Positions 1-64,000 of a stretch of 64,000 nt of DNA are shown here, one piece after another. Below the pieces are notes generated by a model that was not told the origin of the DNA, made no database searches, and was given only the letters and a program-made list of their open reading frames with translations. Made by a program: the position numbers and the translations under genes. Source of the DNA: Clostridia bacterium (GTDB lineage: Bacteria > Bacillota > Clostridia > Peptostreptococcales > Acidaminobacteraceae). Numbering within the stretch: position 1 is the stretch's first letter; each line of letters starts with the position of its first letter. Location of the stretch: NCBI GenBank assembly GCA_018399635.1, contig JAGYOH010000002.1, positions 1-64,000 of the forward strand. Reading direction: 5' to 3'.

Positions 1-1030
1 CGACATTGACCTCGAGCTCTTTTTTAAGCCGGGCTTCAATGTGGCGGGAGGGCACGTACTTGCCGCTTTTCCCCGCAAAGGGGGAATCGTTGACCAGGAA
101 ATTCATGGCCAGGGTGGGCTCCTCGATATCAATCAGGGCCATGGGCTGGATGTCCTCCGGGTCGCAGATGGTCTCCCCGATGGATATATCCGGTATGCCC
201 GCGATGATGACGATGTCCCCGCTATAGGCCACCGGCACCTCCCGGCGCTTGAGACCCTCGTTGACGAAGACCTTGGCGATCTTCCCCCTGTTGATGGTGC
301 CGTCTCTTCTCGAAATGGCCACGTACTCTCCCTGGGAAATCGTCCCCTTGGTGAGTCTGCCGATGCCCAGACGTCCGATGTAGTCATCGTAGCCCAGGGA
401 GGAGACCTGCATCTGCAGGGGTTCATCCCTCAGGTCAGGATAAGGGGTCACATGGGCCTTGATGAGGTCGAAAAGAGGTTCGAGGTCCGAGGATTCCTCC
501 TCCATTTCCCTCATGGCCACCCCCTCCTTGGCCACACCGTAGATGATGGGGAACTCCAGCTGTTCATCCGTGGCCCCCAGCTCGGCGAAGAGGTCGAAGG
601 TCATGTCCACCACCTCGTGGGCCCGCTGGTCCCTTTTGTCGATCTTGTTGATGAAGAGGATGGGTCTGAGCCCGTGGCCCAGGGCCTTCTGCAGGACGAA
701 CCGGGTCTGGGGCATGGGGCCTTCGCTGGAATCCACCAGCAGAATGGCCGTATCCACGGTCTTCATGATCCGCTCCACTTCAGAGGAAAAGTCCGCATGA
801 CCCGGCGTATCCACGATATTGATCTTAAGCCCCGAATGTTCGATGGAGCAATTTTTCGAGTAAATCGTGATGCCCCGTTCCCTCTCAAGGTCATTGGAGT
901 CCATCACCTGTTCCACCACGACTTCATTCTCCCTGAAGACCCCGCTCTGGGAAAGCAGCGCATCCACCAGGGTTGATTTTCCCGCATCCACGTGAGCGAT
1001 TACGGCGACATTGATTATTCTCTGATTCAT
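1..1030 (-). CDS. typA: Translational GTPase BipA/TypA, 3' end cut by window
   Basis: This is the N-terminal ~343 residues of a ribosome-associated translational GTPase of the EF-G-like BipA/TypA family, which helps ribosome assembly and stress adaptation. Reading inward from ATG at 1030 the protein opens MNQRIINVAVIAHVDAGKST, giving the P-loop (AHVDAGKST), then the switch region RGITI, DTPGHADF and NKID, the standard G1-G4 motifs. An EF-Tu-like domain 2 follows (about 205-290), and domain III begins before the window ends. The visible end, IEARLKKELEVNV, matches the family at that position. No stop codon is present because the gene runs off the left edge. Identification is firm; only the C-terminal half is missing. 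Confidence 0.93.
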   Translation of the reverse strand, partial: MNQRIINVAVIAHVDAGKSTLVDALLSQSGVFRENEVVVEQVMDSNDLERERGITIYSKNCSIEHSGLKINIVDTPGHADFSSEVERIMKTVDTAILLVDSSEGPMPQTRFVLQKALGHGLRPILFINKIDKRDQRAHEVVDMTFDLFAELGATDEQLEFPIIYGVAKEGVAMREMEEESSDLEPLFDLIKAHVTPYPDLRDEPLQMQVSSLGYDDYIGRLGIGRLTKGTISQGEYVAISRRDGTINRGKIAKVFVNEGLKRREVPVAYSGDIVIIAGIPDISIGETICDPEDIQPMALIDIEEPTLAMNFLVNDSPFAGKSGKYVPSRHIEARLKKELEVNV

Positions 1031-1105
1031 ATTTTCATTCCTTTTTTTGTTCAACTTTCAACCAATCTATCATACACCCCATGACCCCCATAAGGCAAGT
1101 TAAAC

Positions 1106-3067
1106 TTATTCCACCAGTTGGCAGCCCTTTCTTCCTTTGAATACCCGGATCCTTCCCCGGGCCTGGAGGTCCTCGATATACTCCCTGATCTTTCCCTCGC
1201 TCACCGGATAGTAGCTTCGGGAGAAATCCTCCATGATGGACCGCCTGCCCGTGCCCAGGCCCAGGGCGCTCCGGCGGGCGATGATTTCCAGGACCCGGTC
1301 CCGGGGGCTGTCCCCCTTGAGATGAAGCCCCTTCAGGTTGCCCGGGAGATGCCGGACATGGAGGGGGCCCCCGGTCATCCTCACCATGTACTCCAGGGTG
1401 TTTTTGAGTTCCCGGACGTTCCCCGGCCAGGGGTACTGGCGGGCGAAGTCTTCAAAGCTCTCGTGGACTTCGCGGCTTTCCCCCAGCTCCGCCAGGAAAT
1501 GCGCCGCCAGGAGGGGCAGGTCCTCAAGATGGTCCCTCAGGGCGGGGAGTCTGATACTGAAGACGTTGAGGCGGTAGAACAGGTCCCTTCTGAAAAGACC
1601 CTCCGTCACCATCCGGTCCAGGTCCCGGTTGGAGGCGGCGATGATCCTCACATCCACATGGATGATGGCGTCCCCCCCCACCCGCATGATTTCCTTTTCC
1701 TGCAGGGCCCTCAGCAGTCTGGCCTGAAGCTGCAGGGGGATCTCCCCCACCTCGTCCAGGAAGAGAGTCCCGCCCTGGGCCTTTTCAAAGACCCCCAGCT
1801 TGCCCCCCTTTTTCGCCCCGGTAAAGGCCCCCCCCTCGTAGCCGAAAAGCTCCGACTCCAGAAGATTCTCCGGCAGGGTGGCGCAGTTGATGGCGATATA
1901 GGGCCTTTTTCTCCTGGGGGAGTCGTTGTGGATGGCCCCGGCGAAGAGTTCCTTGCCGGTACCGGTTTCCCCCAGAAGGAGGACCGCCGAGGAGGAGTCG
2001 GCGATGCTCCGGCAGATCCGGATCGTCTCCTTGACGGCCTCATGGTCGCCGAGGATATCCTTGAAGGTGTACTTGGCATAGTAGCCCTTGCCCATGAGCT
2101 GGCGGTGGAGCCGGCTCTGCTCCTTGAGGAGCTCCGAGTAGACCTTCATGAAAATCAGTTTTCCGAAGAAGACCCCCTCATAGTGGACCTCCTTGAGGTC
2201 CACCACCACCCGCTGCCCCCCCAGGTCCAGGATCTCCCCCTGGTGGTCTCCCGCCGCCTTGAGCTTCCTGAAGCCGGGGAAACTCGCGATCAGGGCGTCC
2301 AGGGACTCCCCCTCCAGCAAGGCCCTGTCCCTGCCGAGAATCTCCGCGGCCGCTTCATTGAGTAGCAGGATCTCCTCCTTGTCGTCCAGGAGGACCACCC
2401 CCCGGTCGTATTCGTTCATTACCAGATCCAGATGACCGGAGAGCATCCGCTTGTCGAAGAGGGTGTTGCGCAGCCCCTTCCAGTAGGCGGGGACCCGGGC
2501 GGCGTAGCGCCTGATGATCCGGTCGGCCCACCGCCGGTCGAGATTGAGGGTGGCGATCAGGTCCAGGATGGTGGAGGGATCGAAGATCCGGTTGCCGATG
2601 TCCACCAGCCGGTCCCCGTAGCCTTCCAGCCCCTCCAGTTCCCCGGGGGTGATGATATAGTCCACCTGGTCCGCCACCCTCATGCCGGGTTCCAGGGGAA
2701 ACAGGCTCAGCCCCTCCAGGCCGAAGCCATAGAGGGTGGCCAGGGTTTCGTTGGCCATGAAACTGTTGAGATTGTAGACATAGGCGCTTTTCCCCTTGTC
2801 CAGGCTTCGCAGGCGGCGGATGCCCTCCCCGGTGATGGTCCGCTTCATCATGACCAGGGGGGCGGGGGATTGGATGCGGTCCATCATTTCAATGAGGATG
2901 CTGGGGTCGGTATAAAGGACCACCCCGGCGTCCTGGATGAGGGGCTGGGAGGCCTTGCCCGGGCAATAGTAGTCCACCTGGACCTGGTCTTCAAAAATCT
3001 GCCTCAACTCCCGGCAGAAGATTTCACCCATCCGGTCCTCGATGACCAAAACCGCGATTTTTTTCAA
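1106..3067 (-). CDS. Sigma-54-dependent transcriptional activator with winged-helix-like C-terminus
   Basis: This 653-residue enhancer-binding protein would remodel sigma-54 RNA polymerase at -24/-12 promoters. Residues 1-190 form an unassigned sensory region, a PAS-like domain follows (about 220-320, [20 protein letters not shown]), and the AAA+ domain (about 335-565) carries Walker A GETGTGKE, the sigma-54 contact loop GAFTGA, Walker [11 protein letters not shown] and a WPGNVREL sensor. The C-terminus does not look like the usual Fis helix-turn-helix. Its last ~60 residues ([20 protein letters not shown]) look like a winged helix. It is transcribed away from a glutamine synthetase that has a sigma-54 promoter, so it is the natural candidate activator; that link is inferred from position. 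The signal it senses is unknown. A second paralogue with the same layout lies at 16683-18677. Confidence 0.88.
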
Positions 3068-3084
3068 AACGATCTCTCCTATCT

Positions 3085-3095
3085 GGATAATATCC
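3085..3095. promoter_or_regulatory. Short palindrome between activator and glnA, possible enhancer site
   Basis: GGATA-A-TATCC is an 11-base palindrome about 70 bases upstream of the -24 element of the glnA promoter and 18 bases upstream of the divergent activator start. The position suits an upstream activator sequence, but the repeat is short and binding is not demonstrated. Confidence 0.3.
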
Positions 3096-3158
3096 CATTC
3101 AAATCCATTATAACCCCATTTTCACCCCGATAACACCCCCTTTTGCCCCCTTTTTTCT

Positions 3159-3173
3159 TGGCATGGCATTTGC
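3159..3173 (+). promoter_or_regulatory. Sigma-54 (-24/-12) promoter of glnA
   Basis: TGGCAT-GGCAT-TTGC matches the sigma-54 consensus TGGCAC-N5-TTGC at all but one base, with exact spacing between the GG and GC dinucleotides. It lies 37 bases upstream of the glnA start codon. Transcription would begin about 12 bases downstream of the GC, near 3185, which excludes any translation start upstream of 3211. Confidence 0.85.
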
Positions 3174-3210
3174 GTTCTTTACAGGTACCACTCAATACAA
3201 GGAGGCTCCT

Positions 3211-4638
3211 ATGTTCAAATCCTATGAAGAAGTCCGCAAGTACATGGACGGCAAGGGCATCAAGATCGTTGATTTCAAAATCATCGACACCACCGGCCGC
3301 TGGCATCATCTCAGCATTCCAGCCACCCGGTTCACCGAGGAAACCCTGGTTCAGGGCATCGGTTTCGACGGGTCGAGCTACGGCTTTCTGTCCGTGGAAA
3401 AATCCGACATGGTTTTCATCCCCGACATCACCTCGGCCTTTTTGGAACCCCTGGCCCGGATCCCCACCCTGGTCATGATCGGCAACATCTACCAGCTCAA
3501 AGACGGCCGGGTCCGGTTTGAAGACGACCCCCGCTACCTGGTGGAAAAGGCCAAGAAGCTCCTCACGGACCTGGACATCGCCGACGAAGCCAAGTTCGGA
3601 CCCGAATTCGAATTCTACGTCCTCAACGAGGTCGCCGTCAAGAATGAAGTCAACCACATGGAGGTCTTCATCGACTCCGACCAGGGGACCTGGAAAGCCG
3701 GTGAAATCGGAGGCAACCGGGGCCTGGCCCTGCGCTCCTACAACGGCTACCACATCGACCGGCCCCAGGACCTCAGCGCCGACCTGCGCAACACCGTCTC
3801 CCTCGCCCTTGAGGAAATCGGCATCCCCATCAAGTACCACCATTCGGAGAACGGCGGCCCGGGCCAGGTGGAGATCGAGGTCATCCACGAGGACGTGGTG
3901 AAGATGGCGGACTCCACCATGAAGATCAAGTACTTCCTCAAGGCCTTCGCCGAGGCCGCGGGAAAGACCGTCACCTTCATGCCCAAGCCCTTCAACGGTG
4001 AAGCCGGCAACGGCCTGCATATCCACATGCACCTCTTCAAAGACGGCCAGCCCCTCTTCTACGATGAAAAGGGCTACTCCGGCCTCTCCGACATGGCCCT
4101 GCACGCCATCGGCGGCCTCCTCAAGCACGCCGCGGCCCTCATGCCCTTCACCAACCCCTCCACCAACTCCTACAAGCGGCTGGTCCCCGGCTTCGAGGCC
4201 CCGGTGAGCATCTGCTACGCCACCTCCAACCGCAGCGCGGTGATCCGGATTCCCGGCTACGCCACCCAGCCCATGGAGAAGCGGTTTGAAATCCGGTCCC
4301 CCGACGGCACCATGAACCCCTACTTCGCCTTCTCCGCCGTCCTCATGGCCATGATCGACGGCATCGAAAACCGGATCGACCCGGTCAAGGAAGGCTTCGG
4401 CCCCTATGACATCAACCTCTACGACCTGCCGGAGGATCAAAAGGACCTGGTCAAGGGCCTGCCCACCAACCTCCTCGAGGCCGCCGACGCCCTGGAAAAG
4501 GACCACGATTTCCTCACCCGGGACGGGGTCTTCAGCCAGAACCTCATCGACAACCAGATCGCCCGTCTGAGGAAGGCGCATGAGAAGCTGGCCCGGATGC
4601 CCCACCCCGAGGAATTCAAAATGTACTACCATCTCTAG
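3211..4638 (+). CDS. glnA: Type I glutamine synthetase
   Basis: Glutamine synthetase (475 residues) joins ammonia to glutamate with ATP in the cytoplasm. The start MFKSYEEVRKY has GGAGG at 3201-3205, five bases upstream, and lies downstream of the sigma-54 promoter; an in-frame ATG at 3163 lies inside the promoter and is rejected. Family signatures are all visible: GFDGSS near the N-terminus, EFEFYVL (metal ligands), NGEAGNGLHIHMHL, NSYKRLVPG, NRSAVIRIP and RFEIRSPDGTMNPY. Near the C-terminus NLYDLP matches the tyrosine adenylylation loop of the GSI-beta type; typical Bacillus GSI-alpha enzymes lack it. Whether it is adenylylated is not known, as no adenylyltransferase is in the window. A terminator follows at 4651-4687. 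Confidence 0.95.
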   Translation: MFKSYEEVRKYMDGKGIKIVDFKIIDTTGRWHHLSIPATRFTEETLVQGIGFDGSSYGFLSVEKSDMVFIPDITSAFLEPLARIPTLVMIGNIYQLKDGRVRFEDDPRYLVEKAKKLLTDLDIADEAKFGPEFEFYVLNEVAVKNEVNHMEVFIDSDQGTWKAGEIGGNRGLALRSYNGYHIDRPQDLSADLRNTVSLALEEIGIPIKYHHSENGGPGQVEIEVIHEDVVKMADSTMKIKYFLKAFAEAAGKTVTFMPKPFNGEAGNGLHIHMHLFKDGQPLFYDEKGYSGLSDMALHAIGGLLKHAAALMPFTNPSTNSYKRLVPGFEAPVSICYATSNRSAVIRIPGYATQPMEKRFEIRSPDGTMNPYFAFSAVLMAMIDGIENRIDPVKEGFGPYDINLYDLPEDQKDLVKGLPTNLLEAADALEKDHDFLTRDGVFSQNLIDNQIARLRKAHEKLARMPHPEEFKMYYHL

Positions 4639-4650
4639 ATTTCACCCTGC

Positions 4651-4687
4651 AAGATCCGGCCCCCTGGTCCGGATCTTTTCTTTTTTG
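4651..4687 (+). terminator. Rho-independent terminator of glnA
   Basis: AAGATCCGG at 4651-4659 pairs perfectly with CCGGATCTT at 4669-4677 and is followed by a T-rich tract (TTCTTTTTT). Confidence 0.88.
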
Positions 4688-4713
4688 CCACCACCCCCCT
4701 CATCCGGTATAAT
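4685..4713 (+). promoter_or_regulatory. Sigma-70-type promoter of the GNAT-nitrilase gene
   Basis: TTGCCA (4685-4690) and TATAAT (4708-4713) are 17 bases apart. The -35 box overlaps the tail of the glnA terminator, so the downstream gene is transcribed independently of glnA. Confidence 0.75.
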
Positions 4714-4744
4714 GAGGGTATCTAGAAGATTTGGAGTGAGACGC

Positions 4745-6286
4745 ATGGCTGATATCGATCTGAAGAAATTCGAAACCAAAATCATCGTCCGCAACATGAA
4801 ACGGGAGGATTTCGAGGCGGTCATCGCCCTGGAAAAGCTCTGTTTTCCCAGGATGATCCCCTGGACCCTCTCCCAGCTGCAAAGCCACCTCAGGGTCTTC
4901 CCCGAGGGCCAGATCGTCATCGAGGTCGACGAGGTCCTGGTGGGCTCGAGCTCGAGTCTCATCGTCAATTTCGACGAATACAGCGACCAGCACACCTATG
5001 ACGAGATCTCCGACAAGGGCTATATCACCAACCACAACCCCGAGGGGGACAACCTCTACGGCCTTGAAGTCATGGTCCATCCCGACTACCGCAACATGAA
5101 GATCGGCAAACGCCTCTACGAGGCCCGCAAGGAGCTGGCCCAGCGGCTGAACCTCAAAAGCATCGTCATCGGCGGCCGGATTCCCGGCTACCACAAGCAC
5201 GCCGACACCATGACCCCCCGCCAGTACGCCGAGGCGGTGATGGCCAAGGACCTCTACGACCCCATTCTCACCTTCCAGCTCATGAGCGGCTTCATCCTCA
5301 AGCGGATCATCAAGAAGTACCTGCCCGACGACGATTCCTCCCTGGAATACGCCACCCTGATGGAGTGGAACAACATTGAATACCAGGCCGCCAGCAAACG
5401 GCATTTCAAGACCGCCTTCCCCGTGAGAATCTGCGTCATCCAGTACATGATGAAGAAAATCGACTCCTTCGAGGAGTTCGCCCACCAGTGCGAATACTAC
5501 GTGGACGTGGCCTCCAACTACAAGTCCGACTTCGTGGTCTTCCCGGAGATCTTCACCACCCAGCTCCTCTCCTACATGGACCAGGACACCCCCAGCCAGT
5601 CGGTGAGAAAACTCACCCAGTACACCGAGGCCTACATCGAAATCTTCTCCGACTTCGCGGTCCGCTACAACGTCAACATCATCGGGGGCTCCCACTTCGT
5701 CGAGGAGGAGGGGAAGATCTACAACATCGCCTACCTTTTCAGAAGGGACGGCACCATCGACAAGCAGTACAAGCTCCACATCACCCCCAACGAGGAGCAG
5801 TGGTGGGGCATCGCCACCGGGGATGAAATCAAGGTCTTCGACACCGACTGCGGCAAGATCGCCATCCTCATCTGCTACGACATCGAATTCCCCGAGCTGG
5901 CCCGGATCGTCACGGACCAGGGGGCCAACATCATCTTCACCCCCTTCTGCACCGATGAACGCCAGGGCTACCTCAGGGTCCGCTACTGCGCCCAGGCCCG
6001 GGCGGTGGAAAACCAGATCTACACCGTCATCGCCGGCACCGTGGGCAACCTCACCCATGTGGAGAACATGGACATCCAGTACGCCCAGTCCGCCATCTTC
6101 ACCCCCTCGGACTTCAGCTTCCCCAGGGACGGCATCATGGCGGAAACCACCCCCAACATCGAAATGGTCATCGTGGGAGATGTGGACCTCGAGCTCCTCA
6201 AGCGGTCCCGCCACTCCGGCACCGTGACCTTGCTCAAGAACCGGCGGGACGACCTCTATGAGCTGGTCCAGTCCGGCAAGAAATAG
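4745..6286 (+). CDS. GNAT acetyltransferase fused to carbon-nitrogen hydrolase
   Basis: This 513-residue protein has two enzymes in one chain. Residues about 15-200 are a GNAT N-acetyltransferase (VHPDYRNMKIGKRLYEARKE, the acetyl-CoA loop). Residues about 225-500 are a nitrilase-superfamily hydrolase with its Glu-Lys-Cys triad: FPEIFT, YKLHITPNE and ILICYDIEFPE. The architecture matches a known Firmicutes family that includes Bacillus YhcX, whose substrate is not settled; an amide released from an acylated amine is plausible. ATG at 4745 follows a GGAG site and a good promoter; upstream in-frame codons belong to glnA sequence and are not used. Placement after glnA suggests a nitrogen-salvage role, but this is inference. 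Confidence 0.88.
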   Translation: MADIDLKKFETKIIVRNMKREDFEAVIALEKLCFPRMIPWTLSQLQSHLRVFPEGQIVIEVDEVLVGSSSSLIVNFDEYSDQHTYDEISDKGYITNHNPEGDNLYGLEVMVHPDYRNMKIGKRLYEARKELAQRLNLKSIVIGGRIPGYHKHADTMTPRQYAEAVMAKDLYDPILTFQLMSGFILKRIIKKYLPDDDSSLEYATLMEWNNIEYQAASKRHFKTAFPVRICVIQYMMKKIDSFEEFAHQCEYYVDVASNYKSDFVVFPEIFTTQLLSYMDQDTPSQSVRKLTQYTEAYIEIFSDFAVRYNVNIIGGSHFVEEEGKIYNIAYLFRRDGTIDKQYKLHITPNEEQWWGIATGDEIKVFDTDCGKIAILICYDIEFPELARIVTDQGANIIFTPFCTDERQGYLRVRYCAQARAVENQIYTVIAGTVGNLTHVENMDIQYAQSAIFTPSDFSFPRDGIMAETTPNIEMVIVGDVDLELLKRSRHSGTVTLLKNRRDDLYELVQSGKK

Positions 6287-6303
6287 TCCTGGAGACGAAA
6301 AAA

Positions 6304-6334
6304 GGTGCGCCCCTTTCCGGGGACGCACCTTTTT
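6304..6334. terminator. Bidirectional terminator between convergent genes
   Basis: GGTGCGCCCC pairs with GGGG-A-CGCACC across a short TTTCC loop, with an A-run before and a T-run after. It can serve the nitrilase gene on the plus strand and the flavodiiron gene on the minus strand. Confidence 0.8.
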
Positions 6335-6376
6335 AGGATTCACACTTTTTTAGTCGTTTCACCGCCGGAGGAACCT

Positions 6377-7603
6377 TCAACCCTCCTGGCGGACCTTGTC
6401 CAGCAGGGCTTCGATTCCGGCCTCGATGGTGGTCAGATCCTCTTCACCGGCCCGGCCGTTGAAGACAAAACCGGGTACGAATTCCCACTTCATCCGGTAG
6501 CGGGTCATGATCTCCTCAAGCTCCCGCTCCGTGCCTGTGGCCCAGCCGTAGGAACCGAAACTGAAGGCCTTGCGACCGCACAGCTTCTTGCGGCCGATTT
6601 CCTCCAGGGCCATGGCCACGGGAGGAAACATCTGGTACTCGTAGGTGGGGGCCGCCACGATGACGCCGGAGGAAGAAAGCACCCGGGTCAGGACCTCCCC
6701 GAAGGTGGTCTGGGGCAGCTGCAGGCTGTGGTAGCGGACCCCCCGGGCCTCCAGGAGGGCCTCCACCCGCCGGACGGCCTCTTCCGTGCGGCCGTACATG
6801 GACCCCCACAGAAGGGTGACGTCCCCCCCGGTGGCCTCGAGGGCGTAGTCCACGTAGCGCTTGTAGGTCTCGATGATTTCACCGGGATTCTGCCGCCACA
6901 CGATGCCGTGGCCCGGGGCGATGACGGCGGGTCCCAGGTTCTCCGCCACGGTGATGGCCTTTTTCACCTGGGAGGAGAAGGTGGCCATGACATTGGCGAA
7001 ATAGCGCAGACCCTCCTCTTCGAAGACCAGCCGGTCCTGAGCCGTCATCTCGTCGTCGAAGTGGACCTGCTCCAGTTTGCCGAAGGCGCCGAACATGTCA
7101 CAGGAAAAGAGGGTCCCGGACTCCTTTTCCAGGGTCATCATGGTCTCGGGCCAGTGGACATTGGGGGCCTCGTGGAATTCCAGGACCTTCCCACCGCCCA
7201 GGTCCAGACGGTCCCCGGTCTTCACGATCCGAACACCCTCCTCCTGGCCGTAGTAGGCCTTCATCAGGGCGGCGGCCTTTTTGGTCAGCACCACCTCGAA
7301 ATCCTCCGAGATCCCTTTGAAGTCCCGGATCCAGCCGGAGTGGTCCGGCTCCATGTGATTGACCACCAGATAATCGATGGTGGCGGGGTCGATCTCAAGC
7401 GCTTCAAGCAGCTCGAAGAGCTTTTCGGGAACCCCGTCCCAGTCGCAGAAGCCGTCGATGATGGCGGTCTTGTCCCCCTTGACGATATAGGAATTCACCG
7501 CCGCATCCCGGGGCATGTCCCACATGCCTTCAAAGAGCAGACCCTCCACATTGGCGGTCAGTTTGTAGATGCCTTCACTCAACTTGATCGGTTTCACTTT
7601 CAT
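6377..7603 (-). CDS. fprA: Flavodiiron protein (FprA-type A flavoprotein)
   Basis: This 408-residue cytoplasmic flavodiiron protein reduces oxygen to water, or nitric oxide to nitrous oxide, protecting anaerobes. The N-terminal metallo-beta-lactamase-like domain (1-250) keeps all the iron ligand motifs: HMEPDH, PNVHWPE, FSCDMFGAF and APGHGIVW. The C-terminal flavodoxin domain (about 255-400) starts with LLWGSMYGRTEEAV, an FMN phosphate loop. There is no fused rubredoxin domain. ATG at 7603 follows a GGAGG four bases upstream. The electron donor is not encoded beside it; a small flavodoxin at 56241-56678 and a ferredoxin at 53188-53787 are remote candidates. Confidence 0.93.
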   Translation of the reverse strand: MKVKPIKLSEGIYKLTANVEGLLFEGMWDMPRDAAVNSYIVKGDKTAIIDGFCDWDGVPEKLFELLEALEIDPATIDYLVVNHMEPDHSGWIRDFKGISEDFEVVLTKKAAALMKAYYGQEEGVRIVKTGDRLDLGGGKVLEFHEAPNVHWPETMMTLEKESGTLFSCDMFGAFGKLEQVHFDDEMTAQDRLVFEEEGLRYFANVMATFSSQVKKAITVAENLGPAVIAPGHGIVWRQNPGEIIETYKRYVDYALEATGGDVTLLWGSMYGRTEEAVRRVEALLEARGVRYHSLQLPQTTFGEVLTRVLSSSGVIVAAPTYEYQMFPPVAMALEEIGRKKLCGRKAFSFGSYGWATGTERELEEIMTRYRMKWEFVPGFVFNGRAGEEDLTTIEAGIEALLDKVRQEG

Positions 7604-7678
7604 TTACCTCCTTGTATGCTGTGTGATCGAGACATCGCAGGATGTCTTCATTTTAACTCATGACAAAGGATGCAGACC

Positions 7679-9363
7679 TCAGGATTTCTTCGAATTCTTC
7701 ATCCGGTACATGGCCTCATCGCTTTCTTCAATCGCTTTCCTCATGGCGTCGCTCCCCTCCCCGACCCCGGCGGTGCCGATGCTGAGGCGGAGGACGAGGC
7801 TTTCCTTCCCGGGCCCCACCGGGACCGCGATCTCCCTTTGAATCCTTTCCACCAGGGCCTCCAGCTGCTCTCCCTCACTGAGGGAGACCGCCACGATGAA
7901 TTCATCCCCGCCGTAACGGAAAACCAGGTCGGATTCCCTGACGGAGGCCTTCAGCAGTCCGGCCACCATCTTTAAGACCCGGTCTCCGACCCCATGGCCG
8001 TAAAGGTCGTTGACTGACTTGAACCGGTCGATGTCCACGAAGAGCAGGTACCAGCTTCGACCCGGCTTCGCCTCCAGACCCCCGGTCTCCAGGACCTCTT
8101 CGAGGTGGAGGCGGTTGTAGACGCCGGTGAGGTTGTCGACGACGATCCGGCCTTCCAACTCCTCCTTGTGGCTGATCAGGGCCGAAAAACGGACCAGGAC
8201 CAGTTGGAAGAAAATCCCCACCATGAGAAAAATGCCGAAGGCCGTCACATAAGGCAGATTCCCGACGAAGAGCTCTAAAAAACCGCCGGTGAGGGCGAAG
8301 GCATAGGCGAAGGCGGCAGGGACGGCTCCCGGACGCCGGGCCAGAATGCCCCGGCTGATGACGTAGATGAAGTAGATGCCGTAGGCCACCACCAGGTAGC
8401 GGTACACCTCGAGATAGCTGCTGTAGATGCGGTCATCCCACACAAGGCAAAGCAGGATGGCGAAGGCGGCCAGGAAATGGTAGCTTCGTCTCACCCGGGG
8501 ATTGCCGGGAAGGAAATTGAGATGCCAGATGATCAGACCCGCGAAGGGCAGGAGCAGGTAGCCGAAAAGGTATTCCAGGCGGTTGAAAACCATGAAGGGC
8601 ACCATGGGCAGGAGGTGGACGATGAGGCGGTGGCCGGTGACCAGGGACCGGACGGCGACCAGCAGGGAAAAGATTCCCAGATGCAGCATGACGGGATCTC
8701 CCTTTTCCCGGGCAAACAAGCCCAGAGAAAGCAGTCCCAGAATCAGCATCACACCGAAAATGAAGAATTCCGTCAGCTTCTGCTGGGTGGCCTGGTACTT
8801 GACCGTGTCAAAGGTCCCCACCAGGGGGCCAGCCAGAAGCCTCCCCTGAAGTAGTCGAAGTTGGCGATTTCCATGACGAGGTCAGCCTCCCCCGCTTCAG
8901 AAGCCTTGAAGGCGTACCACTCCGCCGCCAGTCTGGGCTCATAGGAGGCCTTGTCCCTCCCCACCCGGCCGCTTTCAATCAGGACCTCTCCCCCGACAGT
9001 GAGGCGGTAGGCCATGGCCTCATCCTTGATGAAAATACCGTAGGTCATGGCCGGATCCAGGCCCTTGAGGGTCATCCCGTAGGTGGCGAAGCCCTCGGCC
9101 TCCTCCCCCGTCCAGAGATGGGGGAGGGTCACGGCGGCCGGCGCCCCGGTCCCGTCAAGGATGTCCTCATGGAGACTCGAGGGCCAGTATCGCCACTCAC
9201 CCTCGAGGGCCACCAGGTCGCCGGGGCGGAGCCGGTCCAGGGAAAGCCCGCCCTCAAGAGCCTCGAGGACCAGGGGAGCCGGTCCTCCCAGGAGAAGACC
9301 CCACACCACCAGCAGAAAAAGCAGGGCGGTGGCAATGAAATAGAATTTCAGGTCCTTTGACAT
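7679..9363 (-). pseudogene. 7TM sensor-GGDEF diguanylate cyclase interrupted by a frameshift
   Basis: Two consecutive reading frames make one protein. The first (9363 to about 8825) has an N-terminal membrane anchor (FIATALLFLLVVWGLLL) and an extracytoplasmic beta-rich sensory region of the 7TMR-DISM type, ending FDYFRGGFWLAP. The second (about 8821 to 7679) continues with seven hydrophobic segments and a GGDEF domain whose active-site motif RYGGDEF is intact, so it would make cyclic di-GMP. The frames join if one base is added to the G run at 8824-8828 (five present, six needed). As written, the 196-residue product is truncated. This could be sequencing error, true mutation or slipped-strand switching. 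ATG at 9363 is preceded by a long structured leader and a good promoter. Confidence 0.75.
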
Positions 9364-9400
9364 GGCTTACCCGCCTTCCTCCCCGCCTGAAACGGCTTTT

Positions 9401-9446
9401 CCGGAGTCAAAAAAGCCCCTCCGGCCTCACCGCAGGGACTCTCCCT
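9401..9446 (-). other. Structured 5' leader with two hairpins
   Basis: The ~105-base untranslated leader of the GGDEF gene contains AGGGA-CTC-TCCCT (9434-9446) and CCGGAG/CTCCGG (9401-9406 with 9419-9424). I compared it by eye with the cyclic di-GMP-I riboswitch core and see no match. It could be an RNA regulator of unknown class or simply stable secondary structure. Confidence 0.3.
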
Positions 9447-9475
9447 CGACAGGTTTTTGACGCATCATCACTGCC

Positions 9476-9504
9476 ATTATAAGGGTTTTACGTGAAGTTG
9501 TAAA
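9476..9504 (-). promoter_or_regulatory. Sigma-70-type promoter of the GGDEF gene
   Basis: On the minus strand TTTACA (9499-9504) and TATAAT (9476-9481) are separated by 17 bases. Transcription would start near 9469, giving a leader of about 105 bases. Confidence 0.75.
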
Positions 9505-9523
9505 CATTACAAGGCCGCTTTGA

Positions 9524-10711
9524 TCACGCCTCTTCGAGCAAGTCGAGGATGGCCGTCACATAGACCTTGACCCCCACCTTGAAGAGTTCCTCGTCCAGAT
9601 CGAAGGCGGGATGGTGGAGTTCATGGATGATTCCCTTGGCCTCATTGCGGGTGCCGATGTAGAGATAGGTCCCCGGCCTCTCCATGGCGAAATAGGAAAA
9701 ATCCTCGGCGCTCATGGAGGGGTACTTGACGGGAACCACTCCTCCGGGTCCCAGGGCCTCCCTGGCGGAAGCCATGACCTTGAGGGTGAGTTCCTCGTCA
9801 TTGATGGTGGGGGGGAACCGCTTGTGGTAGGTGAATTCAAAGTCCGCCCCGTAGGTGTCGCAGATCCCCCGGATCACCGCCGCCATCTTGTCCTTGATGA
9901 CGTCCCGGATCTCGTTCTGGTAGGTCCTGACGGTGCCCTTGAGCCGACAGACCGCCGGTGTGACATTGTAGGCGTCCCCGGCGTTGAAGGCGGTGACGCC
10001 GATCACCACGGGTTCAAAGGGATTGAGGACCCTGGCCACCCCCGCCGGCAGTCCCGTCACCACCTGGGCCCCCACCATGACGGGGTCCACGGTGAGATAG
10101 GGTTTGCCCACATGACCGCCCTTTCCCCGGATGACGATGTCGAAAATATCCGGAGAGGCCATGACGGCTCCGGTCTTGATGCCCACGGTGCCCACGGGAA
10201 GCTCCGGCCAGACATGGCCGCCCAGAACATAATCCACCCGGGGGTTTTCAAGCACCCCTTCCCGGACCATGGGCTCGGCACCCCCCTCGGATTCCTCCGC
10301 CGGCTGGAATAGAAACTTGACCTGGCCCTTGAAATCCTCCTTCAGATCATTGAGGACCATCAGGGTCCCCAGGGCCATGGTCATATGGGCGTCGTGGCCG
10401 CAGGCGTGCATGACGCCGGGATTCAGTGACTTGTAGGGCTTGTCTCCCTCTTCTGAAATAGGCAGGGCGTCCATGTCCGTCCTGAGGGCGACGGTCTTTC
10501 CCGGTCCCCCGCCCTTCAAGGTGGCGGCCAGGGCGGTCCCCGTCAGGCCCTCCTGATGGACAAGGTCATAGTCCTTTAGAAAATCCTCAATGAAGGCCCG
10601 GGTCCCGACCTCTTCAAAGCTCAGTTCGGGCATCCGGTGAAGCTGCCGGCGCATGGCCACCCATCCGTCGAAGTATTTTTCGATGAGTTCATCGACTCGC
10701 TGGTCCATCAT
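9524..10711 (-). CDS. M20 family amidohydrolase (N-acyl-amino-acid/hippurate type)
   Basis: This 395-residue cytoplasmic metalloenzyme would cleave an acyl or peptide bond next to an amino acid. Metal-binding motifs of peptidase family M20D are present: TDMDALPI, MHACGHDAHM, FQPAEESEGGA and, near the C-terminus, SAEDFSYFA. A dimerisation domain (about 180-295) interrupts the catalytic domain. The start is one of two adjacent ATG codons (10711 or 10708) after AAGGAGAGG. It is divergent from the peptide transporter operon at 10981-16419, so it may act on imported peptides or conjugates. The substrate cannot be read from the sequence. Confidence 0.88.
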   Translation of the reverse strand: MMDQRVDELIEKYFDGWVAMRRQLHRMPELSFEEVGTRAFIEDFLKDYDLVHQEGLTGTALAATLKGGGPGKTVALRTDMDALPISEEGDKPYKSLNPGVMHACGHDAHMTMALGTLMVLNDLKEDFKGQVKFLFQPAEESEGGAEPMVREGVLENPRVDYVLGGHVWPELPVGTVGIKTGAVMASPDIFDIVIRGKGGHVGKPYLTVDPVMVGAQVVTGLPAGVARVLNPFEPVVIGVTAFNAGDAYNVTPAVCRLKGTVRTYQNEIRDVIKDKMAAVIRGICDTYGADFEFTYHKRFPPTINDEELTLKVMASAREALGPGGVVPVKYPSMSAEDFSYFAMERPGTYLYIGTRNEAKGIIHELHHPAFDLDEELFKVGVKVYVTAILDLLEEA

Positions 10712-10805
10712 CTATTTCATCCTCTCCTTCAGTGAATTGCTGACCTATTGAAAATGCAAGTCTGATGCCAAGGATTTTTGCCGGAATCGACCCCCGGACC
10801 GGTCC

Positions 10806-10851
10806 TTTACAGGACTTACAGTTGGTTTTATATTTTCGTATGTCCTGTAAA
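10806..10851. promoter_or_regulatory. Long inverted repeat upstream of the dpp sigma-54 promoter
   Basis: TTTACAGGAC (10806-10815) is the exact reverse complement of GTCCTGTAAA (10842-10851), with 26 bases between. The centre is about 80 bases upstream of the -24 element, the usual place for enhancer-binding protein sites. An extra half-site TTACAG lies at 10816-10821. Confidence 0.6.
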
Positions 10852-10907
10852 ACGGGGAAAAGGGTGAAAAAACCCCGCTTTTCCCCCCACCCCTCCCTGC
10901 CGCCTCT

Positions 10908-10922
10908 TGGCATCACTCTTGC
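10908..10922 (+). promoter_or_regulatory. Sigma-54 (-24/-12) promoter of the peptide transporter operon
   Basis: TGGCAT-CACTC-TTGC fits the sigma-54 consensus with exact spacing, 58 bases upstream of the first gene start. The same TGGCAT variant is used at the glnA promoter (3159-3173). Confidence 0.85.
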
Positions 10923-10980
10923 ATAATAAGTTGACGTACGGTTAACATGAGAGACACTATAAGGATTGGAGAGGTGAAAA

Positions 10981-12591
10981 ATGAAAAAGTATCTAAGTTT
11001 CCTGCTCATTGCGATTCTGGCCCTGTCCCTGGTCGCCTGTGCCAGCCAACCCGCGGAGGAGCCGGCACCGGCTGAAGAACCCGCCGCTGAAGAACCCGCC
11101 GCCGAAGAGCCCGCCGCCGAGGAACCTGCCGGAGACAGCAAGTACGGCGGGGAAATCGTCATCACGGACTTCCCCTTCACCGATGTGAAGTCCCTGGATC
11201 CCCATGTGGTCAGTGCCGCCGGAGAAATGCGACACATTGAGAACATGTACAACGGACTCCTGCGATACAAGGAGGGGACCTACGGTGAAGTCGAGGGAGA
11301 CCTGGCCAAGAGCTATTCGGTTTCCGACGACAACCTCACCTACACCTTCGAGCTTCATGAAGGGGTGACCTTCCACAACGGCGATCCTTTGACCGCCGCC
11401 GACGTGAAGTATTCCATTGAAAGAATCATCGAGCAGGAGGTCAGAGCCTCCTACTTCGCGGGTCTCGTCAGCATTGAAACCCCCGACGACACCACCGTGG
11501 TCATCACCCTGGAAAAACCGGTGGCCCCCTTCACCACCTTCCTGGCCAACCCCATGACCGCCATCGTCAACAAAAACGTGGTGGAAGCCAATGACGGCTC
11601 CCTGGCCACCGTCGATGCCGGCAGCGGCCCCTTCATGCTGGATTCCTGGCAGAAGGACCAGCAGATGACCCTGGTGAAATTCGACGATTACTTTGAAGAA
11701 GGCCTGCCCTATCTCGACAAGGTGGTCCTCAAGCCCATCCCCGAGGAATCCGCCAGAAACACCGCCCTTCGCACCGGTGAAGTGGATCTGATCCTCCAGG
11801 TGGACGCCAAGGATGTCATGACCCTTGAAAAAGAAGACGGCATCGTCATCGATTCCGTTCCAGGCAGCTACTGGGAGTACATCGGCATGAACATGCGCGA
11901 GGGTCCCCTGGCCGTCAAGGAAGTGCGTCAGGCCATCGCCCACGGCATCGACAAGGAAGCCATGAACCAGGCCATCAAATTCGGTGAAGCCACGGTCCTC
12001 ACCGGCGCCATGATTCCTCCGGGACACTGGGCCTACGCCGATCTGGACATGTACCCCGCCCAGAATCTCGAGAAAGCTGAAGAACTCCTGGCCGCAGGCG
12101 GCTATCCCGACGGCTTCGCGGTCGAGATGATCGTCCTCTCCAACAGCGACATCGCCATCGCCGCCGCCCAGATGACCAAACAGCAGCTGGCCCCCCTGGG
12201 CATCGACGTCACCGTCAGCGCCCTTGAGTCCGGCGTCTACTTTGAGAAACTGGGTTCAGGAGACTTCGAACTCACGGAAATCGGCTGGGTGGGCTTCATC
12301 GATCCCGACGAATTCCTCTACAACATCTTCTACACCGACGGCATGTGGAACCAGCAGGGTTACTCGAATCCGGAATTCGACGCCCTCCTCGACCAGGGCC
12401 GCACCACCCTTGACCAGGCCGCCCGAAAAGAAATCTACTACGAAGCCCAGGACATCCTGGCTGACGACGCTCCCATGGCCTTCCTCTACGTGAACAACCA
12501 GATTTCCGCCTACAGAGACCATGTGAAGGGCTTTGACGTCAACGCCACCGTCACCTTGAAGTCACTCAAAAACACCTGGCTGGAAAAATAA
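10981..12591 (+). CDS. dppA: Peptide ABC transporter substrate-binding lipoprotein
   Basis: This is the extracellular solute-binding protein (536 residues, SBP_bac_5 family) of a dipeptide/oligopeptide importer. A lipoprotein signal ends in LVAC with the lipidated cysteine at residue 20. A low-complexity linker of AEEP units spans residues 25-50. The mature domain starts GGEIVITDF and contains the family signature region around YNGLLRYKEG and DPLTAADVKYSIERI. ATG at 10981 follows GGAGAGG. It is the first gene of an operon with two permeases and two ATPases, behind a sigma-54 promoter. The dpp name reflects family similarity; specificity for dipeptides, oligopeptides or nickel is not proven. 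Confidence 0.92.
   Translation: MKKYLSFLLIAILALSLVACASQPAEEPAPAEEPAAEEPAAEEPAAEEPAGDSKYGGEIVITDFPFTDVKSLDPHVVSAAGEMRHIENMYNGLLRYKEGTYGEVEGDLAKSYSVSDDNLTYTFELHEGVTFHNGDPLTAADVKYSIERIIEQEVRASYFAGLVSIETPDDTTVVITLEKPVAPFTTFLANPMTAIVNKNVVEANDGSLATVDAGSGPFMLDSWQKDQQMTLVKFDDYFEEGLPYLDKVVLKPIPEESARNTALRTGEVDLILQVDAKDVMTLEKEDGIVIDSVPGSYWEYIGMNMREGPLAVKEVRQAIAHGIDKEAMNQAIKFGEATVLTGAMIPPGHWAYADLDMYPAQNLEKAEELLAAGGYPDGFAVEMIVLSNSDIAIAAAQMTKQQLAPLGIDVTVSALESGVYFEKLGSGDFELTEIGWVGFIDPDEFLYNIFYTDGMWNQQGYSNPEFDALLDQGRTTLDQAARKEIYYEAQDILADDAPMAFLYVNNQISAYRDHVKGFDVNATVTLKSLKNTWLEK
11053..11130 (+). repeat. Tandem AAEEP-coding repeats in the lipoprotein linker
   Basis: Residues 25-50 are an AEEP-rich repeat encoded by nearly identical 15-base units. 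It forms a flexible acidic tether between the lipid anchor and the binding domain. Copy number could vary by slippage. Confidence 0.8.
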
Positions 12592-12605
12592 GTGCCATTT
12601 AAGGG

Positions 12606-12637
12606 AAAGCCGGCTTCCTTAAGCCGGCTTTTCTTTT
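12606..12637 (+). terminator. Intra-operon hairpin (partial terminator/attenuator)
   Basis: AAAGCCGGCTT (12606-12616) pairs perfectly with AAGCCGGCTTT (12621-12631) over a four-base loop, followed by TCTTTTC. Placed after the binding protein and before the permeases, it would let the binding protein be made in excess, as is common in such operons. Confidence 0.75.
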
Positions 12638-12665
12638 CATCATCTCAAGGAGGTGCTCAAACAAG

Positions 12666-13607
12666 GTGCTAAAGTATATCCTCAAAAGAATTCTAGTGGC
12701 ACTGCCTGTCATTTTCGGCATATCCATCATTGCCTTTTTTTTGATTCGACTGGTTCCCGGAGACACCATCACGGCTCTCCTGGGCGCCAATTACAATGAA
12801 GAGCAGGCCCTGATCCTGAGGGCCAAGTACGGCCTGGACCAGCCCCTGCCGGTCCAGTACCTGATCTGGCTCAAAAACGTCCTGGCCGGCGATTTCGGAA
12901 TCTCCTTCTTCACCAAGGAGCCCGTGGTCAAGATCATCATGGAGCGCCTGCCCGTGACCCTGGAGCTCATGCTCATCAGCCTGCTCTATTCCGTTTTCGT
13001 GGCCATTCCCCTGGGCACCATCGCCGCGGTCAAGCGGAATTCCGCCACGGATTACGGCGCCAGTGTCTTCGGTCTCCTGGGCGTGTCCATCCCCAACTTC
13101 TGGCTGGGCATCCTGCTCATCGCCTTTTTTTCACTCCATCTCAGGTGGCTCCCCTCGGGAGGCTTCGTCAGCTTCGGGGTGGATCCCCTTGAAAATCTCC
13201 GCCACATGATCATGCCATCCATCGCCCTCGGAACCGCCGTGGGGGCGGTCATCATGCGGATGACCCGCTCCTCCATGCTCGAAGTCCTCGGACAGGAATA
13301 CATCAAAATGGCGGACGCCAAGGGCGTGACCAATAGACGTCTGATCTTTCACCATGCCCTGAAAAACAGCTTCGTGCCCATCGTCACGGTCCTGGGCATC
13401 CAGATGGGCTACCTTCTGGGAGGCAGCGTGGTCATTGAAAAGATCTTCGCCCTGCCGGGCATCGGACAACTGTCCCTGCAGGCCATCACCAACCGGGACT
13501 ACGCCCTGCTGCAGGGCTGCATCCTCCTCATCGCCACCGGCTTCGTGGTGATCAACCTGGTGGTGGACATCATCTATGGCTTTTTGGATCCAAAAATACG
13601 CTACTGA
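12666..13607 (+). CDS. dppB: Peptide ABC transporter permease, DppB type
   Basis: This 313-residue inner-membrane permease has six hydrophobic segments. The first is at residues 9-30 (ILVALPVIFGISIIAFFLI). The cytoplasmic EAA loop that contacts the ATPases is visible around GQEYIKMADAKGV and HALKNSFVPI. The C-terminal segment ends YGFLDPKIRY, typical of DppB/OppB. The start is GTG at 12666 after GGAGG at 12649-12653. It would pair with DppC to form the channel. Family assignment is secure; substrate is not. Confidence 0.92.
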   Translation: MLKYILKRILVALPVIFGISIIAFFLIRLVPGDTITALLGANYNEEQALILRAKYGLDQPLPVQYLIWLKNVLAGDFGISFFTKEPVVKIIMERLPVTLELMLISLLYSVFVAIPLGTIAAVKRNSATDYGASVFGLLGVSIPNFWLGILLIAFFSLHLRWLPSGGFVSFGVDPLENLRHMIMPSIALGTAVGAVIMRMTRSSMLEVLGQEYIKMADAKGVTNRRLIFHHALKNSFVPIVTVLGIQMGYLLGGSVVIEKIFALPGIGQLSLQAITNRDYALLQGCILLIATGFVVINLVVDIIYGFLDPKIRY

Positions 13608-13622
13608 CAAGGAGGTCGTCTT

Positions 13623-14462
13623 ATGGGCGAAACATGGTACCGCTTTAGAAAAAACAAACTCGCCTTCACCGGATTTGCCATTTTGATGGTCTTCGTGTTC
13701 CTGGCGATTTTCGCACCCCTCATCGCACCCTACGATCCCTTCACCATGCACGTGGAGGATCGTCTGCAGACCCCCGGCTCAAACTACCTTTTCGGGACGG
13801 ACCAGTTCGGCCGTGACATCCTCAGCCGGATCATCCACGGCGCCAGAATCTCCTTCCAGGTGGGCATCATTTCCGTGGGCATCTCCCTGGTGGCCGGCCT
13901 GGCCCTGGGCATCGCCGCCGGCTACTACGGCAAGTGGGTGGACATGGTCATCTCCCGTCTCATCGATATCATGTTTTCCTTCCCCGATATCTTTCTGGCC
14001 CTGGTCATCATGGCCATCCTGGGGACCAGTCTCACCAATGTCATGATCGCCATCGGCATCGTCTACACCCCGATTTTCGCCAGGATCGCCCGGGGGGCCA
14101 CCCTCACCGTCAAGGACAACGCCTACATCGAGGCGGCCCGGTCCATCGGGGTGGGGGATTTCATGACCATCCTGCGGCATATCCTGCCCAATATCATGGC
14201 CCCCCTCATCGTCCAGACCACCCTTTCCTTCGGCTTCGCCATCCGGTCCGAAGCGGCCCTGAGTTTTCTGGGCCTCGGCGTCCAGCCCGACGTCCCCTCC
14301 TGGGGCATCATGCTCAACGAAGGCAAGGAATGGCTGGAACTCGGCTGGTGGATCGCCTTTTTCCCGGGTCTGGCCGCCACCCTGGCCATCCTCAGTTTCA
14401 ATGTCCTGGGGGACGGCCTCAGGGACGCCCTGGACCCCAAACTCAGAAATGAATCCGAATAA
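13623..14462 (+). CDS. dppC: Peptide ABC transporter permease, DppC type
   Basis: This 279-residue permease begins with a short cytoplasmic arm (WYRFRKNKLAFTGFAIL) and carries the N-terminal OppC/DppC signature APYDP and FGTDQFGRDILSR. Six membrane segments follow, and the EAA loop is at YIEAARSIGVGDF with HILPNIMAP. The C-terminus LGDGLRDALDPKLR is characteristic of the family. ATG at 13623 follows AAGGAGG, 15 bases after dppB. It forms the heterodimeric channel with the preceding permease. Confidence 0.92.
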   Translation: MGETWYRFRKNKLAFTGFAILMVFVFLAIFAPLIAPYDPFTMHVEDRLQTPGSNYLFGTDQFGRDILSRIIHGARISFQVGIISVGISLVAGLALGIAAGYYGKWVDMVISRLIDIMFSFPDIFLALVIMAILGTSLTNVMIAIGIVYTPIFARIARGATLTVKDNAYIEAARSIGVGDFMTILRHILPNIMAPLIVQTTLSFGFAIRSEAALSFLGLGVQPDVPSWGIMLNEGKEWLELGWWIAFFPGLAATLAILSFNVLGDGLRDALDPKLRNESE

Positions 14463-14477
14463 AGGAGGCGATTCCTA

Positions 14478-15458
14478 ATGGCTGAAGTCATTTTAGACGT
14501 CCAAAACCTCAAAACCCATTTTAGAACCCATCAGGGGATTGTCAAAGCCGTGGACGGGGTCAGTTTCAAGGTCCACCGCGGCGAAACCTACGCCCTGGTG
14601 GGAGAATCCGGCAGCGGCAAAAGCGTCACCTGCATGACCGTCATGGGCCTCATCGGCAAGAAGAAGGACGAGGTGGTCACCGGAGACATCTACTTCAAGG
14701 GGACCAACCTCACCAGGCTCTCCCTGGAGGACCGCCGCCGGCTGCGGGGCAAGCACATGGCCATCATCTTCCAGGACCCCATGACCTCCCTCAATCCCGT
14801 CTACACCGTGGGCACCCAGATCGCTGAGATGCCCATCATCCACGAAGGCAGTGACAAGAAATCCGCCTGGCAGGTGGCGGTTGAAATGCTCCGCAAGGTG
14901 GGAATCCCCTCCCCCGGGGACCGGGCCAGGGACTACCCCCACCAGTTCAGCGGCGGCATGCGGCAAAGAGGGGTCATCGGCATGTCCCTGTCCCTCGATC
15001 CCGACCTCCTCATCGCCGACGAACCCACCACCGCCCTGGATGTCACCATCCAGGCCCAGATCCTGGACCTCATGAAGGATCTCAAGGACCAGACCAACGC
15101 CGCCATCGTCATGATCACCCACGACCTCGGGGTGGTGGCCCAGATCGCCGACCATGTCGGGGTCATGTACGCCGGCACCATCGTGGAAACCGCCGACGTC
15201 AGGACCCTCTACAAGGACCCCCGCCACCCCTATACCCGGGGACTGCTCAACTCCATTCCCAAGCCCGGGTCCAAGGACCGGCTGGAGATCATCAAGGGTC
15301 AGCCGCCGGACCTGCACAATGTGCCCAAGGGCTGCAGCTTCTCCCCCCGCTGCCCCTACGCCCATGACCGCTGCCAGGAGGCGCCTCCGGTGGTGGAAGT
15401 GGCGCCGGGACACCAGGTGGCCTGCTGGCTCATGAAGGAGGATCAAGACCATGCCTGA
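14478..15458 (+). CDS. dppD: Peptide ABC transporter ATPase, DppD type
   Basis: This 326-residue ATP-binding subunit has Walker A GESGSGKS, Q-loop FQDPMTSLNPV, the ABC signature FSGGMRQR, Walker B LLIADEPTTALD and H-loop ITHDLG. The C-terminal oligopeptide-transporter extension contains four cysteines (CSFSPRCPYAHDRC and a later C), which in DppD-type proteins may bind an iron-sulfur cluster. ATG at 14478 follows AAAGGAGG. It overlaps the next gene by eight bases, so the two ATPases are translationally coupled. Confidence 0.93.
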   Translation: MAEVILDVQNLKTHFRTHQGIVKAVDGVSFKVHRGETYALVGESGSGKSVTCMTVMGLIGKKKDEVVTGDIYFKGTNLTRLSLEDRRRLRGKHMAIIFQDPMTSLNPVYTVGTQIAEMPIIHEGSDKKSAWQVAVEMLRKVGIPSPGDRARDYPHQFSGGMRQRGVIGMSLSLDPDLLIADEPTTALDVTIQAQILDLMKDLKDQTNAAIVMITHDLGVVAQIADHVGVMYAGTIVETADVRTLYKDPRHPYTRGLLNSIPKPGSKDRLEIIKGQPPDLHNVPKGCSFSPRCPYAHDRCQEAPPVVEVAPGHQVACWLMKEDQDHA

Positions 15459-16419
15459 TAAACCACTCATCGAGGTCCGGGGCCTCAAAAAACACTTTCC
15501 CGTCAAGGCCCCCTTCCTGTCCGGGGAAAAACTCCTGGTCAAGGCGGTGGACGGTCTCGACTTCAACATCTATCCCGGGGAGACCCTGGGTCTGGTGGGG
15601 GAATCCGGCTGTGGCAAGTCCACCACCGGCAGACTCCTCCTCAGACTCCTCGAGCCCACCCAGGGGCAGGTCTTCTTCGAAGGCCAGGACCTCACCGCCC
15701 TCAAGCAGCAGACCCTCAAGGCCATGCGGCGGAACTTCCAGATGGTCTTCCAGGATCCCTACGCCTGTCTCAACCCCCGGCTCAAGGTCAAGGACATCCT
15801 GAACGAACCCCTGGCCACCCACCACATCGACCCCAAAAGCCGAAAAAAGATGATCCTCACCCTCCTGGAGCAGGTGGGAATCCCCAAAAGCTACATGGAC
15901 CGCTATCCCCATGAATTCAGCGGCGGCCAGCGACAGCGCATCGGCATCGCCAGGGCCCTGAGTCTCAACCCCAAGTTCATCGTCGCCGACGAACCCGTGG
16001 CGGCCCTCGATGTCTCCATCCAGGCCCAGATTCTCAATCTCATGAAGGACCTGCAGCAGGAACTCAACCTCACCTACCTCTTCATCGCCCACGATCTCAG
16101 CGTGGTGCAGTATATTTCCGACCGCATCGGGGTCATGTATCTGGGACAGCTCGTGGAACTCACCCGGACCGAAAAACTCTTTGACAACCCCTCTCATCCT
16201 TACACCCGGGTCCTCCTCAGCGCTGTCCCTGTACCGGATCCCGACCACGTCTATGAAGCCTCCACCATCGTCAAGGGAGAAATCCCCAGCCCCATCAACC
16301 CTCCCTCGGGATGCGCCTTCCATCCCCGCTGTCCCCACGCCATGGCCGTCTGTTCCAGGGAAAAACCCGTGATCAAGGACATCGGCGACGGCCACAAGGT
16401 GGCCTGTCATCTCTACTGA
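15451..16419 (+). CDS. dppF: Peptide ABC transporter ATPase, DppF type
   Basis: This 322-residue second ATPase completes the heterodimeric motor. It has Walker [10 protein letters not shown]-loop [11 protein letters not shown], signature FSGGQRQR, Walker [13 protein letters not shown] and the H-loop IAHDLS. The C-terminal region has the cysteine set [17 protein letters not shown] at 15451 is read from within the end of dppD after GGAGG. It is the last gene of the operon; a clear terminator follows at 16453-16481. Confidence 0.93.
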
Positions 16420-16452
16420 CAAGGTATCCCGGACACCTCAACAGTCCCTGAA

Positions 16453-16481
16453 AAAATCGCAGTCGACCCGGCTGCGATTTT
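16453..16481 (+). terminator. Terminator of the peptide transporter operon
   Basis: AAAATCGCAG (16453-16462) pairs perfectly with CTGCGATTTT (16472-16481) over a nine-base loop, followed by GTTCTT. Confidence 0.85.
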
Positions 16482-16556
16482 GTTCTTCCCGGCGGGACCC
16501 TGCCCTTGATCCCACCAGCCTTTTGTCTGACTGCCAGCCCCGCATCCTCCGGAAAC

Positions 16557-16591
16557 AAAAAAGGATCCCAATCATCATGGCATCCTTTTTT
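16557..16591. terminator. Bidirectional terminator before the convergent activator gene
   Basis: AAAAAAGGAT (16557-16566) pairs with ATCCTTTTTT (16582-16591). It can end minus-strand transcription from the activator gene 92 bases away. I see no gene between 16420 and 16682. Confidence 0.75.
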
Positions 16592-16682
16592 GGGGTGAAA
16601 ATTCTGAATCCGAGGTCGGCTGAAGGGGAACTTGCCGGTATCGCCTTGTTCATCCTCTTTGCAGGGCGCCCGCTGCCCTTGC

Positions 16683-18677
16683 TCAGGACTGGAGACTGAG
16701 GACCTTGAGGCCCTCCGGGGTGATTTTCGTCCCCTGCTTGCCGATGCCTACGGCAATGTAACCCGCTGCCTTGAGTTCCTCAAGAAGGCCCCTGACCTCC
16801 CGCTCCGTCAGAAATATCCCCCGGTCCTCCAGGGCCTTCATCAGACTCAGGCGGCCCACCTTTTCCCGGGACTCCAGCTTTTCCTTGAGAATCCTCAGGA
16901 TGCCGTGTTTTTCCTCGCCGACGTGGTAGGTCTCCTCCTTCTGGCTGATGGCCCTTCGAAAGGTGTAGGGCAGCCCTTCGACGGCGATTTTTTCTTCGGA
17001 CATGAAGGCCAGGTACTCGGCGATGTTTCTCAGCTCCCGGACGTTCCCCGGCCAGGAGTAGGCCGTGAAAATTTCAAAGAGGCCCTCCTCGATGGCCTTG
17101 ACGGATTTGAACTCCTTGAGGAAATGGTGGAAGAGCACCGGGATGTCCTCCTTGCGGTCCCGAAGGGGAGGGACCGTCAGGGGAAAGACGTTGAGGCGGT
17201 AGTAGAGGTCCCACCGGAACCTGCCTTCCCTGGCCAGGGCATTGAGGTCCCGGTTGGTGGCGGCGATGATCCTGACGTCCACCCGGCGGATCCTGGTGGA
17301 GCCGATGCGGATGATTTCCGACTCCTGCAGGACCCTGAGAAGCCGCGACTGCATCCCCAGACTCAGCTCCGCGATCTCATCGAAGAAGAGGGTCCCGTGA
17401 TGGGCCTGCTCGAAGAGACCGATCTTCCCCTCCTTCTTGGCCCCGGTGAAGGCCCCGGTTTCATAGCCGAAGAGCTCCGACTCGACGAGATTCTCCGGCA
17501 GGGCGGCGCAGTTGATGGCCAGGTAGGGAAATTTCGCCCGGTCCGAGGCATTGTGGATGGCCGCGGCAAAGAGTTCCTTGCCGGTGCCGCTCTCCCCGGT
17601 GATGAGGATGGTGGACTGGGCCGTGGCCATCTTCCGGGTCAGCTTCTTCACCCTCCGGATAAGGGGGCTCTCCCCGATGATCTCGTCGATGGTGTACTTG
17701 GCCACATGGCCGAAAAGGGAAATGTCCTTGCGGACCATGTCCTCCAGCCGCTTGATTTCCGTGACATTTCTCAGAATGATCATGTCCCCCACCTTCTGGT
17801 TGAAGACGTAGATGGGCTTGGTGCTGACGATGAGCTTCTCGTTGTGGTACTTCACCAGCTGGTCCGAAACGTAGCGGGTGTCCCCCAGGGACCGGCTGAT
17901 GTGGGGAATGATCTCGTCGATGGACCTGCCCATGAGGGCGGCATTGGAAAGAATCTTCTTGGACGCCTCGTTCACCATGATGACATTGCCGTCGTTGTCC
18001 GTCTCGATGACCCCCTCGTTGATGAGGTTGACGATGGTGTTCTTTTCCTGCTGGACATAGACGTTGTCGTCGATGAGGCTGGAAACCCCCCGGTCCACGG
18101 TGACGATGGTCTTCTGGTACTTCTGGATGACGGCCTCCCGTTCACTGGCCTCAAGATCCAGTTCATTGAGCAGGTCCAGGATGGTGTCCACGTCGTAGAC
18201 CATGTGGCCGATATTGTAGATGGTCTCCACGGTATCCGGAATCAGATGGACCTCGTTGGTGGTGATGGCCACCTTGATTTCATCGATGGGCTCCACCCCG
18301 GGATAAAAGGGGTAGAGCTCGAAGTCAAAGCCCAGGGAATAGATGGAGGAAATGGTTTCAAAGGTCACATCGATGCCGTTGTTCACCAGGTAGATCCTTT
18401 CCTTGACATCGATCATTTTGAGCAGGTCGAAGGACTTGTTGGTGAAGGTTCTCCGGATGGGGATGATTTTCGTGGTGGGCTTCAAGTGCTTCCTCACCAG
18501 GTTGATCATGAGGGGGGTGGACATCAGGAGAATGTCCACATCGATGCCCTTGCGGTCGATCTTGTTGAAGTTGAAGGAGGTGATGGTGAACCGGTCCCCC
18601 AGCACCGCATCGAGTACCTCGTGGTAAAACTGTTTGGTATTGTCATTCAGGGCGCCGACGCCGATGATCTTGGCCAT
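16683..18677 (-). CDS. Sigma-54-dependent transcriptional activator, likely regulator of the peptide transporter
   Basis: This 664-residue paralogue of the activator at 1106-3067 has the same layout: an unassigned N-terminal sensory region (1-200, opening MAKIIGVGALNDN), a PAS domain (about 215-325, GVIETDNDGNVIMVNEASK), an AAA+ domain (about 340-570) with GESGTGKE, GAFTGA, GTLFFDEIAE and WPGNVREL, and a C-terminal region that looks like a winged helix (EREVRGLLEELKAAGYIAV) and not a Fis domain. Start ATG at 18677 follows GAGGAGTGAGG. It is convergent with and adjacent to the sigma-54-promoted transporter operon, so it probably activates it via the inverted repeat at 10806-10851; this is inferred from neighbourhood only. 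It has its own sigma-70-type promoter. Confidence 0.88.
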   Translation of the reverse strand: MAKIIGVGALNDNTKQFYHEVLDAVLGDRFTITSFNFNKIDRKGIDVDILLMSTPLMINLVRKHLKPTTKIIPIRRTFTNKSFDLLKMIDVKERIYLVNNGIDVTFETISSIYSLGFDFELYPFYPGVEPIDEIKVAITTNEVHLIPDTVETIYNIGHMVYDVDTILDLLNELDLEASEREAVIQKYQKTIVTVDRGVSSLIDDNVYVQQEKNTIVNLINEGVIETDNDGNVIMVNEASKKILSNAALMGRSIDEIIPHISRSLGDTRYVSDQLVKYHNEKLIVSTKPIYVFNQKVGDMIILRNVTEIKRLEDMVRKDISLFGHVAKYTIDEIIGESPLIRRVKKLTRKMATAQSTILITGESGTGKELFAAAIHNASDRAKFPYLAINCAALPENLVESELFGYETGAFTGAKKEGKIGLFEQAHHGTLFFDEIAELSLGMQSRLLRVLQESEIIRIGSTRIRRVDVRIIAATNRDLNALAREGRFRWDLYYRLNVFPLTVPPLRDRKEDIPVLFHHFLKEFKSVKAIEEGLFEIFTAYSWPGNVRELRNIAEYLAFMSEEKIAVEGLPYTFRRAISQKEETYHVGEEKHGILRILKEKLESREKVGRLSLMKALEDRGIFLTEREVRGLLEELKAAGYIAVGIGKQGTKITPEGLKVLSLQS

Positions 18678-18698
18678 ATTGCCTCACTCCTCTCCCCC

Positions 18699-18727
18699 AT
18701 TATACCTTTAGGGGCCATACGGGACAA
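18699..18727 (-). promoter_or_regulatory. Sigma-70-type promoter of the second activator gene
   Basis: On the minus strand TTGTCC (18722-18727) and TATAAT (18699-18704) are 17 bases apart, 22 bases upstream of the start codon. Confidence 0.75.
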
Positions 18728-18749
18728 GTTTGAAAGTCCTGAAAATATT

Positions 18750-18785
18750 CAAGGCTCTCAAAACCATCGGGTTTCAAGAGCCTTG
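18750..18785 (-). terminator. Hairpin after the cell-wall hydrolase gene
   Basis: CAAGGCTCT pairs with AGAGCCTTG around an imperfect inner stem. In the minus direction the stem is followed by AATATTTTC, a weak T-tract, so termination may be incomplete. Confidence 0.55.
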
Positions 18786-18800
18786 TCATTCTTTGACCGC

Positions 18801-21662
18801 CTATCTGAAATACTCGAGAATCCCCCGGGCCAGGGCCTGGGCCAGGGCCTCCTGCCCCTCGGGGCTTTCCAGGTAGTCGAACTCCACGGGATTCACCATG
18901 AAGCCCATTTCCACCAGGAAGGTGGGAGCCCAGGTGCCCCTGACCACATAGAAATTGTTGAGGCTCTCCCCCCGGGAGGGTCTTCCCAGGGTGGTCACGG
19001 CCTCCGTCAGCACCGACCGGGCGGCGGGCCCGGCAGATTCATGGATATAGTGCACCGAGAAGCCCTTCACCTGGTTGATGTCCCGGTCCAGGGCCACGCT
19101 GTTGGCGTGGACCGAGATGAAGAGGTCGGGCCTGGCTTCCAGGGAGGCGTCGAGACGGTCCCTCAGACTCAAGGTGGTGTCGGTGGTCCTGGTCATGAGC
19201 ACCTCGGCCCCGTAGGCCTCCAGCTCGCTCTTGAGCAGGGTGGCGGTCGCCAGGTTCACGGCCTTTTCAGGATAGAGGCTCCTGGTGATGCCCAGGGCGC
19301 CGGTATCCGATCCCCCGTGTCCCGGATCCACCATGACGGTGATCCCGGCAAGGGGCCTTGCCGAGGCCGTGGCCTTGACGGGTTTTTTCACCTGGAGGAG
19401 GATCCCCTCATCGGTTTTTTCAACCAGGAATCCTGAGAAGGTCCCGGGATCCTTGATCTTGAAATCGATATACAGATCCTTCCCCTCCAGGGTCGCCTCG
19501 GCGCTTTCGATGATCCGGCTTCCCGAAACATCGGGGGTGACGGCCTTGGACACGTCCTGGATCCTGAGGGTCAGAATCCCCCCGGCGTAGCTGGCCACCG
19601 CCACGGGGGAATGATCCAGGGCGAAGCTCAGACTTTCGAAGCGGTCATCCGAGGTAAAGCCGACCCTTTCAATTTCCCCGGGCCCGTAGGCCGTATCATA
19701 GAAGAGGGTCACATCGGACTTTTTCACCCAGGTGCCCAGGGAGAGTTTCAAGTAATCCCCCAGCATGTAGACGACCCGGTCCTCCATGCCCCCGGCGAGG
19801 ATGAAGCTCGAGCCGCCGCTCCCTCCGGCCTGGAAGTAGGTGTCGATCCAGTCCGTCTTGACCCGGGCCATGAGGGGGGCCTCCTGCCCGGCCACCAGGA
19901 CGCCGCCCCTGGCCTGGACCGTATCGGTGATGCCCTTGTAATCCATGGTGTAGGTCACGTTGCCCAGGGAGACCACCTTGTCCCTGCTTCCTGCCGGGAA
20001 GGGGATCACGCCGCTGTAGCTGGTGTAGTAGATTCCCGTGGGATACTCGTAACTGGTGGCCGGCGTCAGAGTCACGGTCTTGTCCCCCAGGGCCGCCGTC
20101 ACCGTGGCGCCCATGGGGGCGTTGATGCCGACATTGAGCCCCGCTCCGGGGGTGCCGATGACCATGGTGCCCGGCAGGGCCGTGGATGCGGTAAGGGCGG
20201 CCCGGTCATACCGGGTCGGTTCCCAGCTGCCGGTGGTCCGGGTGATCACCCGGGTCACGCTCTGTCCCTGCTGGGTGAAGGTGAACCGGTTGATGCCGTT
20301 TTCGAGGGTGACGAAGGCGCCGAAATAACCCTTCTCACTCCGCATGTCAACCTCTTTCCCGTTGAGAAAAAGAGGGGTGCCGGGGTCGGAGACGCCGGTG
20401 AAGAAGTAACCGCTCTGGGAGCTGGTGAAGTCCGCCACGGGGTTGGTCACCTCGAGGCCGCCGCTGACCGGGGGCACGAAGAGCTCCTGGGGACTGCCGC
20501 CGTAATAATCAGTGATGGCGGCCTTCAGGGCCGGCAGGGCCATGATGGTGCCGTAGCGGAAGTGAACGCTGCCGGCCACCTCGGGCCTGGTTTCATTGTA
20601 CTTGAGCTGGCGGAGGATTTCCGCCTCCGTGGCCCAGGCCCCGGAAGACCCCACCTTGTAGTCCGCAAGACCGATGTAGAGCTTGACACCGGTGCCCGCC
20701 ACCACGTCGCTCCACCAGTCCACCAGGGTCTGGTACTCAGCGATTTCAAAGCCGATATTCCAGTAGATCTGGGGATTGATGTAGTCCAGGTAGCCTTCCT
20801 TGACCCACATCCGCGTATCGGCGTAGTGGGCGGTGTAGGACTGGTTGCCCCGGGTCGCCGAACCCAGGGGACTGTAGGAATCATTGGCCCAGATGCCGAA
20901 GGGGCTGATGCCGAAGGAGACCTCGGGAGCAATCCGGTTGATGGTCTTCTGGACCATTTTCACCATTTCTGTGACATTGTCCCGGCGCCAGTCGTGGATA
21001 CTGGTATAGCCTTTGCCGTAGGTGGCGAAGGTTTCAGCGTCGTCAAAGTCCGTGGTGGGATAGAAGTAGTCGTCAAAGTGGATGCCGTCCACGTCGTACT
21101 GGCTGACGATCTCCATGACCCCCGCCGACACGACGGCCCTTGACATGGGCTGGCCGGGATCAAAATAGAGGTTGTCCCCGTACTGCTTGACCAGATGCGG
21201 GTATTTCCGGGCGATATGGTCCTCGGTAACCTTGGCCCAGGGATCGCCGTAGCCCGCCGTGATCCGGTAGGGATTGATCCAGGCATGGAGTTCGATGCCC
21301 CGCTCATGGGCCTCTTCGACCCAGAATGCCAGGGGGTCGAAGCCGCCCTGGGGGGCCCTGCCCGGGTCACCGGTGAGGTAGGCGGACCAGGGGAAATAAG
21401 TGGAATCGTAAAAGGCGTCACTCGATGGTCTCACCTGGAGAAACACCGCATTGAAACCCATTGCTTCAGCATTGTCAAGTATCTCGACGGCCTCGGCCTT
21501 CAAAAGGGTACTGTCCGTGGTCGCCTTCAAGGGATAATCCAGGTTCAACACCGTCGCCACCCAGACGCCCCGCATTTCTTCGTAGGAACCTTCCAGGGCA
21601 AAAGTCGGCAAACTGGTGAGCAGCATCAATAGCATCAGCAAAACAGATATTTTTTTCTTCAT
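18801..21662 (-). CDS. Secreted GHL10 glycoside hydrolase fused to N-acetylmuramoyl-L-alanine amidase
   Basis: This 953-residue exported protein has a signal peptide (KKKISVLLMLLMLLTSLPTFA). Residues about 28-370 are a GHL10/DUF187 domain (MRGVWVATVLNLDYP, AWINPYRI, VDGIHFDDYFYP, GISPFGIWAND), a TIM barrel thought to act on peptidoglycan-type glycans. Residues about 390-750 are beta-rich and include a copper-amine-oxidase-like or spacer region. Residues about 770-950 are an Amidase_3 zinc amidase (VMVDPGHGGSDTGA, FISVHANS, VEMGFMVNPVE) that cuts between MurNAc and the stem peptide. The fusion joins glycan- and peptide-cleaving activities in one wall-remodelling enzyme. ATG at 21662 follows a GAGGTG site, and TATAAT lies about 30 bases upstream. 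Confidence 0.88.
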   Translation of the reverse strand: MKKKISVLLMLLMLLTSLPTFALEGSYEEMRGVWVATVLNLDYPLKATTDSTLLKAEAVEILDNAEAMGFNAVFLQVRPSSDAFYDSTYFPWSAYLTGDPGRAPQGGFDPLAFWVEEAHERGIELHAWINPYRITAGYGDPWAKVTEDHIARKYPHLVKQYGDNLYFDPGQPMSRAVVSAGVMEIVSQYDVDGIHFDDYFYPTTDFDDAETFATYGKGYTSIHDWRRDNVTEMVKMVQKTINRIAPEVSFGISPFGIWANDSYSPLGSATRGNQSYTAHYADTRMWVKEGYLDYINPQIYWNIGFEIAEYQTLVDWWSDVVAGTGVKLYIGLADYKVGSSGAWATEAEILRQLKYNETRPEVAGSVHFRYGTIMALPALKAAITDYYGGSPQELFVPPVSGGLEVTNPVADFTSSQSGYFFTGVSDPGTPLFLNGKEVDMRSEKGYFGAFVTLENGINRFTFTQQGQSVTRVITRTTGSWEPTRYDRAALTASTALPGTMVIGTPGAGLNVGINAPMGATVTAALGDKTVTLTPATSYEYPTGIYYTSYSGVIPFPAGSRDKVVSLGNVTYTMDYKGITDTVQARGGVLVAGQEAPLMARVKTDWIDTYFQAGGSGGSSFILAGGMEDRVVYMLGDYLKLSLGTWVKKSDVTLFYDTAYGPGEIERVGFTSDDRFESLSFALDHSPVAVASYAGGILTLRIQDVSKAVTPDVSGSRIIESAEATLEGKDLYIDFKIKDPGTFSGFLVEKTDEGILLQVKKPVKATASARPLAGITVMVDPGHGGSDTGALGITRSLYPEKAVNLATATLLKSELEAYGAEVLMTRTTDTTLSLRDRLDASLEARPDLFISVHANSVALDRDINQVKGFSVHYIHESAGPAARSVLTEAVTTLGRPSRGESLNNFYVVRGTWAPTFLVEMGFMVNPVEFDYLESPEGQEALAQALARGILEYFR

Positions 21663-21784
21663 TTACGGTTCACCTCTTTCTGCCCCCATTATACCCCGAA
21701 TCCCTCCGCCGCCAGTTTAAAAATAGGTGACATTTTTGCGGCCTCTCTCTGTATGAAACTTCTGTTGAATCAGCCCTTTCGGGT

Positions 21785-22220
21785 TTGAAATCCCCGGCAA
21801 GGGGAAATTTCTTAGTCCAACTTGAAGCGGCCATCGTCCTGAGCCTCATCGGCCTCATGGTTCTCACCGCCCTGCCCGGGGCCCCGGCCTTTATCGACCA
21901 CACTGAAAACCCCCGTGGATCGGACCAATCTCAGGATGCTCAACACCGCCACCTTCGCCCATTGCCGGACCTGCGAGGAGCTGCCCGAAGTGATACAGGC
22001 CTCAGCCGACCCTTCGGAGGTCCTCATGGCTCTTCTGGTGCGGGAGGGTCATCTCCATGACCGGGTGACCCCAAAGGGGGATGCCGGAGCCTTTCAGTAT
22101 GATTTCCAAGAGAAGACCCGGCAGGCCGTCCACGGGGGATCCGGGCACACCAAAAGGCTGGTTCCTGCCATGACAGGAGCCAGCCTTTTTCAATGCTTGA
22201 AGGTGAGAATGTATTCATAG
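21785..22220 (+). pseudogene. Decayed type IV pilin-like gene
   Basis: The first frame (about 21785-21910) encodes RGNFLVQLEAAIVLSLIGLM, resembling the cleavage site and hydrophobic helix of type IV prepilins, then LPGAPAFIDHTENP. The sequence continues in another frame (about 21915-22180) as VDRTNLRMLNTATFAH, followed by a short globular part. Deleting one C from the C5 run at 21906-21910 joins the frames into a pilin-like chain. There is no ATG in frame, no clear ribosome binding site, and the second frame reads through a terminator, so I treat it as a remnant. A single sequencing error would not explain the missing start. The rest of the 21663-22189 gap holds nothing else I can support. 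Confidence 0.42.
22152..22190. terminator. Bidirectional terminator
   Basis: AAAAGGCTGGTTCCTG and CAGGAGCCAGCCTTTTT form a long stem with one mismatch. On the minus strand it ends the nitroreductase gene, whose stop codon lies at its edge. Confidence 0.85.
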
Positions 22221-22993
22221 GGCCCCACCGGATGAAGGGGATCCTCTGAAAACTCCCCCGCCAGGCCCAGGGCCTCCGCCCCCAGGGCGAAATGGGCCAG
22301 GGCGATGCCCAGGTCCAGATACCTTGTCCCTGATCTGGCGGCATAAAAATGCACCCGTCCCCGACCCTCCTCCATGAGGATCCGCCAGGGCTGGGCGTTC
22401 CTGCCCGAGGGGGCGGCCCTCACCCCCTCAAGAACCTGGTGGAAACCGCCCCCCTCGCCAGTCTTCAGGTAGGGTCGGGAGAAATCCCCGACAAAGACCA
22501 TGTCCTTCAAGGCCTTGCGCCTGGTGGACCGTGAAAGGGCCTTGAAGGCCCCCGCCACCAGGGTCCGGCGGTCCGCCCTGAATCCCACAGGAGACACCGC
22601 CGCCACCTTCATCCCCTGGGCAAGGGGGATCCATTTCCTGAAGGTCTCCGCCCTGAAGGTCCCTGAAATCCAGCAGGTTCCCAGACCCAGGCCGGTGACA
22701 TAGAGAATGAGCTTCTCCATGAGATAGCCCAGGTCCAGCAGGCCTTCCCTGGAATCGGGACAGACGCCGACGAAGTAGCCCGGGGCACGGCGGATGACCC
22801 CGTAGGTGGCCCGGGCTGTCACGGCGGACCCGAAAAGGACGTGAAGGACCACCGGCTGGCCCAGGGGACCCCGGGTCGCCGTGAGACGATTGGCCTCCGT
22901 GATGACGGCCTTCTGCTGATGAGGGGTGAGGGCCGTTTCCTTGTAACTCCTCACCGACTCTCTCAAGGCCATGGCCTGAAGCACGTCGTACAT
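22190..22993 (-). CDS. Nitroreductase-family flavoprotein (TM1586-like)
   Basis: This 267-residue flavoprotein has two nitroreductase-like halves: YDVLQAMALRESVRSYK at the N-terminus with the usual arginine/serine FMN contacts, and APSGRNAQPWRI in the second half, which resembles the NAQPW flavin loop. The arrangement fits the putative TM1586-type nitroreductases, whose substrates are unknown. ATG at 22993 follows GAGGGTG and gives the expected N-terminus; the longer reading starting at 23044 would add 17 residues without homology. It is divergent from the purine operon. Confidence 0.78.
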   Translation of the reverse strand: MYDVLQAMALRESVRSYKETALTPHQQKAVITEANRLTATRGPLGQPVVLHVLFGSAVTARATYGVIRRAPGYFVGVCPDSREGLLDLGYLMEKLILYVTGLGLGTCWISGTFRAETFRKWIPLAQGMKVAAVSPVGFRADRRTLVAGAFKALSRSTRRKALKDMVFVGDFSRPYLKTGEGGGFHQVLEGVRAAPSGRNAQPWRILMEEGRGRVHFYAARSGTRYLDLGIALAHFALGAEALGLAGEFSEDPLHPVGPYEYILTFKH

Positions 22994-23062
22994 GTCAAAC
23001 ACCCTCTTTCCCTTATCTTGATACCTCTTATGGGGGTGGGTCACGCAAAAATCCCCTGGCTT

Positions 23063-23148
23063 TATGACTTGTTCACATATGATCCCCCGAAAATTTATAG
23101 AGTCTTTGCCTATCCCGTCCTCACCTTATGAAGAAGTCATAGTATAAT
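23063..23148 (+). promoter_or_regulatory. Promoter region of the purine operon with inverted repeat
   Basis: TATAAT at 23143-23148 is a good -10 box about 80 bases upstream of the first gene, without a strong -35. TATGACTT (23063-23070) and AAGTCATA (23134-23141) are perfect inverted copies flanking the region, the second abutting the -10 box. They could be regulator half-sites. I see no purine riboswitch core in the 23045-23226 leader. Confidence 0.4.
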
Positions 23149-23226
23149 AGAGGAAAGAAAGCGGTTTTTTTCAAAATCACCATCGTTTAGTGAATCTCTT
23201 GCCAGGAAAAACAAAGGAGGTCCGAC

Positions 23227-25308
23227 GTGAAAATCACTGATGTTGTCAACCGGGTCGACACCCAGGAGAAAATCAGGGGAGCCGCACAGTACATCGAGGA
23301 TATTCCCTTCGACAATCTGCACTACGCCCGAACCCTGAGAAGCACCCTCCCCAAAGGAAAAATCCTCAAGGTCGCCTATCCCCGGGGTTTCCCGGGAATC
23401 ACCGTGGTGGATGCCGGGGATATCCTCGCCCGGAACGAGGTCAGCATGGTCACCACGGACATGCCCATCTTCGCCGACGGCGAAGTCAACTATGTGGGGG
23501 AGGCCATCGCACTCATCGTGGGCAGGGACAAGGATGAGATCATCGCCTTCATGAAGGGGATCGAGGTGACCTACGACCCCGGCACCCCCCTCTTCACCTG
23601 CGACGACGCCGAAGAGAACCTCTTCACCCGACGTCACTACAGCAAGGGGGACCTTGCTTCCCTCGAAGGCCTCGAGGTCTTCGAAGGCCGCTACAGGACC
23701 CCCTATCAGGAGCAGCTCTACATGGAGAAACAAGGGGTGGTGGCGGAGGTCAAGGAGGGGGTCGTGGAGATTTTCGGCTCCATGCAATGTCCCTACTACG
23801 TGGTCAACGCCCTGAAGAACGCCCTGGATTATCCCGAGGAAAAGATCCGGGTGGTCCAGACCGTCACCGGGGGCGCCTTCGGCGGCAAGGAGGACTATCC
23901 CTCCATCATGGCCTGCCAGACGGCCCTGGCGGCACTGAAAATCAAGGCCCCGGTCCAGCTGGTCTATGACCGCCGGGAGGACATCCAGTTCACCACCAAG
24001 CGCCATCCCTCGGACATCACCATCAAATCCTATTACAGGGAGGGCCGGATCGAGGGGATGAAGATCGACGTCGGCATCGACGCCGGTCCCTACCTGGGTC
24101 TGAGCGACGTGGTCCTGCAGCGGGCCATCCTCACCATGACCGGCGCCTACGGCGTCCCCCATCTCGAGGTCTCGGGAACGGTCTACAAGACCAACAACAT
24201 CTTCAACGGAGCCTTCAGAGGCTTCGGCGGTCCCCAGAGTCTCTTCGCCCTGGAATCCCATATGAGCCAGCTGGCGGCAAGACTCGGGGTCGACCCCCTG
24301 GACTTCAGGGAGAAGCACTTCGTCCACCAGGGCGAACTCACCTCCACGGGGGGCCGCTTCCACGAGGAAATCCACCTGGAGGAAATGACCCGGATCCTCA
24401 AGGAGATGTCGGGCTATCCCCACCTTGCCCGTGACGGACGGGGGCGGCTCGTGGGCTACGGCGTGGCCGTCGTCCCCCACGGCGGCGGCTTTACCGGAGA
24501 CGGCGAGGCCGAGCACATCAAGGCGGTGGTGAAACTTAGAAAAGACACCGAACAATTCATCCACATCCTGGTCTCCAACGTGGAGATGGGCCAGGGCGCC
24601 CTGACGGCCCTCTCGAAAATCGTGGCCAGCGCCCTGGACGTCCCGATGGAGCGGATCATCTATAAAAATCCCGACACCCGGCTGGTGCCGGACTCCGGAC
24701 CCACCGCCGCCTCCAGGACCACCATGGTGGTGGGCCGGCTCCTCTACGATGCGGCCCTCAAGATGAAGGACGCCCTGGAGGAGCGGGAGGAGGTGGTGGT
24801 CACCGAGCACTACCATCAGCCGGCATACCTGGCATGGGACCAGGAAAACCTGAGGGGCAACGCCTACCTTTCCTATTCCTGGGCCGCCCTCCTCGCCCGG
24901 GTGGAGGTGGACCCCGTCACCCTGGAGGTCACCTGCACCGATATCCACGGGGTCTACGACGTGGGCCTCCCCATCGATGAAAAAATGCTCCTGGGCCAGG
25001 TCCACGGCGGCGTGATCCAGGGACTGGGCTACGGCATGATGGAAACCATGGACTCCAAGGAAGGTCTGATCCAGCACAATTCCTTCAGCTCCTACGCCGT
25101 ACCCACCACGGAGGACATTCCCGCCATCCACACCCGATGGCTCATCAACCCCTACATCGAAGGTCCCTTCGGGGCCAAGGCCGCCGGCGAACTCACCCTG
25201 GTGGGGGTGGCCCCCGCCATCGCCACCGCAGTGGCCGACGCCCTGGGCCGGGAAATCTACGAGATCCCGGTCCTGCCTGAAAAACTCTTGAAGGTGGTGA
25301 AATCATGA
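23227..25308 (+). CDS. Xanthine dehydrogenase-type molybdenum subunit (first set)
   Basis: This 693-residue catalytic subunit of a molybdenum hydroxylase binds molybdopterin and hydroxylates, or in reverse reduces, a purine-like heterocycle. An aldehyde oxidase/xanthine dehydrogenase a/b hammerhead domain opens the chain (1-105, IRGAAQYIEDIP). The molybdopterin motifs are TGGAFGGKEDYPS, GAFRGFGGPQS and MGQGALT, and the catalytic glutamate is in GAKAAGELTL near the C-terminus. ATG-type start at 23227 follows AAAGGAGG. It overlaps the 2Fe-2S gene by four bases, and the FAD subunit follows, so a full three-subunit enzyme is encoded. In related clusters such enzymes act on xanthine, urate or dioxopurines; the precise substrate is open. 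Confidence 0.9.
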   Translation: MKITDVVNRVDTQEKIRGAAQYIEDIPFDNLHYARTLRSTLPKGKILKVAYPRGFPGITVVDAGDILARNEVSMVTTDMPIFADGEVNYVGEAIALIVGRDKDEIIAFMKGIEVTYDPGTPLFTCDDAEENLFTRRHYSKGDLASLEGLEVFEGRYRTPYQEQLYMEKQGVVAEVKEGVVEIFGSMQCPYYVVNALKNALDYPEEKIRVVQTVTGGAFGGKEDYPSIMACQTALAALKIKAPVQLVYDRREDIQFTTKRHPSDITIKSYYREGRIEGMKIDVGIDAGPYLGLSDVVLQRAILTMTGAYGVPHLEVSGTVYKTNNIFNGAFRGFGGPQSLFALESHMSQLAARLGVDPLDFREKHFVHQGELTSTGGRFHEEIHLEEMTRILKEMSGYPHLARDGRGRLVGYGVAVVPHGGGFTGDGEAEHIKAVVKLRKDTEQFIHILVSNVEMGQGALTALSKIVASALDVPMERIIYKNPDTRLVPDSGPTAASRTTMVVGRLLYDAALKMKDALEEREEVVVTEHYHQPAYLAWDQENLRGNAYLSYSWAALLARVEVDPVTLEVTCTDIHGVYDVGLPIDEKMLLGQVHGGVIQGLGYGMMETMDSKEGLIQHNSFSSYAVPTTEDIPAIHTRWLINPYIEGPFGAKAAGELTLVGVAPAIATAVADALGREIYEIPVLPEKLLKVVKS

Positions 25309-25775
25309 CCATGGTCAGCTTTATCGTCAATTCAAAACCCGTCACCCTGGAAACCGACCTCTCCCGAAGACTTCTGGACGTCCTCAGGGACGACCTGGGT
25401 CTCACCGGCACCAAGGAGGGCTGCGGTGAAGGAGAATGCGGCGCCTGCCAGGTCTATCTCGACGGCGACCTCGTCAACTCCTGCATGGTCCCCATGGCCA
25501 ATGTCATCGGAAAGAGCGTCCTCACCATCGAGGGCTTCAGCGAAACCGAGGCCTATCGTCAGATCGAGGCCGCCTATATCGAAGAAGGGGCCGTCCAGTG
25601 CGGCTACTGCATTCCCGGCATGGTCATGGCCACGGGAGCCCTGCTCAGATCCAATCCCCACCCGGACCTTGAAGCCATCAAGGACGGTCTCAGCGGAAAC
25701 ATCTGCCGCTGCACCGGCTACCAGACCATCTTCAAAGCCGTGGAACGGGCTTCGAAGGAGGAGGTTAAGAAATGA
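25305..25775 (+). CDS. Xanthine dehydrogenase-type 2Fe-2S subunit (first set)
   Basis: This 156-residue electron-transfer subunit carries two [2Fe-2S] clusters. The plant-ferredoxin-type site is CGEGECGACQVYLDG with a fourth cysteine at NSC. The second is the helical site CGYCIPGMVM plus CRCTGYQ. It passes electrons from the molybdenum subunit to the FAD subunit. The start ATG at 25305 overlaps the previous stop (ATGA), so translation is coupled. Its own end overlaps the FAD gene in the same way. Confidence 0.93.
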   Translation: MTMVSFIVNSKPVTLETDLSRRLLDVLRDDLGLTGTKEGCGEGECGACQVYLDGDLVNSCMVPMANVIGKSVLTIEGFSETEAYRQIEAAYIEEGAVQCGYCIPGMVMATGALLRSNPHPDLEAIKDGLSGNICRCTGYQTIFKAVERASKEEVKK

Positions 25776-26599
25776 CCCTTGAACACATCCGCCCCGAATC
25801 CCTCCACGACCTCCTCAAGGCCATGGACACCGCCGATTACACCCTCTTCGCCGGGGGAACGGATCTCATGATCCGGAAAAGACAGTGGCAGGGGGCCAGC
25901 CGGCGCTTCGAAGAACCCATCGCCTTCATCAACCAGCTCAAAGAACTCAGGGGCATCGAAGACCTGGGTGATCACTACCGGATCGGCGCCCTGACCACCC
26001 AGGAAGAGATGGCCACCTCCGGGATCCTGCCGGACTACCTGAGGGACCCCTACCACCAGATGGCCACCCTGGCCATCCGCAACATCGCCACGGTGGGAGG
26101 CAATATCATCAACGCCGCCAGCGTGGGGGACTCTCTTCCCCTGCTCATGGCCCTGGACGCCGAGGTGGTCCTCGAATCCCTCGCCGGCGAACGCACCCTT
26201 CCCGTGACGGAGCTGATCATCGACAAGTACCGGACCCGGAGAAAAAGCAACGAGATCCTCACCCGGGTGATGATTCCGAAGGAGGACTTCACCGGCTACT
26301 ACTACAAGAAGCTGGGACAGCGCAAGGCCTCCATCCTGTCGAAGCTCTCCATCATCCTCCTTTATCGCAAAAAGGAGACCCTGGAAGACCTCCGCATCGC
26401 CGTGGGAGCCGTCAACGACAAACCTGTCAGACTTCCCGCGGCCGAAAAGACCCTTCTGGCCACCGGGGACCTGGCCGGCTACCTGAAAAGCCTGTCGGAG
26501 GCCTTCGAGTCGGCGGATGACAAACGGTCCACCAAGGAATACCGGGAAACCGTGAGCCTGGCCCTCATCAAGCAAGAACTGGAAAAACTATTCTCATAG
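25772..26599 (+). CDS. Xanthine dehydrogenase-type FAD subunit (first set)
   Basis: This 275-residue flavin subunit of the CO-dehydrogenase-type FAD family binds FAD through AGGTDLMI and [18 protein letters not shown], and exchanges electrons with NAD(H) or another carrier. The C-terminal CODH_FAD_C domain occupies about 170-275. It is coupled to the 2Fe-2S gene by a 4-base overlap and completes the first hydroxylase. Confidence 0.92.
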
Positions 26600-26612
26600 G
26601 AGGTACACCCAA

Positions 26613-27812
26613 GTGCATGCAAAGCAAGTGAAAACCCAGGCGGAAGCCATGAAAACCGACCTCTTCCGCTTTCTGAGGGACATGATCGCCATTCCCTCCA
26701 CCAGCATGAATGAAGCCGGAGTGGTGGAGCGGATCATCCAGGAAATGAAGGCCCTGGACTACGACGAGGTCAAGGTGGATCCCATGGGCAACGTCATGGG
26801 CCGCATCGGCAACGGCAAAAGGGTCATCGTCTTCGACGGCCATATCGACACCGTGGACGTGGGGGAAATCGGCAACTGGACCTTCGACCCCTTCGAGGGC
26901 AAGGAGGACGAGGCCTACATCTACGGCCGCGGTGCCAGCGACCAGGAGGGGGGCTTCGCCTCGGCGGTCTACGCCGGCGCCCTGATCAAGAAACTGGGCC
27001 TGCCCGGGGACTTCACCCTCTGGGTGGTGGGCAGCGTCCAGGAGGAGGACTGCGACGGTCTGTGCTGGCAGTACATTCTGGATGAAAAAATCCTCCAGCC
27101 TGATTTCGTCGTCTCCACCGAGCCCACCAGCCTCAATGTCTACCGCGGCCAGCGGGGCCGGATGGAAATCCGGGTCAATGTCAAGGGAGTCAGCTCCCAC
27201 GGCAGCGCGCCGGAGCGGGGGGACAACGCCATCTATAAAATGGCCCCCATCCTCATGGACCTGCAGGCACTCAACACCCGTCTCAAGGAGGACCCCTTCC
27301 TGGGCAAGGGCTCCCTCACGGTTTCAGAAATCTTCTATTCCTCCCCCTCACGGTGTGCCGTGGCCGACGGCTGCAGCATCTCCATCGACCGGCGCCTCAC
27401 CTTCGGCGAAACCGCCGACAGCGCCCTGGAGGAAATCAGGAATCTCGACGGGGTCAAGGCGGCCGGAGCCACGGTGGCCATGTACCGCTACAAGGGTCCC
27501 TCCTATACCGGTCTCGTCAAGGAAGTGGACGCCTACTTCCCCGCCTGGGCCATTCCCGAAGAGGACAAGGTCACCCGGACCCTGGTGGAGGCCTGCCGGC
27601 GGAACTTTGACAAGGAACCCTTTGTGGACAAATGGACCTTCTCCACCAACGGCGTCGCCACCATGGGCCTGCACCGGATTCCCACCATCGGCTTCGGCCC
27701 CGGTCGGGAGGAGGAAGCCCATGCCCCCAACGAAAAAATATTAAAACAGGAGCTGGTGGAAGCCGTCAAGGTCCTCGCCTTGGTCCCCAGTCTCTATGAA
27801 GGAGCGATATGA
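26613..27812 (+). CDS. ygeY: YgeY family metallohydrolase
   Basis: This 399-residue M20-type metallopeptidase belongs to the YgeY group that is linked to molybdenum hydroxylases and purine degradation. Metal ligands appear in [23 protein letters not shown] and [10 protein letters not shown], with a late AHAPNEKI histidine. Dimerisation domain about 190-310. In uric-acid clusters the enzyme is required, probably to hydrolyse a ring-opened ureido or amide intermediate; that role is drawn from the family, not from this sequence. GTG at 26613 follows GGAGG at 26599-26603. Confidence 0.9.
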
Positions 27813-27813
27813 C

Positions 27814-28779
27814 ATGCACGGAACCCTGAAAGGCAGGCACTTCATCACCCTGAGAGACTGGACCAAGGAAGAAATCAATCTGCTGCTGGATGTGTCAAAG
27901 GATCTCAAAAGAAAGCACTACATGGACATCACCACCAACTATCTTCCCAACAAGACCATTTTCCTCATGTTCTTCGAAGAATCCACCCGGACCCGCAATT
28001 CCATGGAGGCGGGAATCGCCCAGCTCGGCGGTCATGCCAACTTCCTGGACACCTCCACCATGCAGATCAGTCACGGCGAGGTGGCCAAGGACACCGGCGT
28101 CATTCTCTCCAGTTTCGGCCACGGCATCGCCTGCCGCAACTGTTTCTGGGGAATCGGCAACCAGTACATCACGGAGCTGGCCCGGCATTCCTCCCGGCCG
28201 GTGATGAATCTCCAGTGCGACCTCTACCACCCCATGCAGGGGGTGGCGGACCTCCTCACCATCCAGGAGCGCTTCCCCGGCGGCACTGAGAAGCTCAAGG
28301 TCTCCATCATCTGGGCCTTCGCCACCAGCCATAAAAAACCCATCAGCGTCCCCCTCACCCAGGCCCTCCTCTTCCCCAGGTACGGCATGGAGGTGACCCT
28401 GGCCCATCCCGAGGGCTTCGAGCTCCCGGACTGGGTCATCGAGGAAGCCCGGGAAAACGCCAGGAGGAACGGCGGCTCCTTCAGGGTCATCAGCGACATG
28501 GACGAGGCCTTCCGGGACGCCCATGTGGTGATTCCCAAGAACTGGGGCTCCTGGAGCGGCAAGAATCCCGACGTCAACCTCGAGGACTACCGGGACTGGA
28601 AGTGCACCGAGGAAAGAATGGCCCTGGCGGATCCCAACGTGATCTACATGCACGCCTTGCCGGCGGACCGGGGCAACGAGGTGGAGGATGCCGTCATCGA
28701 CGGGCCGCACTCCGTGGTTTATCAAGAAGCTGAAAATCGGATCCATACCGCCAAGGCGGTCATGGCCCTGACCTTATAA
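27814..28779 (+). CDS. ygeW: YgeW-type knotted carbamoyltransferase
   Basis: This 321-residue carbamoyltransferase has the carbamoyl-phosphate loop ESTRTRNSM, then VMNLQCDLYHPMQGVADL, TLAHPEGFELPD, GGSFRVISDMDEAF and MHALPAD, all matching E. coli YgeW position by position. It is about 75 residues shorter than E. coli YgeW, chiefly through a shorter second domain. A role in turning a carbamoyl intermediate and phosphate into carbamoyl phosphate, hence ATP, would suit purine fermentation, but no carbamate kinase is in the window. ATG at 27814 has GGAG at 27801; an in-frame ATG at 27796 lies in the previous gene without a ribosome site. Confidence 0.88.
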   Translation: MHGTLKGRHFITLRDWTKEEINLLLDVSKDLKRKHYMDITTNYLPNKTIFLMFFEESTRTRNSMEAGIAQLGGHANFLDTSTMQISHGEVAKDTGVILSSFGHGIACRNCFWGIGNQYITELARHSSRPVMNLQCDLYHPMQGVADLLTIQERFPGGTEKLKVSIIWAFATSHKKPISVPLTQALLFPRYGMEVTLAHPEGFELPDWVIEEARENARRNGGSFRVISDMDEAFRDAHVVIPKNWGSWSGKNPDVNLEDYRDWKCTEERMALADPNVIYMHALPADRGNEVEDAVIDGPHSVVYQEAENRIHTAKAVMALTL

Positions 28780-28792
28780 GGAGGAAGAACCC

Positions 28793-30193
28793 GTGAAAAA
28801 AGTACCCGTGATCGGCCCCACCTATGAAGAAATGCTCCACCCCTGGAAAATCGATCCTGAAATCAGAAAAAAAGCCCATGCCATGAAGGCGACGGACCAC
28901 CTCCATCCCCTGAACCTCTACAACATCACCTGGCGGGGCATCGACGACCAGGTCAAGTACTTCGTCCTCACCAGGGAATTCACCGGCGTCGACGCCAACA
29001 TCGTGGTCCTCTACGCCAAGGACATGCCCTCGGGCTCCCACAAGGTGGGCCCCACCTACGCCGTCCTCACGGAGATGACCGTGACCCACAAGGTCGACCC
29101 CCTGGTCCACCGCCTGGTCTGGCCCTCCACCGGCAACTACGGAGTGGGGGGGGCCTGGGTGAGCAACCGGATGAACTACGATTCCCTGGTCATCCTGCCG
29201 GAGGAGATGAGCACCGAGCGGTTCAACCTCATCGAAGAGTACGGCTCCAAGGTCATCGCCACCCCCGGCTGCGAATCCAACGTGAAGGAAATCTACGACA
29301 AGACCCATGAACTGAGAGCCCAGGACCCGGAACACATCCGGATCCTGAACCAGTTCGACTCCCTGGCCAACTACCGCTTCCACGAGTACGTCACCGGCTC
29401 CACCATGGTGGAGGTGGTGAAGGAAAACCAGATCGGCAACGGTGAAATCGCCGCAGTGGCCCTCACCGTGGGCAGCGCCGGCACCATCGCCGCCGGAGAC
29501 CGGGTCAAGAAGGTCTTCCCCCATGCGAAGATCGTCGCCGGGGAACCCATCCAGTGCCCCACCCTTTCCCTCAACGGCTACGGCGGCCACGACATCCAGG
29601 GCATCGGGGACAAGCACGTGACCTGGATCCACAACACCTACAACACCGACGGCGTGGTCCAGATCGACGACATGGACTGCAAGCGGATGCTCAAGGTCAT
29701 CACCACCGAGGAGGGCCAGGCCTACCTCAAGACCTTCATGGCCCCCGAGGCCGTGGACTTCATGAAGGACAAGCTGGGCATCTCCGGTGTCGCCAATATC
29801 ATCGCCGCCATCAAGACCGCCAAGTACTACGACCTGAAGGCCGGGGACAATGTCATGGTGGTGGCCACGGATGCCATCGACCGCTACCACTCCGTCATGG
29901 CCCAGCAGGAGCCCCTGGACTTTGAAACCGCCAAAGCCTATCACGAGCGGATCTTCCTCCATCAGGAACCCTCCTACTTCTTCGAGGGCGACCGGATGAA
30001 CCGGGCCCGGTGGCACAATCTCAAGTACTACACCTGGGTGGAACAGCAGGGCAAGACCGTGGAGGAGCTCAACGCCCAGAAGGACCCCGGCTACTGGGTG
30101 GCGGAAGCCGACAAGGTGGCCGAGTTCGATCAGCTGATCGAGGCCTACCGGGAAAAACACGCCCGGGAACTGAAAGAAATGATGGGATTATAA
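28793..30193 (+). CDS. Fold-type-II PLP enzyme, unassigned
   Basis: This 466-residue enzyme shows the tryptophan synthase beta/cysteine synthase fold. The PLP lysine is in PSGSHKVG, the phosphate-binding loop is STGNYGVG, and a serine/glycine-rich turn near TVGSAGTIAAGDRV contacts the cofactor. It is larger than diaminopropionate ammonia-lyase (about 400 residues), and does not match YgeX in the motifs I can recall. It sits where ygeX would be in a uric-acid cluster. A lyase that removes ammonia from a diamino acid intermediate is a reasonable hypothesis. GTG at 28793 follows AAGGAGG. Confidence 0.75.
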   Translation: MKKVPVIGPTYEEMLHPWKIDPEIRKKAHAMKATDHLHPLNLYNITWRGIDDQVKYFVLTREFTGVDANIVVLYAKDMPSGSHKVGPTYAVLTEMTVTHKVDPLVHRLVWPSTGNYGVGGAWVSNRMNYDSLVILPEEMSTERFNLIEEYGSKVIATPGCESNVKEIYDKTHELRAQDPEHIRILNQFDSLANYRFHEYVTGSTMVEVVKENQIGNGEIAAVALTVGSAGTIAAGDRVKKVFPHAKIVAGEPIQCPTLSLNGYGGHDIQGIGDKHVTWIHNTYNTDGVVQIDDMDCKRMLKVITTEEGQAYLKTFMAPEAVDFMKDKLGISGVANIIAAIKTAKYYDLKAGDNVMVVATDAIDRYHSVMAQQEPLDFETAKAYHERIFLHQEPSYFFEGDRMNRARWHNLKYYTWVEQQGKTVEELNAQKDPGYWVAEADKVAEFDQLIEAYREKHARELKEMMGL

Positions 30194-31485
30194 TGTTTGA
30201 TCGGGGATTCATCGGAGGAGACCTCTACCTCGAGGGCGCCTTCAAAGCCATGAACCTGTACACGGAAGAGGGGAAAATCGCCGCCATCAGCAGGGACCTG
30301 CTGCCCTGCCGTGAAACCGTGGATTGCCAGGGTCTCAAGGTCCTCCCCGGCTTTATCGATCCTCACGTCCATTTCGCCCTGTCCCTGGGGGAATTCACCT
30401 CCGCCGACGACTTCGAGTCCGGATCCATCGCCGGCGCCTACGGGGGGGTCACCACCTTCATCGATTTTCTGGACCCGGCCATGAGGGCCGGGGACTTCAA
30501 GGACCATTTCGCCCGCAGAAGGGCCCAGGCCCTCAAATCCCGGGTGGACTACAGCTTCCACACCACCCTGGGCCACTACGAGGGGGATCTTTCCCCCCTC
30601 ATCGAGGATTCCCTGGAGGCGGGTCTCACCAGCATCAAGATCTTCACCACCTATTCCGATTCCGGCAGGGACTGTCCCCCGCCGGTGATCGAAGCCTGCC
30701 TGAGGTCCCCCCTGACCATCCTCTCCCACACGGAAAAGGACGCCCTGGTGGACCCCCACTGGCAGGAGGTGGCCAGCTACGAAGCCTCGCGACCCGCGAG
30801 GAGCGAGACCGAGGAGGCCCTTCACCTGGCGGACCTGGTGAGGGCCACCGGCGGGACCCTCTACATGGTCCACACCTCCGCCGGATCCACGGTGGCGGCC
30901 CTGGCCGAAAACCATACCGATCTTCTGGGGAAGCATCTCTTTCTGGAAACCTGTCCCCAGTACCTTCACCTGGACACCGACGCCTTCAAGGGGGAATCGG
31001 GCCGCCTCTTTCTCCTGGCCCCGCCCCTGAGAAGTCCCGGGGAACAGGCCCTCCTCAGGTCCCTCTTCCGCCACATCGCCACCATCGGCACGGACCACTG
31101 TCCCTTCATGAAGGCTGAAAAACTGCGCTACCCCGAAGCCAGCCGGGTCCCCAAGGGCATCGGCGGCATCGAGTACGCCTTCCTCCTCCTTTACGACCTT
31201 TTCGGGGATGAAGTGATCCCCAGATTCACCGCCAACCCCGCCGCCATCTTTCATCTTGAAAACAAGGGCACCCTAGAAACCGGCAAGGACGCCGACCTCA
31301 ACCTCTTCGATCCCTCAGGGACGACCCTGGTGGAGGGCGGTCACTCCAGAAGCGACTACTCCCCCTACCAGGGCCGGACCCTGAAGGGCAGCCTCAGGGC
31401 CACCTATCTCAGGGGGGAGCCCCTGGTCAAGGAGGGAATCCTGTATCCCTCTCAAGGCCGCTTCATCAGGAGGCGATTGAAATGA
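30193..31485 (+). CDS. Hydantoinase/dihydropyrimidinase-family amidohydrolase
   Basis: This 430-residue cyclic-amide hydrolase (HyuA-like) opens hydantoin, dihydropyrimidine or similar rings. Metal-site motifs are FIDPHVHFA, SIKIFTTY (carboxylated lysine), LSHTEKD and GTDHCPF, matching a binuclear zinc site. It starts at ATG 30193, overlapping the previous stop by one base (TAATG); upstream in-frame codons belong to the PLP gene. In a purine operon it would open the imidazolone ring after the first reduction. The downstream amidohydrolase overlaps it by four bases. Confidence 0.87.
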   Translation: MFDRGFIGGDLYLEGAFKAMNLYTEEGKIAAISRDLLPCRETVDCQGLKVLPGFIDPHVHFALSLGEFTSADDFESGSIAGAYGGVTTFIDFLDPAMRAGDFKDHFARRRAQALKSRVDYSFHTTLGHYEGDLSPLIEDSLEAGLTSIKIFTTYSDSGRDCPPPVIEACLRSPLTILSHTEKDALVDPHWQEVASYEASRPARSETEEALHLADLVRATGGTLYMVHTSAGSTVAALAENHTDLLGKHLFLETCPQYLHLDTDAFKGESGRLFLLAPPLRSPGEQALLRSLFRHIATIGTDHCPFMKAEKLRYPEASRVPKGIGGIEYAFLLLYDLFGDEVIPRFTANPAAIFHLENKGTLETGKDADLNLFDPSGTTLVEGGHSRSDYSPYQGRTLKGSLRATYLRGEPLVKEGILYPSQGRFIRRRLK

Positions 31486-32732
31486 AAGCCCTCGTCAATG
31501 TCCGCATCTATGATTATGAAAACTACATCCCCGGGGGTTACATCCTCTTTGACCACCTGATCCGGGAGGTAGGGGCCATGGCGGATTTCAACCGCCGGGA
31601 CCTGCCCCTCATCGAGGGAAGCGGCCGCCTGGTCATCCCGGGCCTCATCAACTTCCACACCCACATCTATTCCATGCTGGTCCGGGGCTTCGACATGGGG
31701 GCCGCCCCGGTGACCTTTCAAGACATCCTCGATCAGATCTGGTGGAAACTCGACGCCAGTCTCACCCTCGAGGACCTCGAGGCCAGCGCCTACCTCTACG
31801 GGGTGGAGTCGATCAAGAACGGGGTCACCGCCCTCATCGACCACAATGCCTCGGGTCAGATCTCCGGCAGCCTCAGGGCCGTCGAAGGGGGCCTGGCACC
31901 GCTGAAAATCCGGTCCCTCCTCTGTTTTGAGACCAGCGACCGCTTCGACGTGGCCGCCGCCATCGCGGAAAACGACCGGGTCCACTTCGGCCTCCACGCC
32001 TCCATGTCCCTCAGCGACGAGACCCTGGCCAGAGTCCGGGACAATCTCAGGGGCCGTCCCCTCCACATCCACGTGGCGGAAAGCCTGGAGGACGTGACGG
32101 ACGCCCGGGAGAAACACCACAAATCACCGGTGGTGCGCCTCAGGGACCACGGCCTCCTCAACCCCGATTCCCTCCTGGTCCACTGCGTCCATATCGATGA
32201 GGAGGAAGCCGGAATCATCCGGGAGACCGGGGGAGTGGTGGCCCTGAATCCCACTTCCAACATGAACAACGCCGTGGGCACCTTCGACTACGGGCTCTTC
32301 AGCCGGCACCGCCTGCCCCTGGTGGTGGGCACCGACGGCCTGGGAGCCGACATCGCCGGGGCCTGGCAGAACCTCTTCTATGTGGCCAAGCAGTCCCTGG
32401 GGGATCCCGGCGGCATCACCCTGGCCACCCTGAGGCACCATATCATCGCATCCTACCGCTACTTCAACCGCCTCAAGGGCACCCGGCTGGGCCGGATCGC
32501 CCCCGACCATGACGCCGACTTCCTGCTCCTGGATTATCAGCCCCCCACCCCCATGAACCCCGACAATGCCATGGGCCACGTCTTCTACGGGGTCTTCGAG
32601 TCCCTGAGACCGGCCTGGGTCTTCATCGGCGGGGAGGCCCTGGTCAGGGACTACGACCTGAGAGTGGAAGCCAGGGACTACGGTCCCACCGTCGCAAAAC
32701 TGTGGCAAAGATTGGAGGAATCCCGTGAATAA
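31482..32732 (+). CDS. ssnA: SsnA-type amidohydrolase
   Basis: This 416-residue metal-dependent amidohydrolase (cytosine deaminase/chlorohydrolase superfamily) belongs with SsnA, the protein paired with YgeY and YgeW in molybdenum-hydroxylase clusters. Metal ligands are HTHIYSM, a later HCVHIDEEE and GTDGLGAD. Residues 1-60 form the beta-sandwich that closes the barrel. In uric-acid clusters it is needed for growth on purines, and deaminates or opens a purine-derived ring. Overlaps with neighbours are four and eight bases. Confidence 0.88.
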   Translation: MKALVNVRIYDYENYIPGGYILFDHLIREVGAMADFNRRDLPLIEGSGRLVIPGLINFHTHIYSMLVRGFDMGAAPVTFQDILDQIWWKLDASLTLEDLEASAYLYGVESIKNGVTALIDHNASGQISGSLRAVEGGLAPLKIRSLLCFETSDRFDVAAAIAENDRVHFGLHASMSLSDETLARVRDNLRGRPLHIHVAESLEDVTDAREKHHKSPVVRLRDHGLLNPDSLLVHCVHIDEEEAGIIRETGGVVALNPTSNMNNAVGTFDYGLFSRHRLPLVVGTDGLGADIAGAWQNLFYVAKQSLGDPGGITLATLRHHIIASYRYFNRLKGTRLGRIAPDHDADFLLLDYQPPTPMNPDNAMGHVFYGVFESLRPAWVFIGGEALVRDYDLRVEARDYGPTVAKLWQRLEESRE

Positions 32733-33798
32733 TTTAAGTGTGTCCCTTCTGGGTATCAACTTTGACAACCCCCTCATGCCGGCTTCCGGCCCCCTTGTAG
32801 GGACCCTGGACAATCTCAGATTCTTCAACGACTCAACAACCGGCGCCGTGGTGACCAAGACCATTTCCATCGAGGCCGCCAGGGTGGCCAAGCCCTGCAT
32901 CGTCGCCTCGAAGCACACGGTCTACAACACCGAGCTCTGGAGCGAAAAGCCCTACACGGCGTGGACCGAAGACATCCTGCCGGAGTTCATGAAGGAAAAG
33001 CGCAAGCCCCTCATCGTCAGCCTGGGCTACACCGCCGCGGATGCCGAAATCCTGGTGCCCGCCCTCACTGAATTCGCCGATTTTTTCGAAGTCAGCACCC
33101 ACTACGGCAAGGATGAACTCAGACCCCTGGTCTCCACCATCGTCCAGCACACCGACAAGCCCCTCTTCATCAAGCTGAGCCCCCATGTGGAGGATTACAT
33201 CGGCTTCATCTCTGAAGCGGTGAAATACGGGGCCAGGGGAGTGGTGGCGGTGAACTCCGTGGGTCCGGGCACCGTCATCGACCTCAAGCGCCGGGCCGTG
33301 ACCCTGGGTCTGGAGGGGGGAAAGTCCTGGATTTCCGGTCCCGCCATCAAACCCATCGCCCTCAACCGGGTCATGAACATCCGCAGGGCCTTCCCCGACC
33401 TGCCCCTCATCGCCACCGGCGGTGTGGCCAGCGCCGAGGATGTGTTGGAATTCATCCTGGCCGGCGCCGACCTGGTCCAGATGCTCTCCGCCGCCCTCAT
33501 CAACGGCCGCCGGGTCTACGACCAGATCATCGAGGACCTGCCCGGGGCCATGGCCAGATACGGCATCGAATCCATGGAATCCCTGAGGAAGACCCCCTTG
33601 AACCTGGAGCCCCAGGGTCAGGGAGGACACCCCGTCATCGACCACGACACCTGCACCCGCTGCATGATCTGCGTCAGGGTCTGTCCGGAACAGGCCCTTT
33701 CCCTCCGGGAGGTCATCACCTGCGATACCCACAAGTGCATGCGCTGCGGCCTGTGCCAGTCCCGATGTCCCGTATCCGCCATCGAGGGGGTGCTTTGA
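32725..33798 (+). CDS. Dihydroorotate/dihydropyrimidine dehydrogenase-like flavoprotein with two 4Fe-4S sites
   Basis: This 357-residue protein has an FMN TIM barrel like dihydroorotate dehydrogenase or the C-terminal part of dihydropyrimidine dehydrogenase (PreA). The opening INFDNPLMPASGPL, the lysine-bearing LFIKLSPHVEDY and the flavin-phosphate loop IATGGV are visible. The last ~65 residues hold two 4Fe-4S motifs, CTRCMICVRVCP and CMRCGLCQSRCP. It would deliver electrons for a ring reduction or take them from one. In other purine clusters a large FAD/iron-sulfur protein, YgfK, is found; this gene may do the job here, which is a hypothesis. Start GTG at 32725 after GGAGG. Confidence 0.82.
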   Translation: MNNLSVSLLGINFDNPLMPASGPLVGTLDNLRFFNDSTTGAVVTKTISIEAARVAKPCIVASKHTVYNTELWSEKPYTAWTEDILPEFMKEKRKPLIVSLGYTAADAEILVPALTEFADFFEVSTHYGKDELRPLVSTIVQHTDKPLFIKLSPHVEDYIGFISEAVKYGARGVVAVNSVGPGTVIDLKRRAVTLGLEGGKSWISGPAIKPIALNRVMNIRRAFPDLPLIATGGVASAEDVLEFILAGADLVQMLSAALINGRRVYDQIIEDLPGAMARYGIESMESLRKTPLNLEPQGQGGHPVIDHDTCTRCMICVRVCPEQALSLREVITCDTHKCMRCGLCQSRCPVSAIEGVL

Positions 33799-33799
33799 C

Positions 33800-35011
33800 A
33801 TGACCTACCATCTCAAGTGCGTCAACTGCCAGAAGACCTACGCCCCGGACCCCGACCGCTACACCTGTGACGCCTGCGGGGATCTCAAGGGAACCCTGGA
33901 GGTGGTCTATGACTACCACCGCCTCCACCTCAAGCGGGAGGACTTCTCCCCCTACGAGGGCCTCTTCCAGTTCAAGGATCTCCTGCCCGTAGGCTCCCAC
34001 ACCAGCATCGATGAAGCCATGGGGGGAACCCCCCTCCTCGAGTTCGAAGGGCTCCTCGGTCTGGACCGGGTCCTGATCAAACACGACGGGGTCGGCTTTT
34101 CCTCCTCCTTCAAGGACCGGGCCAGCATCATGGCCGTCAACAAGGCCCTTGAACTGGGCTACGACACGGTCTACTGCGCCTCCACCGGCAACGCCGCCTC
34201 GTCCCTGGCCCTGGCCGCGGCCCACACCCCCTTGAAGACGGTGATTTTCGTCCCCGCCACCATCCCCAAGGGAAAGCTGACCCAGCTTCTGGTGGCCGGC
34301 GCCCAGGTCCTCCCCATCAAGACCAGCTATGACGAGGTCTTCGATATCTCCCTGAAAATCGGCCGGGAAAAGGGCTGGTACTGCCGCAACTCCGCCATCA
34401 ACCCCTACCTGCTGGAGGGCAAGAAGACCGCCGCCTTCGAGATTCTGGTCCAGAACCACTACGAGGTCCCGGATTTCGTCTTCGTCAGCGTGGGCGACGG
34501 CACCATCGTCAGCGCCCTCATGAAGGGCTTCAGAGAGTTCCGGGATCTGGGCCTGGTGGACAAGCTGCCCCGGGTGGTGGGGGTCCAGGCTGAAGGGGCC
34601 GCCGCCGTCAAGCATGTCTTCGAGAGGGGCGAGCCCTTCGAGCCCGTCGCGGAGAAGGCCGACACCATCGCCGACAGCATTTCCGTCGGCAATCCCCGGG
34701 ATGTGGTCAAGGCCTGCACCTTCGCCAGGGCCCTGGGAGGCACTTTCATCACCGTCACCGATGAAGAAATCCTCAAGGCCATCACAGAAATGGCCGCCAC
34801 CACCGGGGTCTTCGCAGAACCCGCCGGGGCCACCGCCTACGCGGGACTCAAGACCATGGTCCAAGGCGGGGAGGTGGCACCCGACCAGCTGGCCTGCGTC
34901 GTGGTCACCGGCAACGGTCTCAAGGACATTGACGCCGTCAGATCCTCGACACCGGTCACCTTCTATGAAGTGGACCAGGTCTGCCAAATGATGAAGGGGG
35001 AAACCACATGA
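33800..35011 (+). CDS. Threonine synthase-like PLP enzyme
   Basis: This 403-residue fold-type-II PLP enzyme has an N-terminal zinc-ribbon (CVNCQ... CDACG, residues 8-30) as in many threonine synthases, the PLP lysine in FSSSFKDRAS, and the phosphate loop ASTGNAASSLA. Although it resembles ThrC, its place inside a purine operon between iron-sulfur and flavin subunits argues against simple threonine synthesis. A beta-elimination or ammonia-lyase step on a purine-derived amino acid is possible. It overlaps the next gene by four bases. Confidence 0.8.
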   Translation: MTYHLKCVNCQKTYAPDPDRYTCDACGDLKGTLEVVYDYHRLHLKREDFSPYEGLFQFKDLLPVGSHTSIDEAMGGTPLLEFEGLLGLDRVLIKHDGVGFSSSFKDRASIMAVNKALELGYDTVYCASTGNAASSLALAAAHTPLKTVIFVPATIPKGKLTQLLVAGAQVLPIKTSYDEVFDISLKIGREKGWYCRNSAINPYLLEGKKTAAFEILVQNHYEVPDFVFVSVGDGTIVSALMKGFREFRDLGLVDKLPRVVGVQAEGAAAVKHVFERGEPFEPVAEKADTIADSISVGNPRDVVKACTFARALGGTFITVTDEEILKAITEMAATTGVFAEPAGATAYAGLKTMVQGGEVAPDQLACVVVTGNGLKDIDAVRSSTPVTFYEVDQVCQMMKGETT

Positions 35012-35751
35012 ATTTCGAAGAAATCGTCATGCCAGCCACCGTGGCGGAGGCCTACGAGGCCCTGACCACGGCGGAGAATCCCGTCATTCTGGGGGGAGGA
35101 GGCTTTCTCAAACTCCAGAACCGCCGGGTCCATACCGCCATCGACCTGTCCCGATGCGGCCTCGAGGAGGTCCATCTCACACCGGACTGCATCGAGGTGG
35201 GGGCCATGGTGACCCTGAGAACCCTGGAAACCCACCCGGAAATGCCCCGGGCCCTGAGGACCGCCATGAAAAACATCGTCGGCGTCGCCCTGAGGAACCT
35301 GGTCACCGTGGGGGGAAGCGTCAGCGGCCGCTACGGCTTTTCCGACGTCATCACCCCCCTGCTGGCCCTGGACGCCCATCTCGACTTCCATAAAAAGGGC
35401 CGGATGAGTCTGGAGGCCTTCCTGGAGAGCCAGGACCGGACCCCGGACATCCTGGTGAAGATCCGGATCCCCCGGGCCGCCCATTCCGCCTTTTACAATG
35501 TCCAGCTCACCTACACCGATTTTTCCATGGTGAACCTGGCCATCGCCAGGAATCACCACCTGAGAATCGCCGTCGGGGCCCGACCCGGGGTCGCCAGACT
35601 CATCAAGGACCCCGACCTGCGCCTGACCCCCGGTGAAATCCTGGAGAAAATCAAGTTTGCCAAGGATGACAAGGCCAGTGGTGACTACCGGCGCACCCTC
35701 GCCGAAACACTCCTCGCCGACGCCCTCAAGGAGGTGTCCCAGTGGAAATAA
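35008..35751 (+). CDS. Molybdenum hydroxylase FAD subunit (second set)
   Basis: This 247-residue FAD subunit is shorter than the first set's (275 residues). Its FAD loops are ILGGGGFLKL and RNLVTVGGSVSGRYGFSD, the latter unusual in having SGRYGF where NIINAA is more common. It overlaps the threonine synthase-like gene (ATGA) and the 2Fe-2S gene by ten bases. It belongs to the second hydroxylase, perhaps of the YgfM type. Confidence 0.88.
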   Translation: MNFEEIVMPATVAEAYEALTTAENPVILGGGGFLKLQNRRVHTAIDLSRCGLEEVHLTPDCIEVGAMVTLRTLETHPEMPRALRTAMKNIVGVALRNLVTVGGSVSGRYGFSDVITPLLALDAHLDFHKKGRMSLEAFLESQDRTPDILVKIRIPRAAHSAFYNVQLTYTDFSMVNLAIARNHHLRIAVGARPGVARLIKDPDLRLTPGEILEKIKFAKDDKASGDYRRTLAETLLADALKEVSQWK

Positions 35752-36206
35752 TTCTGAAAGTGAATCAAAAGGAACACCACGTCATCGTGGACCCCGACGA
35801 AATGCTCCTCGACACCCTGAGACGCCTGGGCTACAAGAGCGTCAAGAGAGGCTGCGACACTTCCAATTGCGGCATCTGCAGCGTCTCCATCGACCACAAG
35901 CTCGTCCCCTCCTGCTCCTACCTCTCCGTGAGGGCCCAGGGCAAAGAAATCCTCACGGTGGAGGGTCTTGAAGAGGAGGCCCGACTCATCGGAGAATCCC
36001 TCACCGCCGAGGGGGTGGAGCAGTGCGGCTACTGTTCCCCCAGTCTGGTGGTGGCCATCCACACCATGCTGGAGGAACTCAAGAATCCCGACAAGGATGA
36101 AATCAAGCACTACCTGGCGGGCAACATGTGCCGCTGCTCCGGTTTTGAAGGTCATCACCGGGCCATCAAGCACCACATGGAGGTGAATCTCAATGGGGGT
36201 CAATAA
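35742..36206 (+). CDS. Molybdenum hydroxylase 2Fe-2S subunit (second set)
   Basis: This 154-residue subunit has cluster motifs CDTSNCGICSVSID with a later PSC, and CGYCSPSLVV plus CRCSGFEG. Compared with the first set it uses I and S at variable positions, showing that the two subunits are not recent duplicates. Start GTG at 35742 after AAGGAGG, inside the end of the FAD gene. The following gene starts 14 bases before its stop. Confidence 0.9.
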   Translation: MEIILKVNQKEHHVIVDPDEMLLDTLRRLGYKSVKRGCDTSNCGICSVSIDHKLVPSCSYLSVRAQGKEILTVEGLEEEARLIGESLTAEGVEQCGYCSPSLVVAIHTMLEELKNPDKDEIKHYLAGNMCRCSGFEGHHRAIKHHMEVNLNGGQ

Positions 36207-38484
36207 ATCCATCAGAAAGAAGGACGGCATGGGCCTCACCATGGGCAGGCCCGCCTATACCGCAGACATCTCTCCGGAGAACGCCCTGGTGGTGAAGGTC
36301 CTCAGGAGTCCCCACGCCTACGCCAGAATCGAGACCATCGACACCGCCGCCGCCCTGGCCATGCCGGAAATCAAATGTGTCCTCACCTATCAGAACGTCC
36401 CCAAGAACATGCTCACCCGGGCCGGCCAGGGCTATCCCGAGCCCTCTCCCTACGACCGCATCACCCTGGACCGGGTTCTGAGGTACGTGGGGGACGCCGT
36501 GGCCGTGGTGGCGGGGGAAAGTCTCAAGGCCGTTGAAAGGGCCCTGGCCATGATCGAGGTGACCTACGAGGTCCTCACCCCCGTCCTCGACTTTGAAACC
36601 GCCAAGGACCACCCCGTCAAGGTCCATGACCAGGACGGCACCTTTGAAATGTTCGATATCGGCCACTTCCCTGAAAGAAATCTGGCCGCCAGCTACGCCA
36701 TGGAAATCGGAGACGTGGCAAAGACCCTCGCGGAATCCGACGTGGTCTACGAAGGCCGCTTCTACACCCAGGCCCAGAGCCACGCCATGACGGAACCCCA
36801 TATCTCCACCGCCTACCTGGACTACCAGGAGCGCCTCAATGTCATCACCTCCACCCAGACCCCCTTCCATGTGAGGCGGATCCTTTCCAGGACCCTGGAC
36901 ATCCCCATGGAAAACATCCGGGTCTTCAAACCCCGGATCGGAGGCGGCTACGGCGGCAAGCAGGCCATCCACGGAGAGCTCTACGTCTCCCTGGTGACCC
37001 TCATGACCGGCCTGCCCGCCACCTACAACTACACCCGCAAGGAAGTCTTCGAGTCCACCTATTCCCGCCACGCCATGCGGATCGACGTCCGCCTGGGGGC
37101 CACAAAGGACGGCACCCTCAAGGTCATCGACACCCGGATCCTCTCCAATACCGGCGCCTACGGCGAGCACGCCCTCACGGTCCTCATGGTGGCAGGCTCC
37201 AAGACCCTGCCCCTCTACAACAAGGTGGAGGCGGTGGGCTTCACGGGGGACGTGGTCTACACCAACCTGACCCCCGCCGGCGCCTACCGGGGCTACGGGG
37301 CGGTCCAGGGGAATTTCGCCATTGAATCCGCCATGGACGAGCTGGCTGAAAAGCTGGGCATGGACCCCGTCGACCTGCGCCGCAGGAACATGATCCGGGA
37401 AAATGAAACCTCCAAGGTCTTTGAAATCATGGGAGAGGGCAAGGAGGGCACCGCCATGATGGTGGAATCCTGCAAGCTCGACGAATGCCTCGAGGACGTC
37501 CTCAAGCGGATCAACTGGCAGGACAAGTATCCCCGGATTGACGTCGACGAGCACACCGTTCGCAGCGTGGGTCTCGCCATCGCCATGCAGGGCAGCGGCA
37601 TCCCCGAGGTGGACATGGGCTCGGCCAGTCTCAAGCTCAATGACTTCGGGGTTTTCAACCTCACCGTCGGCGCCACCGATATCGGCACCGGCAGCGACAC
37701 CATCCTGGCCCAGATCGCCGCGGAGGTCCTCATGGTCCCCACGGACAAGATCAGTGTCTACTCCTCGGATACCGACCTGACCCCCTTTGATGTCGGGGCC
37801 TATGCCTCCAGCACCACCTACATTTCCGGCAACAGTGTCAGAATCGCCGCCGAAAAAATGGTGGAGGAGATCAAACGGGTGGGCCGGCGCCATTTCGGCG
37901 TGGAGGAGGTCACCTACGACGGCGAATTCATCTATTCCGATGCCGACAGGATCTCCCTGGTGGACCTGGCCACCCTCATCACCTATTCCGAGGACCAGGA
38001 GCAACTGCAGACCATCGGCTCCTATGTCGGCAGCAAGACGCCGCCCCCCTACATGGCGGGGGCCGCTGAAATCGAGATCGACAAGCGGACCGGCCAGTAC
38101 AAGATCCTCAACTTCTATGCCGCCGTGGACTGCGGGACCACCATCAATCCCAACCTGGCCAGGATCCAGGTGGAGGGAGGCCTTCTGCAGGGCATCGGCA
38201 TGGCCTCCTACGAGGACGTGAACCATACGGCCAAGGGGCGCCTGATCAATTCGAATTTTTTGAAATACAAGGTCCCCACCCGGATGGAGGTGGGAAAAAT
38301 CGATGTGAAATTCATTGAAAGCTACGAGCCCTCCGGTCCCTTCGGCGCCAAGTCCGTGGGGGAAATCGGCATCGACACCCCGCCCGCCGTGGTGGCCAAC
38401 GCCATCAAGAACGCCCTGGGCGTGAGAATGAACCGCCTTCCCATCCTTCCCGAGGATATCTGGCGGGCACTGAACCACAAATAA
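36193..38484 (+). CDS. Molybdenum hydroxylase catalytic subunit (second set, XdhD-like)
   Basis: This 763-residue molybdopterin subunit is a close family relative of the first set's but distinct. Motifs are IGGGYGGKQAIHGE, GAYRGYGAVQG, a central GTGSDTILAQ, and the active-site segment GPFGAKSVGEIG with the catalytic glutamate. Residues 1-110 form the hammerhead domain. The sequence fits the selenium-linked hydroxylase (XdhD) group often found beside SsnA and YgeY. No in-frame UGA is seen, so any selenium would be a labile cofactor ligand, not selenocysteine. It closes the second complete hydroxylase. Confidence 0.9.
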   Translation: MGVNKSIRKKDGMGLTMGRPAYTADISPENALVVKVLRSPHAYARIETIDTAAALAMPEIKCVLTYQNVPKNMLTRAGQGYPEPSPYDRITLDRVLRYVGDAVAVVAGESLKAVERALAMIEVTYEVLTPVLDFETAKDHPVKVHDQDGTFEMFDIGHFPERNLAASYAMEIGDVAKTLAESDVVYEGRFYTQAQSHAMTEPHISTAYLDYQERLNVITSTQTPFHVRRILSRTLDIPMENIRVFKPRIGGGYGGKQAIHGELYVSLVTLMTGLPATYNYTRKEVFESTYSRHAMRIDVRLGATKDGTLKVIDTRILSNTGAYGEHALTVLMVAGSKTLPLYNKVEAVGFTGDVVYTNLTPAGAYRGYGAVQGNFAIESAMDELAEKLGMDPVDLRRRNMIRENETSKVFEIMGEGKEGTAMMVESCKLDECLEDVLKRINWQDKYPRIDVDEHTVRSVGLAIAMQGSGIPEVDMGSASLKLNDFGVFNLTVGATDIGTGSDTILAQIAAEVLMVPTDKISVYSSDTDLTPFDVGAYASSTTYISGNSVRIAAEKMVEEIKRVGRRHFGVEEVTYDGEFIYSDADRISLVDLATLITYSEDQEQLQTIGSYVGSKTPPPYMAGAAEIEIDKRTGQYKILNFYAAVDCGTTINPNLARIQVEGGLLQGIGMASYEDVNHTAKGRLINSNFLKYKVPTRMEVGKIDVKFIESYEPSGPFGAKSVGEIGIDTPPAVVANAIKNALGVRMNRLPILPEDIWRALNHK

Positions 38485-38495
38485 GGGAGGCGCCT

Positions 38496-40235
38496 ATGAA
38501 TCCCAAGGAGAAAATGAAAAGAAGGATCCATCTCGCGGCGGGTCGCGATCCCGTGGCCCTGGTCCTGAGAAACTGCAGGGTGGTCAACGTCTTCAACCAC
38601 CAGATCGAAACCACGGACGTGGCCATCGACTCCGGCAAGATCATCGGCCTCGGCGACTATGTGGGCCGGGAGGAAATCGATCTCGAGGGCCGGTACCTGG
38701 TGCCGGGCCTCATTGATTCCCATGTCCACATCGAATCCTCCCAGGTCACCCCCGGGGAAATGGCCCGGGTGGTGGTGCCCAAGGGGACCACCACCCTCAT
38801 CGCCGATCCTCATGAAATCGCCAACGTCCTGGGCACCCCCGGCATCGAGTTCATGATCGAAGCCTCGCAGAACATCCCCCTGAATGTCTTTTTCATGATT
38901 CCCTCCTGTGTGCCCGCCACGGAATTCGAGCACGCCGGCGCCTCCCTGACCGCCGGGGACATCGCCCCCCTCCTGGCCCATGACAAGGTTCTCGGTCTCG
39001 GAGAGATGATGGATTACCCCGGGGTCGTCAAGGCCTCGGACACCGTGGTGGACAAGATGCTCCTGGCCCGGAAACGTCTGATCGACGGCCACAGCCCGGG
39101 ACTCAGCGGCAAGGACCTCAACGCCTATCTCATCAACGGCATCCGGACCGACCACGAGTGCGCCACGGTGGCGGAAATGACGGAAAAACTGGGCCTGGGC
39201 ATGTACATCGCCCTGAGGGAGGGGTCGGCGGCCCGGGATCTGGAACCGCTCATCAAGGGGATCACACCGGAAAACCAGCGGCGGTGCACCCTGTGCACCG
39301 ATGACAAGAATCCCCACGATGTCATCCACGAGGGTCACATCGACCACAGTATCCGCAAGGCCATCGCCCTGGGCATCCCCCCCATCAGCGCCATCCAGAT
39401 GGCCACCATCAACACCGCCGAATGCTACCACCTGAGGGATATCGGGGCCATCGCCCCGGGCTACGACGCCGACCTGGTGGTGGTGGAGGACCTCATGGAT
39501 TTCAGAGCCCAGCGGGTCTTCAAGAAGGGGGTCCTGGTGGGGGAGGATGAAAAGCCTCTCTTCGACATCACCCTGCCGGACCTGGGCCGGGTCACCGACA
39601 CCGTGAAATTCAGGGACATCACCCTGGAGGACCTGAAAATCCGCCTCGACCGGGACATCGTCCGGGTCATCCGCATGACCCCCCAGTCCCTCTACACGGA
39701 GGAGGTCACCCGCAAGGTGGCCCTGGACGACGACCACTGCTTCAAGGTGGAGCCCCCCATCGACATTCTCAAACTCGCCGTCATCGAACGCCACGGCCAT
39801 CACGGAACCATCGGCCTGGGCCTCATCGAAAACTTCAAGTTGAGGGGCGGCGCCATCGCCACCACCATCGCCCATGACAGCCACAATCTCATCGTAGTGG
39901 GGGACAACGACCCCGACATGGTCCTGGCCATCAACGAACTCAAGAACATCCAGGGGGGCATCGCCGTCGCCTGCCGGGGACAGGTCAAGGGAAGTCTTCC
40001 CCTCCCCATCGCAGGCATCCTGTCGGACCTGACCATGGCCAGGGTCAGCGAAAAACTTTCCCAACTCAACGCCATCGCCCACCAGGACCTTGGCATCCCC
40101 GAGGGGACGGATCCCTTCATGACCCTGAGTTTCATGGCCCTCCCGGTGATTCCGGAACTGAAGCTCACGGACCAGGGACTCTTCAACGTCAAGGACTTTC
40201 AATTCGTCGACCTCGAAATCAAGGAGACCCCATGA
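38496..40235 (+). CDS. ade: Adenine deaminase
   Basis: Adenine deaminase (579 residues) converts adenine to hypoxanthine and ammonia, feeding the molybdenum hydroxylases. Manganese-site motifs are LIDSHVHIESS, IADPHEIANVLG, and the catalytic ERHGHHG with IAHDSHNLIVVG near the C-terminus. Length and order of motifs are standard. ATG at 38496 follows GGGAGG. Its final codons overlap the guanine deaminase start by four bases. Confidence 0.95.
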   Translation: MNPKEKMKRRIHLAAGRDPVALVLRNCRVVNVFNHQIETTDVAIDSGKIIGLGDYVGREEIDLEGRYLVPGLIDSHVHIESSQVTPGEMARVVVPKGTTTLIADPHEIANVLGTPGIEFMIEASQNIPLNVFFMIPSCVPATEFEHAGASLTAGDIAPLLAHDKVLGLGEMMDYPGVVKASDTVVDKMLLARKRLIDGHSPGLSGKDLNAYLINGIRTDHECATVAEMTEKLGLGMYIALREGSAARDLEPLIKGITPENQRRCTLCTDDKNPHDVIHEGHIDHSIRKAIALGIPPISAIQMATINTAECYHLRDIGAIAPGYDADLVVVEDLMDFRAQRVFKKGVLVGEDEKPLFDITLPDLGRVTDTVKFRDITLEDLKIRLDRDIVRVIRMTPQSLYTEEVTRKVALDDDHCFKVEPPIDILKLAVIERHGHHGTIGLGLIENFKLRGGAIATTIAHDSHNLIVVGDNDPDMVLAINELKNIQGGIAVACRGQVKGSLPLPIAGILSDLTMARVSEKLSQLNAIAHQDLGIPEGTDPFMTLSFMALPVIPELKLTDQGLFNVKDFQFVDLEIKETP

Positions 40236-40696
40236 ATCCATTTATGAAAGCAGCCATCTCGGAAGCCGAGGTGGCCATTCAAAGCGGCATCGGCGGCCCC
40301 TTCGGCGCCGTCGTCGTCAAGGACGGCGTCATCATCGGCCGGGGTCACAACGAAGTGATCGCCAACCACGATCCCACCGCCCATGCCGAAATGCAGGCCA
40401 TCCGGGAAGCGGCACAGAAACTAGGCACCCATGACCTCGGGGGCTGCACCATCTACGCCACCTCGGAGCCCTGCCCCATGTGCTATTCCGCCATCCACTG
40501 GGCCCGGATCGACAAGATCTACTACGGCTGCAGCCGGAAGGACGCCGCCGACATCGGCTTTGACGACGAGCTCATCTACGATGTCCTCCGGGGCAAGGCC
40601 AGGCACGCCCGTCTGGCGGAGGAACAGATCGACCGGGAGGCCTGTCTCGGACCCTTCAAGGCCTGGGACAAGAGCGACAAGAAAATTCTCTACTAA
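40232..40696 (+). CDS. guaD: Guanine deaminase, cytidine deaminase fold
   Basis: This 154-residue zinc deaminase turns guanine to xanthine. The signature HAEMQAI with PCPMCYSAIHWA supplies the zinc ligands and catalytic glutamate. The Bacillus GuaD-type features AADIGFDD and a C-terminal helix around KAWDKSDKKILY support guanine over cytidine or tRNA adenosine. Operon position directly after adenine deaminase is consistent: both feed xanthine/hypoxanthine. It is the last gene of the operon; terminator at 40697-40726. Confidence 0.88.
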   Translation: MNPFMKAAISEAEVAIQSGIGGPFGAVVVKDGVIIGRGHNEVIANHDPTAHAEMQAIREAAQKLGTHDLGGCTIYATSEPCPMCYSAIHWARIDKIYYGCSRKDAADIGFDDELIYDVLRGKARHARLAEEQIDREACLGPFKAWDKSDKKILY

Positions 40697-40726
40697 AAAA
40701 GGATCCCCCTTATCGGGGATCCTTTT
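40697..40726. terminator. Bidirectional terminator of the purine operon
   Basis: AAAAGGATCCCC pairs perfectly with GGGGATCCTTTT over a six-base loop. The stop codon of the convergent small gene (TAA at 40710-40712) lies in the loop. Confidence 0.9.
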
Positions 40727-40961
40727 CTTCGTATTCCGTCAACAGTTTGGTCAAGGCGGCGATGGTGGCCTGGATGCTGATGTTCTTGAGTTCTCCCCGG
40801 CCGGTCCAGTCCTGGCCTTCGTAGGTATGGTAGGTTTCGATCAGCTTCCTCAGATCCACCAGACCGAAGTTGATGTCGTTGTCCAGCTGGTATTTGAAAT
40901 TGATGTAGATTCTGTCAAAGGTTTCATTGTACTTCTTCTCTTCGATCATTGTCATGTCCAT
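40710..40961 (-). CDS. Small hypothetical protein
   Basis: This 83-residue acidic protein (opening MDMTMIEEKKYNETFDRIYI) is unrecognised, with no membrane segment or cysteine cluster. It lies 11 bases downstream of the XdhC-like gene and ends in the terminator loop, so it is probably cotranscribed with the XdhC-aminopeptidase pair. Predicted mostly helical. The start could be any of three nearby ATG codons. Confidence 0.6.
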   Translation of the reverse strand: MDMTMIEEKKYNETFDRIYINFKYQLDNDINFGLVDLRKLIETYHTYEGQDWTGRGELKNISIQATIAALTKLLTEYEEKDPR

Positions 40962-40972
40962 GTGATCATCTC

Positions 40973-41719
40973 CTACTGGAAATTTTGCAGTTGATTGTAG
41001 CGCAGGGCCTGGATTTCAGCCATGATTGACAGGGCGATGTCCCGGGGTTTTTTCCCCCCCAGTTTCAGTCCCGCCGGGGTGTGGAGCCGGGAGACGTCGA
41101 CTCCCCCGGCCAGCAGCCCCTCGGTGATGGTCCGGGCCTTTCTGGGGTTGGAGACCAGACCGATGTACCCCGCCTGAGTCTTGAGGACCTCCTCGAGGAC
41201 CACCTCGTCATAGCGGTGCTCATGGGTGGCGATGAGCACGAAATCCTCCTTCTTGATTTCAAGGGTCTGGAGCATCTCGAGATAGTCTCCCTTGAGAATG
41301 GCCGCCGCCCCCTTGAAGTCCTCCTCGAAATTCATCTCCTCCCGGTGGTCCAGAAGAATGGTTTCAAAGCCCAGGGGGCCGGCCAGATCATGGACCCCCC
41401 GGGAAACCAGGTCGCCTCCCACGAGGTAGAGGCGGTCCTGCCTGCCCACCACCGTCACCATGATCTCGACCTTCCCCTCCGGCAGATGGAGATGGATCCA
41501 GTCATCGACGCCTCTTTGGAGGATTTTCAGGCCGTGTCCGGCCAGGCTTCGACTCAGGCCCTCTTCTCCGATCCCCCCCTCGAGGATCTCCCCCTTGAGG
41601 TTGATGATCATCTCTTCCTTGGCGCGGATTCCCCGGAGGCCTACACCGGCCTTGACCGTTAGGACCCCGAGGATTTTTTCCGAGTCGTACTTGAAGAGGA
41701 TCTGGTGGTAGAGGTTCAT
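40973..41719 (-). CDS. xdhC: XdhC-family molybdenum cofactor maturation protein
   Basis: This 248-residue protein looks like XdhC/CoxI, which binds molybdopterin, protects it and passes the sulfurated cofactor to xanthine dehydrogenase. The N-terminal part (10-90) contains VTVKAGVGLRGIRAKEEMII, and a Rossmann-type C-terminal domain (about 100-240) has TVVGRQDRLYLVGGDLVSRG and LIATHEHRYDEVVLEEVL, then GLVSNPRKART, as in XdhC. It lies convergently just beyond the operon with two hydroxylases, its likely clients. It overlaps the aminopeptidase gene by four bases. Confidence 0.82.
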   Translation of the reverse strand: MNLYHQILFKYDSEKILGVLTVKAGVGLRGIRAKEEMIINLKGEILEGGIGEEGLSRSLAGHGLKILQRGVDDWIHLHLPEGKVEIMVTVVGRQDRLYLVGGDLVSRGVHDLAGPLGFETILLDHREEMNFEEDFKGAAAILKGDYLEMLQTLEIKKEDFVLIATHEHRYDEVVLEEVLKTQAGYIGLVSNPRKARTITEGLLAGGVDVSRLHTPAGLKLGGKKPRDIALSIMAEIQALRYNQLQNFQ

Positions 41720-42951
41720 GGGGCCTCCTTGAAGTTCCCTTCAAGGAAGATCTCGATTTCCTTTCCAGCGGCATCCGTCCCGATGATTTTCAGATCCGGG
41801 GTGCCGATCATGAAGTCCTCGTGGGCGATGGAGGTGTTCATGCCCAGGGATTCCCGCCCCTTCGGAGTCATCTCCTCCCCGCCCTTGAGACAGCCGGGAT
41901 AGGCCTCGCCCAGGGCCAGATGACAGGAGGCGTTTTCATCAAACAGGGTATTGTAGAAGAGGATATTCATTTTTGAAATGGGGGAATCAAAGGGCACCAG
42001 GGCCACCTCACCGAGATGGCTCGACCCCTTGTCCAGGTCAATCAGGGTCCTCAGGGCCTCCAGACCCTCAGTCGCATGGTATTCAACCACCTTGCCCTCC
42101 TTGAAGGTCAGGGTCATCCCCTCGATGAGAGTCCCGCCGTAGACCAAGGGCTTCGAGGCCACCACCCGGCCGTTGACCCCGTCCCTTTTGGGCAGGGTGA
42201 AGACCTCCTCCGTGGGGAGGTTGGCCATGAAGAGGACACCGCTTTTATGCCTCTCTTCTCCTCCCAGCCACTGATGGGCCTCGGGCAGGTCGATGGTGAG
42301 GTCCGTGCCGAGAGAGTTGCTGTAGTGCAGGCTCCTGAGTTCAAGGCCGTTGAGGTAGGCCACCCGCTTTCTGAGGCTGTCCTTGTGGGCCTCGAGAGCC
42401 TCGAGCCCCCCCTTGCCGCTCAAGCGGTTGGCGCTTAAAATCGCCTCCCAGAGCTTTTCCACGGCTTTTTCCGACAGATCCTCCGGGAAGACCTTCCCGG
42501 CCCAGTCAACTGTGGGCACCGCGGCGACACACCAGGTGTTTTCGTTGTTCATCAGTCTTTCCCGATAAGCCTTCAGGGCCTCCCCGGAGGCCTTGGTGTA
42601 GGCCGCCATCTTGCCCCGGTCCACCCCTTTGAACGCGTCGGGATCCGTTCCCGACAGGCGGACATAGGCGGCCCCTTCCCGGGAGGTGTCCTCATAGAAG
42701 GCGGTTTTCCAGGCTGGAATCTCCTGCATCACCTCCGCCGGCGCATAGAGGAACTTGTAGCGGTCCACCTTCACATCCACCCAGTTGATCAAGACCTCCC
42801 TCGCCCCATGGGTGTAGGCGACCTGGGTCAGAAGCTCTGCAAATTGAAAATTTTCCACCGGTGTCGTGATGACCAGAGGCTGGTCCTTCTGGAGATTGAC
42901 CCCGGTTTCAATGATGAGTCTGGCGTATTCCTTCATTCGATGGACTTCCAT
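41716..42951 (-). CDS. M29 family aminopeptidase
   Basis: This 411-residue thermophilic-type metalloaminopeptidase releases N-terminal amino acids in the cytoplasm. The family M29 metal and catalytic residues are visible: E in HLGEVALV, H in ASCHLALG, Y in GEAYPG, and H/D in NTSIAHEDFMIG. ATG at 42951 follows GGAGAG and begins MEVHRMKEYARL; the earlier in-frame GTG at 42969 is not needed. Its link to XdhC is only by operon position. A role in digesting imported peptides is consistent with the transporter nearby. Confidence 0.85.
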   Translation of the reverse strand: MEVHRMKEYARLIIETGVNLQKDQPLVITTPVENFQFAELLTQVAYTHGAREVLINWVDVKVDRYKFLYAPAEVMQEIPAWKTAFYEDTSREGAAYVRLSGTDPDAFKGVDRGKMAAYTKASGEALKAYRERLMNNENTWCVAAVPTVDWAGKVFPEDLSEKAVEKLWEAILSANRLSGKGGLEALEAHKDSLRKRVAYLNGLELRSLHYSNSLGTDLTIDLPEAHQWLGGEERHKSGVLFMANLPTEEVFTLPKRDGVNGRVVASKPLVYGGTLIEGMTLTFKEGKVVEYHATEGLEALRTLIDLDKGSSHLGEVALVPFDSPISKMNILFYNTLFDENASCHLALGEAYPGCLKGGEEMTPKGRESLGMNTSIAHEDFMIGTPDLKIIGTDAAGKEIEIFLEGNFKEAP

Positions 42952-43045
42952 TTTCTTCTCTCCTCTCACCTTACTACATATTCTAACATTTTTTCAGTCC
43001 CCCGATAAACACGATTTGTGCTAAACTGAACCCAGGAGGTGTCCT

Positions 43046-44359
43046 ATGATTCACAAACTGCTGTCCATCCTGCTGGTCCCGGTGCTCCTGGCGGCCTGCG
43101 TCGCAAAAGATCCCCCCCTTGCCATGGTGGAGGGCACACCGGAGGAGATCGCCGGCTTTTTCATGGAGGATTTCAAAGCCCGGAACACCGACAGACTCCT
43201 CAAGGCCTACCCCTACACCCAGGAGGTGGCCCGGGTCCTGAGTGCGGCCGTCTTCGACCAGGTCTACAGGGACCTCGAGGCCAACTACGGCAAGTGGTTG
43301 AAGACCGAAGCCCCGGTGGTGGAGAAGGACCAGATTTTCACCATCTACAGCTACCCGGTCACCCTTGAGAAGGGCGGTATCCGGGTCAGAATCATCTTCG
43401 ATCCCAATGGCGGCATCGCCGGCTTCAACGTTGTCGAGGCGGTCACGGTGGCTGAGCATGACACCGAGGTCACCGACCTGGCCGTGACCTTCTCAAATCC
43501 CCCCTATGAGATTTCCGGCACCCTCTCCCTGCCCGAGGGAGAGGGCCCCTTTCCCGGGATGATCATCGTCCACGGCAGCGGTCCCTCGGACCGCAGGGGG
43601 ACCCTGCTGGGCAACACCCCCTACCAGGATTTGGCCGCCTATCTTTCCGACCGGGGTGTGGCGGTCCTCACCTACGACAAGCGCACCTTCACCTACGGCC
43701 AGACCATGGATCCCGACACCACCACCCCCTACGAGGAGACCATCGAGGACGCCGTGTTTGCCTTTGACTATCTGAGAAATCGCGATGACATCCTGGGGGA
43801 CAGGATCTTTCTCGCCGGGCACAGTTTCGGCGGCTATCTCATGCCCCTCATCGCCAGGGAAACCCCGGCGGCTTCCGGCTACATCCTCATCAGCGCCAAC
43901 AACTCCCCCTTGGAGGACCTCATGGTGAAACAGCACGAGTGGCTCTACCGGCTTGACGGCGACCTCTCCCCTGAGGAAGAAGCCGCTCTGAGAGACCTGT
44001 CCCGACAGAGGGACGCCGTCAAGGCCCTCACACAGGAGAGCGGGACTCCCCGGGAGGAGCTTTTCGGCATCCCTCGGAATTATTGGCTGTTTCTAAAAAA
44101 ATACGACCCCCTGAAGGAGGTCCTATTGATTGAACAACCCCTGTTGATCCTGCAGGGGGAACGGGACTATCAGGTGGACATCCTTGAATTCCACCGCTGG
44201 CAGGAGGTCCTGGGGGACTCGGCGACCTACCGCCTCTACCCCGCAATGAACCATCTCCTCTATGACGGCCAGGGTCCGAGCGGCCCCGAGGAGTACACCC
44301 GGTCCAGGCCCCTCAACGAGGATCTCCTCAAGGATATCAGGGACTTCATCAATCCCTAG
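43046..44359 (+). CDS. Lipoprotein alpha/beta-hydrolase with DUF3887-like N-terminus
   Basis: This 437-residue extracytoplasmic protein carries a lipoprotein signal ending LLAAC at residue 18. A DUF3887-like domain (about 28-135) precedes the alpha/beta-hydrolase (about 145-435) with nucleophile elbow GHSFGG, oxyanion motif HGSGPSD, acid near LQGERDYQVD and histidine in AMNHLLYD. Similar proteins are general esterases or acyl-peptide hydrolases. Its stop codon shares the sequence CTAG with the stop of the convergent response-regulator gene, and no terminator lies between them. Confidence 0.85.
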   Translation: MIHKLLSILLVPVLLAACVAKDPPLAMVEGTPEEIAGFFMEDFKARNTDRLLKAYPYTQEVARVLSAAVFDQVYRDLEANYGKWLKTEAPVVEKDQIFTIYSYPVTLEKGGIRVRIIFDPNGGIAGFNVVEAVTVAEHDTEVTDLAVTFSNPPYEISGTLSLPEGEGPFPGMIIVHGSGPSDRRGTLLGNTPYQDLAAYLSDRGVAVLTYDKRTFTYGQTMDPDTTTPYEETIEDAVFAFDYLRNRDDILGDRIFLAGHSFGGYLMPLIARETPAASGYILISANNSPLEDLMVKQHEWLYRLDGDLSPEEEAALRDLSRQRDAVKALTQESGTPREELFGIPRNYWLFLKKYDPLKEVLLIEQPLLILQGERDYQVDILEFHRWQEVLGDSATYRLYPAMNHLLYDGQGPSGPEEYTRSRPLNEDLLKDIRDFINP

Positions 44360-45312
44360 TCCTCCTCGTCATCCGCCAGGATTTCATTGAGATAGATGGC
44401 CACCAGCTCGGGATCGAACTGGGTGCCTGAATACTCCTTGAGCACACGGATGGCTTCTTCCTTCTTGAAGGCGTGCTGGTAGGGCCGACCGTTGAGCATG
44501 ACGTCATAGGCATCCACGATGGTGATGACCCGGGCCCCTAAAGGAATTTCCTTGCCCTTGAGGCCGGCGGGATAGCCGTTGCCGTCATAGTGCTCATGGT
44601 GGTGCCGGATCAGTTCGGCGATCCCCTTGAGATCCTTGCCCTGATCCACGATTCTCGCCCCCACGTCGGAATGGGTCTTGACGATCTTCCACTGGTCCGG
44701 CGTCAGGGACTTGGAACTGGTGAGAATGTCAAAGGGAATGATGATCTTCCCCAGATCGTGGAGAACCGCGGCGTACTCCAGACTGATGGCCTCCATGGGG
44801 GTCATCCCCAGGATGGCGGCAAACCGCCGGCAGTGGTCGACGATCCGTTTCGAATGGTCCACGGTTTCCACGTTCTTTTCATACAGGGCTTGAATCAGGG
44901 GCTTGCAGGTCTCCTCGATGCGGGCCCTTTTCTCTTCGATGCTGTTCTCATGCCGGCCCTCGGCCAGTTCGATGGTGGCCTTGAGCATTTTTTCCGTATA
45001 GGGCTTGATGAGATAGCCGTGGGGGTTGACCTTCTTCAACCGGTTCATGGTCACCCCGTCGGAAAAGGCCGTGATGAAGATAATGGGAACCGCCATGTGC
45101 TTCTGGATTTCCTCGGCGGTATCAATTCCGTCAACCTCACCGTCGAGCAGGATATCCATGAAGATCATGTCCGGCCTGCCTTCGGTGGCATAGGCCACGG
45201 CTTCCGAAGAATTTCTGGCGAATTTCATCACATCGAAGCCCATGGTCTTCAGTCTGAACTTCAGTTCCATGGCAATGATACTTTCATCCTCTACGATCAG
45301 CGCTTTTTTCAT
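44356..45312 (-). CDS. Response regulator with HD-GYP cyclic di-GMP phosphodiesterase domain
   Basis: This 318-residue protein pairs an N-terminal receiver domain (phospho-acceptor aspartate in MIFMDILLDG) with an HD-GYP domain (about 150-310; HDLGK, HHEHYDGNGYP) that degrades cyclic di-GMP. ATG at 45312 follows GGAGGAAAAT; the longer reading adds MKGSEEN without a ribosome site. It is the third gene of a histidine kinase operon and likely lowers cyclic di-GMP when phosphorylated. Confidence 0.9.
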   Translation of the reverse strand: MKKALIVEDESIIAMELKFRLKTMGFDVMKFARNSSEAVAYATEGRPDMIFMDILLDGEVDGIDTAEEIQKHMAVPIIFITAFSDGVTMNRLKKVNPHGYLIKPYTEKMLKATIELAEGRHENSIEEKRARIEETCKPLIQALYEKNVETVDHSKRIVDHCRRFAAILGMTPMEAISLEYAAVLHDLGKIIIPFDILTSSKSLTPDQWKIVKTHSDVGARIVDQGKDLKGIAELIRHHHEHYDGNGYPAGLKGKEIPLGARVITIVDAYDVMLNGRPYQHAFKKEEAIRVLKEYSGTQFDPELVAIYLNEILADDEED

Positions 45313-45341
45313 ATTTTCCTCCGAGCCCTTCAACCGGGCCT

Positions 45342-46085
45342 CTAGATTTCCAAAATCTTCTTCAAATTGGGTCCTTTGTTGCGGGAAATGGGAACGGTCT
45401 CCTCGACCCCCTTGAGCCAGGCCTCGTGGGTCCCGTCAGGATTGCCCATCATTTTCTCCACCTTCAGGAGATTGATGATGTAGTTTTTATGACACCGGTA
45501 AAAACCATAGTCCCTGAGCTTCTCCTCCCACTGGTTCAGGGTGCCCCTTTGCTGATAGTAATGCCCCTCGAGGACGAACTTCACGATCCCCTTGTGGATT
45601 TCCAGGTAGACGAGCTCCTTGGGATCCACCATGAAGACCTCTTCACCCTTCCAGAGGGGAATTTTTTTATACTCGCTGCCGGCGTGTTTCACCATCATTT
45701 CCCCGCGATGGATGCGGTGCCTGGTCAGGGCCAGTTCCACGGAGAATCTCAACTCCCTGGATTCGATGGGCTTGATGATATAGCCGTAAACCAGGGTGTT
45801 CTTCACCCGCTCCAGGGTTTTTTCATCACTGTAGGCAGTGATGTAGACCATGGGAATTTCATGGACGTTGGATACGATTTCAGCCGTGTCGATGCCGTCC
45901 AGGGCTCCCGGCAGATTGATATCCATCAGCACCATGTCCACCGGGTTGTCACTCAAAAATTTCAAGGTGTCTTCCCCGTTGCTCATGATACCCGCCACTT
46001 CATACCCGAAATCCTCGAGACGTTTCTTGATTTCAAGTGCGATGATGCTCTCGTCCTCCACAATCAAAATGCGGTCCTTTTTCAT
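45342..46085 (-). CDS. LytTR-family response regulator
   Basis: This 247-residue transcriptional regulator has a receiver domain (1-120, with phospho-acceptor aspartate in MVLMDINLPG) and a LytTR DNA-binding domain (about 140-245; ELVYLEIHKG, FYRCHKNYIINLLKVEKM, VPISRNKGPNLKKIL). It would be phosphorylated by the adjacent histidine kinase and bind direct-repeat promoters. The gap to the kinase gene is 27 bases. Its target is unknown. Confidence 0.9.
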   Translation of the reverse strand: MKKDRILIVEDESIIALEIKKRLEDFGYEVAGIMSNGEDTLKFLSDNPVDMVLMDINLPGALDGIDTAEIVSNVHEIPMVYITAYSDEKTLERVKNTLVYGYIIKPIESRELRFSVELALTRHRIHRGEMMVKHAGSEYKKIPLWKGEEVFMVDPKELVYLEIHKGIVKFVLEGHYYQQRGTLNQWEEKLRDYGFYRCHKNYIINLLKVEKMMGNPDGTHEAWLKGVEETVPISRNKGPNLKKILEI

Positions 46086-46112
46086 CTGAATCCCTCCATC
46101 TTATTGATTTGA

Positions 46113-48956
46113 TCATTCTTTGGGAAAGCGGATGGTGAAGCGGCTTCCGCCCACCTTCACGATCTCAAGAGTTCCCTTCAACTGACTCACCAGGTTCTCC
46201 ACGAGTTGAAAACCCAGGGTGGTGGTTTTCTTGTCCTTGAGGTCATCTGAAATTCCCGTGCCGTTGTCGGCAATGACCAGGGAGATGATGCCCTCCTGCT
46301 CCTTGGCCGTCACGGAGATTTCTCCTTCTTTCCTGCCCTTGAAGGCATGCTGCAGGGCGTTGGTCACCAGCTCGTTGATGACCAGACCCGCCAGAATCGA
46401 CTTGTCCAGATTCAGACTGATATCCTCGACATCGGTCTTGAGCACGGTTTTAGTCAAACCCTCCTGGTAATAGTCTACCAGTTTATAGTTGATGGATTCC
46501 ACATAATTCTTGAAATTCAACCGGCCGAGATCGTTGGACTGGTAGATCTTTTCATGGAGCAGGGCCATGGTCTTGATCCGGTTCTCGCTGTTTTTCAAGA
46601 CCCGCTTGGCCGTGGCGTCCTCGGTATAGGAGGCCTGGAGGAACATGAGACTTGAAATCACCTGCAGGTTGTTCTTGACCCGGTGGTGGATTTCCTTCAT
46701 CAGCACCGCCTTCTCCTCCAGGGAATTGATGATCAACTGCTCCTGCTTCTGGCGGTTGAGCACGTTCACCAGCATCTGGGCGTAGAGCTTGAGCAGACCG
46801 ATATCCTCATGGGAATAGATCTTGTAGTCCACCACGGAGTCGAAGCCCACGAAGCCCAGACAGTGGCCGTCCAGCATCATGGGCACCGTGAGGACGCTCT
46901 TGATCCCCTGGGACTGAAGAATCTCCTTGGTCTTGTCGGAATCATCCATCTTGTCCACCACGGGATAATAGATATACTTTCCCCGGACATGCTGGTCCAC
47001 CCAGTTGCTCACCGCCTCCATGGGAATCCCCTGGAGGTTGTCGATCTCCGGCTCGATGTCCCTGGCACACCATTCGTAGGTGTTGCTCGTGGTCATCTTT
47101 TTGTAATCATAATCGAAAATGTAGGCCCTGTCTACCTCGACGAACTCCCCCATCATCTTCAGGGAATCCCTGATGGCATCGGAGAGTTTATCCAGGGGCA
47201 TGTTGATGTAGTCCGTGGCGATCCGCATCAGGACATTTTTGATTTTGGACTGCTTTTCCAGTTTTTTCTCTGTGATGGCCTCCAGGGTCTTGTCCACCAT
47301 GACCGTCAGGAAATACTCCTGGCCGCCGGTCTTGATGATCTCACCGCTGAAGAGTCCCACCAGGGTTTCCCCCTGCTTGGTCCGCACCTCCATGGCATGG
47401 TTGGCGAAATAGCCCTGGTCCCTGAGCCTGGCGGCCATGGTCTCCCGGTCCCCGGGATTGGAAAAGAGGTTGAGCTTCAAGGCGGTTTCCCCCATGATTT
47501 CACTGCGGGTATAGCCGAGTTTGTTGACAAAGATGTTGTTGACGTTGATGAATTTTCCACTCTCCGCCTCGGAAATCGCCATAAGGACCGGATTGGAATC
47601 AAAAATCTTGTTGAACATCTGCAGACTCTCCTGCTCCTTGGAGATGTCCTTGGAAATGCCGAAGATGCACTGCTCGTTGTTCCATTTGCCGAACCAGACC
47701 CGGGTTTCCACCGGGAGATGGTCCCCGTTTTTCTTCATCAGGGGCAGGGGACAGACGTCCCGGGCCCCCTTGAACATGTCGGCGAAAATTTCCTCCGCCT
47801 CCTCCCGGTCCAGGGGATCGTGGAGGTCCAGGATGTGCATGCCGTAGATATCTTCAAGGGAGTAGCCCAATTTGTCCACCACGGATTCATTGACAAAAAG
47901 AACCTTCCCCTCCGGCGAAGCCACGAAAATCAGATCCGCGACACTCTCGAAAAAGGTTCTGAAATTCTCCTCGGAGGATTTGAGCTTTTCCTCGGTTTCC
48001 AGATGGTGGGTCATGTCCCGGGCCAGGGCGAAGATCTTCCCCTCAGAAACGGCGCTCTGCCACTCCAGGGTGTGGTAGTCCCCCCGGGCGTCCCTGATGC
48101 GGTTGAGGAAATGATAGGTCTTGAGGGGCTTGCTTTCAAAAAAGTCTTCGAGTTTCTCCAGGTCCTCCGGATGAATCAGCTCAAAAATCGACCGGCCGAT
48201 GATTTCCTCCTGGCGGTAGCCGAAAATCTCCTCCCAGGCGTGATTGACCTTGAGAATGGTCCCCTCCGCCGAGGCCACCCCCATCAGGTCGAGACTCAGG
48301 GAAAAGAACTTGTCCAGTTCAATCAGGGATTCCTCGTATCTTTTATTGATGTCCCTGGCCTCGGTGATGTCCTTGACCACCACCACCACCCGGTCCTGGG
48401 GATTTTTCGTAAAAATCCTGGCTTCAAAATCCCTGATTTGATCCCCCATCCACAACTGATAGGTCACCTTCTGGGAGGTGCCGAATTCGATGGATTTTCC
48501 CAGGGCGTCCTTGAATATGGCATACAGGTCCTCCCCAAGCACCTCATCGACCCGCTTTTCAAGGAACTTGTCCTCGCTCATGAGAAGGCTTTCCTCTGAA
48601 AGATAGAGGGCCTTCTTGAAAACCAGATTCTGGTCCATTTCAAAAATGAGGTCCCCGGCAAAATAATCCCGCTCCAGATCCAGTTCCTGGGGATTGTCGA
48701 ACTTCACCAGAATTTCGCGATCACTGGTGTGGTAGGCGGTTCCTATGTAATGATCGAGTTGAAGGCTCACCCTTCCCCCCTCAGGGGGCAATGCCGTGAA
48801 GCTTTCCAGGACCTCCCGGAGAGAAAGTTTCAATTCCCTCAGAATTTCATCGAAGTACTTGTTGCTACTCAAGAAGTCCCCCATACCGGTGTCTGCAATC
48901 CGCCATATCCCGTAGGCGGCCCTGGGCGAATCCAACAGTATTTCATAGGCCTTCAT
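46113..48956 (-). CDS. Multi-PAS sensor histidine kinase (HisKA_2 type)
   Basis: This ~947-residue soluble kinase has several PAS domains (about 200-320, 330-450, 455-575), a GAF-like region (about 600-750), a HisKA_2 dimerisation domain with phospho-acceptor histidine in EIHHRVKNNLQVISS, and a C-terminal HATPase with IADNGTGIS and TTLGFQLVENLVSQLKG. No membrane segment is present, so it senses a cytosolic signal. Start ATG at 48956 follows AAGGGAG; upstream ATG codons overlap the -10 box and would not be transcribed. It leads the operon with the LytTR and HD-GYP regulators. Confidence 0.88.
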   Translation of the reverse strand: MKAYEILLDSPRAAYGIWRIADTGMGDFLSSNKYFDEILRELKLSLREVLESFTALPPEGGRVSLQLDHYIGTAYHTSDREILVKFDNPQELDLERDYFAGDLIFEMDQNLVFKKALYLSEESLLMSEDKFLEKRVDEVLGEDLYAIFKDALGKSIEFGTSQKVTYQLWMGDQIRDFEARIFTKNPQDRVVVVVKDITEARDINKRYEESLIELDKFFSLSLDLMGVASAEGTILKVNHAWEEIFGYRQEEIIGRSIFELIHPEDLEKLEDFFESKPLKTYHFLNRIRDARGDYHTLEWQSAVSEGKIFALARDMTHHLETEEKLKSSEENFRTFFESVADLIFVASPEGKVLFVNESVVDKLGYSLEDIYGMHILDLHDPLDREEAEEIFADMFKGARDVCPLPLMKKNGDHLPVETRVWFGKWNNEQCIFGISKDISKEQESLQMFNKIFDSNPVLMAISEAESGKFINVNNIFVNKLGYTRSEIMGETALKLNLFSNPGDRETMAARLRDQGYFANHAMEVRTKQGETLVGLFSGEIIKTGGQEYFLTVMVDKTLEAITEKKLEKQSKIKNVLMRIATDYINMPLDKLSDAIRDSLKMMGEFVEVDRAYIFDYDYKKMTTSNTYEWCARDIEPEIDNLQGIPMEAVSNWVDQHVRGKYIYYPVVDKMDDSDKTKEILQSQGIKSVLTVPMMLDGHCLGFVGFDSVVDYKIYSHEDIGLLKLYAQMLVNVLNRQKQEQLIINSLEEKAVLMKEIHHRVKNNLQVISSLMFLQASYTEDATAKRVLKNSENRIKTMALLHEKIYQSNDLGRLNFKNYVESINYKLVDYYQEGLTKTVLKTDVEDISLNLDKSILAGLVINELVTNALQHAFKGRKEGEISVTAKEQEGIISLVIADNGTGISDDLKDKKTTTLGFQLVENLVSQLKGTLEIVKVGGSRFTIRFPKE

Positions 48957-48983
48957 ACCGTGATCACTCCCTTCCATAGCCAT

Positions 48984-48989
48984 ATTATA
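48984..48989 (-). promoter_or_regulatory. -10 box of the histidine kinase operon
   Basis: TATAAT on the minus strand lies about 28 bases upstream of the chosen start. No close -35 box is seen at 17 bases; TTGTGG is 20 bases further. Confidence 0.45.
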
Positions 48990-49019
48990 ACATTTAATGT
49001 CACTGAATCCCACAAAAGA

Positions 49020-49042
49020 AAGGAAGGCTTTTGAGCCTTCCT
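49020..49042 (-). terminator. Terminator of clpB
   Basis: AGGAAGGCT-CAAA-AGCCTTCCT (minus strand) is a compact hairpin followed by TTCTTTTG. The clpB stop codon overlaps its base. Confidence 0.85.
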
Positions 49043-51620
49043 AGAGGATTTTCAGGTGGCGGTCTTCCAGGTCCAGGGTGATGGTCTGGTGCTCCTTCAC
49101 TGTCCCGGAAATGAGGCCTCTGCCGATCAGGGTCTCCACCTGCCGGCTGAGCACCCGTTTGAGGGGTCTGGCTCCGAATCTGGGATCGAATCCCTCTGAA
49201 ATGATGAAATCCCTGGCCGCCGGAGTCAAGACCACCCTCAGATGCTTGTCCTTGAGCCTCTCCTGGAGGTCCTCGATGAGCAGGTCCAGAATCCGGGCCA
49301 CCTGGTCCTCCCTCAAGGGCTCGAAGACGATGATTTCATCCAGCCGGTTGAGGAATTCCGGTTTGAAATAGTCCCGCATCCGGTCCACGACCCCTTCGAT
49401 GACCTCCGGGGTGATGCCGCCGCCCTCCTGGGCCTCAAGCAGCCTCTCCGATCCGATGTTGGAGGTCATGATGATGATGGTGTTCTTGAAATCCACGGTC
49501 CTCCCCTTGGCGTCGGTGATGCGGCCGTCGTCAAGAACCTGCAGGAGGACGTTGAAGACCTCGCCGTGGGCCTTTTCAATCTCGTCGAAGAGCACCACGC
49601 TGTAGGGCTTGCGCCGGACGGCTTCCGTCAGCTGTCCCCCCTCATCGTATCCCACGTAACCCGGAGGCGCGCCGATGAGTCTGGAGACCGCGTGGCGCTC
49701 CATGTACTCGCTCATGTCGATACGGACCAGGTTCTTTTCAGAATCAAAAAGAGTTCTGGCCAGGGTCTTGGCCAGGAGGGTCTTGCCCACCCCCGTGGGA
49801 CCCAGAAAGACGAAGGAACCGATGGGCTTTCCGGGATCCTTGATTCCGGCCCGGGACCGGAGGATGGCGTCACTGACCAGGGTCACCGCCCGGTCCTGGC
49901 CGATGACATGCTCGTGGAGCACCTGGTCCAGACCCAGCAGCTTCTCCCTTTCCGATGCCACCAGCTTTTCCAGGGGAATCCTGGTCCATCTCGAGACGAT
50001 CTTGGCGATTTCCTCTGCCGTAATGTCCTCTCTGAGGTAGCTGCGGCCTTCTTTTTCCTCGGAAAGCCTGCCGGCCTCCTCCAGCTCCTTCTGAAGCCGG
50101 GGCAGGTCACCGTACTGCAACTTGGCCGCCTGGTCGTAGTCCGAGACCCGCTTGGCCTTTTCAATCTCGGCATTCACCTGGTCCATGGCCTCCTTCAAGC
50201 GGTTGACCTCTTCAATGGCCTGCTTTTCACCCTCCCACCGGGCCAGCCTGGCACCGAAGTCCTCCTTCATTTGTGCCAGGTCCCGCTGAAGGGCCTCCAG
50301 CCTGAGCTTCGAGTCCGGGTCCTTTTCATTCTTCAGGGCCGCCTCCTCGATTTCAAGGCGCATGATATCCCGGGCGATGGTGTCAAGCTCCGTGGGCATG
50401 GACTCCAGCTCCGTCTTGATGAGGGCGCAGGCTTCATCGATGAGGTCGATGGCCTTGTCGGGCAGAAACCGGTCCGTGATATAACGGTCCGACAATACCG
50501 CCGCCTGAATCAGGGCGTGGTCAGTGATCCTGACCCCGTGGAAGATTTCATAGCGCTCCTTGAGCCCCCGAAGAATCGCCACGGTGTCCTCCACCGAGGG
50601 CTCCGAGACCATCACCGGCTGAAAACGCCTCTCCAGGGCCTGGTCCTTCTCGATGTGCTTCTGATACTCCTTCAGGGTGGTGGCCCCGATGGCGTGGAGC
50701 TCTCCCCGGGCCAGCAGGGGCTTGAGCATGTTGCCGGCATCCATGGCCCCCTCGGTCTTTCCGGCCCCGACGATGGTATGGAGCTCGTCGATGAAGAGAA
50801 GGATCCTCCCCTCGCTTTTTTTGATTTCATCCAGCACCGCCTTGAGGCGCTCCTCGAATTCCCCCCGGAATTTCGCCCCGGCCAGGAGGGAACCCATGTC
50901 CAGGGAGAAGATCTTTTTATCTTTGAGACTCTCCGGGACGTCCCCCTTGACGATCCGCTGGGCCAGGCCCTCCACGATGGCGGTCTTTCCCACCCCCGGC
51001 TCTCCGATGAGGACCGGGTTGTTCTTGGTTTTCCGGGACAAAATCCGGATGGTGTTGCGGATCTCCTCCTCCCGGCCGATGACCGGGTCGAGTCTGTTCT
51101 CGGCGGCCATGGCGACCAGTTCGATGCCGTACTTGTCCAGGACCTGATAGGTCTCCTCGGGGTTGTCGGAAACCACCCGCTGCCGGCCCCTGATGCCGGC
51201 CAGCAGTTCCAGAACCCCCTCCAGGGTGATGCCCCGGTCTCTGAAGATTTTCTCGATACCGGGCTTGGCCCGCTTGACCAGGGCGATGAGAAGGTGTTCC
51301 AGGGAGAGGTATTCATCCTTCATCCCCTTGGCCTCCTTCTCGGCCTGCAGCATGAGCCGCCGGGCGTCCTGGCTGAGATAGGCCTGCTGGCCGCCGGAAA
51401 CCTTGGGCAGGGTGGCCAGGATTTTTTCAACCGCCTCCCTCAAGCCGGAAATATCGACCCCCATCCGGGAAAAGACCTGATAGGGCAGGCCCTCGGTCTG
51501 GTCCAAGAGGGCCAGGAAGAGATGCTCCTGGTCCACGGCGGGATTGCCGTAATCCAGGGCGATCATGCTGGCCTCGTTGATCACACCGATGGTGTTCTGA
51601 GTCATCTTGTTCATATCCAT
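49041..51620 (-). CDS. clpB: ATP-dependent disaggregase ClpB
   Basis: ClpB (859 residues) extracts proteins from aggregates together with DnaK. The N domain (1-150), first AAA+ (Walker A GEPGVGKT, Walker B LFIDELHT), the coiled-coil middle domain (about 400-530, absent from ClpA/ClpX) and second AAA+ (Walker A GPTGVGKT, Walker [10 protein letters not shown]) are all visible, as is the pore loop [16 protein letters not shown] at 51620 follows AGGAGGTG, six bases after the upstream ribbon-helix-helix gene; the two form an operon. No CIRCE or CtsR-box was recognised upstream. Confidence 0.95.
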
Positions 51621-51626
51621 CCCTTG

Positions 51627-52289
51627 TCACCTCCTGAAAAATTCCTGATAGACCGAGTCAACGGCCCGGTATCGACGGGCCTTCGATTCATCCATCACTT
51701 GAAAGTACCGGTTCATCCCCTCGTGGATCATCATCAGGTAGCCGCCGAGAAAGTTTGAAATCAAGGCCGGTTCCAGATTTTCCTCCTGCCAGGGGTAGTA
51801 GAAATCCCTTGAAAACTTCTTGCCGTCATAGTAGAAGGCCTCCGGCACCAGCCCCTTGAGCCTGACCCCCTCGATATTGGCCCTTTCCACCGCCTGGACC
51901 AGGGAGAAATAATCCATCAGATGGCGGGTGAAGCCCGCCCTCTGGGTCCTGAGGACGATGTGGAGGGTGGCCAGCTTGTTGGCGCTCTTGCCGTCAAGCT
52001 GCAGCCTGTAGCGGACCTTGGGCTTGTATTTGCACTGGATGTCCCCCCGGCACTGCAGTGAACTCCCCTTGGCCTTCGACAGGGTTTCAAGCAGGTGGCT
52101 TTCGGCGAGGATGCCGGCGATTTCTTCCATCACCCGGTCGATCTTGGCCTGGGGGGGCAGAAGATCAAAGTAGTCCCCCAGGATTTCATTGACGGTCCTG
52201 GACCGGGACTGGCCCTTCTTTCCCGCCAGGGCATCCAGTTTTTCCAGCACTTCCTCCGTCATCACCACGGAGACGATTCCCTGAGCCAT
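51627..52289 (-). CDS. Ribbon-helix-helix protein upstream of clpB
   Basis: This 220-residue protein begins with a CopG/MetJ-like ribbon-helix-helix (IVSVVMTEEVLEKLDALAGK, then SRSRTVNEILGDYF), which binds DNA in dimers. Residues 60-220 are unassigned and contain two cysteines (CRGDIQC) and a helical, aromatic-rich tail. It is separated from clpB by only six bases and shares its promoter, so it may regulate clpB or its own operon. ATG at 52289 follows GGGAGGG; the alternative ATG six bases earlier is too close to that site. Confidence 0.72.
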   Translation of the reverse strand: MAQGIVSVVMTEEVLEKLDALAGKKGQSRSRTVNEILGDYFDLLPPQAKIDRVMEEIAGILAESHLLETLSKAKGSSLQCRGDIQCKYKPKVRYRLQLDGKSANKLATLHIVLRTQRAGFTRHLMDYFSLVQAVERANIEGVRLKGLVPEAFYYDGKKFSRDFYYPWQEENLEPALISNFLGGYLMMIHEGMNRYFQVMDESKARRYRAVDSVYQEFFRR

Positions 52290-52308
52290 ATGCATCCCTC
52301 CCAGGTGT

Positions 52309-52336
52309 ATGATACCCGAAAATTTGATTTTGTAAA
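52309..52336 (-). promoter_or_regulatory. Promoter of the ribbon-helix-helix/clpB operon
   Basis: On the minus strand TTTACA (52331-52336) and TATCAT (52309-52314) are 16 bases apart in an AT-rich stretch that is unusual for this window. Confidence 0.6.
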
Positions 52337-52370
52337 TCATATTATTAATATTATCGACAATTTTTAACGG

Positions 52371-52399
52371 TTTTCATTTTCCCTGCCGGGTTGTATAAT
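52371..52399 (+). promoter_or_regulatory. Promoter of the LysE-type gene
   Basis: TTTTCA (52371-52376) and TATAAT (52394-52399) are 17 bases apart, followed by AAGGAGG and the start at 52422. Confidence 0.65.
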
Positions 52400-52421
52400 G
52401 GAAGGACTATAAGGAGGTCCT

Positions 52422-53019
52422 ATGTTCAATCTTTCTTTATTCCTCACCTATGTTGCCGTGGTGACCTACACCCCGGGTCCCAACAACATCATGGCCATGG
52501 CCCACGCCTCGCAGCACGGTTTCAGAAAGACCCTGCCCTTCATGTTCGGAGTCATCACCGGCTTCGTCCTGATCTTCACCGTCACCAACCTCTTCACCCG
52601 GCTCATTTTTGAAACCATTCCCCTCATCAAGCCCTACATGGCCCTGGCCGGCGCCGCCTACATGGCCTATCTCGCCTTCAAGATCATGAAATCAAGCTAC
52701 GGATCCGAGGAGAAGACAGCCCCCGAACTCACTTATTTCAACGGTCTGATGCTGCAGTTCGTCAATCCGAAATTCATCCTCTTCGCCCTCACCGTGAGCT
52801 CGAATTTCATCATCCCCTATTTCACCGCCCCCCCATGAACCCTTCCTCATCGTCGGACTCCTGACGGTGATGGGCTTTTCCTCCGTGGTGGTCTGGGGCA
52901 GTTTCGGCACCCTCTTCCACCGATTCCTGTCCCGGTACTCCAAACCCTTCAACCTGGCCATGGGCCTGCTCCTCCTCTACAGCGCCCTGTCACTCTCAGG
53001 CATCAAAGGCTGGTTCTGA
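52422..53019 (+). pseudogene. LysE-family amino-acid exporter interrupted by a frameshift
   Basis: The first frame gives 138 residues of a LysE/RhtB exporter: TPGPNN near the N-terminus, repeated membrane segments, and QFVNPKFILFALTVSS. It then stops at the C7 run 52828-52834. Removing one C reads on through HEPFLIVGLLTVMGFSS and further hydrophobic segments to TGA at 53017-53019, giving 198 residues, the usual LysE size. The lesion is either sequencing error or real, possibly slippage-prone. Membrane protein exporting basic or other amino acids when intact. Confidence 0.8.
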
Positions 53020-53114
53020 TCCCCCGACCGCCCACAGGAGGCCTATGCACTTTCAATTGATCATCACGAAGTCCCTCAGAAACCCCGGGGACTTTTTTAT
53101 TTTCCGCCTCCTTT

Positions 53115-53128
53115 GTAACCCCGGTTAC
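53115..53128. promoter_or_regulatory. Palindrome upstream of the ferredoxin-type gene
   Basis: GTAACC-CC-GGTTAC is an inverted repeat, with a third GTAACC half-site at 53161-53166 near the possible -10 box TACAAT (53151-53156). It may be an operator; the binding protein is unknown. Confidence 0.35.
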
Positions 53129-53187
53129 CTACTTTACCTCATCCTTGCCTTACAATGAGGGTAACCTCTTTGAAAGGAGATCTGACA

Positions 53188-53787
53188 TTGAATCGAAGAA
53201 AACTGTTCCAGGGCTTCTTTCTCCTCCTCTTCATCGCCCTCATCGCCCTGGGTAAAATCCAAGTCTGGCTGGGAATCTTCCTCATCACCCTCCTCATGAC
53301 CCCCTTTTACGGAAGGCTCTACTGCGGCTACGTCTGTCCCATCAACACCCTCACCGAAGCCACGAGACCCCTGGCCAAAAAGAAAAAGCTGCCGGTTCCC
53401 CGCTTCCTGAAGCACCCCGCCGTGAGAATCCTGGTCCTGGGTCTGCTGGTCCTCACCATGGCCCTCTCCACCAGGGGAGGCAGACCCCTCCCCATCCTGC
53501 CCCTGCTCACCGCCTTCGGCGTCCTTCTTTCCCTGCTCTATGACGAGGCCCTCTGGCACCGCTATCTCTGCCCCTACGGCACCCTCCTCAGTCTGCCCGG
53601 AAAACTGACCAAAAAGGGCTATACCGTGGCACCCGCCACCTGCATCGGCTGCACCAAGTGCGTCCAGGTCTGTCCCTCCGACGCCATCACCATGCAGGAC
53701 AAAAAAGCCCTCATCGACCATTCCGAATGTCTGGTCTGCGGGGCCTGCGCCCGGGTCTGTCCCGTCAAAGCCATCGAAATCAAGTAA
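53188..53787 (+). CDS. Membrane 4Fe-4S protein, NapH/ferredoxin-like
   Basis: This 199-residue protein has several hydrophobic segments in its first 130 residues, with polar CGYVCP and CPYG cysteine motifs typical of NapH/RnfB-like membrane proteins, and a C-terminal pair of 4Fe-4S sites (CIGCTKCVQVCP and CLVCGACARVCP). It would move electrons at the membrane. Start TTG at 53188 follows AAGGAG; a longer in-frame reading from 53155 overlaps the promoter. The partner oxidoreductase is not adjacent. Confidence 0.82.
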   Translation: MNRRKLFQGFFLLLFIALIALGKIQVWLGIFLITLLMTPFYGRLYCGYVCPINTLTEATRPLAKKKKLPVPRFLKHPAVRILVLGLLVLTMALSTRGGRPLPILPLLTAFGVLLSLLYDEALWHRYLCPYGTLLSLPGKLTKKGYTVAPATCIGCTKCVQVCPSDAITMQDKKALIDHSECLVCGACARVCPVKAIEIK

Positions 53788-53817
53788 AAAAGGACCCTCC
53801 AAGGAGGGCCCTTTTTT
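53786..53817. terminator. Bidirectional terminator
   Basis: AAAAAAGGACCCTCC pairs with GGAGGGCCCTTTTTT around AA, serving the ferredoxin gene and the convergent methyltransferase gene. Confidence 0.88.
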
Positions 53818-53820
53818 GAT

Positions 53821-54987
53821 TCACCGGCTTCTTGTCACAAAGAAGACCTTCAAATAATCGCTTTCCATCAGTCCCGGCACCCGCCTGAAGTCCTCGGGAA
53901 GCTCGAAGGCCTCCAGGAGGTCCGCCCGGCAGCCCTCTTCCTGGAAGGTTTTTTCAATCATCCTCTGAAAGGACTCTCTCGGGTAGGAACTCTGATTGGT
54001 CGAGGCCAGAATCACCCCGGAGGGACTCAGAAGTTTCAGACTTTCCCGGATCAGCCGGGGATAATCCTTCTGCACCTTGAAGGTGACGTCCTTTGATTTG
54101 GCATAGCTGGGCGGATCGAGGAGGATGAGGTCGAAGACCTCCCCGGCCTTGACAGCCCTCCTGAAATAGTTGAAGACATCCTCCACGAGGATTTCCTCCC
54201 TGGAAGCATCGATGCCGTTGAGGGAAAACTGCTCCAGGGTCCTGGGATAGGACCGGTTGGCCAGATCCACGCTCACCGTGTGGGAGGCCCCTCCCAGGAG
54301 GGCGAAGAGACTGAAGAGTCCCGTATAGGAAAAGGTGTTGAGGACCCGGGCTTCATCGGCGTACTGCTCCATGACCCGCCTCCGGACCTCCCGCTGGTCC
54401 AGAAAAACCCCCGTCATCAGACCCTCCCCCAGATCCACGGCGATTTTCACCCCGTTTTCCAAGACCGTCAGAGGCTTGGGATGGGCCCTGCCCAGGGTCG
54501 GCTCCTCCATGAAATCCCCCTCAAAACGCCGCTTCTCGTAAATCCCTTCAAAGAGGACGATTTTCTTGAAGGCCTCCAGAATCATCTCCCTGAACCGCCA
54601 GATCCCCTCAGAGTACCAGTTGAAGAGGTAGTAGTCCCCGTAGCGGTCGATGGTGAGACCGCCCAGACCGTCCCCTTCCCCGTTCAAGAGGCGGAAGGCG
54701 GTGGTGGCGTCGTCATAGAAAAACCGCTTGCGCTTGTTCATGGCCGCCGCCAGGCGGTTCATGAAAAAGGTCTCATCCAGGGGCTCGGACTCCTTGCGGG
54801 AAAGCACCCAGCCCAGACCCTTGTTCTGCCGGCCCAGATAGCCCTTGCCCAGGAACCGGCCCTTCGATGACATCAGATGAAAGATTTCCCCCTCCTTCAT
54901 GGGGAAATCCGCAAGCCATTCCTTGATGAGGAGGGGAAACCCCTCCTCGTATTTTTTATCATAGGCCTTGTTGACAAAGATCTCCAT
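53821..54987 (-). CDS. Class I SAM-dependent rRNA methyltransferase (RlmI-like)
   Basis: This ~388-residue methyltransferase has a PUA-like N-terminus (1-75), then a Rossmann SAM domain with LNTFSYTGLFSLFALLGGA, DLANRSYPRT and LLDPPSYAK, matching the RlmI/YccW 23S rRNA cytosine-C5 methyltransferase family. ATG at 54987 follows AAAGGAAAG; the GTG two codons upstream is also possible. The small membrane gene and mutY follow in the same direction. Confidence 0.88.
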   Translation of the reverse strand: MEIFVNKAYDKKYEEGFPLLIKEWLADFPMKEGEIFHLMSSKGRFLGKGYLGRQNKGLGWVLSRKESEPLDETFFMNRLAAAMNKRKRFFYDDATTAFRLLNGEGDGLGGLTIDRYGDYYLFNWYSEGIWRFREMILEAFKKIVLFEGIYEKRRFEGDFMEEPTLGRAHPKPLTVLENGVKIAVDLGEGLMTGVFLDQREVRRRVMEQYADEARVLNTFSYTGLFSLFALLGGASHTVSVDLANRSYPRTLEQFSLNGIDASREEILVEDVFNYFRRAVKAGEVFDLILLDPPSYAKSKDVTFKVQKDYPRLIRESLKLLSPSGVILASTNQSSYPRESFQRMIEKTFQEEGCRADLLEAFELPEDFRRVPGLMESDYLKVFFVTRSR

Positions 54988-55010
54988 GGTCACTTTCCTT
55001 TCCGCCGACT

Positions 55011-55202
55011 CTAGTGGAGCATGATGTTGCCGAAAAACACCAGGAGAATGGCCAGTATGATGTAAAAAAAGTTGGCCCCGACATCGCCAAGCGCCCTTCT
55101 CAGTTTCATGGTCCTGGAGCCTCTCCAGTAAATGTCCGGCTTGATGAAGGTCATGGCCATGATGAAGGCCCCTGAAGCAATCAGAACAATCCCTAATACC
55201 AA
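55011..55202 (-). CDS. Small two-helix membrane protein
   Basis: This 63-residue protein has two hydrophobic stretches (GIVLIASGAFIMAMTF and IILAILLVFFGNIML) separated by a basic loop (RGSRTMKLRRAL). It is not recognised. A TTG start at 55202 has GGGAGG upstream; it lies one base after the mutY stop, so it is likely translationally coupled. Confidence 0.6.
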   Translation of the reverse strand: MVLGIVLIASGAFIMAMTFIKPDIYWRGSRTMKLRRALGDVGANFFYIILAILLVFFGNIMLH

Positions 55203-55203
55203 T

Positions 55204-56244
55204 CTATATCCCTCCCAATAATTTTTGAATCGCCTTGGAGACCGGCAGGGTTTTCAGGGTCTCCAGGGTCACCCACTGGTATTCCTTTTCCGGCTTCCCC
55301 CGGGTGAACCGGCCCTCCACGGCATAGAGCCTCATCTCCCATTTCCTGTGGGTGAAGACGTGGCTGGCCTCGCTTTTGAGCTGCAGGTCCCCGGCGGCAA
55401 AACCGTAGGCCGTCAGCAGGTGGTCTCTCAGGGCCTCGAGGCCCGTGTCGAAATCCTCGACCACCGCATAGGGAAAGCCCCAGAGTCCCGGCAGGAGCCC
55501 TTGGGCATCCCCCTTGACACTGAGAAAAGCCTCCCCCTCCTCAAGATAAGCCAGGGCGATCTTTTCTTTTTTGACGGATACCCGCCGGGTCTTCACCGGG
55601 TATCCGGCCACTTCCCCCGCTGCCAGGGCCTTGCAGTCCCGCCTCAGGGGACAGTCCCCGCAGGCGGGATTTTTTGGCGTGCAGACCAGGGCCCCCAGTT
55701 CCATGACGGCCTGGTTGAAGTCCCCCGGTCTTAGGTCCATCTTGGCCAGGACCCGGTCCTTGAAGACTCTTTTGCTCCTGCTGTCGGAAATATCCAGGTC
55801 CAGGGCGTCGTACCGGCTGATGACCCTTTGGACGTTGCCGTCCACGGCGGGGACTTTCTGGTCGAAGGCGATGCTCAGAATGGCTCCCGCCGTATAGTCC
55901 CCGATTCCCGGCAGTTTGATGAGACTCTCGTAGTCCTCGGGAAACCGGCCCCGGTAGGCCTCGACAATGATTTTTGCCGTCTTGTGGAGGTTGCGCCCCC
56001 TGGAATAATAACCCAGCCCCTCCCAGAGCTTGAGGACCTCCTCCTCTGTGGCTTCAGCCAGGGCCAGAACCTGGGGAAAGGCCTGGATGAACCGGTGGTA
56101 GTAGCCGGTCACCGTGTCCATCCGGGTCTGCTGGGCCATGATTTCAGAAATCCAGATCCTGTAGGGATCCCGGGTCTCCCTGAAGGGCAGGGGCCGGTGG
56201 TGGGCCTCATACCACCCGAGCAGGTCCGAGGCAAAGGTCTTCAA
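55204..56244 (-). CDS. mutY: A/G-specific adenine glycosylase MutY
   Basis: MutY (346 residues) removes adenine mispaired with 8-oxoguanine. The helix-hairpin-helix LPGIGDYTAGAI, catalytic aspartate in AVDGNVQRV, glutamate in ISEIMAQQT, and 4Fe-4S cluster motif CTPKNPACGDCPLRRDC are all present. The C-terminal NUDIX-like domain (about 220-340) has the expected length. Overlaps the flavodoxin gene by four bases upstream. Confidence 0.95.
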   Translation of the reverse strand: MKTFASDLLGWYEAHHRPLPFRETRDPYRIWISEIMAQQTRMDTVTGYYHRFIQAFPQVLALAEATEEEVLKLWEGLGYYSRGRNLHKTAKIIVEAYRGRFPEDYESLIKLPGIGDYTAGAILSIAFDQKVPAVDGNVQRVISRYDALDLDISDSRSKRVFKDRVLAKMDLRPGDFNQAVMELGALVCTPKNPACGDCPLRRDCKALAAGEVAGYPVKTRRVSVKKEKIALAYLEEGEAFLSVKGDAQGLLPGLWGFPYAVVEDFDTGLEALRDHLLTAYGFAAGDLQLKSEASHVFTHRKWEMRLYAVEGRFTRGKPEKEYQWVTLETLKTLPVSKAIQKLLGGI

Positions 56245-56678
56245 ATGGATTCCTCCAGGAGAATGGCCTCGATGTCCCGGTCCTCCTGCTTGTCCCGGTG
56301 ATTGATGAGATACACCCGCTCAAAGCCCTCCGACCCGATATGTTTCAGCTTTTCAAGGGGCTGGCCCAGGTCATTGAGAATCAGGACCATGGTGTGGCCC
56401 GGATAGGCTTTTCTGAAGCTCCTCAGGGCGGGGGCGGGCCCTCCCGCCCAGACCGGTCCGACGACGTAGAGCTTTTCACCGGCCACGGGTTCCCGGGACA
56501 CAGTGATGGCCACGGTCCGCCTGCGGGAGGCATAATAGCCCGCCCTGAGATAACCGAAAATGCCGTCGTAGCGGTTGCCGTCAATGATTTCGTACTGGTC
56601 CGCCCCCAGGCCCCGGGCGAGTTTTCCGGCGATCCGTCTCGAGGATCCCGTCCTGGTAAAATAATAGACATTCTGCAT
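56241..56678 (-). CDS. Small flavodoxin-like protein
   Basis: This 145-residue protein reads as a flavodoxin: FMN phosphate loop FTRTGSSRRIAGKLA, then LYVVGPVWAGGPAPALRSF. ATG at 56678 follows AGAGGTGG; the longer reading starting at 56717 adds an unlikely MVPSGILLKRW. Its role could be electron supply to the flavodiiron protein or another reductase. Overlaps mutY by four bases. Confidence 0.8.
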   Translation of the reverse strand: MQNVYYFTRTGSSRRIAGKLARGLGADQYEIIDGNRYDGIFGYLRAGYYASRRRTVAITVSREPVAGEKLYVVGPVWAGGPAPALRSFRKAYPGHTMVLILNDLGQPLEKLKHIGSEGFERVYLINHRDKQEDRDIEAILLEESI

Positions 56679-56717
56679 TTCAATCCACCTCTTTAACAGT
56701 ATACCACTCGGGACCAC

Positions 56718-56745
56718 AAAAAAAACAGCGCATATCAGCGCTGTT
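56718..56745 (-). terminator. Terminator of the ornithine operon
   Basis: AACAGCGC and GCGCTGTT pair perfectly over TGATAT on the minus strand, followed by eight T residues. The orr stop codon (TGA) lies in the loop. Confidence 0.93.
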
Positions 56746-57802
56746 CATCCAAAGTGGTTTTCTCGACATAGGGGGAGGTGCTGAGGGCCAGGAGGGCGCC
56801 GTAGGCCAGTCTGAAGCTCAGGACATCTCCCACCCGGCAGGTCTCTTGAGACCCCGTGACATCCAGAATCATGTGGTCGCTCGACGCACCGATGATTTCG
56901 ATGCCTGGGTCGCAGGGGATGAGACTTTCTGGAACCACGTCCTGACGGCCGATGGCCACGATGGCCCTTTTCATCCGGCCCTTGTCCACATAGGTGGGGT
57001 GGTTGCCGAAGGCGTCCATGCCGATGGTTCCCCTGGGATAGGAATCCTTTTCCTTGAGCTCGATGATCTGGGCCTCGAGGATGAAGGCGTCCTGGTAGGT
57101 CCCGGCAATGGCTTCCCCCTCCTTGGTTTCTCTGCCCAGGACGATGGCTTCCCCCAGCCTGAGGTTGTTGATTCCCTTGGGAAGCCCCTCTTCGAGGAGA
57201 TACAAGCTCGAGGAATTGCCTCCGGAAACCACCTGGAGGGTGATGCCGTAGGTGGCCTCGATATCCCCGGCGATGGCGGCGAGCTCTCCGAGATTGGTCT
57301 TGTCAGGAATCACCCCGCCGTAGCAGGTGAGATTCACCCCGATGCCGACAAACTCGATGCCATCGGTCTTTAAAATCTCAGGGACGGTCTCGTGGACCTT
57401 GTCGGGCTCGATCCCCTCCCTGAGGTCCCCCAGGTCAATCATGAGGATGACCCCGTGGGTCCTCCCCTTCGCCGCCGCCTCCCTTCCCAGGGCCTGCACG
57501 GTGACCAGCTCGGAGTTCAGGCTGATATCGGCGTTCGCCACCACCCTGGCGGCCTCCGAGACCATGGGTAGTCTGAGGAGAATCCTGGGCAGGCCGAAGT
57601 CCTTCAGGGCCTCCAGGTTTTCCATCCGGGAGTCGGCGATTCCCGCAATCCCCCCCGCCACCATGGCGGCGGTGATCCCGGGGTGGCCGCAGTGGACCTT
57701 GGTGACCCCGTAGACCCCGATCCCCCGGTCCCCGGCCCTTTGTACCAGGGTCCGGGTGTTGTGGGTCACCTTCTTCAAATCGATGACGAGTCTTGGATAC
57801 AT
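56735..57802 (-). CDS. orr: Ornithine racemase
   Basis: This 355-residue alanine racemase N-terminal-domain protein is the ornithine racemase of the oxidative ornithine pathway, making the D-ornithine used by OraSE. The PLP lysine is in YGVTKVHCG, and the barrel motifs VGIGVNLTCYGG and SGGNSSSLYLL, typical of Orr, are present. ATG at 57802 follows GGAGG; a longer reading into the previous gene gives MPCCCWSSP and is rejected. It is the last gene of the operon. Confidence 0.9.
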   Translation of the reverse strand: MYPRLVIDLKKVTHNTRTLVQRAGDRGIGVYGVTKVHCGHPGITAAMVAGGIAGIADSRMENLEALKDFGLPRILLRLPMVSEAARVVANADISLNSELVTVQALGREAAAKGRTHGVILMIDLGDLREGIEPDKVHETVPEILKTDGIEFVGIGVNLTCYGGVIPDKTNLGELAAIAGDIEATYGITLQVVSGGNSSSLYLLEEGLPKGINNLRLGEAIVLGRETKEGEAIAGTYQDAFILEAQIIELKEKDSYPRGTIGMDAFGNHPTYVDKGRMKRAIVAIGRQDVVPESLIPCDPGIEIIGASSDHMILDVTGSQETCRVGDVLSFRLAYGALLALSTSPYVEKTTLDEQR

Positions 57803-57803
57803 G

Positions 57804-59183
57804 TCATTCCTCCATTCCCAGGGACTGCTCCAGCAGCAGCAGGGCATCCTCGGGATTCTCCAGGCCCAGAACCCCCAGCGAGGCCATGATGTAGTGGTTG
57901 TCGATCAGGATTTTCACCTCGTCCGTGGGCAGCAGCTTGGCCCCCTGGATATTGCTCCTGGCGATTTCCTTGAGGATGTTCACCCGGTCCGGCAGCCGGG
58001 TGCAGGCGCCGCCGGTGCCCACGATGAATCTGATCCCTGTCAGGTCCTTGCCCTGGGCATAGGTCTTTTTGCCGCTGCCGCCGTAAAGATCCCGGAAGCC
58101 TCCGGCATGGCGGTGGGCGGAGATCACCACCGCCTCCTTGGTGAGGAGTTCCACCAGTTTGAATTCCTCAGGGCTCCTGGGAATCGGGGCGTAGTCTTCA
58201 ATGAGCTTCTCGAGGGTTTCTTCATCAAAGCCCAGGGTCTTCATGATCCTTTCCCTGCCCACCATGTCAATGATGTTTCTGGCATTGATGTAGACCCCCA
58301 GGTCCCCCTCCACCGTCCGCTTGGCGGTGGGTTCAGGGGAGATCAGGATTCTGGAGATTTCCTCAGAGCCCTCCGTCACCGAATGGATGTCGGTGGTGGC
58401 CCCCCCCACGTCCACGGTGATCAGGTCGCCGATGTGGGCCTTCAAAAGCTTCGAGGCCTCCATCACCGCCCCCGGGGTGGGAATGATGTGGCCGGATACC
58501 AGGTCCTTCACCCGCTCCATCCCCGGGGCATGGATGATATGGCGCTCGAAGACCTCCTGGATCACCCTGCGGGTGGGCTCCACATTGAGCTCGTCGATTT
58601 TGGGATACACGTTTTCCACGATGAAGAGATAGTCGGACTTGCCCTTTTGTGCAAAAATCAGCCGGACCTCCTCCTGGTTTTCCACGTTGCCGGCATAGAT
58701 CACCGGAACATCGAAGTCCAGGGCGGCGATTTTCTCGGCGTTGGCAAGGGCGGTGTCCCGCTCGCCGTAATCCACCCCGCCGGCAATGAGGATGATGTTG
58801 GGATGGATGGCTTCAATCTTTTTGATGTCGCCGGGTCTGATCCGCCCCGCCGTCACCAGGTGGATATTGGCGCCGGCCCCCAGGGCGGCTTCCTTGGCGG
58901 CCTTGGCCGTCATGTCGTAGACCAGGCCGTGGACCGTCATCTTCAGGCCTCCCGCGGCGCTCGAGGTGGCCATGAGCTTGTCATAACTGAGTTCATCCAC
59001 CCCCAGGGAACCCTTCAGGTCCTCGATGGCCCGGGCCAGACCGATATTGACATCCCCTTCGAGTACCGTAGTGGGGCCCTGTCCCTGTCCGATGAAGGCA
59101 GGGGAACCGGTGCCGATGCCCTTGAAGGCATTGACCACCGTGGTGGTGCTTCCGATTTCCGCGACCAGGATATCAACCTTCAT
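57804..59183 (-). CDS. MutL/GlmL-like aminomutase reactivase-type protein
   Basis: This 459-residue ASKHA-fold protein resembles GlmL/MutL, found with B12-dependent mutases. N-terminal ATP-fold motif AEIGSTTTVV, a second ITVDVGGATTDIHS, and GTGGACTRLPD fit the family. It probably helps assemble or reactivate the B12 aminomutase whose subunits lie just upstream. It is one base from orr and one base after oraE. Confidence 0.82.
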   Translation of the reverse strand: MKVDILVAEIGSTTTVVNAFKGIGTGSPAFIGQGQGPTTVLEGDVNIGLARAIEDLKGSLGVDELSYDKLMATSSAAGGLKMTVHGLVYDMTAKAAKEAALGAGANIHLVTAGRIRPGDIKKIEAIHPNIILIAGGVDYGERDTALANAEKIAALDFDVPVIYAGNVENQEEVRLIFAQKGKSDYLFIVENVYPKIDELNVEPTRRVIQEVFERHIIHAPGMERVKDLVSGHIIPTPGAVMEASKLLKAHIGDLITVDVGGATTDIHSVTEGSEEISRILISPEPTAKRTVEGDLGVYINARNIIDMVGRERIMKTLGFDEETLEKLIEDYAPIPRSPEEFKLVELLTKEAVVISAHRHAGGFRDLYGGSGKKTYAQGKDLTGIRFIVGTGGACTRLPDRVNILKEIARSNIQGAKLLPTDEVKILIDNHYIMASLGVLGLENPEDALLLLEQSLGMEE

Positions 59184-59184
59184 C

Positions 59185-61404
59185 TCAACCCCGCAATTCT
59201 CTGCGTCTTTTCACCAGGAAGGTGGCCAGGTTGACGCCCCGGTCATAACGACCGAATCCCTCGTCCATCCCGTTCTTTCTGGCGATTTCCGGCGTCACCT
59301 GGGTCCCGCCCGCCACGATGATGAACTTGTCCCTCACGCCTTTTTCAAGGGCGTATTCGTGGATCCGCTTCATATTCTTGTAGTGGATATCGTCGTGGGA
59401 AATGATGGTGGAGGCCAGAATCACCTGGGCATTCATTTCAATGGCGGCATCCACGAGTTTTTCAGTGGGTACCGAGGTCCCCAGGTATTCCACTTCACAG
59501 CCGTACTTTTCAATACCGCCGTGCTTGATGTCAATGACCTCTCTGAGGCCGACGGAGTGCTCGTCCTCTCCGATGGTGGCGGCCACGATCTTGATGGGAT
59601 GATCCTCGAATTCCTGTCTGATCTCGTCGTCGCTCATGATTTCAGGCTCCGGCGGGATTTCAAGCTTGGACAGATCCACCTCGTAATCCAGGGTCCCCTT
59701 GAGCTGGACCCGGGTCCCTTCCGAGGGATGCATCATTTCAGAATGGATGATTTCGATATCCTTGAGATTCATTTTCTTGCCGAATTCCAGGGCGGCATAT
59801 TCCGAAACCCTTCTCGCCGCCGGCAGGAAGAGCTCCACCTGGACCACGCCGTCTCCGAGCCACTGGACCTCGGGCTTGACCAGGGTGGATTGTCCGTCCT
59901 CCCCCCGGAGCCTTTCATTCTCGGCCATCCGGGTGTTGACATTGTCCTCGGGATCAAGCTCGTCGATGAAGACGATCTTCTCCGGTTTTTCAAAGGTGGA
60001 TCCGTCGATGAGTCCGGCGGGATTCTCCACAGCGCCGGCATCATACTGGGCCACGTTGTTGTCGCCGTAGTGGGCGGTCACCGGTGCCATGTAGTCGGCT
60101 TCCCTCTCGTAGACCGTGCCGTGACCGACACCGCCGTCGATTTTCCGCCCGATGCCGTCGCCGTTGCGCTCCGGATACTTGCCGGAATCCACGAAGAAGC
60201 CCTTTTCAACCGCTTCGAAATAGCCGCCGACCTCGAGGATTTCTTCGATATAAAGAACCGCCCTCTCCTTGAGTTCCCTCACGGTATCCCTCAGGGGACC
60301 CTCGGATTTGAGCTCGATCAGGTCCATCAGACCGTCAAGGCCCGTCAGGGTCTGCTTGGCGGTATCACAGGCCTCGATGTTGTAGACATGCCAGGGCACG
60401 TTTCGTCCCTCGTCGGGAGTGATGGTGGACTGGAGGTCCGCCGAGGTGAGCCTGGAAATCATCATGTTCATGACATGGGTCACCGTGGCCTCCCGGGAGG
60501 AGGAGGTGATGTACTTGGTGTTCATCTGGGCTCTCATCTTGTATTCGTCAAAGAGCTCTCTCAAGGCGACTGCATAGGGAAGGTCGAAGTAGACGCTGGG
60601 TGCCGGCGCCGAGGTGGGAGGCACGGTGGACAAAGAAATGTCCTCCTTGGGCATCCCCACCTTGTGGGAGAAGAGGGCGTTGATGCCGTGCTGCACCATG
60701 AGCTCGGGCATGACCTTCCAGGCCTCCCTGGCGGTGGCATTGGCATTGTGGGCCCCGTCGATCTGGAGAATCCTGGCCCAGGTCATCACTTTTTTGGATT
60801 CTGCGGCGTCCACGAAGGACCGCACCATGTTGATATTGCGGTAAAGCACGTTGTACTGGGGATCCTGGTGGGCGCCGTTGACCCCCTCCTCCGCCAGCAT
60901 GACGGCGACCTCGGGTCCCGCCACGCCGGAAACATAAGAGTGGTAGTTGATGGGTCTTCCCACCTCTTCTTCAATCAGGTCCAGGGCCTTGCGGTGGGCC
61001 CGCACCTGTTTTCTGGAAATCGGAATACCGCCGATGCCCTGGGGGGTTCCCTCGATCAGGCCGTCGAAGTGGGACTGGCCGGCGGTCCTGATGACCATGA
61101 TATGGTCCGCCCCGTGCCAGGCCGACATCCTCATCCGACGGATGTCATCCTCAAAACGGCCTGAGGCGATTTCAGTGGTGATGGAATTGTCGGGCTGGGG
61201 ATCGATGTTTTCAAAGTAGGCGGCAGCAGGAATGCCGACGTAGTTCTTGAGGGGTGTCGACATGTCCTTGTACTTGAAGGGGCCGTAAACCTGCTCTTCG
61301 GATTTTTCCCGCCAGACCCAGCCTCTTCTCTTGGGCCGGTAGTTCTCAAGATCCTTCATGATCTCATGGACATTGATTCTCTCATCGGGTTTGAGTGGTG
61401 TCAT
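59185..61404 (-). CDS. oraE: D-ornithine 4,5-aminomutase, catalytic (E) subunit
   Basis: OraE (739 residues) uses PLP and coenzyme B12 to move the terminal amino group of D-ornithine, giving 2,4-diaminopentanoate. The C-terminal Rossmann domain has the B12 motif DEHSVG (histidine at about residue 616) and a lysine eleven residues on in IDIKHGG (about 627), the spacing of the axial histidine and PLP lysine known in the Clostridium sticklandii enzyme. The N-terminal TIM barrel covers about 100-480. It overlaps oraS by one base. Confidence 0.95.
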   Translation of the reverse strand: MTPLKPDERINVHEIMKDLENYRPKRRGWVWREKSEEQVYGPFKYKDMSTPLKNYVGIPAAAYFENIDPQPDNSITTEIASGRFEDDIRRMRMSAWHGADHIMVIRTAGQSHFDGLIEGTPQGIGGIPISRKQVRAHRKALDLIEEEVGRPINYHSYVSGVAGPEVAVMLAEEGVNGAHQDPQYNVLYRNINMVRSFVDAAESKKVMTWARILQIDGAHNANATAREAWKVMPELMVQHGINALFSHKVGMPKEDISLSTVPPTSAPAPSVYFDLPYAVALRELFDEYKMRAQMNTKYITSSSREATVTHVMNMMISRLTSADLQSTITPDEGRNVPWHVYNIEACDTAKQTLTGLDGLMDLIELKSEGPLRDTVRELKERAVLYIEEILEVGGYFEAVEKGFFVDSGKYPERNGDGIGRKIDGGVGHGTVYEREADYMAPVTAHYGDNNVAQYDAGAVENPAGLIDGSTFEKPEKIVFIDELDPEDNVNTRMAENERLRGEDGQSTLVKPEVQWLGDGVVQVELFLPAARRVSEYAALEFGKKMNLKDIEIIHSEMMHPSEGTRVQLKGTLDYEVDLSKLEIPPEPEIMSDDEIRQEFEDHPIKIVAATIGEDEHSVGLREVIDIKHGGIEKYGCEVEYLGTSVPTEKLVDAAIEMNAQVILASTIISHDDIHYKNMKRIHEYALEKGVRDKFIIVAGGTQVTPEIARKNGMDEGFGRYDRGVNLATFLVKRRRELRG

Positions 61405-61781
61405 TACCGATCCCCTCCTTTGAATATCTTCATGGCGTCATCCCAGTGCTGGCCGTCGATCATTTCAAGGCCGGCCCGGCGCAGGTCCAGCTGCTTTTCC
61501 TTGGCGATGCGGTAGACCACATGTCCCACGCCGTGACCGATGAGTCCCCGGTCAATGGCCCCCTCCACCAGAGGCTTGGCCTCCAGGGAGCTGAAGCCCA
61601 TGCGCAGGAGCACCGACCGCTCGATGGAGGGTGAGGTATGGGTCCTGGCCAGATCCAAGAGGGGATCCACGATCTTTTCGATATCCGCCCAGAATTTCGC
61701 CTTCAACGCTTCATCGCTCAAACCGGCGATTTTTTCACGTCTGACACTGAAGTCGTCATCTCGTTTTAAGAAGCCTTTCAT
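61404..61781 (-). CDS. oraS: D-ornithine 4,5-aminomutase, small (S) subunit
   Basis: OraS (125 residues) is the small subunit that pairs with OraE. Its length and a conserved segment, LRMGFSSLEAKPLVEGAIDR with GHGVGHVVY, fit the family. It has no catalytic residues of its own. It overlaps ortB by four bases, so the operon is tightly coupled. Confidence 0.92.
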   Translation of the reverse strand: MKGFLKRDDDFSVRREKIAGLSDEALKAKFWADIEKIVDPLLDLARTHTSPSIERSVLLRMGFSSLEAKPLVEGAIDRGLIGHGVGHVVYRIAKEKQLDLRRAGLEMIDGQHWDDAMKIFKGGDR

Positions 61782-63211
61782 TGTTTTCCTCCTTTTTGAT
61801 AAGCCACCTGAAGGTCATCCAGAATTCCTTCAACCGCTTCTTCACTGCTTCTGGTCTCCAGGGCGAGATAAGCGATATCCGCCCGGGTCATTTCAGTCAC
61901 CTGGTACTGCTTGACGGCGTTTTTCACAAGAGAGGTCCTGATATGGTCCAGATCCAGATCCACCGCCTGGATCAGGGAGGGATGCTCCGGCAGGATGATG
62001 TTCACTCCCGGGACCTGGTCCTTGGGATCACCGGTTTTCACTTCAATGCCGTTGCTCCTGGCAAAGCTCAACTGAGGCTGGATGTGCTTGCCCGCTCCGG
62101 TGTACTCCGTTTCCTGGACCACGACAATGGCCTCCTGGTCCATCTCTCTGGCCAGGCTGAAGGCCGCCACCAGGGAGGTGTTCCCTGCCGGACCTCTCTC
62201 GAGACCCTCCAGCTGGGCCAGGGCCTCGGTGATATAGAAGACCTCTCCCTGGGTCACGCTCAGATAGCGGTCCATGTACCTCAGGGGTCTTGCCGCACTC
62301 CTGGGCACGTCGGTGCGGTCCGGCCAGGTGGTGAAGGGCAGGCCGAAGCCGGTGTGCCCCGTGGTGAAGGACTTCTTGTTGAAGGCGGTGTCACTGGCCA
62401 TGTGCAGGCCGCTGAGGTCCACGCTGGCCCCCACGATCCGGGTATCCAGGGCACCCGCCTTGAGGATGCCCCGGGCGGTTCCGGTGAGATTGCCCCCTCC
62501 GGCGTTGGTGCAGACCACCACCTCGGGATCCTTGCCGTATTTCTCCCTGACCTGCATGACGAGCTCGTAGCCCAGGGTTTCCACCCCGGCGATGCCGTAG
62601 GGAGTGTAGAGGGAGGCGTTGAAGTAGCCCGTCTCCTCCAGGAGGAGGAGAAACTCATAAAAGAGTTCCGGTCCCACGCTCAGCTGGACGACCTCGGCCC
62701 CCAGGGCCTCGCACTTCCTGGCCTTCTCAATGATTTCAGGCTGACCGACGGTCCTCGAATCGTAGGTTTCCTGGACGATGATGCATTTGAGCCCCAGCAT
62801 GGCGGCCTGGGAGGCCACCGCCGCCCCGTAATTGCCGCTGGTGGCGGCGATCACGCCTTCATAGCCCAGCTTTTTGGCGTGGTAGACCGCGGCCGCGGCC
62901 CGGCGGGCCTTGTAGGAGCCGCTGGGATTGCTGGCCTCGTCCTTGATCATGATCCGGGCCCCCTTGCCCTGGGGGGCGACCTTTCTCACCAGGGCCGTGA
63001 GGTTCTTGAGCTCGAGGAGGGGGGTGTTCCCCACACCGGTGGCGGCCTGGATCTTCTGGATCTCCTCCAGGGTGTAGCCGGTTTCCTTCATCATCTTTTC
63101 ATAATCAAAGCCGATTCCCGGCCTTTCAAAAGCCTGGTAATCGAGGCCCACCGCCTTTTTCATGATCTCATTGCGACGGTCCATGACCCCTTGATAGGAA
63201 TTGTCCTTCAC
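61778..63211 (-). CDS. ortB: 2-amino-4-ketopentanoate thiolase, PLP subunit
   Basis: OrtB (477 residues) is the larger PLP subunit of the thiolase that splits 2-amino-4-ketopentanoate with CoA to acetyl-CoA and alanine. The PLP lysine is in SGSYKARRA, and the phosphate loop is TSGNYGAAVASQA. With OrtA (four-base overlap) it forms the complex. Confidence 0.93.
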   Translation of the reverse strand: MKDNSYQGVMDRRNEIMKKAVGLDYQAFERPGIGFDYEKMMKETGYTLEEIQKIQAATGVGNTPLLELKNLTALVRKVAPQGKGARIMIKDEASNPSGSYKARRAAAAVYHAKKLGYEGVIAATSGNYGAAVASQAAMLGLKCIIVQETYDSRTVGQPEIIEKARKCEALGAEVVQLSVGPELFYEFLLLLEETGYFNASLYTPYGIAGVETLGYELVMQVREKYGKDPEVVVCTNAGGGNLTGTARGILKAGALDTRIVGASVDLSGLHMASDTAFNKKSFTTGHTGFGLPFTTWPDRTDVPRSAARPLRYMDRYLSVTQGEVFYITEALAQLEGLERGPAGNTSLVAAFSLAREMDQEAIVVVQETEYTGAGKHIQPQLSFARSNGIEVKTGDPKDQVPGVNIILPEHPSLIQAVDLDLDHIRTSLVKNAVKQYQVTEMTRADIAYLALETRSSEEAVEGILDDLQVAYQKGGKQ

Positions 63212-63516
63212 TTGGCCCCACCTCCGAACAGAATTTTCCTGAGGGTGAAACCCACCTGATGCAGCTCAGGCACGAAATCTCCGAAGGAATGCTTGTAGCT
63301 GGGCTCGATTTCCTCCAGGCGGCCCGACTCGATTCTCCCCGTCAGGGTTTCAACCGTCACCTTTTCTCCGATGGCGGCCTTATCATCCATTAAAAATCCT
63401 TTGACCCACATTTCAAGGGGGACCTGCCGGGTATCCTCGGGCACCTGGGGCGCCCGCTCTTCCTTGGTGAGGATCACGCGATAGATCTTGACCCATTGTC
63501 CTTTGACTGCTTCCAT
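63208..63516 (-). CDS. ortA: 2-amino-4-ketopentanoate thiolase, small subunit
   Basis: OrtA (102 residues) is the small subunit of the thiolase. It opens MEAVKGQWVKIYRVILTKEE and has a beta-rich body with TGRIESGRL. It lies 12 bases after ord and overlaps ortB by four. Confidence 0.9.
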   Translation of the reverse strand: MEAVKGQWVKIYRVILTKEERAPQVPEDTRQVPLEMWVKGFLMDDKAAIGEKVTVETLTGRIESGRLEEIEPSYKHSFGDFVPELHQVGFTLRKILFGGGAK

Positions 63517-63528
63517 CTAAAACCCTCC

Positions 63529-64000
63529 TTACTTCACGTACTTTCTGACGTCCCCCATCATGGCCCTGGGTACCGGAAGGTCCAGCATGGTTTTCAGACC
63601 CGGTTCCGCATTGATCACCTGGGGAATCATGTTGACACACATGGCGATGGTCCCCAGACCGCCGTCCACCTCGGGAGAAATCTGCATGTTGACCTCGGGA
63701 GAGCCCTTGAGGGTGATGTAGTCTCCCGTGTAGGTCTCCTCCATTTCAGGCTCGATCTGCTGGGGATGGATCATGTCGATCTTCACCTCGCCCTCCACGT
63801 AGCCCTGGCCGGTCATATTGACCCCGGCCACGTCCCCGGCCTTGACGAAGGCGTGGGGTGCCTGGCGGTCCACACTGGAAACGATGGGCAGCATCTGCTG
63901 GGCGAAGTTGTCCAGTTCCCAGCCGATGGCCTCGGAAATCATGCCCACGGATTCTCTGAAGCCCACATGCCCCGCCAGAGAACCGTCGGCCATGCCGGCT
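63529..64000 (-). CDS. ord: 2,4-diaminopentanoate dehydrogenase, C-terminal part, cut by window
   Basis: About 157 C-terminal residues of Ord, the NAD(P)-dependent dehydrogenase that oxidises 2,4-diaminopentanoate to 2-amino-4-ketopentanoate, are visible (ending MMGDVRKYVK). The full protein is about 350 residues, so the N-terminal nucleotide-binding domain lies beyond 64000. The visible end reads in frame through position 64000 without a start. Assignment rests on the fit to Ord and on operon order. Confidence 0.88.
   Translation of the reverse strand, partial: AGMADGSLAGHVGFRESVGMISEAIGWELDNFAQQMLPIVSSVDRQAPHAFVKAGDVAGVNMTGQGYVEGEVKIDMIHPQQIEPEMEETYTGDYITLKGSPEVNMQISPEVDGGLGTIAMCVNMIPQVINAEPGLKTMLDLPVPRAMMGDVRKYVK

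Follow-up and report, generated by a model that had tools for sequence, protein, structure and literature searches.

A predicted sigma-54 promoter and a divergent non-NtrC activator at glnA in a Bacillota lineage near Fusibacter

Known control of glnA and layout of the locus

Sigma-54 owes its discovery to glutamine synthetase in enterobacteria, and sigma-54 control of this enzyme, with NtrC as the activator, is the textbook case there. In Bacilli, glnA is controlled by GlnR and TnrA, which act on sigma-A promoters. The enterobacterial case also appears in the introductions of two papers (PMC3162934 and PMC12316311). The former contrasts it with B. subtilis, in which sigma-54 acts through glutamate dehydrogenase, and the latter, a cross-phylum survey, describes control of glutamine synthetase by sigma-54 as found "primarily" in Pseudomonadota. 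Nie et al. (2019) reconstructed sigma-54 regulons in 57 Clostridiales species (PMC6615313), and the words "glutamine", "glnA", "Fusibacter" and "Sedimentibacter" are absent from the main text of that survey. Searches of the open-access literature on sigma-54 and glnA in Clostridia or Firmicutes, supplements aside, yielded no description of the present pair of an enhancer-binding protein (EBP) and glnA. The sequence-only reading of the present locus had called a Firmicutes glnA under sigma-54 with a non-NtrC activator unusual, which fits both the main text of PMC6615313 and the word "primarily" in PMC12316311.

The window, the whole stretch of 64,000 nucleotides that was analyzed, comprises bases 1-64000 of its contig, in a genome of 2.36 Mb with a completeness of 95.55%. 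The host is a Bacillota lineage near Fusibacter. Its nearest relative among the genomes compared, ML8_F1, belongs to the same genus, and Fusibacter ferrireducens and Fusibacter sp. 3D3 belong to the same GTDB family. The record of ML8_F1 (L039; LQBE01000027.1) bears the title "delta proteobacterium ML8_F1"; it clusters with Fusibacter-family genomes, and the title is probably wrong. The features of the locus are as follows.

1106-3067, minus strand: EBP gene, 653 aa, start codon TTG at 3067, divergent from glnA
3082-3120: predicted operator (upstream activating sequence), outer arms TGGA and CCCCATT, inner CCCATT copy at 3094-3099
3085-3095: 11-bp palindrome GGATAATATCC, formed by the left outer arm of the operator and the inner copy; related dyads in L039, L041 and L044
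3107-3112, minus strand: TATAAT (ATTATA on the plus strand) within the predicted operator, possible -10 element of the EBP gene
3158-3173, plus strand: -24/-12 sigma-54 promoter TTGGCATGGCATTTGC, 53 nt upstream of glnA, kept in 7/7 pairs
3184-3185, plus strand: predicted transcription start, about 12 nt past the GC of the -12 element
3199-3205, plus strand: ribosome-binding site AAGGAGG, preceding glnA
3211-4638, plus strand: glnA, assigned as type I glutamine synthetase, 475 aa (TIGR00653; Gln-synt_C and Gln-synt_N)
4651-4677, plus strand: intrinsic terminator hairpin followed by a T tract, fold of -16.1 kcal/mol, equalled in 0/200 shuffles, unlisted by the pattern scanner
4745-6286, plus strand: GNAT acetyltransferase fused to a carbon-nitrogen hydrolase (GNAT-nitrilase fusion), probably a separate unit

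A sigma-70-like TTGCCA-17-TATAAT at 4685-4713 precedes the GNAT-nitrilase fusion gene. Since a hairpin with a T tract follows glnA and the next gene has a promoter-like sequence of its own, glnA is probably a single-gene unit. Among the seven loci with an EBP-glnA pair, the fusion gene adjoins glnA only in the genus of the window (the window and L039).

The sigma-54 promoter logic of the locus is known; the activator, the operator and the lineage are new, in that they were not found in print. In the enterobacterial NtrB/NtrC-PII system, too, a type I glutamine synthetase gene follows a sigma-54 promoter, and an AAA+ EBP acts, as is predicted here, from upstream sites. The present locus differs in that a receiver domain, PII and GlnE are missing, the activator gene is divergent, the operator is different, and DNA binding is by a Fis-type domain there and, judging from relatives, by a winged helix here. 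Nitrogen control of glnA in Bacillota is shared with GlnR/TnrA, as far as the presumed nitrogen purpose holds here, whereas the promoters are of the sigma-A type there and of the sigma-54 type here. Among PrpR-type EBPs, which have an N-terminal effector domain, E. coli PrpR aligns with the predicted two-lobed N-terminal domain of the window EBP, which is followed by PAS and AAA+ domains; this N-terminal domain has no Pfam match and only a fold-level likeness, no greater than that to unrelated binding proteins, and the C-terminus is a predicted winged helix. The Clostridiales regulons in PMC6615313 share an EBP beside its target operon, the promoter TTGGCATNNNNNTTGCT and conserved upstream sites; their main text, however, gives no glutamine synthetase target, and fifteen EBP groups there have TGT/ACA half-sites with spacers of 10-12 bp, in contrast to TGGGA/TCCCA with 25-26 here.

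The predicted promoter, its proposed activator and the glutamine synthetase gene

A near-consensus -24/-12 promoter had been claimed before glnA, and the claim was borne out. The site at 3158-3173, TTGGCA-N6-TTGC, carries GG and GC dinucleotides 10 bp apart and differs from the Clostridiales consensus TTGGCATNNNNNTTGCT (PMC6615313) at the last base only; "near-consensus" fits it, and "consensus" would not. It was missed by the stricter consensus TGGCACN5TTGCW with one mismatch allowed (T instead of C, and G instead of A/T as the last base), the matches to which showed no excess over chance (2 against 1.44 expected). There are three copies of the TTGGCA-N6-TTGC pattern in the window; 100 shuffles averaged 0.11 copies, and none reached three. 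Genome-wide, TTGGCAYNNNNYTTGC gave 11 matches, compared with 2 for the same pattern reversed as a control. By coordinates, seven of these matches have an EBP AAA+ domain no more than 1.3 kb away, two lie in the peptide-transport locus of the window, about 6 kb from an EBP, and two have no EBP nearby. The genome encodes rpoN (sigma-54) and 12 full EBPs. Sigma-54 transcription starts about 12 nt after the GC of the -12 element, and the start at 3184-3185 was predicted on this basis. A weak sigma-70-like TTCAAA-17-GATAAT at 3063-3091 (9/12; each shuffle of the region scanned is expected to contain 0.9 promoter-like sites) could be a source of basal glnA transcription.

An RNA leader (T-box or riboswitch) before glnA was considered and rejected. 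Rfam over 14 sources gave 3 matches, and no EBP-linked glnA was preceded by any of them; L068 has a T-box on the same strand as its glnA, past the 3' end of that gene.

The EBP gene was indeed found divergent from glnA, as had been read from the letters. The product of 1106-3067 (minus strand) is a full EBP, in which the AAA+ sigma-54 activation domain spans residues 338-510 (PF00158 Sigma54_activat, E=2.7e-68). The Pfam scan of this protein gave the sigma-54 activation domain, the AAA+ lid and a trace of PAS. Walker motifs and GAFTGA are present in all seven glnA-linked EBPs, GAFTGA reading GSFTGA in three of them. The domain order is as follows.

Residues ~1-195: predicted two-lobed sensor
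Residues ~205-310: PAS domain
Residues 338-510: AAA+ domain, followed by the lid
C-terminus: predicted winged helix

A profile search placed the PAS domain at about 207-307, with the PAS domains of DcuS, TyrR and CitA as relatives. The fold agrees, and the structural model of the sensor and the PAS domain matches PAS domains. The N-terminal ~200 residues of the window EBP matched no Pfam family at E up to 1, and relatives gave stray single matches only. The model of the N-terminal domain, with a mean pLDDT of 87, shows alternating strands and helices. Searched alone in Foldseek, it gave nothing under an E of 0.001, the best E being 1.5e-3 for other folds. The top VIA-align rows were metal-binding proteins (Z 8-9.5) over ~100 residues, which is half of the domain; the whole domain matched ribose-binding-type proteins at Z ~6. 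The comparison with E. coli PrpR (2pju_D) gave a Z of 6.3 with 166 residues aligned and an rmsd of 4.9, not above unrelated binding proteins. From this model, we read the N-terminal domain as a two-lobed, binding-protein-like sensor, at the level of the fold only. At the C-terminus, relatives matched winged-helix families (HTH_12 in 6 of 10 members, best E 2.2e-7) rather than the Fis HTH; the window EBP itself has no significant HTH match.

A reading of this protein as NtrC was rejected, the receiver domain, the Fis HTH and PII all being missing. The Pfam scan of the window EBP matched neither a receiver domain nor a Fis-type HTH (HTH_8), and the NtrC model covered the AAA+ part only (287.7 of 558.6 bits). 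The PrpR model was also confined to the AAA+ part (291.4 bits against a cut-off of 499.2), and PrpR_N was not found by sequence. In the window genome, at a completeness of 95.55%, PII gave no matches (the control rings in 13 of 14), GlnE was not found, and no EBP exceeded the NtrC cut-off, the best two scoring 411 and 390 of 558.6 bits. As far as this assembly tells, the classical nitrogen cascade is absent. The best reading of the EBP is a one-component metabolite sensor that would switch glnA on through sigma-54. Control of glnA by sigma-54 through a divergent non-NtrC activator in this Bacillota lineage is supported at the sequence level, since rpoN is present, the promoter occurs in 7/7 pairs against 0/15 unlinked genes, and the features that define NtrC are missing.

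By its sequence, the glnA product is a type I glutamine synthetase. It passes TIGR00653 (487.5 bits against a cut-off of 429.15), lies far under the cut-offs of gamma-glutamylputrescine synthetase (176.3 against 650) and of type III (204.5 against 469.6), and has glutamine synthetases as its best solved relatives. A second, long (~630 aa) gene of the glutamine synthetase (GS) family is present in 7/7 genomes with an EBP-glnA pair, and a third GS-family gene in both Fusibacter genomes and in Sedimentibacter. The long GS of the window genome (L003 1000-2895, 631 aa) is divergent in sequence, with 120 of the 429 bits of the GlnA cut-off, and keeps the DGSS motif.

Conservation of the pair and the predicted operator

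A named genome collection was scanned with the N-terminal half of the EBP, which returned 10 loci. Six of them have a divergent EBP-glnA pair (ML8_F1, Fusibacter sp. 3D3, F. ferrireducens, Sedimentibacter acidaminivorans and two Tissierellales MAGs), and four (L045-L048) have the EBP without glnA. In all seven pairs, the window and the six relatives, TTGGCA-N6-TTGC lies within 130 nt of the glnA start. The contrast set was made of GlnA genes of the same GTDB family, in which such a gene was found at E<=1e-40 in 22 of 41 genomes. The pattern was found upstream of none of the 15 full-length, similar GlnA genes without the EBP in this family. Left out of the 7-versus-15 count were partial genes (L078 and L079) and genes of ~35% identity (L080, L081, L083, L084 and L085); L060-L063 are the same loci as the window, L039, L044 and L041. 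By a loose sigma-54 score, the unlinked L075, L076 and L077 are near-significant (9.5, 9.5 and 8.5, against 11.0-11.5 for the linked seven); they were counted as negative because the GG of the -24 element is missing. L064 was also counted as negative because its TGGCAGCTTTATTGC, 231 nt from the slice end, precedes an apparent terminator hairpin. In the upstream regions of the unlinked glnA genes L074-L077, in some relatives, a repeated AAAATTTG-type element stands beside a likely sigma-A promoter and is perhaps the operator of another regulator.

Among the GlnAs compared, the linked ones form one clade with a support of 100/100, and the glnA-linked EBPs form one clade with a support of 99/100. 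Since both partners each form one clade, these trees fit a pair that arose once and was then inherited or transferred together. The N-terminal profile was also run over a sample of 393 genomes of the order, where it matched seven genomes at E<=1e-60, of which only four score above 600 bits, as glnA-linked EBPs do. In ~4 kb around each EBP of the other three (L102-L104), glnA was not seen. In L104, a distant relative, TTGGCA-N6-TTGC precedes the EBP gene itself (~2534-2549), which suggests self-activation rather than self-repression.

The sequence-only reading had noted a palindrome between the EBP gene and glnA. The palindrome is exact at 3085-3095; however, the operator is probably not this palindrome itself but a longer inverted repeat that contains it and has an additional, inner copy. 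The palindrome alone as the operator was rejected in favor of this longer repeat on the basis of the alignment of the intergenic regions, the scoring of half-site pairs and the inverted-repeat scan. The scan of 3068-3210 found no repeat with arms of at least 8 nt, and 11 bp alone is too short for significance; the weight of GGATAATATCC comes from its conservation among relatives and not from its own statistics. The inverted repeat AATGGGA-N25/26-TCCCATT, with a total reach of 39-40 bp, occurs with variation across the EBP clade, and the predicted operator lies in the same register in 7/7 EBP-glnA pairs in the intergenic alignment. One arm of the window operator at 3082-3120 is degenerate. The extra inner CCCATT, 21 bp before the right arm, is found in the Fusibacter genomes and in those of ML8_F1 and the window, and creates the short dyad.

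We scored TGGGA/TCCCA pairs with any spacer of 15-31 in the 250 nt upstream of 16 clade EBPs. The best inverted pair had a spacer of 25 or 26 in 14 of them, with 9-10 of 10 matches; the two exceptions are the window and L039, in which the outer arm is decayed. The best pair of the window in this blind scan, which did not pick the degenerate outer arm, was equalled in 171/200 shuffles. For more distant EBPs, 19 upstream regions were scored; no score exceeded 8, and a spacer of 26 was seen in one region. In single-locus tests of the 14 with a swap-based shuffle, the counts run from 0 to 53 of 200, so that the case for the operator rests on the common spacer; several of the 14 loci are close kin and hence not independent. 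The window's own operator is supported by alignment to relatives, including a run identical to L039 without a break from ATCCCATT to CCCCATTT. Genome-wide, TGGG-N26-28-CCCA, which is too loose as a pattern, showed no enrichment (139 against 169 for the control).

In the window, the center of the predicted operator lies ~57 bp upstream of the -24 element, and its right arm ends 38 bp before this element, compared with 40-91 bp in the other pairs. According to the main text of the Clostridiales survey (PMC6615313), upstream sites of sigma-54 promoters are usually 100-250 bp from the promoter; the window operator is thus unusually close. It is also 15-53 nt upstream of the EBP start and overlaps the TATAAT at 3107-3112, at which no -35/-10 pair of at least 9/12 was reported on the minus strand. 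Binding to the operator may also repress the EBP's own gene by covering this TATAAT.

Clade EBPs not beside glnA adjoin nitrogen-releasing genes where these were identified, namely carbamoyl-amino-acid/allantoate amidohydrolase and M20 amidohydrolase. Sister EBPs with the same operator form are found in L034 (4936-6975 onward), L035, L045, L046 and L048; their neighbors read as N-carbamoyl-amino-acid/allantoate amidohydrolase, a YfcC-type transporter, M20 amidohydrolase and an isochorismatase-fold hydrolase, families that were checked for L034 and L035 only.

Elsewhere in the window, mirror-image -24/-12 promoters at 10756-10771 (minus strand) and 10907-10922 (plus strand) lie between an M20 amidohydrolase gene (9524-10711) and a divergent oligopeptide-type ABC operon (10981-16422). 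Between these promoters is an inverted repeat, TTTACAGGAC-N26-GTCCTGTAAA at 10806-10851, with a spacer equal to that of the glnA-type operator and different half-sites. A second EBP (16683-18677) is the likely activator of the two promoters.

The proposed circuit and its alternatives

We consider it likely that glnA is a one-gene sigma-54 unit activated by its divergent EBP. This is the best explanation because the promoter, the EBP with intact AAA+ and GAFTGA motifs, and the operator are conserved and occur together. In the proposed circuit, an effector would bind the two-lobed N-terminal domain and/or the PAS domain of the EBP, oligomers of which would assemble on the operator at 3082-3120, ~57 bp upstream of the -24 element. 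The EBP would then hydrolyze ATP, and contact and open the RNA polymerase-sigma-54 complex waiting at 3158-3173. By covering the TATAAT in the operator, it would probably limit its own expression. The most likely purpose would be to raise glutamine synthetase above the baseline of the second, long GS whenever the cell runs short of glutamine or usable nitrogen, and the circuit would work without PII, NtrB/NtrC or GlnE. This purpose is suggested in part by the sister EBPs beside carbamoyl-amino-acid/allantoate amidohydrolase, YfcC and M20 genes.

The main rival accepts the same circuit and changes the signal alone, so that its confidence overlaps with that of the best explanation. According to it, the EBP senses a given amino acid, ureide or peptide breakdown product rather than nitrogen shortage, and glnA takes part in that catabolism or traps the ammonia that it yields. 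The carbamoylase/YfcC/M20 operons beside other clade EBPs would suit such a signal, as would the second GS in 7/7 genomes, the carriers, which include an amino-acid fermenter by name (Sedimentibacter acidaminivorans), and L042, in which glnA is followed by genes of an M18 aminopeptidase and an aminotransferase. On the other hand, glnA is the only gene beside the EBP common to 7/7 loci, and no catabolic gene shares a common operon with it. We regard this signal as a real, if less than even, possibility. A different enzyme, a GlnA-like gamma-glutamyl-amine ligase, is very improbable: another GS gene in the window genome would leave room for it, but the product scores 487.5 bits, over the GlnA cut-off of 429.15 and far under those of gamma-glutamylputrescine synthetase and type III, and its best solved relatives are glutamine synthetases.

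The remaining alternatives concern the two DNA sites. It is highly improbable that the -24/-12 match arose by chance and that glnA, like its relatives, is transcribed from a sigma-A promoter, with the EBP acting elsewhere. Some unlinked glnA genes do have good sigma-A-like promoters (L067, for example, at 11/12), and the window has the weak sigma-70-like match at 3063-3091; against this stand the contrast of 7/7 linked with 0/15 unlinked genes and the three sites in the window where 0.11 are expected. A role of the operator chiefly in autoregulation of the EBP, rather than as the enhancer of glnA, seems unlikely. The position of the operator 15-53 nt upstream of the window EBP start, across the TATAAT, would be explained in this way, but the operators of L040 and L043 are at a good distance from the EBP start and still between the EBP gene and the promoter, and a single site can serve both roles.

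Returning to the sigma-54 unit activated by the divergent EBP, we tentatively suggest a further reading, to which we give rather less than even weight. According to this reading, glnA left sigma-A once, in one Bacillota lineage, and came under sigma-54 independently of Proteobacteria, with a one-component EBP that would sense a nitrogen metabolite directly, by means of a binding-protein-like domain, and would so stand in, as one protein, for PII, NtrB and NtrC. If glnA did come under sigma-54 control a second time, in a lineage whose examined genome is without PII and GlnE, it may be asked whether an all-or-none, ATP-dependent promoter is generally fitted to glutamine synthetase. The pair is named and can be tested in cultured species, Fusibacter ferrireducens and Sedimentibacter acidaminivorans, and the predicted operator gives predicted targets for the whole EBP clade. 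A familiar control circuit has seemingly been rebuilt with different parts in a group of anaerobic bacteria.

Follow-up and report, generated by a model that had tools for sequence, protein, structure and literature searches.

Among the known systems closest to the locus described here is the ddpXABCDF operon of E. coli, which is under the control of NtrC and sigma-54 and is turned on under nitrogen limitation via RpoN and NtrC (PMC8743547, PMC4066584). As in the present locus, a dpp-type importer and a dipeptidase or peptidase are together placed under sigma-54 and a sigma-54 activator (EBP). In E. coli, however, there is a single operon with the peptidase gene first, governed by the global NtrC, whereas here we find two divergent promoters and a local winged-helix EBP. 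The SigL-dependent operons of C. difficile CD0166-CD0165, CD2699-CD2697 and CD2862-CD2860 go with the EBPs CD0167, CD2700 and CD2863 respectively (PMC7438776, Table 4). They are similar in that a local EBP gene adjoins the sigma-54 promoter of peptidase and membrane transport genes, but divergent pairs are not stated and the transporters are not reported as dppABCDF. EBPs of the Clostridiales mostly regulate adjacent operons through a UAS 100-250 bp upstream, and the regulons described include those of XcyR (malY-pepT) and YpdR (pepABC) (Nie et al. 2019, PMC6615313). The common features are a UAS before a -24/-12 promoter, an EBP that is usually next to its target, and some targets in peptide degradation; by contrast a Fis-type HTH is present in 335 of the 490 EBPs of that study, and a dpp/opp target is absent from its table (PMC6615313). 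Two units under one EBP are known from the divergent sigma-54 pairs zraP/zraSR and hyc/hyp (PMC3844500, citing Lutz et al. 1990). These share with the present locus the two divergent sigma-54-dependent units per EBP, but differ in their genes, activators (ZraR and FhlA) and binding sites.

The locus lies in the window, i.e. the whole 64 kb stretch of DNA that was analysed. It is compared below with that of a sister species of the same genus, the Mahoney Lake MAG ML8_F1 (contig LQBE01000027.1), which is the nearest genome compared. The elements are:

9524-10711, minus strand: M20 amidohydrolase/carboxypeptidase-like peptidase, divergent from dpp (Pfam Peptidase_M20, 1.2e-48)
10755-10771, minus strand: predicted sigma-54 (-24/-12) promoter of the M20 gene, TTGGCATCAGACTTGCA, perfect consensus, 15/17 identical in the sister species
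10806-10819, plus strand: left arm of the inverted repeat, candidate activator site, TTTACAGGACTTAC; 10806-10821 is 16/16 identical in the sister species
10838-10851, minus strand: right arm, candidate activator site, GTATGTCCTGTAAA; the sister species has GTAAGTCCTGTAAA, giving a perfect repeat
10907-10923, plus strand: predicted sigma-54 (-24/-12) promoter of dppABCDF, TTGGCATCACTCTTGCA, perfect consensus, 16/17 identical in the sister species
10981-12591, plus strand: dppA-like family-5 substrate-binding lipoprotein (Pfam SBP_bac_5, 1.8e-98)
12666-13607, plus strand: dppB-like permease (Pfam BPD_transp_1, 2e-41)
13623-14462, plus strand: dppC-like permease (Pfam BPD_transp_1, OppC_N)
14478-15458, plus strand: dppD-like ATPase (Pfam ABC_tran, oligo_HPY)
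15451-16419, plus strand: dppF-like ATPase (Pfam ABC_tran, oligo_HPY)
16453-16481, no strand assigned: terminator-like inverted repeat on which dppF and the EBP gene converge, AAAATCGCAG/CTGCGATTTT, loop 9
16683-18677, minus strand: sigma-54 activator (EBP), with N-terminal sensor domain (residues 1-205), PAS domain, AAA+ domain with GAFTGA, and C-terminal winged helix (588-664)
18699-18727, minus strand: predicted sigma-A-type promoter in front of the EBP gene, TTGTCC-17-TATAAT, kept in ML8_F1
18731-18745, minus strand: half-site-like TTTTCAGGACTTTCA, directly upstream of the EBP promoter, with 2 mismatches to TTTACAGGACTTACA

The plus-strand genes have the composition of a dpp/opp-type importer, with an SBP_bac_5 protein, two permeases and two oligo_HPY ATPases in one operon. 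The substrate-binding protein scores below all NCBIfam equivalog cut-offs, and the system is a putative peptide importer. After its lipoprotein signal, DppA carries a repetitive Ala/Glu/Pro linker EEPAAEEPAAEEP (11050-11140); a similar EEPAENEEPAENEE stretch occurs in the orthologue from the MAG UBA8670. The divergent 9524-10711 product scores above the cut-off for the NCBIfam amidohydrolase TIGR01891 and below that for a CpsA-like protein.

The 269 bp between the M20 gene and dppA have, by sequence, the character of a two-way sigma-54 control region. Using the consensus TTGGCAY-N5-TTGCW (i.e. GG-N10-GC elements), the matches at 10755-10771 (minus) and 10907-10923 (plus) are the sole perfect ones in the 64 kb window, where shuffles lead us to expect 0.02, and no perfect match arose in 20000 shuffles of the intergenic region. 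By these chance statistics both promoters are strong. The dppA-side promoter was already recognized in the earlier note, and is indeed perfect and kept in the sister species, in keeping with sigma-54 control of dpp; its divergent partner had been missed. A repeat search returned 10754-10772 and 10906-10924 as a 19-nt inverted pair, which is explained by 10755-10771 being a second perfect -24/-12 promoter on the opposite strand. The M20-side promoter of the sister species is likewise a perfect match to the consensus (TTGGCATCACTCTTGCA). Transcripts are predicted to start at about 10744 (M20, minus) and 10934 (dpp, plus). RpoN is encoded once in the genome (a single PF04552 match, 2.3e-59, G000:C35).

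Between the two promoters lies an inverted repeat of total length 46 bp. It consists of TTTACAGGAC (10806-10815) and GTCCTGTAAA (10842-10851) with the 26-base spacing described previously, and if one mismatch is allowed each arm reaches 14 nt (TTTACAGGACTTAC/GTATGTCCTGTAAA, 93%). The dppA-side promoter begins 55 bp past the end of the repeat. The GG elements are 59.5 bp (M20 side) and 80.5 bp (dpp side) from its centre. The repeat by itself, leaving conservation aside, is weak evidence of function. When the intergenic region was shuffled 2000 times, a perfect 10-nt repeat with a loop of at most 60 appeared in 17 of the shuffles (0.85%), and the window as a whole contains 12 such repeats compared with 3-11 in shuffles. 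A second repeat, GGGGAAAAG/CTTTTCCCC at 10854-10886, was set aside, having no conserved counterpart in the sister species.

Comparison with ML8_F1 settles, at the level of the aligned DNA, that the 46 bp repeat is real. The M20-dpp region is shared by the two species, and the repeat of the sister species is TTTACAGGACTTACA-N16-TGTAAGTCCTGTAAA, perfect over 15/15 nt in each arm and again 46 bp long, with its centre 59.5 and 79.5 bp from the GG elements. The right arm (10837-10851) is identical at 13/15 positions, and the stretches between the elements retain identity at only 17/34 and 21/55 (38-50%). Since the elements have been kept while the DNA between them has diverged, the conserved objects are the two divergent sigma-54 promoters and one symmetric site between them. 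The dyad site is thus placed as a UAS should be, 50-250 bp upstream of a -24/-12 promoter and kept at the orthologous locus of one close relative. The suggestion that the repeat is a regulatory site mediating sigma-54 control is supported, except that it was assigned to one promoter and appears to serve two. An exact search with both arms through 395 genomes of the order found 2, both of this genus.

The genome search for further copies that the earlier note had proposed found a partner arm beside none of the other exact TTTACAGGAC copies inspected. Most of these resemble coding sequence, and one (L007) lies in an apparent T-box leader. Within 1 kb upstream of the listed sigma-54 promoters there is no further match to the half-site with up to 2 mismatches, and at 3 mismatches no enrichment over the reversed pattern was found. 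Because no further half-site was found near those promoters, we read the regulon as a single target region, to which autoregulation may be added.

The product of 16683-18677 is a sigma-54 activator, as had been proposed. Its AAA+ domain matches Pfam Sigma54_activat (1.9e-68), with GAFTGA at 408 and the Walker motif GESGTGKE. For residues 1-205 neither a Pfam family nor a PDB sequence gave a match; a confident model of this region (pLDDT 90) shows only weak fold matches to two-lobed alpha/beta proteins. Its assignment as PrpR_N was considered, and was not supported by the Pfam, PDB sequence or fold tests. A PAS domain follows. The C-terminal 80 residues are predicted to form a winged helix (helix-helix-helix-strand-strand-helix), and homologues of this region match HTH_12 (10/14, best 7e-8) and CggR_N (9/14). 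A Pfam match to the Fis-type HTH_8 was not found, so the protein falls outside the Fis-type classes Ia and Ib (PMC3162934). It is also below the cut-offs of the named NCBIfam EBP equivalogs (PrpR, NtrC, NorR, PrdR and others), the best being PrdR at 372.9 bits against a cut-off of 795.

This gene had been described as the end of the dpp operon, which does not fit the arrangement: it is convergent to dppF, with the terminator-like repeat 16453-16481 between them, it has its own sigma-A-type promoter, and in the sister species some 12 kb separate it from dppF. The intervening sequence of about 12 kb in ML8_F1 (G001:C27, about 28000-40200; L029, L060) is absent here and includes an ABC-transporter ATPase-like sequence. 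We note that the GenBank title of the sister MAG (L112, LQBE01000027.1) reads 'delta proteobacterium'. The authors of ML8_F1 placed it in the Firmicutes near Alkaliphilus (PMC4846661), and this fits the relatives found here, so that the title looks wrong.

A half-site-like sequence precedes the EBP gene in both species, with TTTTCTGGACTTACA at the aligned place in ML8_F1. It provides a link between the EBP and the repeat that is suggestive only, the half-site being short and its TTTT overlapping the tail of a terminator-like repeat. The link is not a by-product of adjacency to the dpp operon, given the distance of about 12 kb in the sister species. Since the half-site adjoins the sigma-A promoter of the EBP gene, the protein may also control itself.

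We think it likely that the repeat is the binding site of the EBP encoded by 16683-18677 and that this protein activates the two promoters. Sigma-54 RNA polymerase would wait, unable to start, at the two divergent -24/-12 promoters, with the C-terminal winged helix of the EBP holding the 46-bp repeat. The N-terminal and PAS domains would sense a signal, probably a peptide taken up by the cell, an N-acyl amino acid or a compound derived from it, upon which the AAA+ domain would assemble and open both promoters. The two spacings differ by 20-21 bp, approximately two helical turns of B-DNA, so that one complex could face both promoters. In this way the importer would be produced together with the enzyme that cleaves what it brings in.

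It is unlikely that another regulator occupies the repeat, whether the second EBP at 1106-3067, an unlinked genomic EBP or an unrelated factor. There are at least 12 EBP-like matches in the genome, and EBP 1106-3067 is also syntenic in the sister species. Yet no further regulator gene was recognized between 3 kb and 21 kb, the half-site-like sequence precedes the 16683-18677 gene in both species, and the corresponding cluster of UBA8670 has the orthologue of the 16683-18677 product next to it. EBP 1106-3067, moreover, faces a sigma-54 promoter of its own at 3158-3174, with its own conserved upstream block that differs from the 10806-10851 repeat. That second winged-helix EBP, on the minus strand, is divergent from the 3158-3174 promoter (plus strand) of the cluster:

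3211-4638, downstream of the sigma-54 promoter 3158-3174 (plus strand): type I glutamine synthetase
4580-6286, same cluster: GNAT/carbon-nitrogen hydrolase fusion

The block around ATCCCATTCAAATCCATTATAACCCCATTT, upstream in the 1106-6286 cluster and conserved in the sister species, may be the operator of EBP 1106-3067.

A sigma-A-like TTTACA-17-TATATT (10806-10834; 10/12 matches) overlaps the left half of the repeat, so that a basal promoter there is possible, and the repeat could in principle act chiefly as the operator of a repressor that blocks a sigma-A promoter of dpp, leaving the sigma-54 promoter a minor role. We consider this very improbable. The corresponding -10 of the sister species is TTTATT, in which the key A is lost, whereas the symmetric right arm, outside that promoter, and both sigma-54 promoters are kept. 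It is highly improbable that the repeat arose by chance or forms a hairpin in RNA, as an attenuator or terminator would, in spite of the frequency of such repeats noted above, as it lies upstream of both predicted starts and hence in neither RNA, has a loop of 18-26 nt and no T-run immediately following, and has kept its arms and length in the sister species while its surroundings have changed.

Binding by the 16683-18677 product gains support from the gene order in UBA8670 (L114), which is M20, divergent sigma-54 promoters (2242-2258 and 2443-2459), glutamine synthetase, dppABCDF and an EBP 62-66% identical to the one here. This, with the half-site at its gene, bears out the earlier choice of 16683-18677 as the likely activator of dpp. 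In the UBA8670 locus (2242-9849) the sigma-54 promoter is followed first by glutamine synthetase and only then by dppA, an order hinting at a functional link of peptide import with glutamine synthesis. Two further genomes (G054 and G043) each have an EBP of 48% identity whose gene diverges from an M20 gene with a sigma-54 promoter. In Clostridium sp. BSD9I1 (L113) a 53% identical EBP lies beside an M20 gene and is grouped with an amidohydrolase gene and an AbgT-type transporter gene, the EBP and M20 genes lying downstream of a sigma-54 promoter and the transporter gene. These arrangements indicate that the circuit is conserved beyond the genus and its operator sequence is not; no convincing equivalent of the repeat was found in UBA8670 or BSD9I1. 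With the exact repeat found only in this genus among the 395 genomes, the link between operator and activator rests on two species.

An HMM built from the C-terminal winged-helix domain detected it in 86 of 128 EBP genes from related genomes, a set chosen by similarity to EBP 16683-18677 and so not a census. A published survey of EBP architecture describes DNA-binding domains that are C-terminal Fis (HTH_8), N-terminal or missing, with the winged helix not among them (PMC3162934). Beside winged-helix EBPs, 16 of the 75 sigma-54 promoters (14 loci) reach dpp-like or M20 genes within 4.5 kb on the same strand, compared with 0/34 beside other EBPs (Fisher p 0.0014, or 0.003 on 14 loci, the two sets having been found by differing routes). 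Genes of dpp type are present in 11 of the 16 rows, at nine loci; two of these, L042 and L048, are one system in both species of the genus, leaving about eight independent cases. One of these cases is in genome G025, where the sigma-54 promoter beside the EBP leads to a PuuD-like hydrolase gene and then dpp. The earlier opinion that sigma-54 control of a dpp-type importer is not standard is not supported, in view of these 16 promoters and of E. coli ddpXABCDF, a known NtrC/sigma-54 dipeptide importer with a dipeptidase (PMC8743547). The L042 cluster (G000:C34, 785-11493) is in the same genome as the present locus and comprises an EBP, a sigma-54 promoter, S9-like and M20-like peptidases and a second dppABCDF; it is also found in the sister species.

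A class-specific operator made of long inverted repeats at winged-helix EBP promoters (e.g. AATGGGTTAA...TTAACCCATT) was considered and dropped, because perfect repeats with 11-nt arms and a length of 34-52 bp are no more frequent in one group of EBP than in the other: 22/75 winged-helix and 10/34 other promoters, with 0 in shuffles, or 14/75 and 5/34 with a loop of 9 or more. Some long repeats at EBP-linked promoters may be terminators. Long-spaced repeats such as AAACGTTTCA...TGAAACGTTT are also seen upstream of sigma-54 promoters of EBPs that lack the winged helix (L192 3958, L202 2071, L189 3940).

The local circuit is well supported and fairly ordinary, being of a type that recurs in relatives. 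More tentatively, the winged-helix EBPs could form a little-described class with a two-lobed sensor and a winged helix instead of Fis, used mostly for scavenging peptides and N-acyl amino acids; at the present locus one symmetric, helically phased enhancer would fire two promoters simultaneously. As part of the same reading, and with similar reserve, the class might be common in this clostridial order. What is gained is a candidate operator and a named activator for an importer-peptidase module of a clostridial lineage that has not been cultured. Across the order, dpp-type importers are repeatedly found under sigma-54 control, and the winged-helix activators merit a family of their own, a class that a specialist may find under-described.
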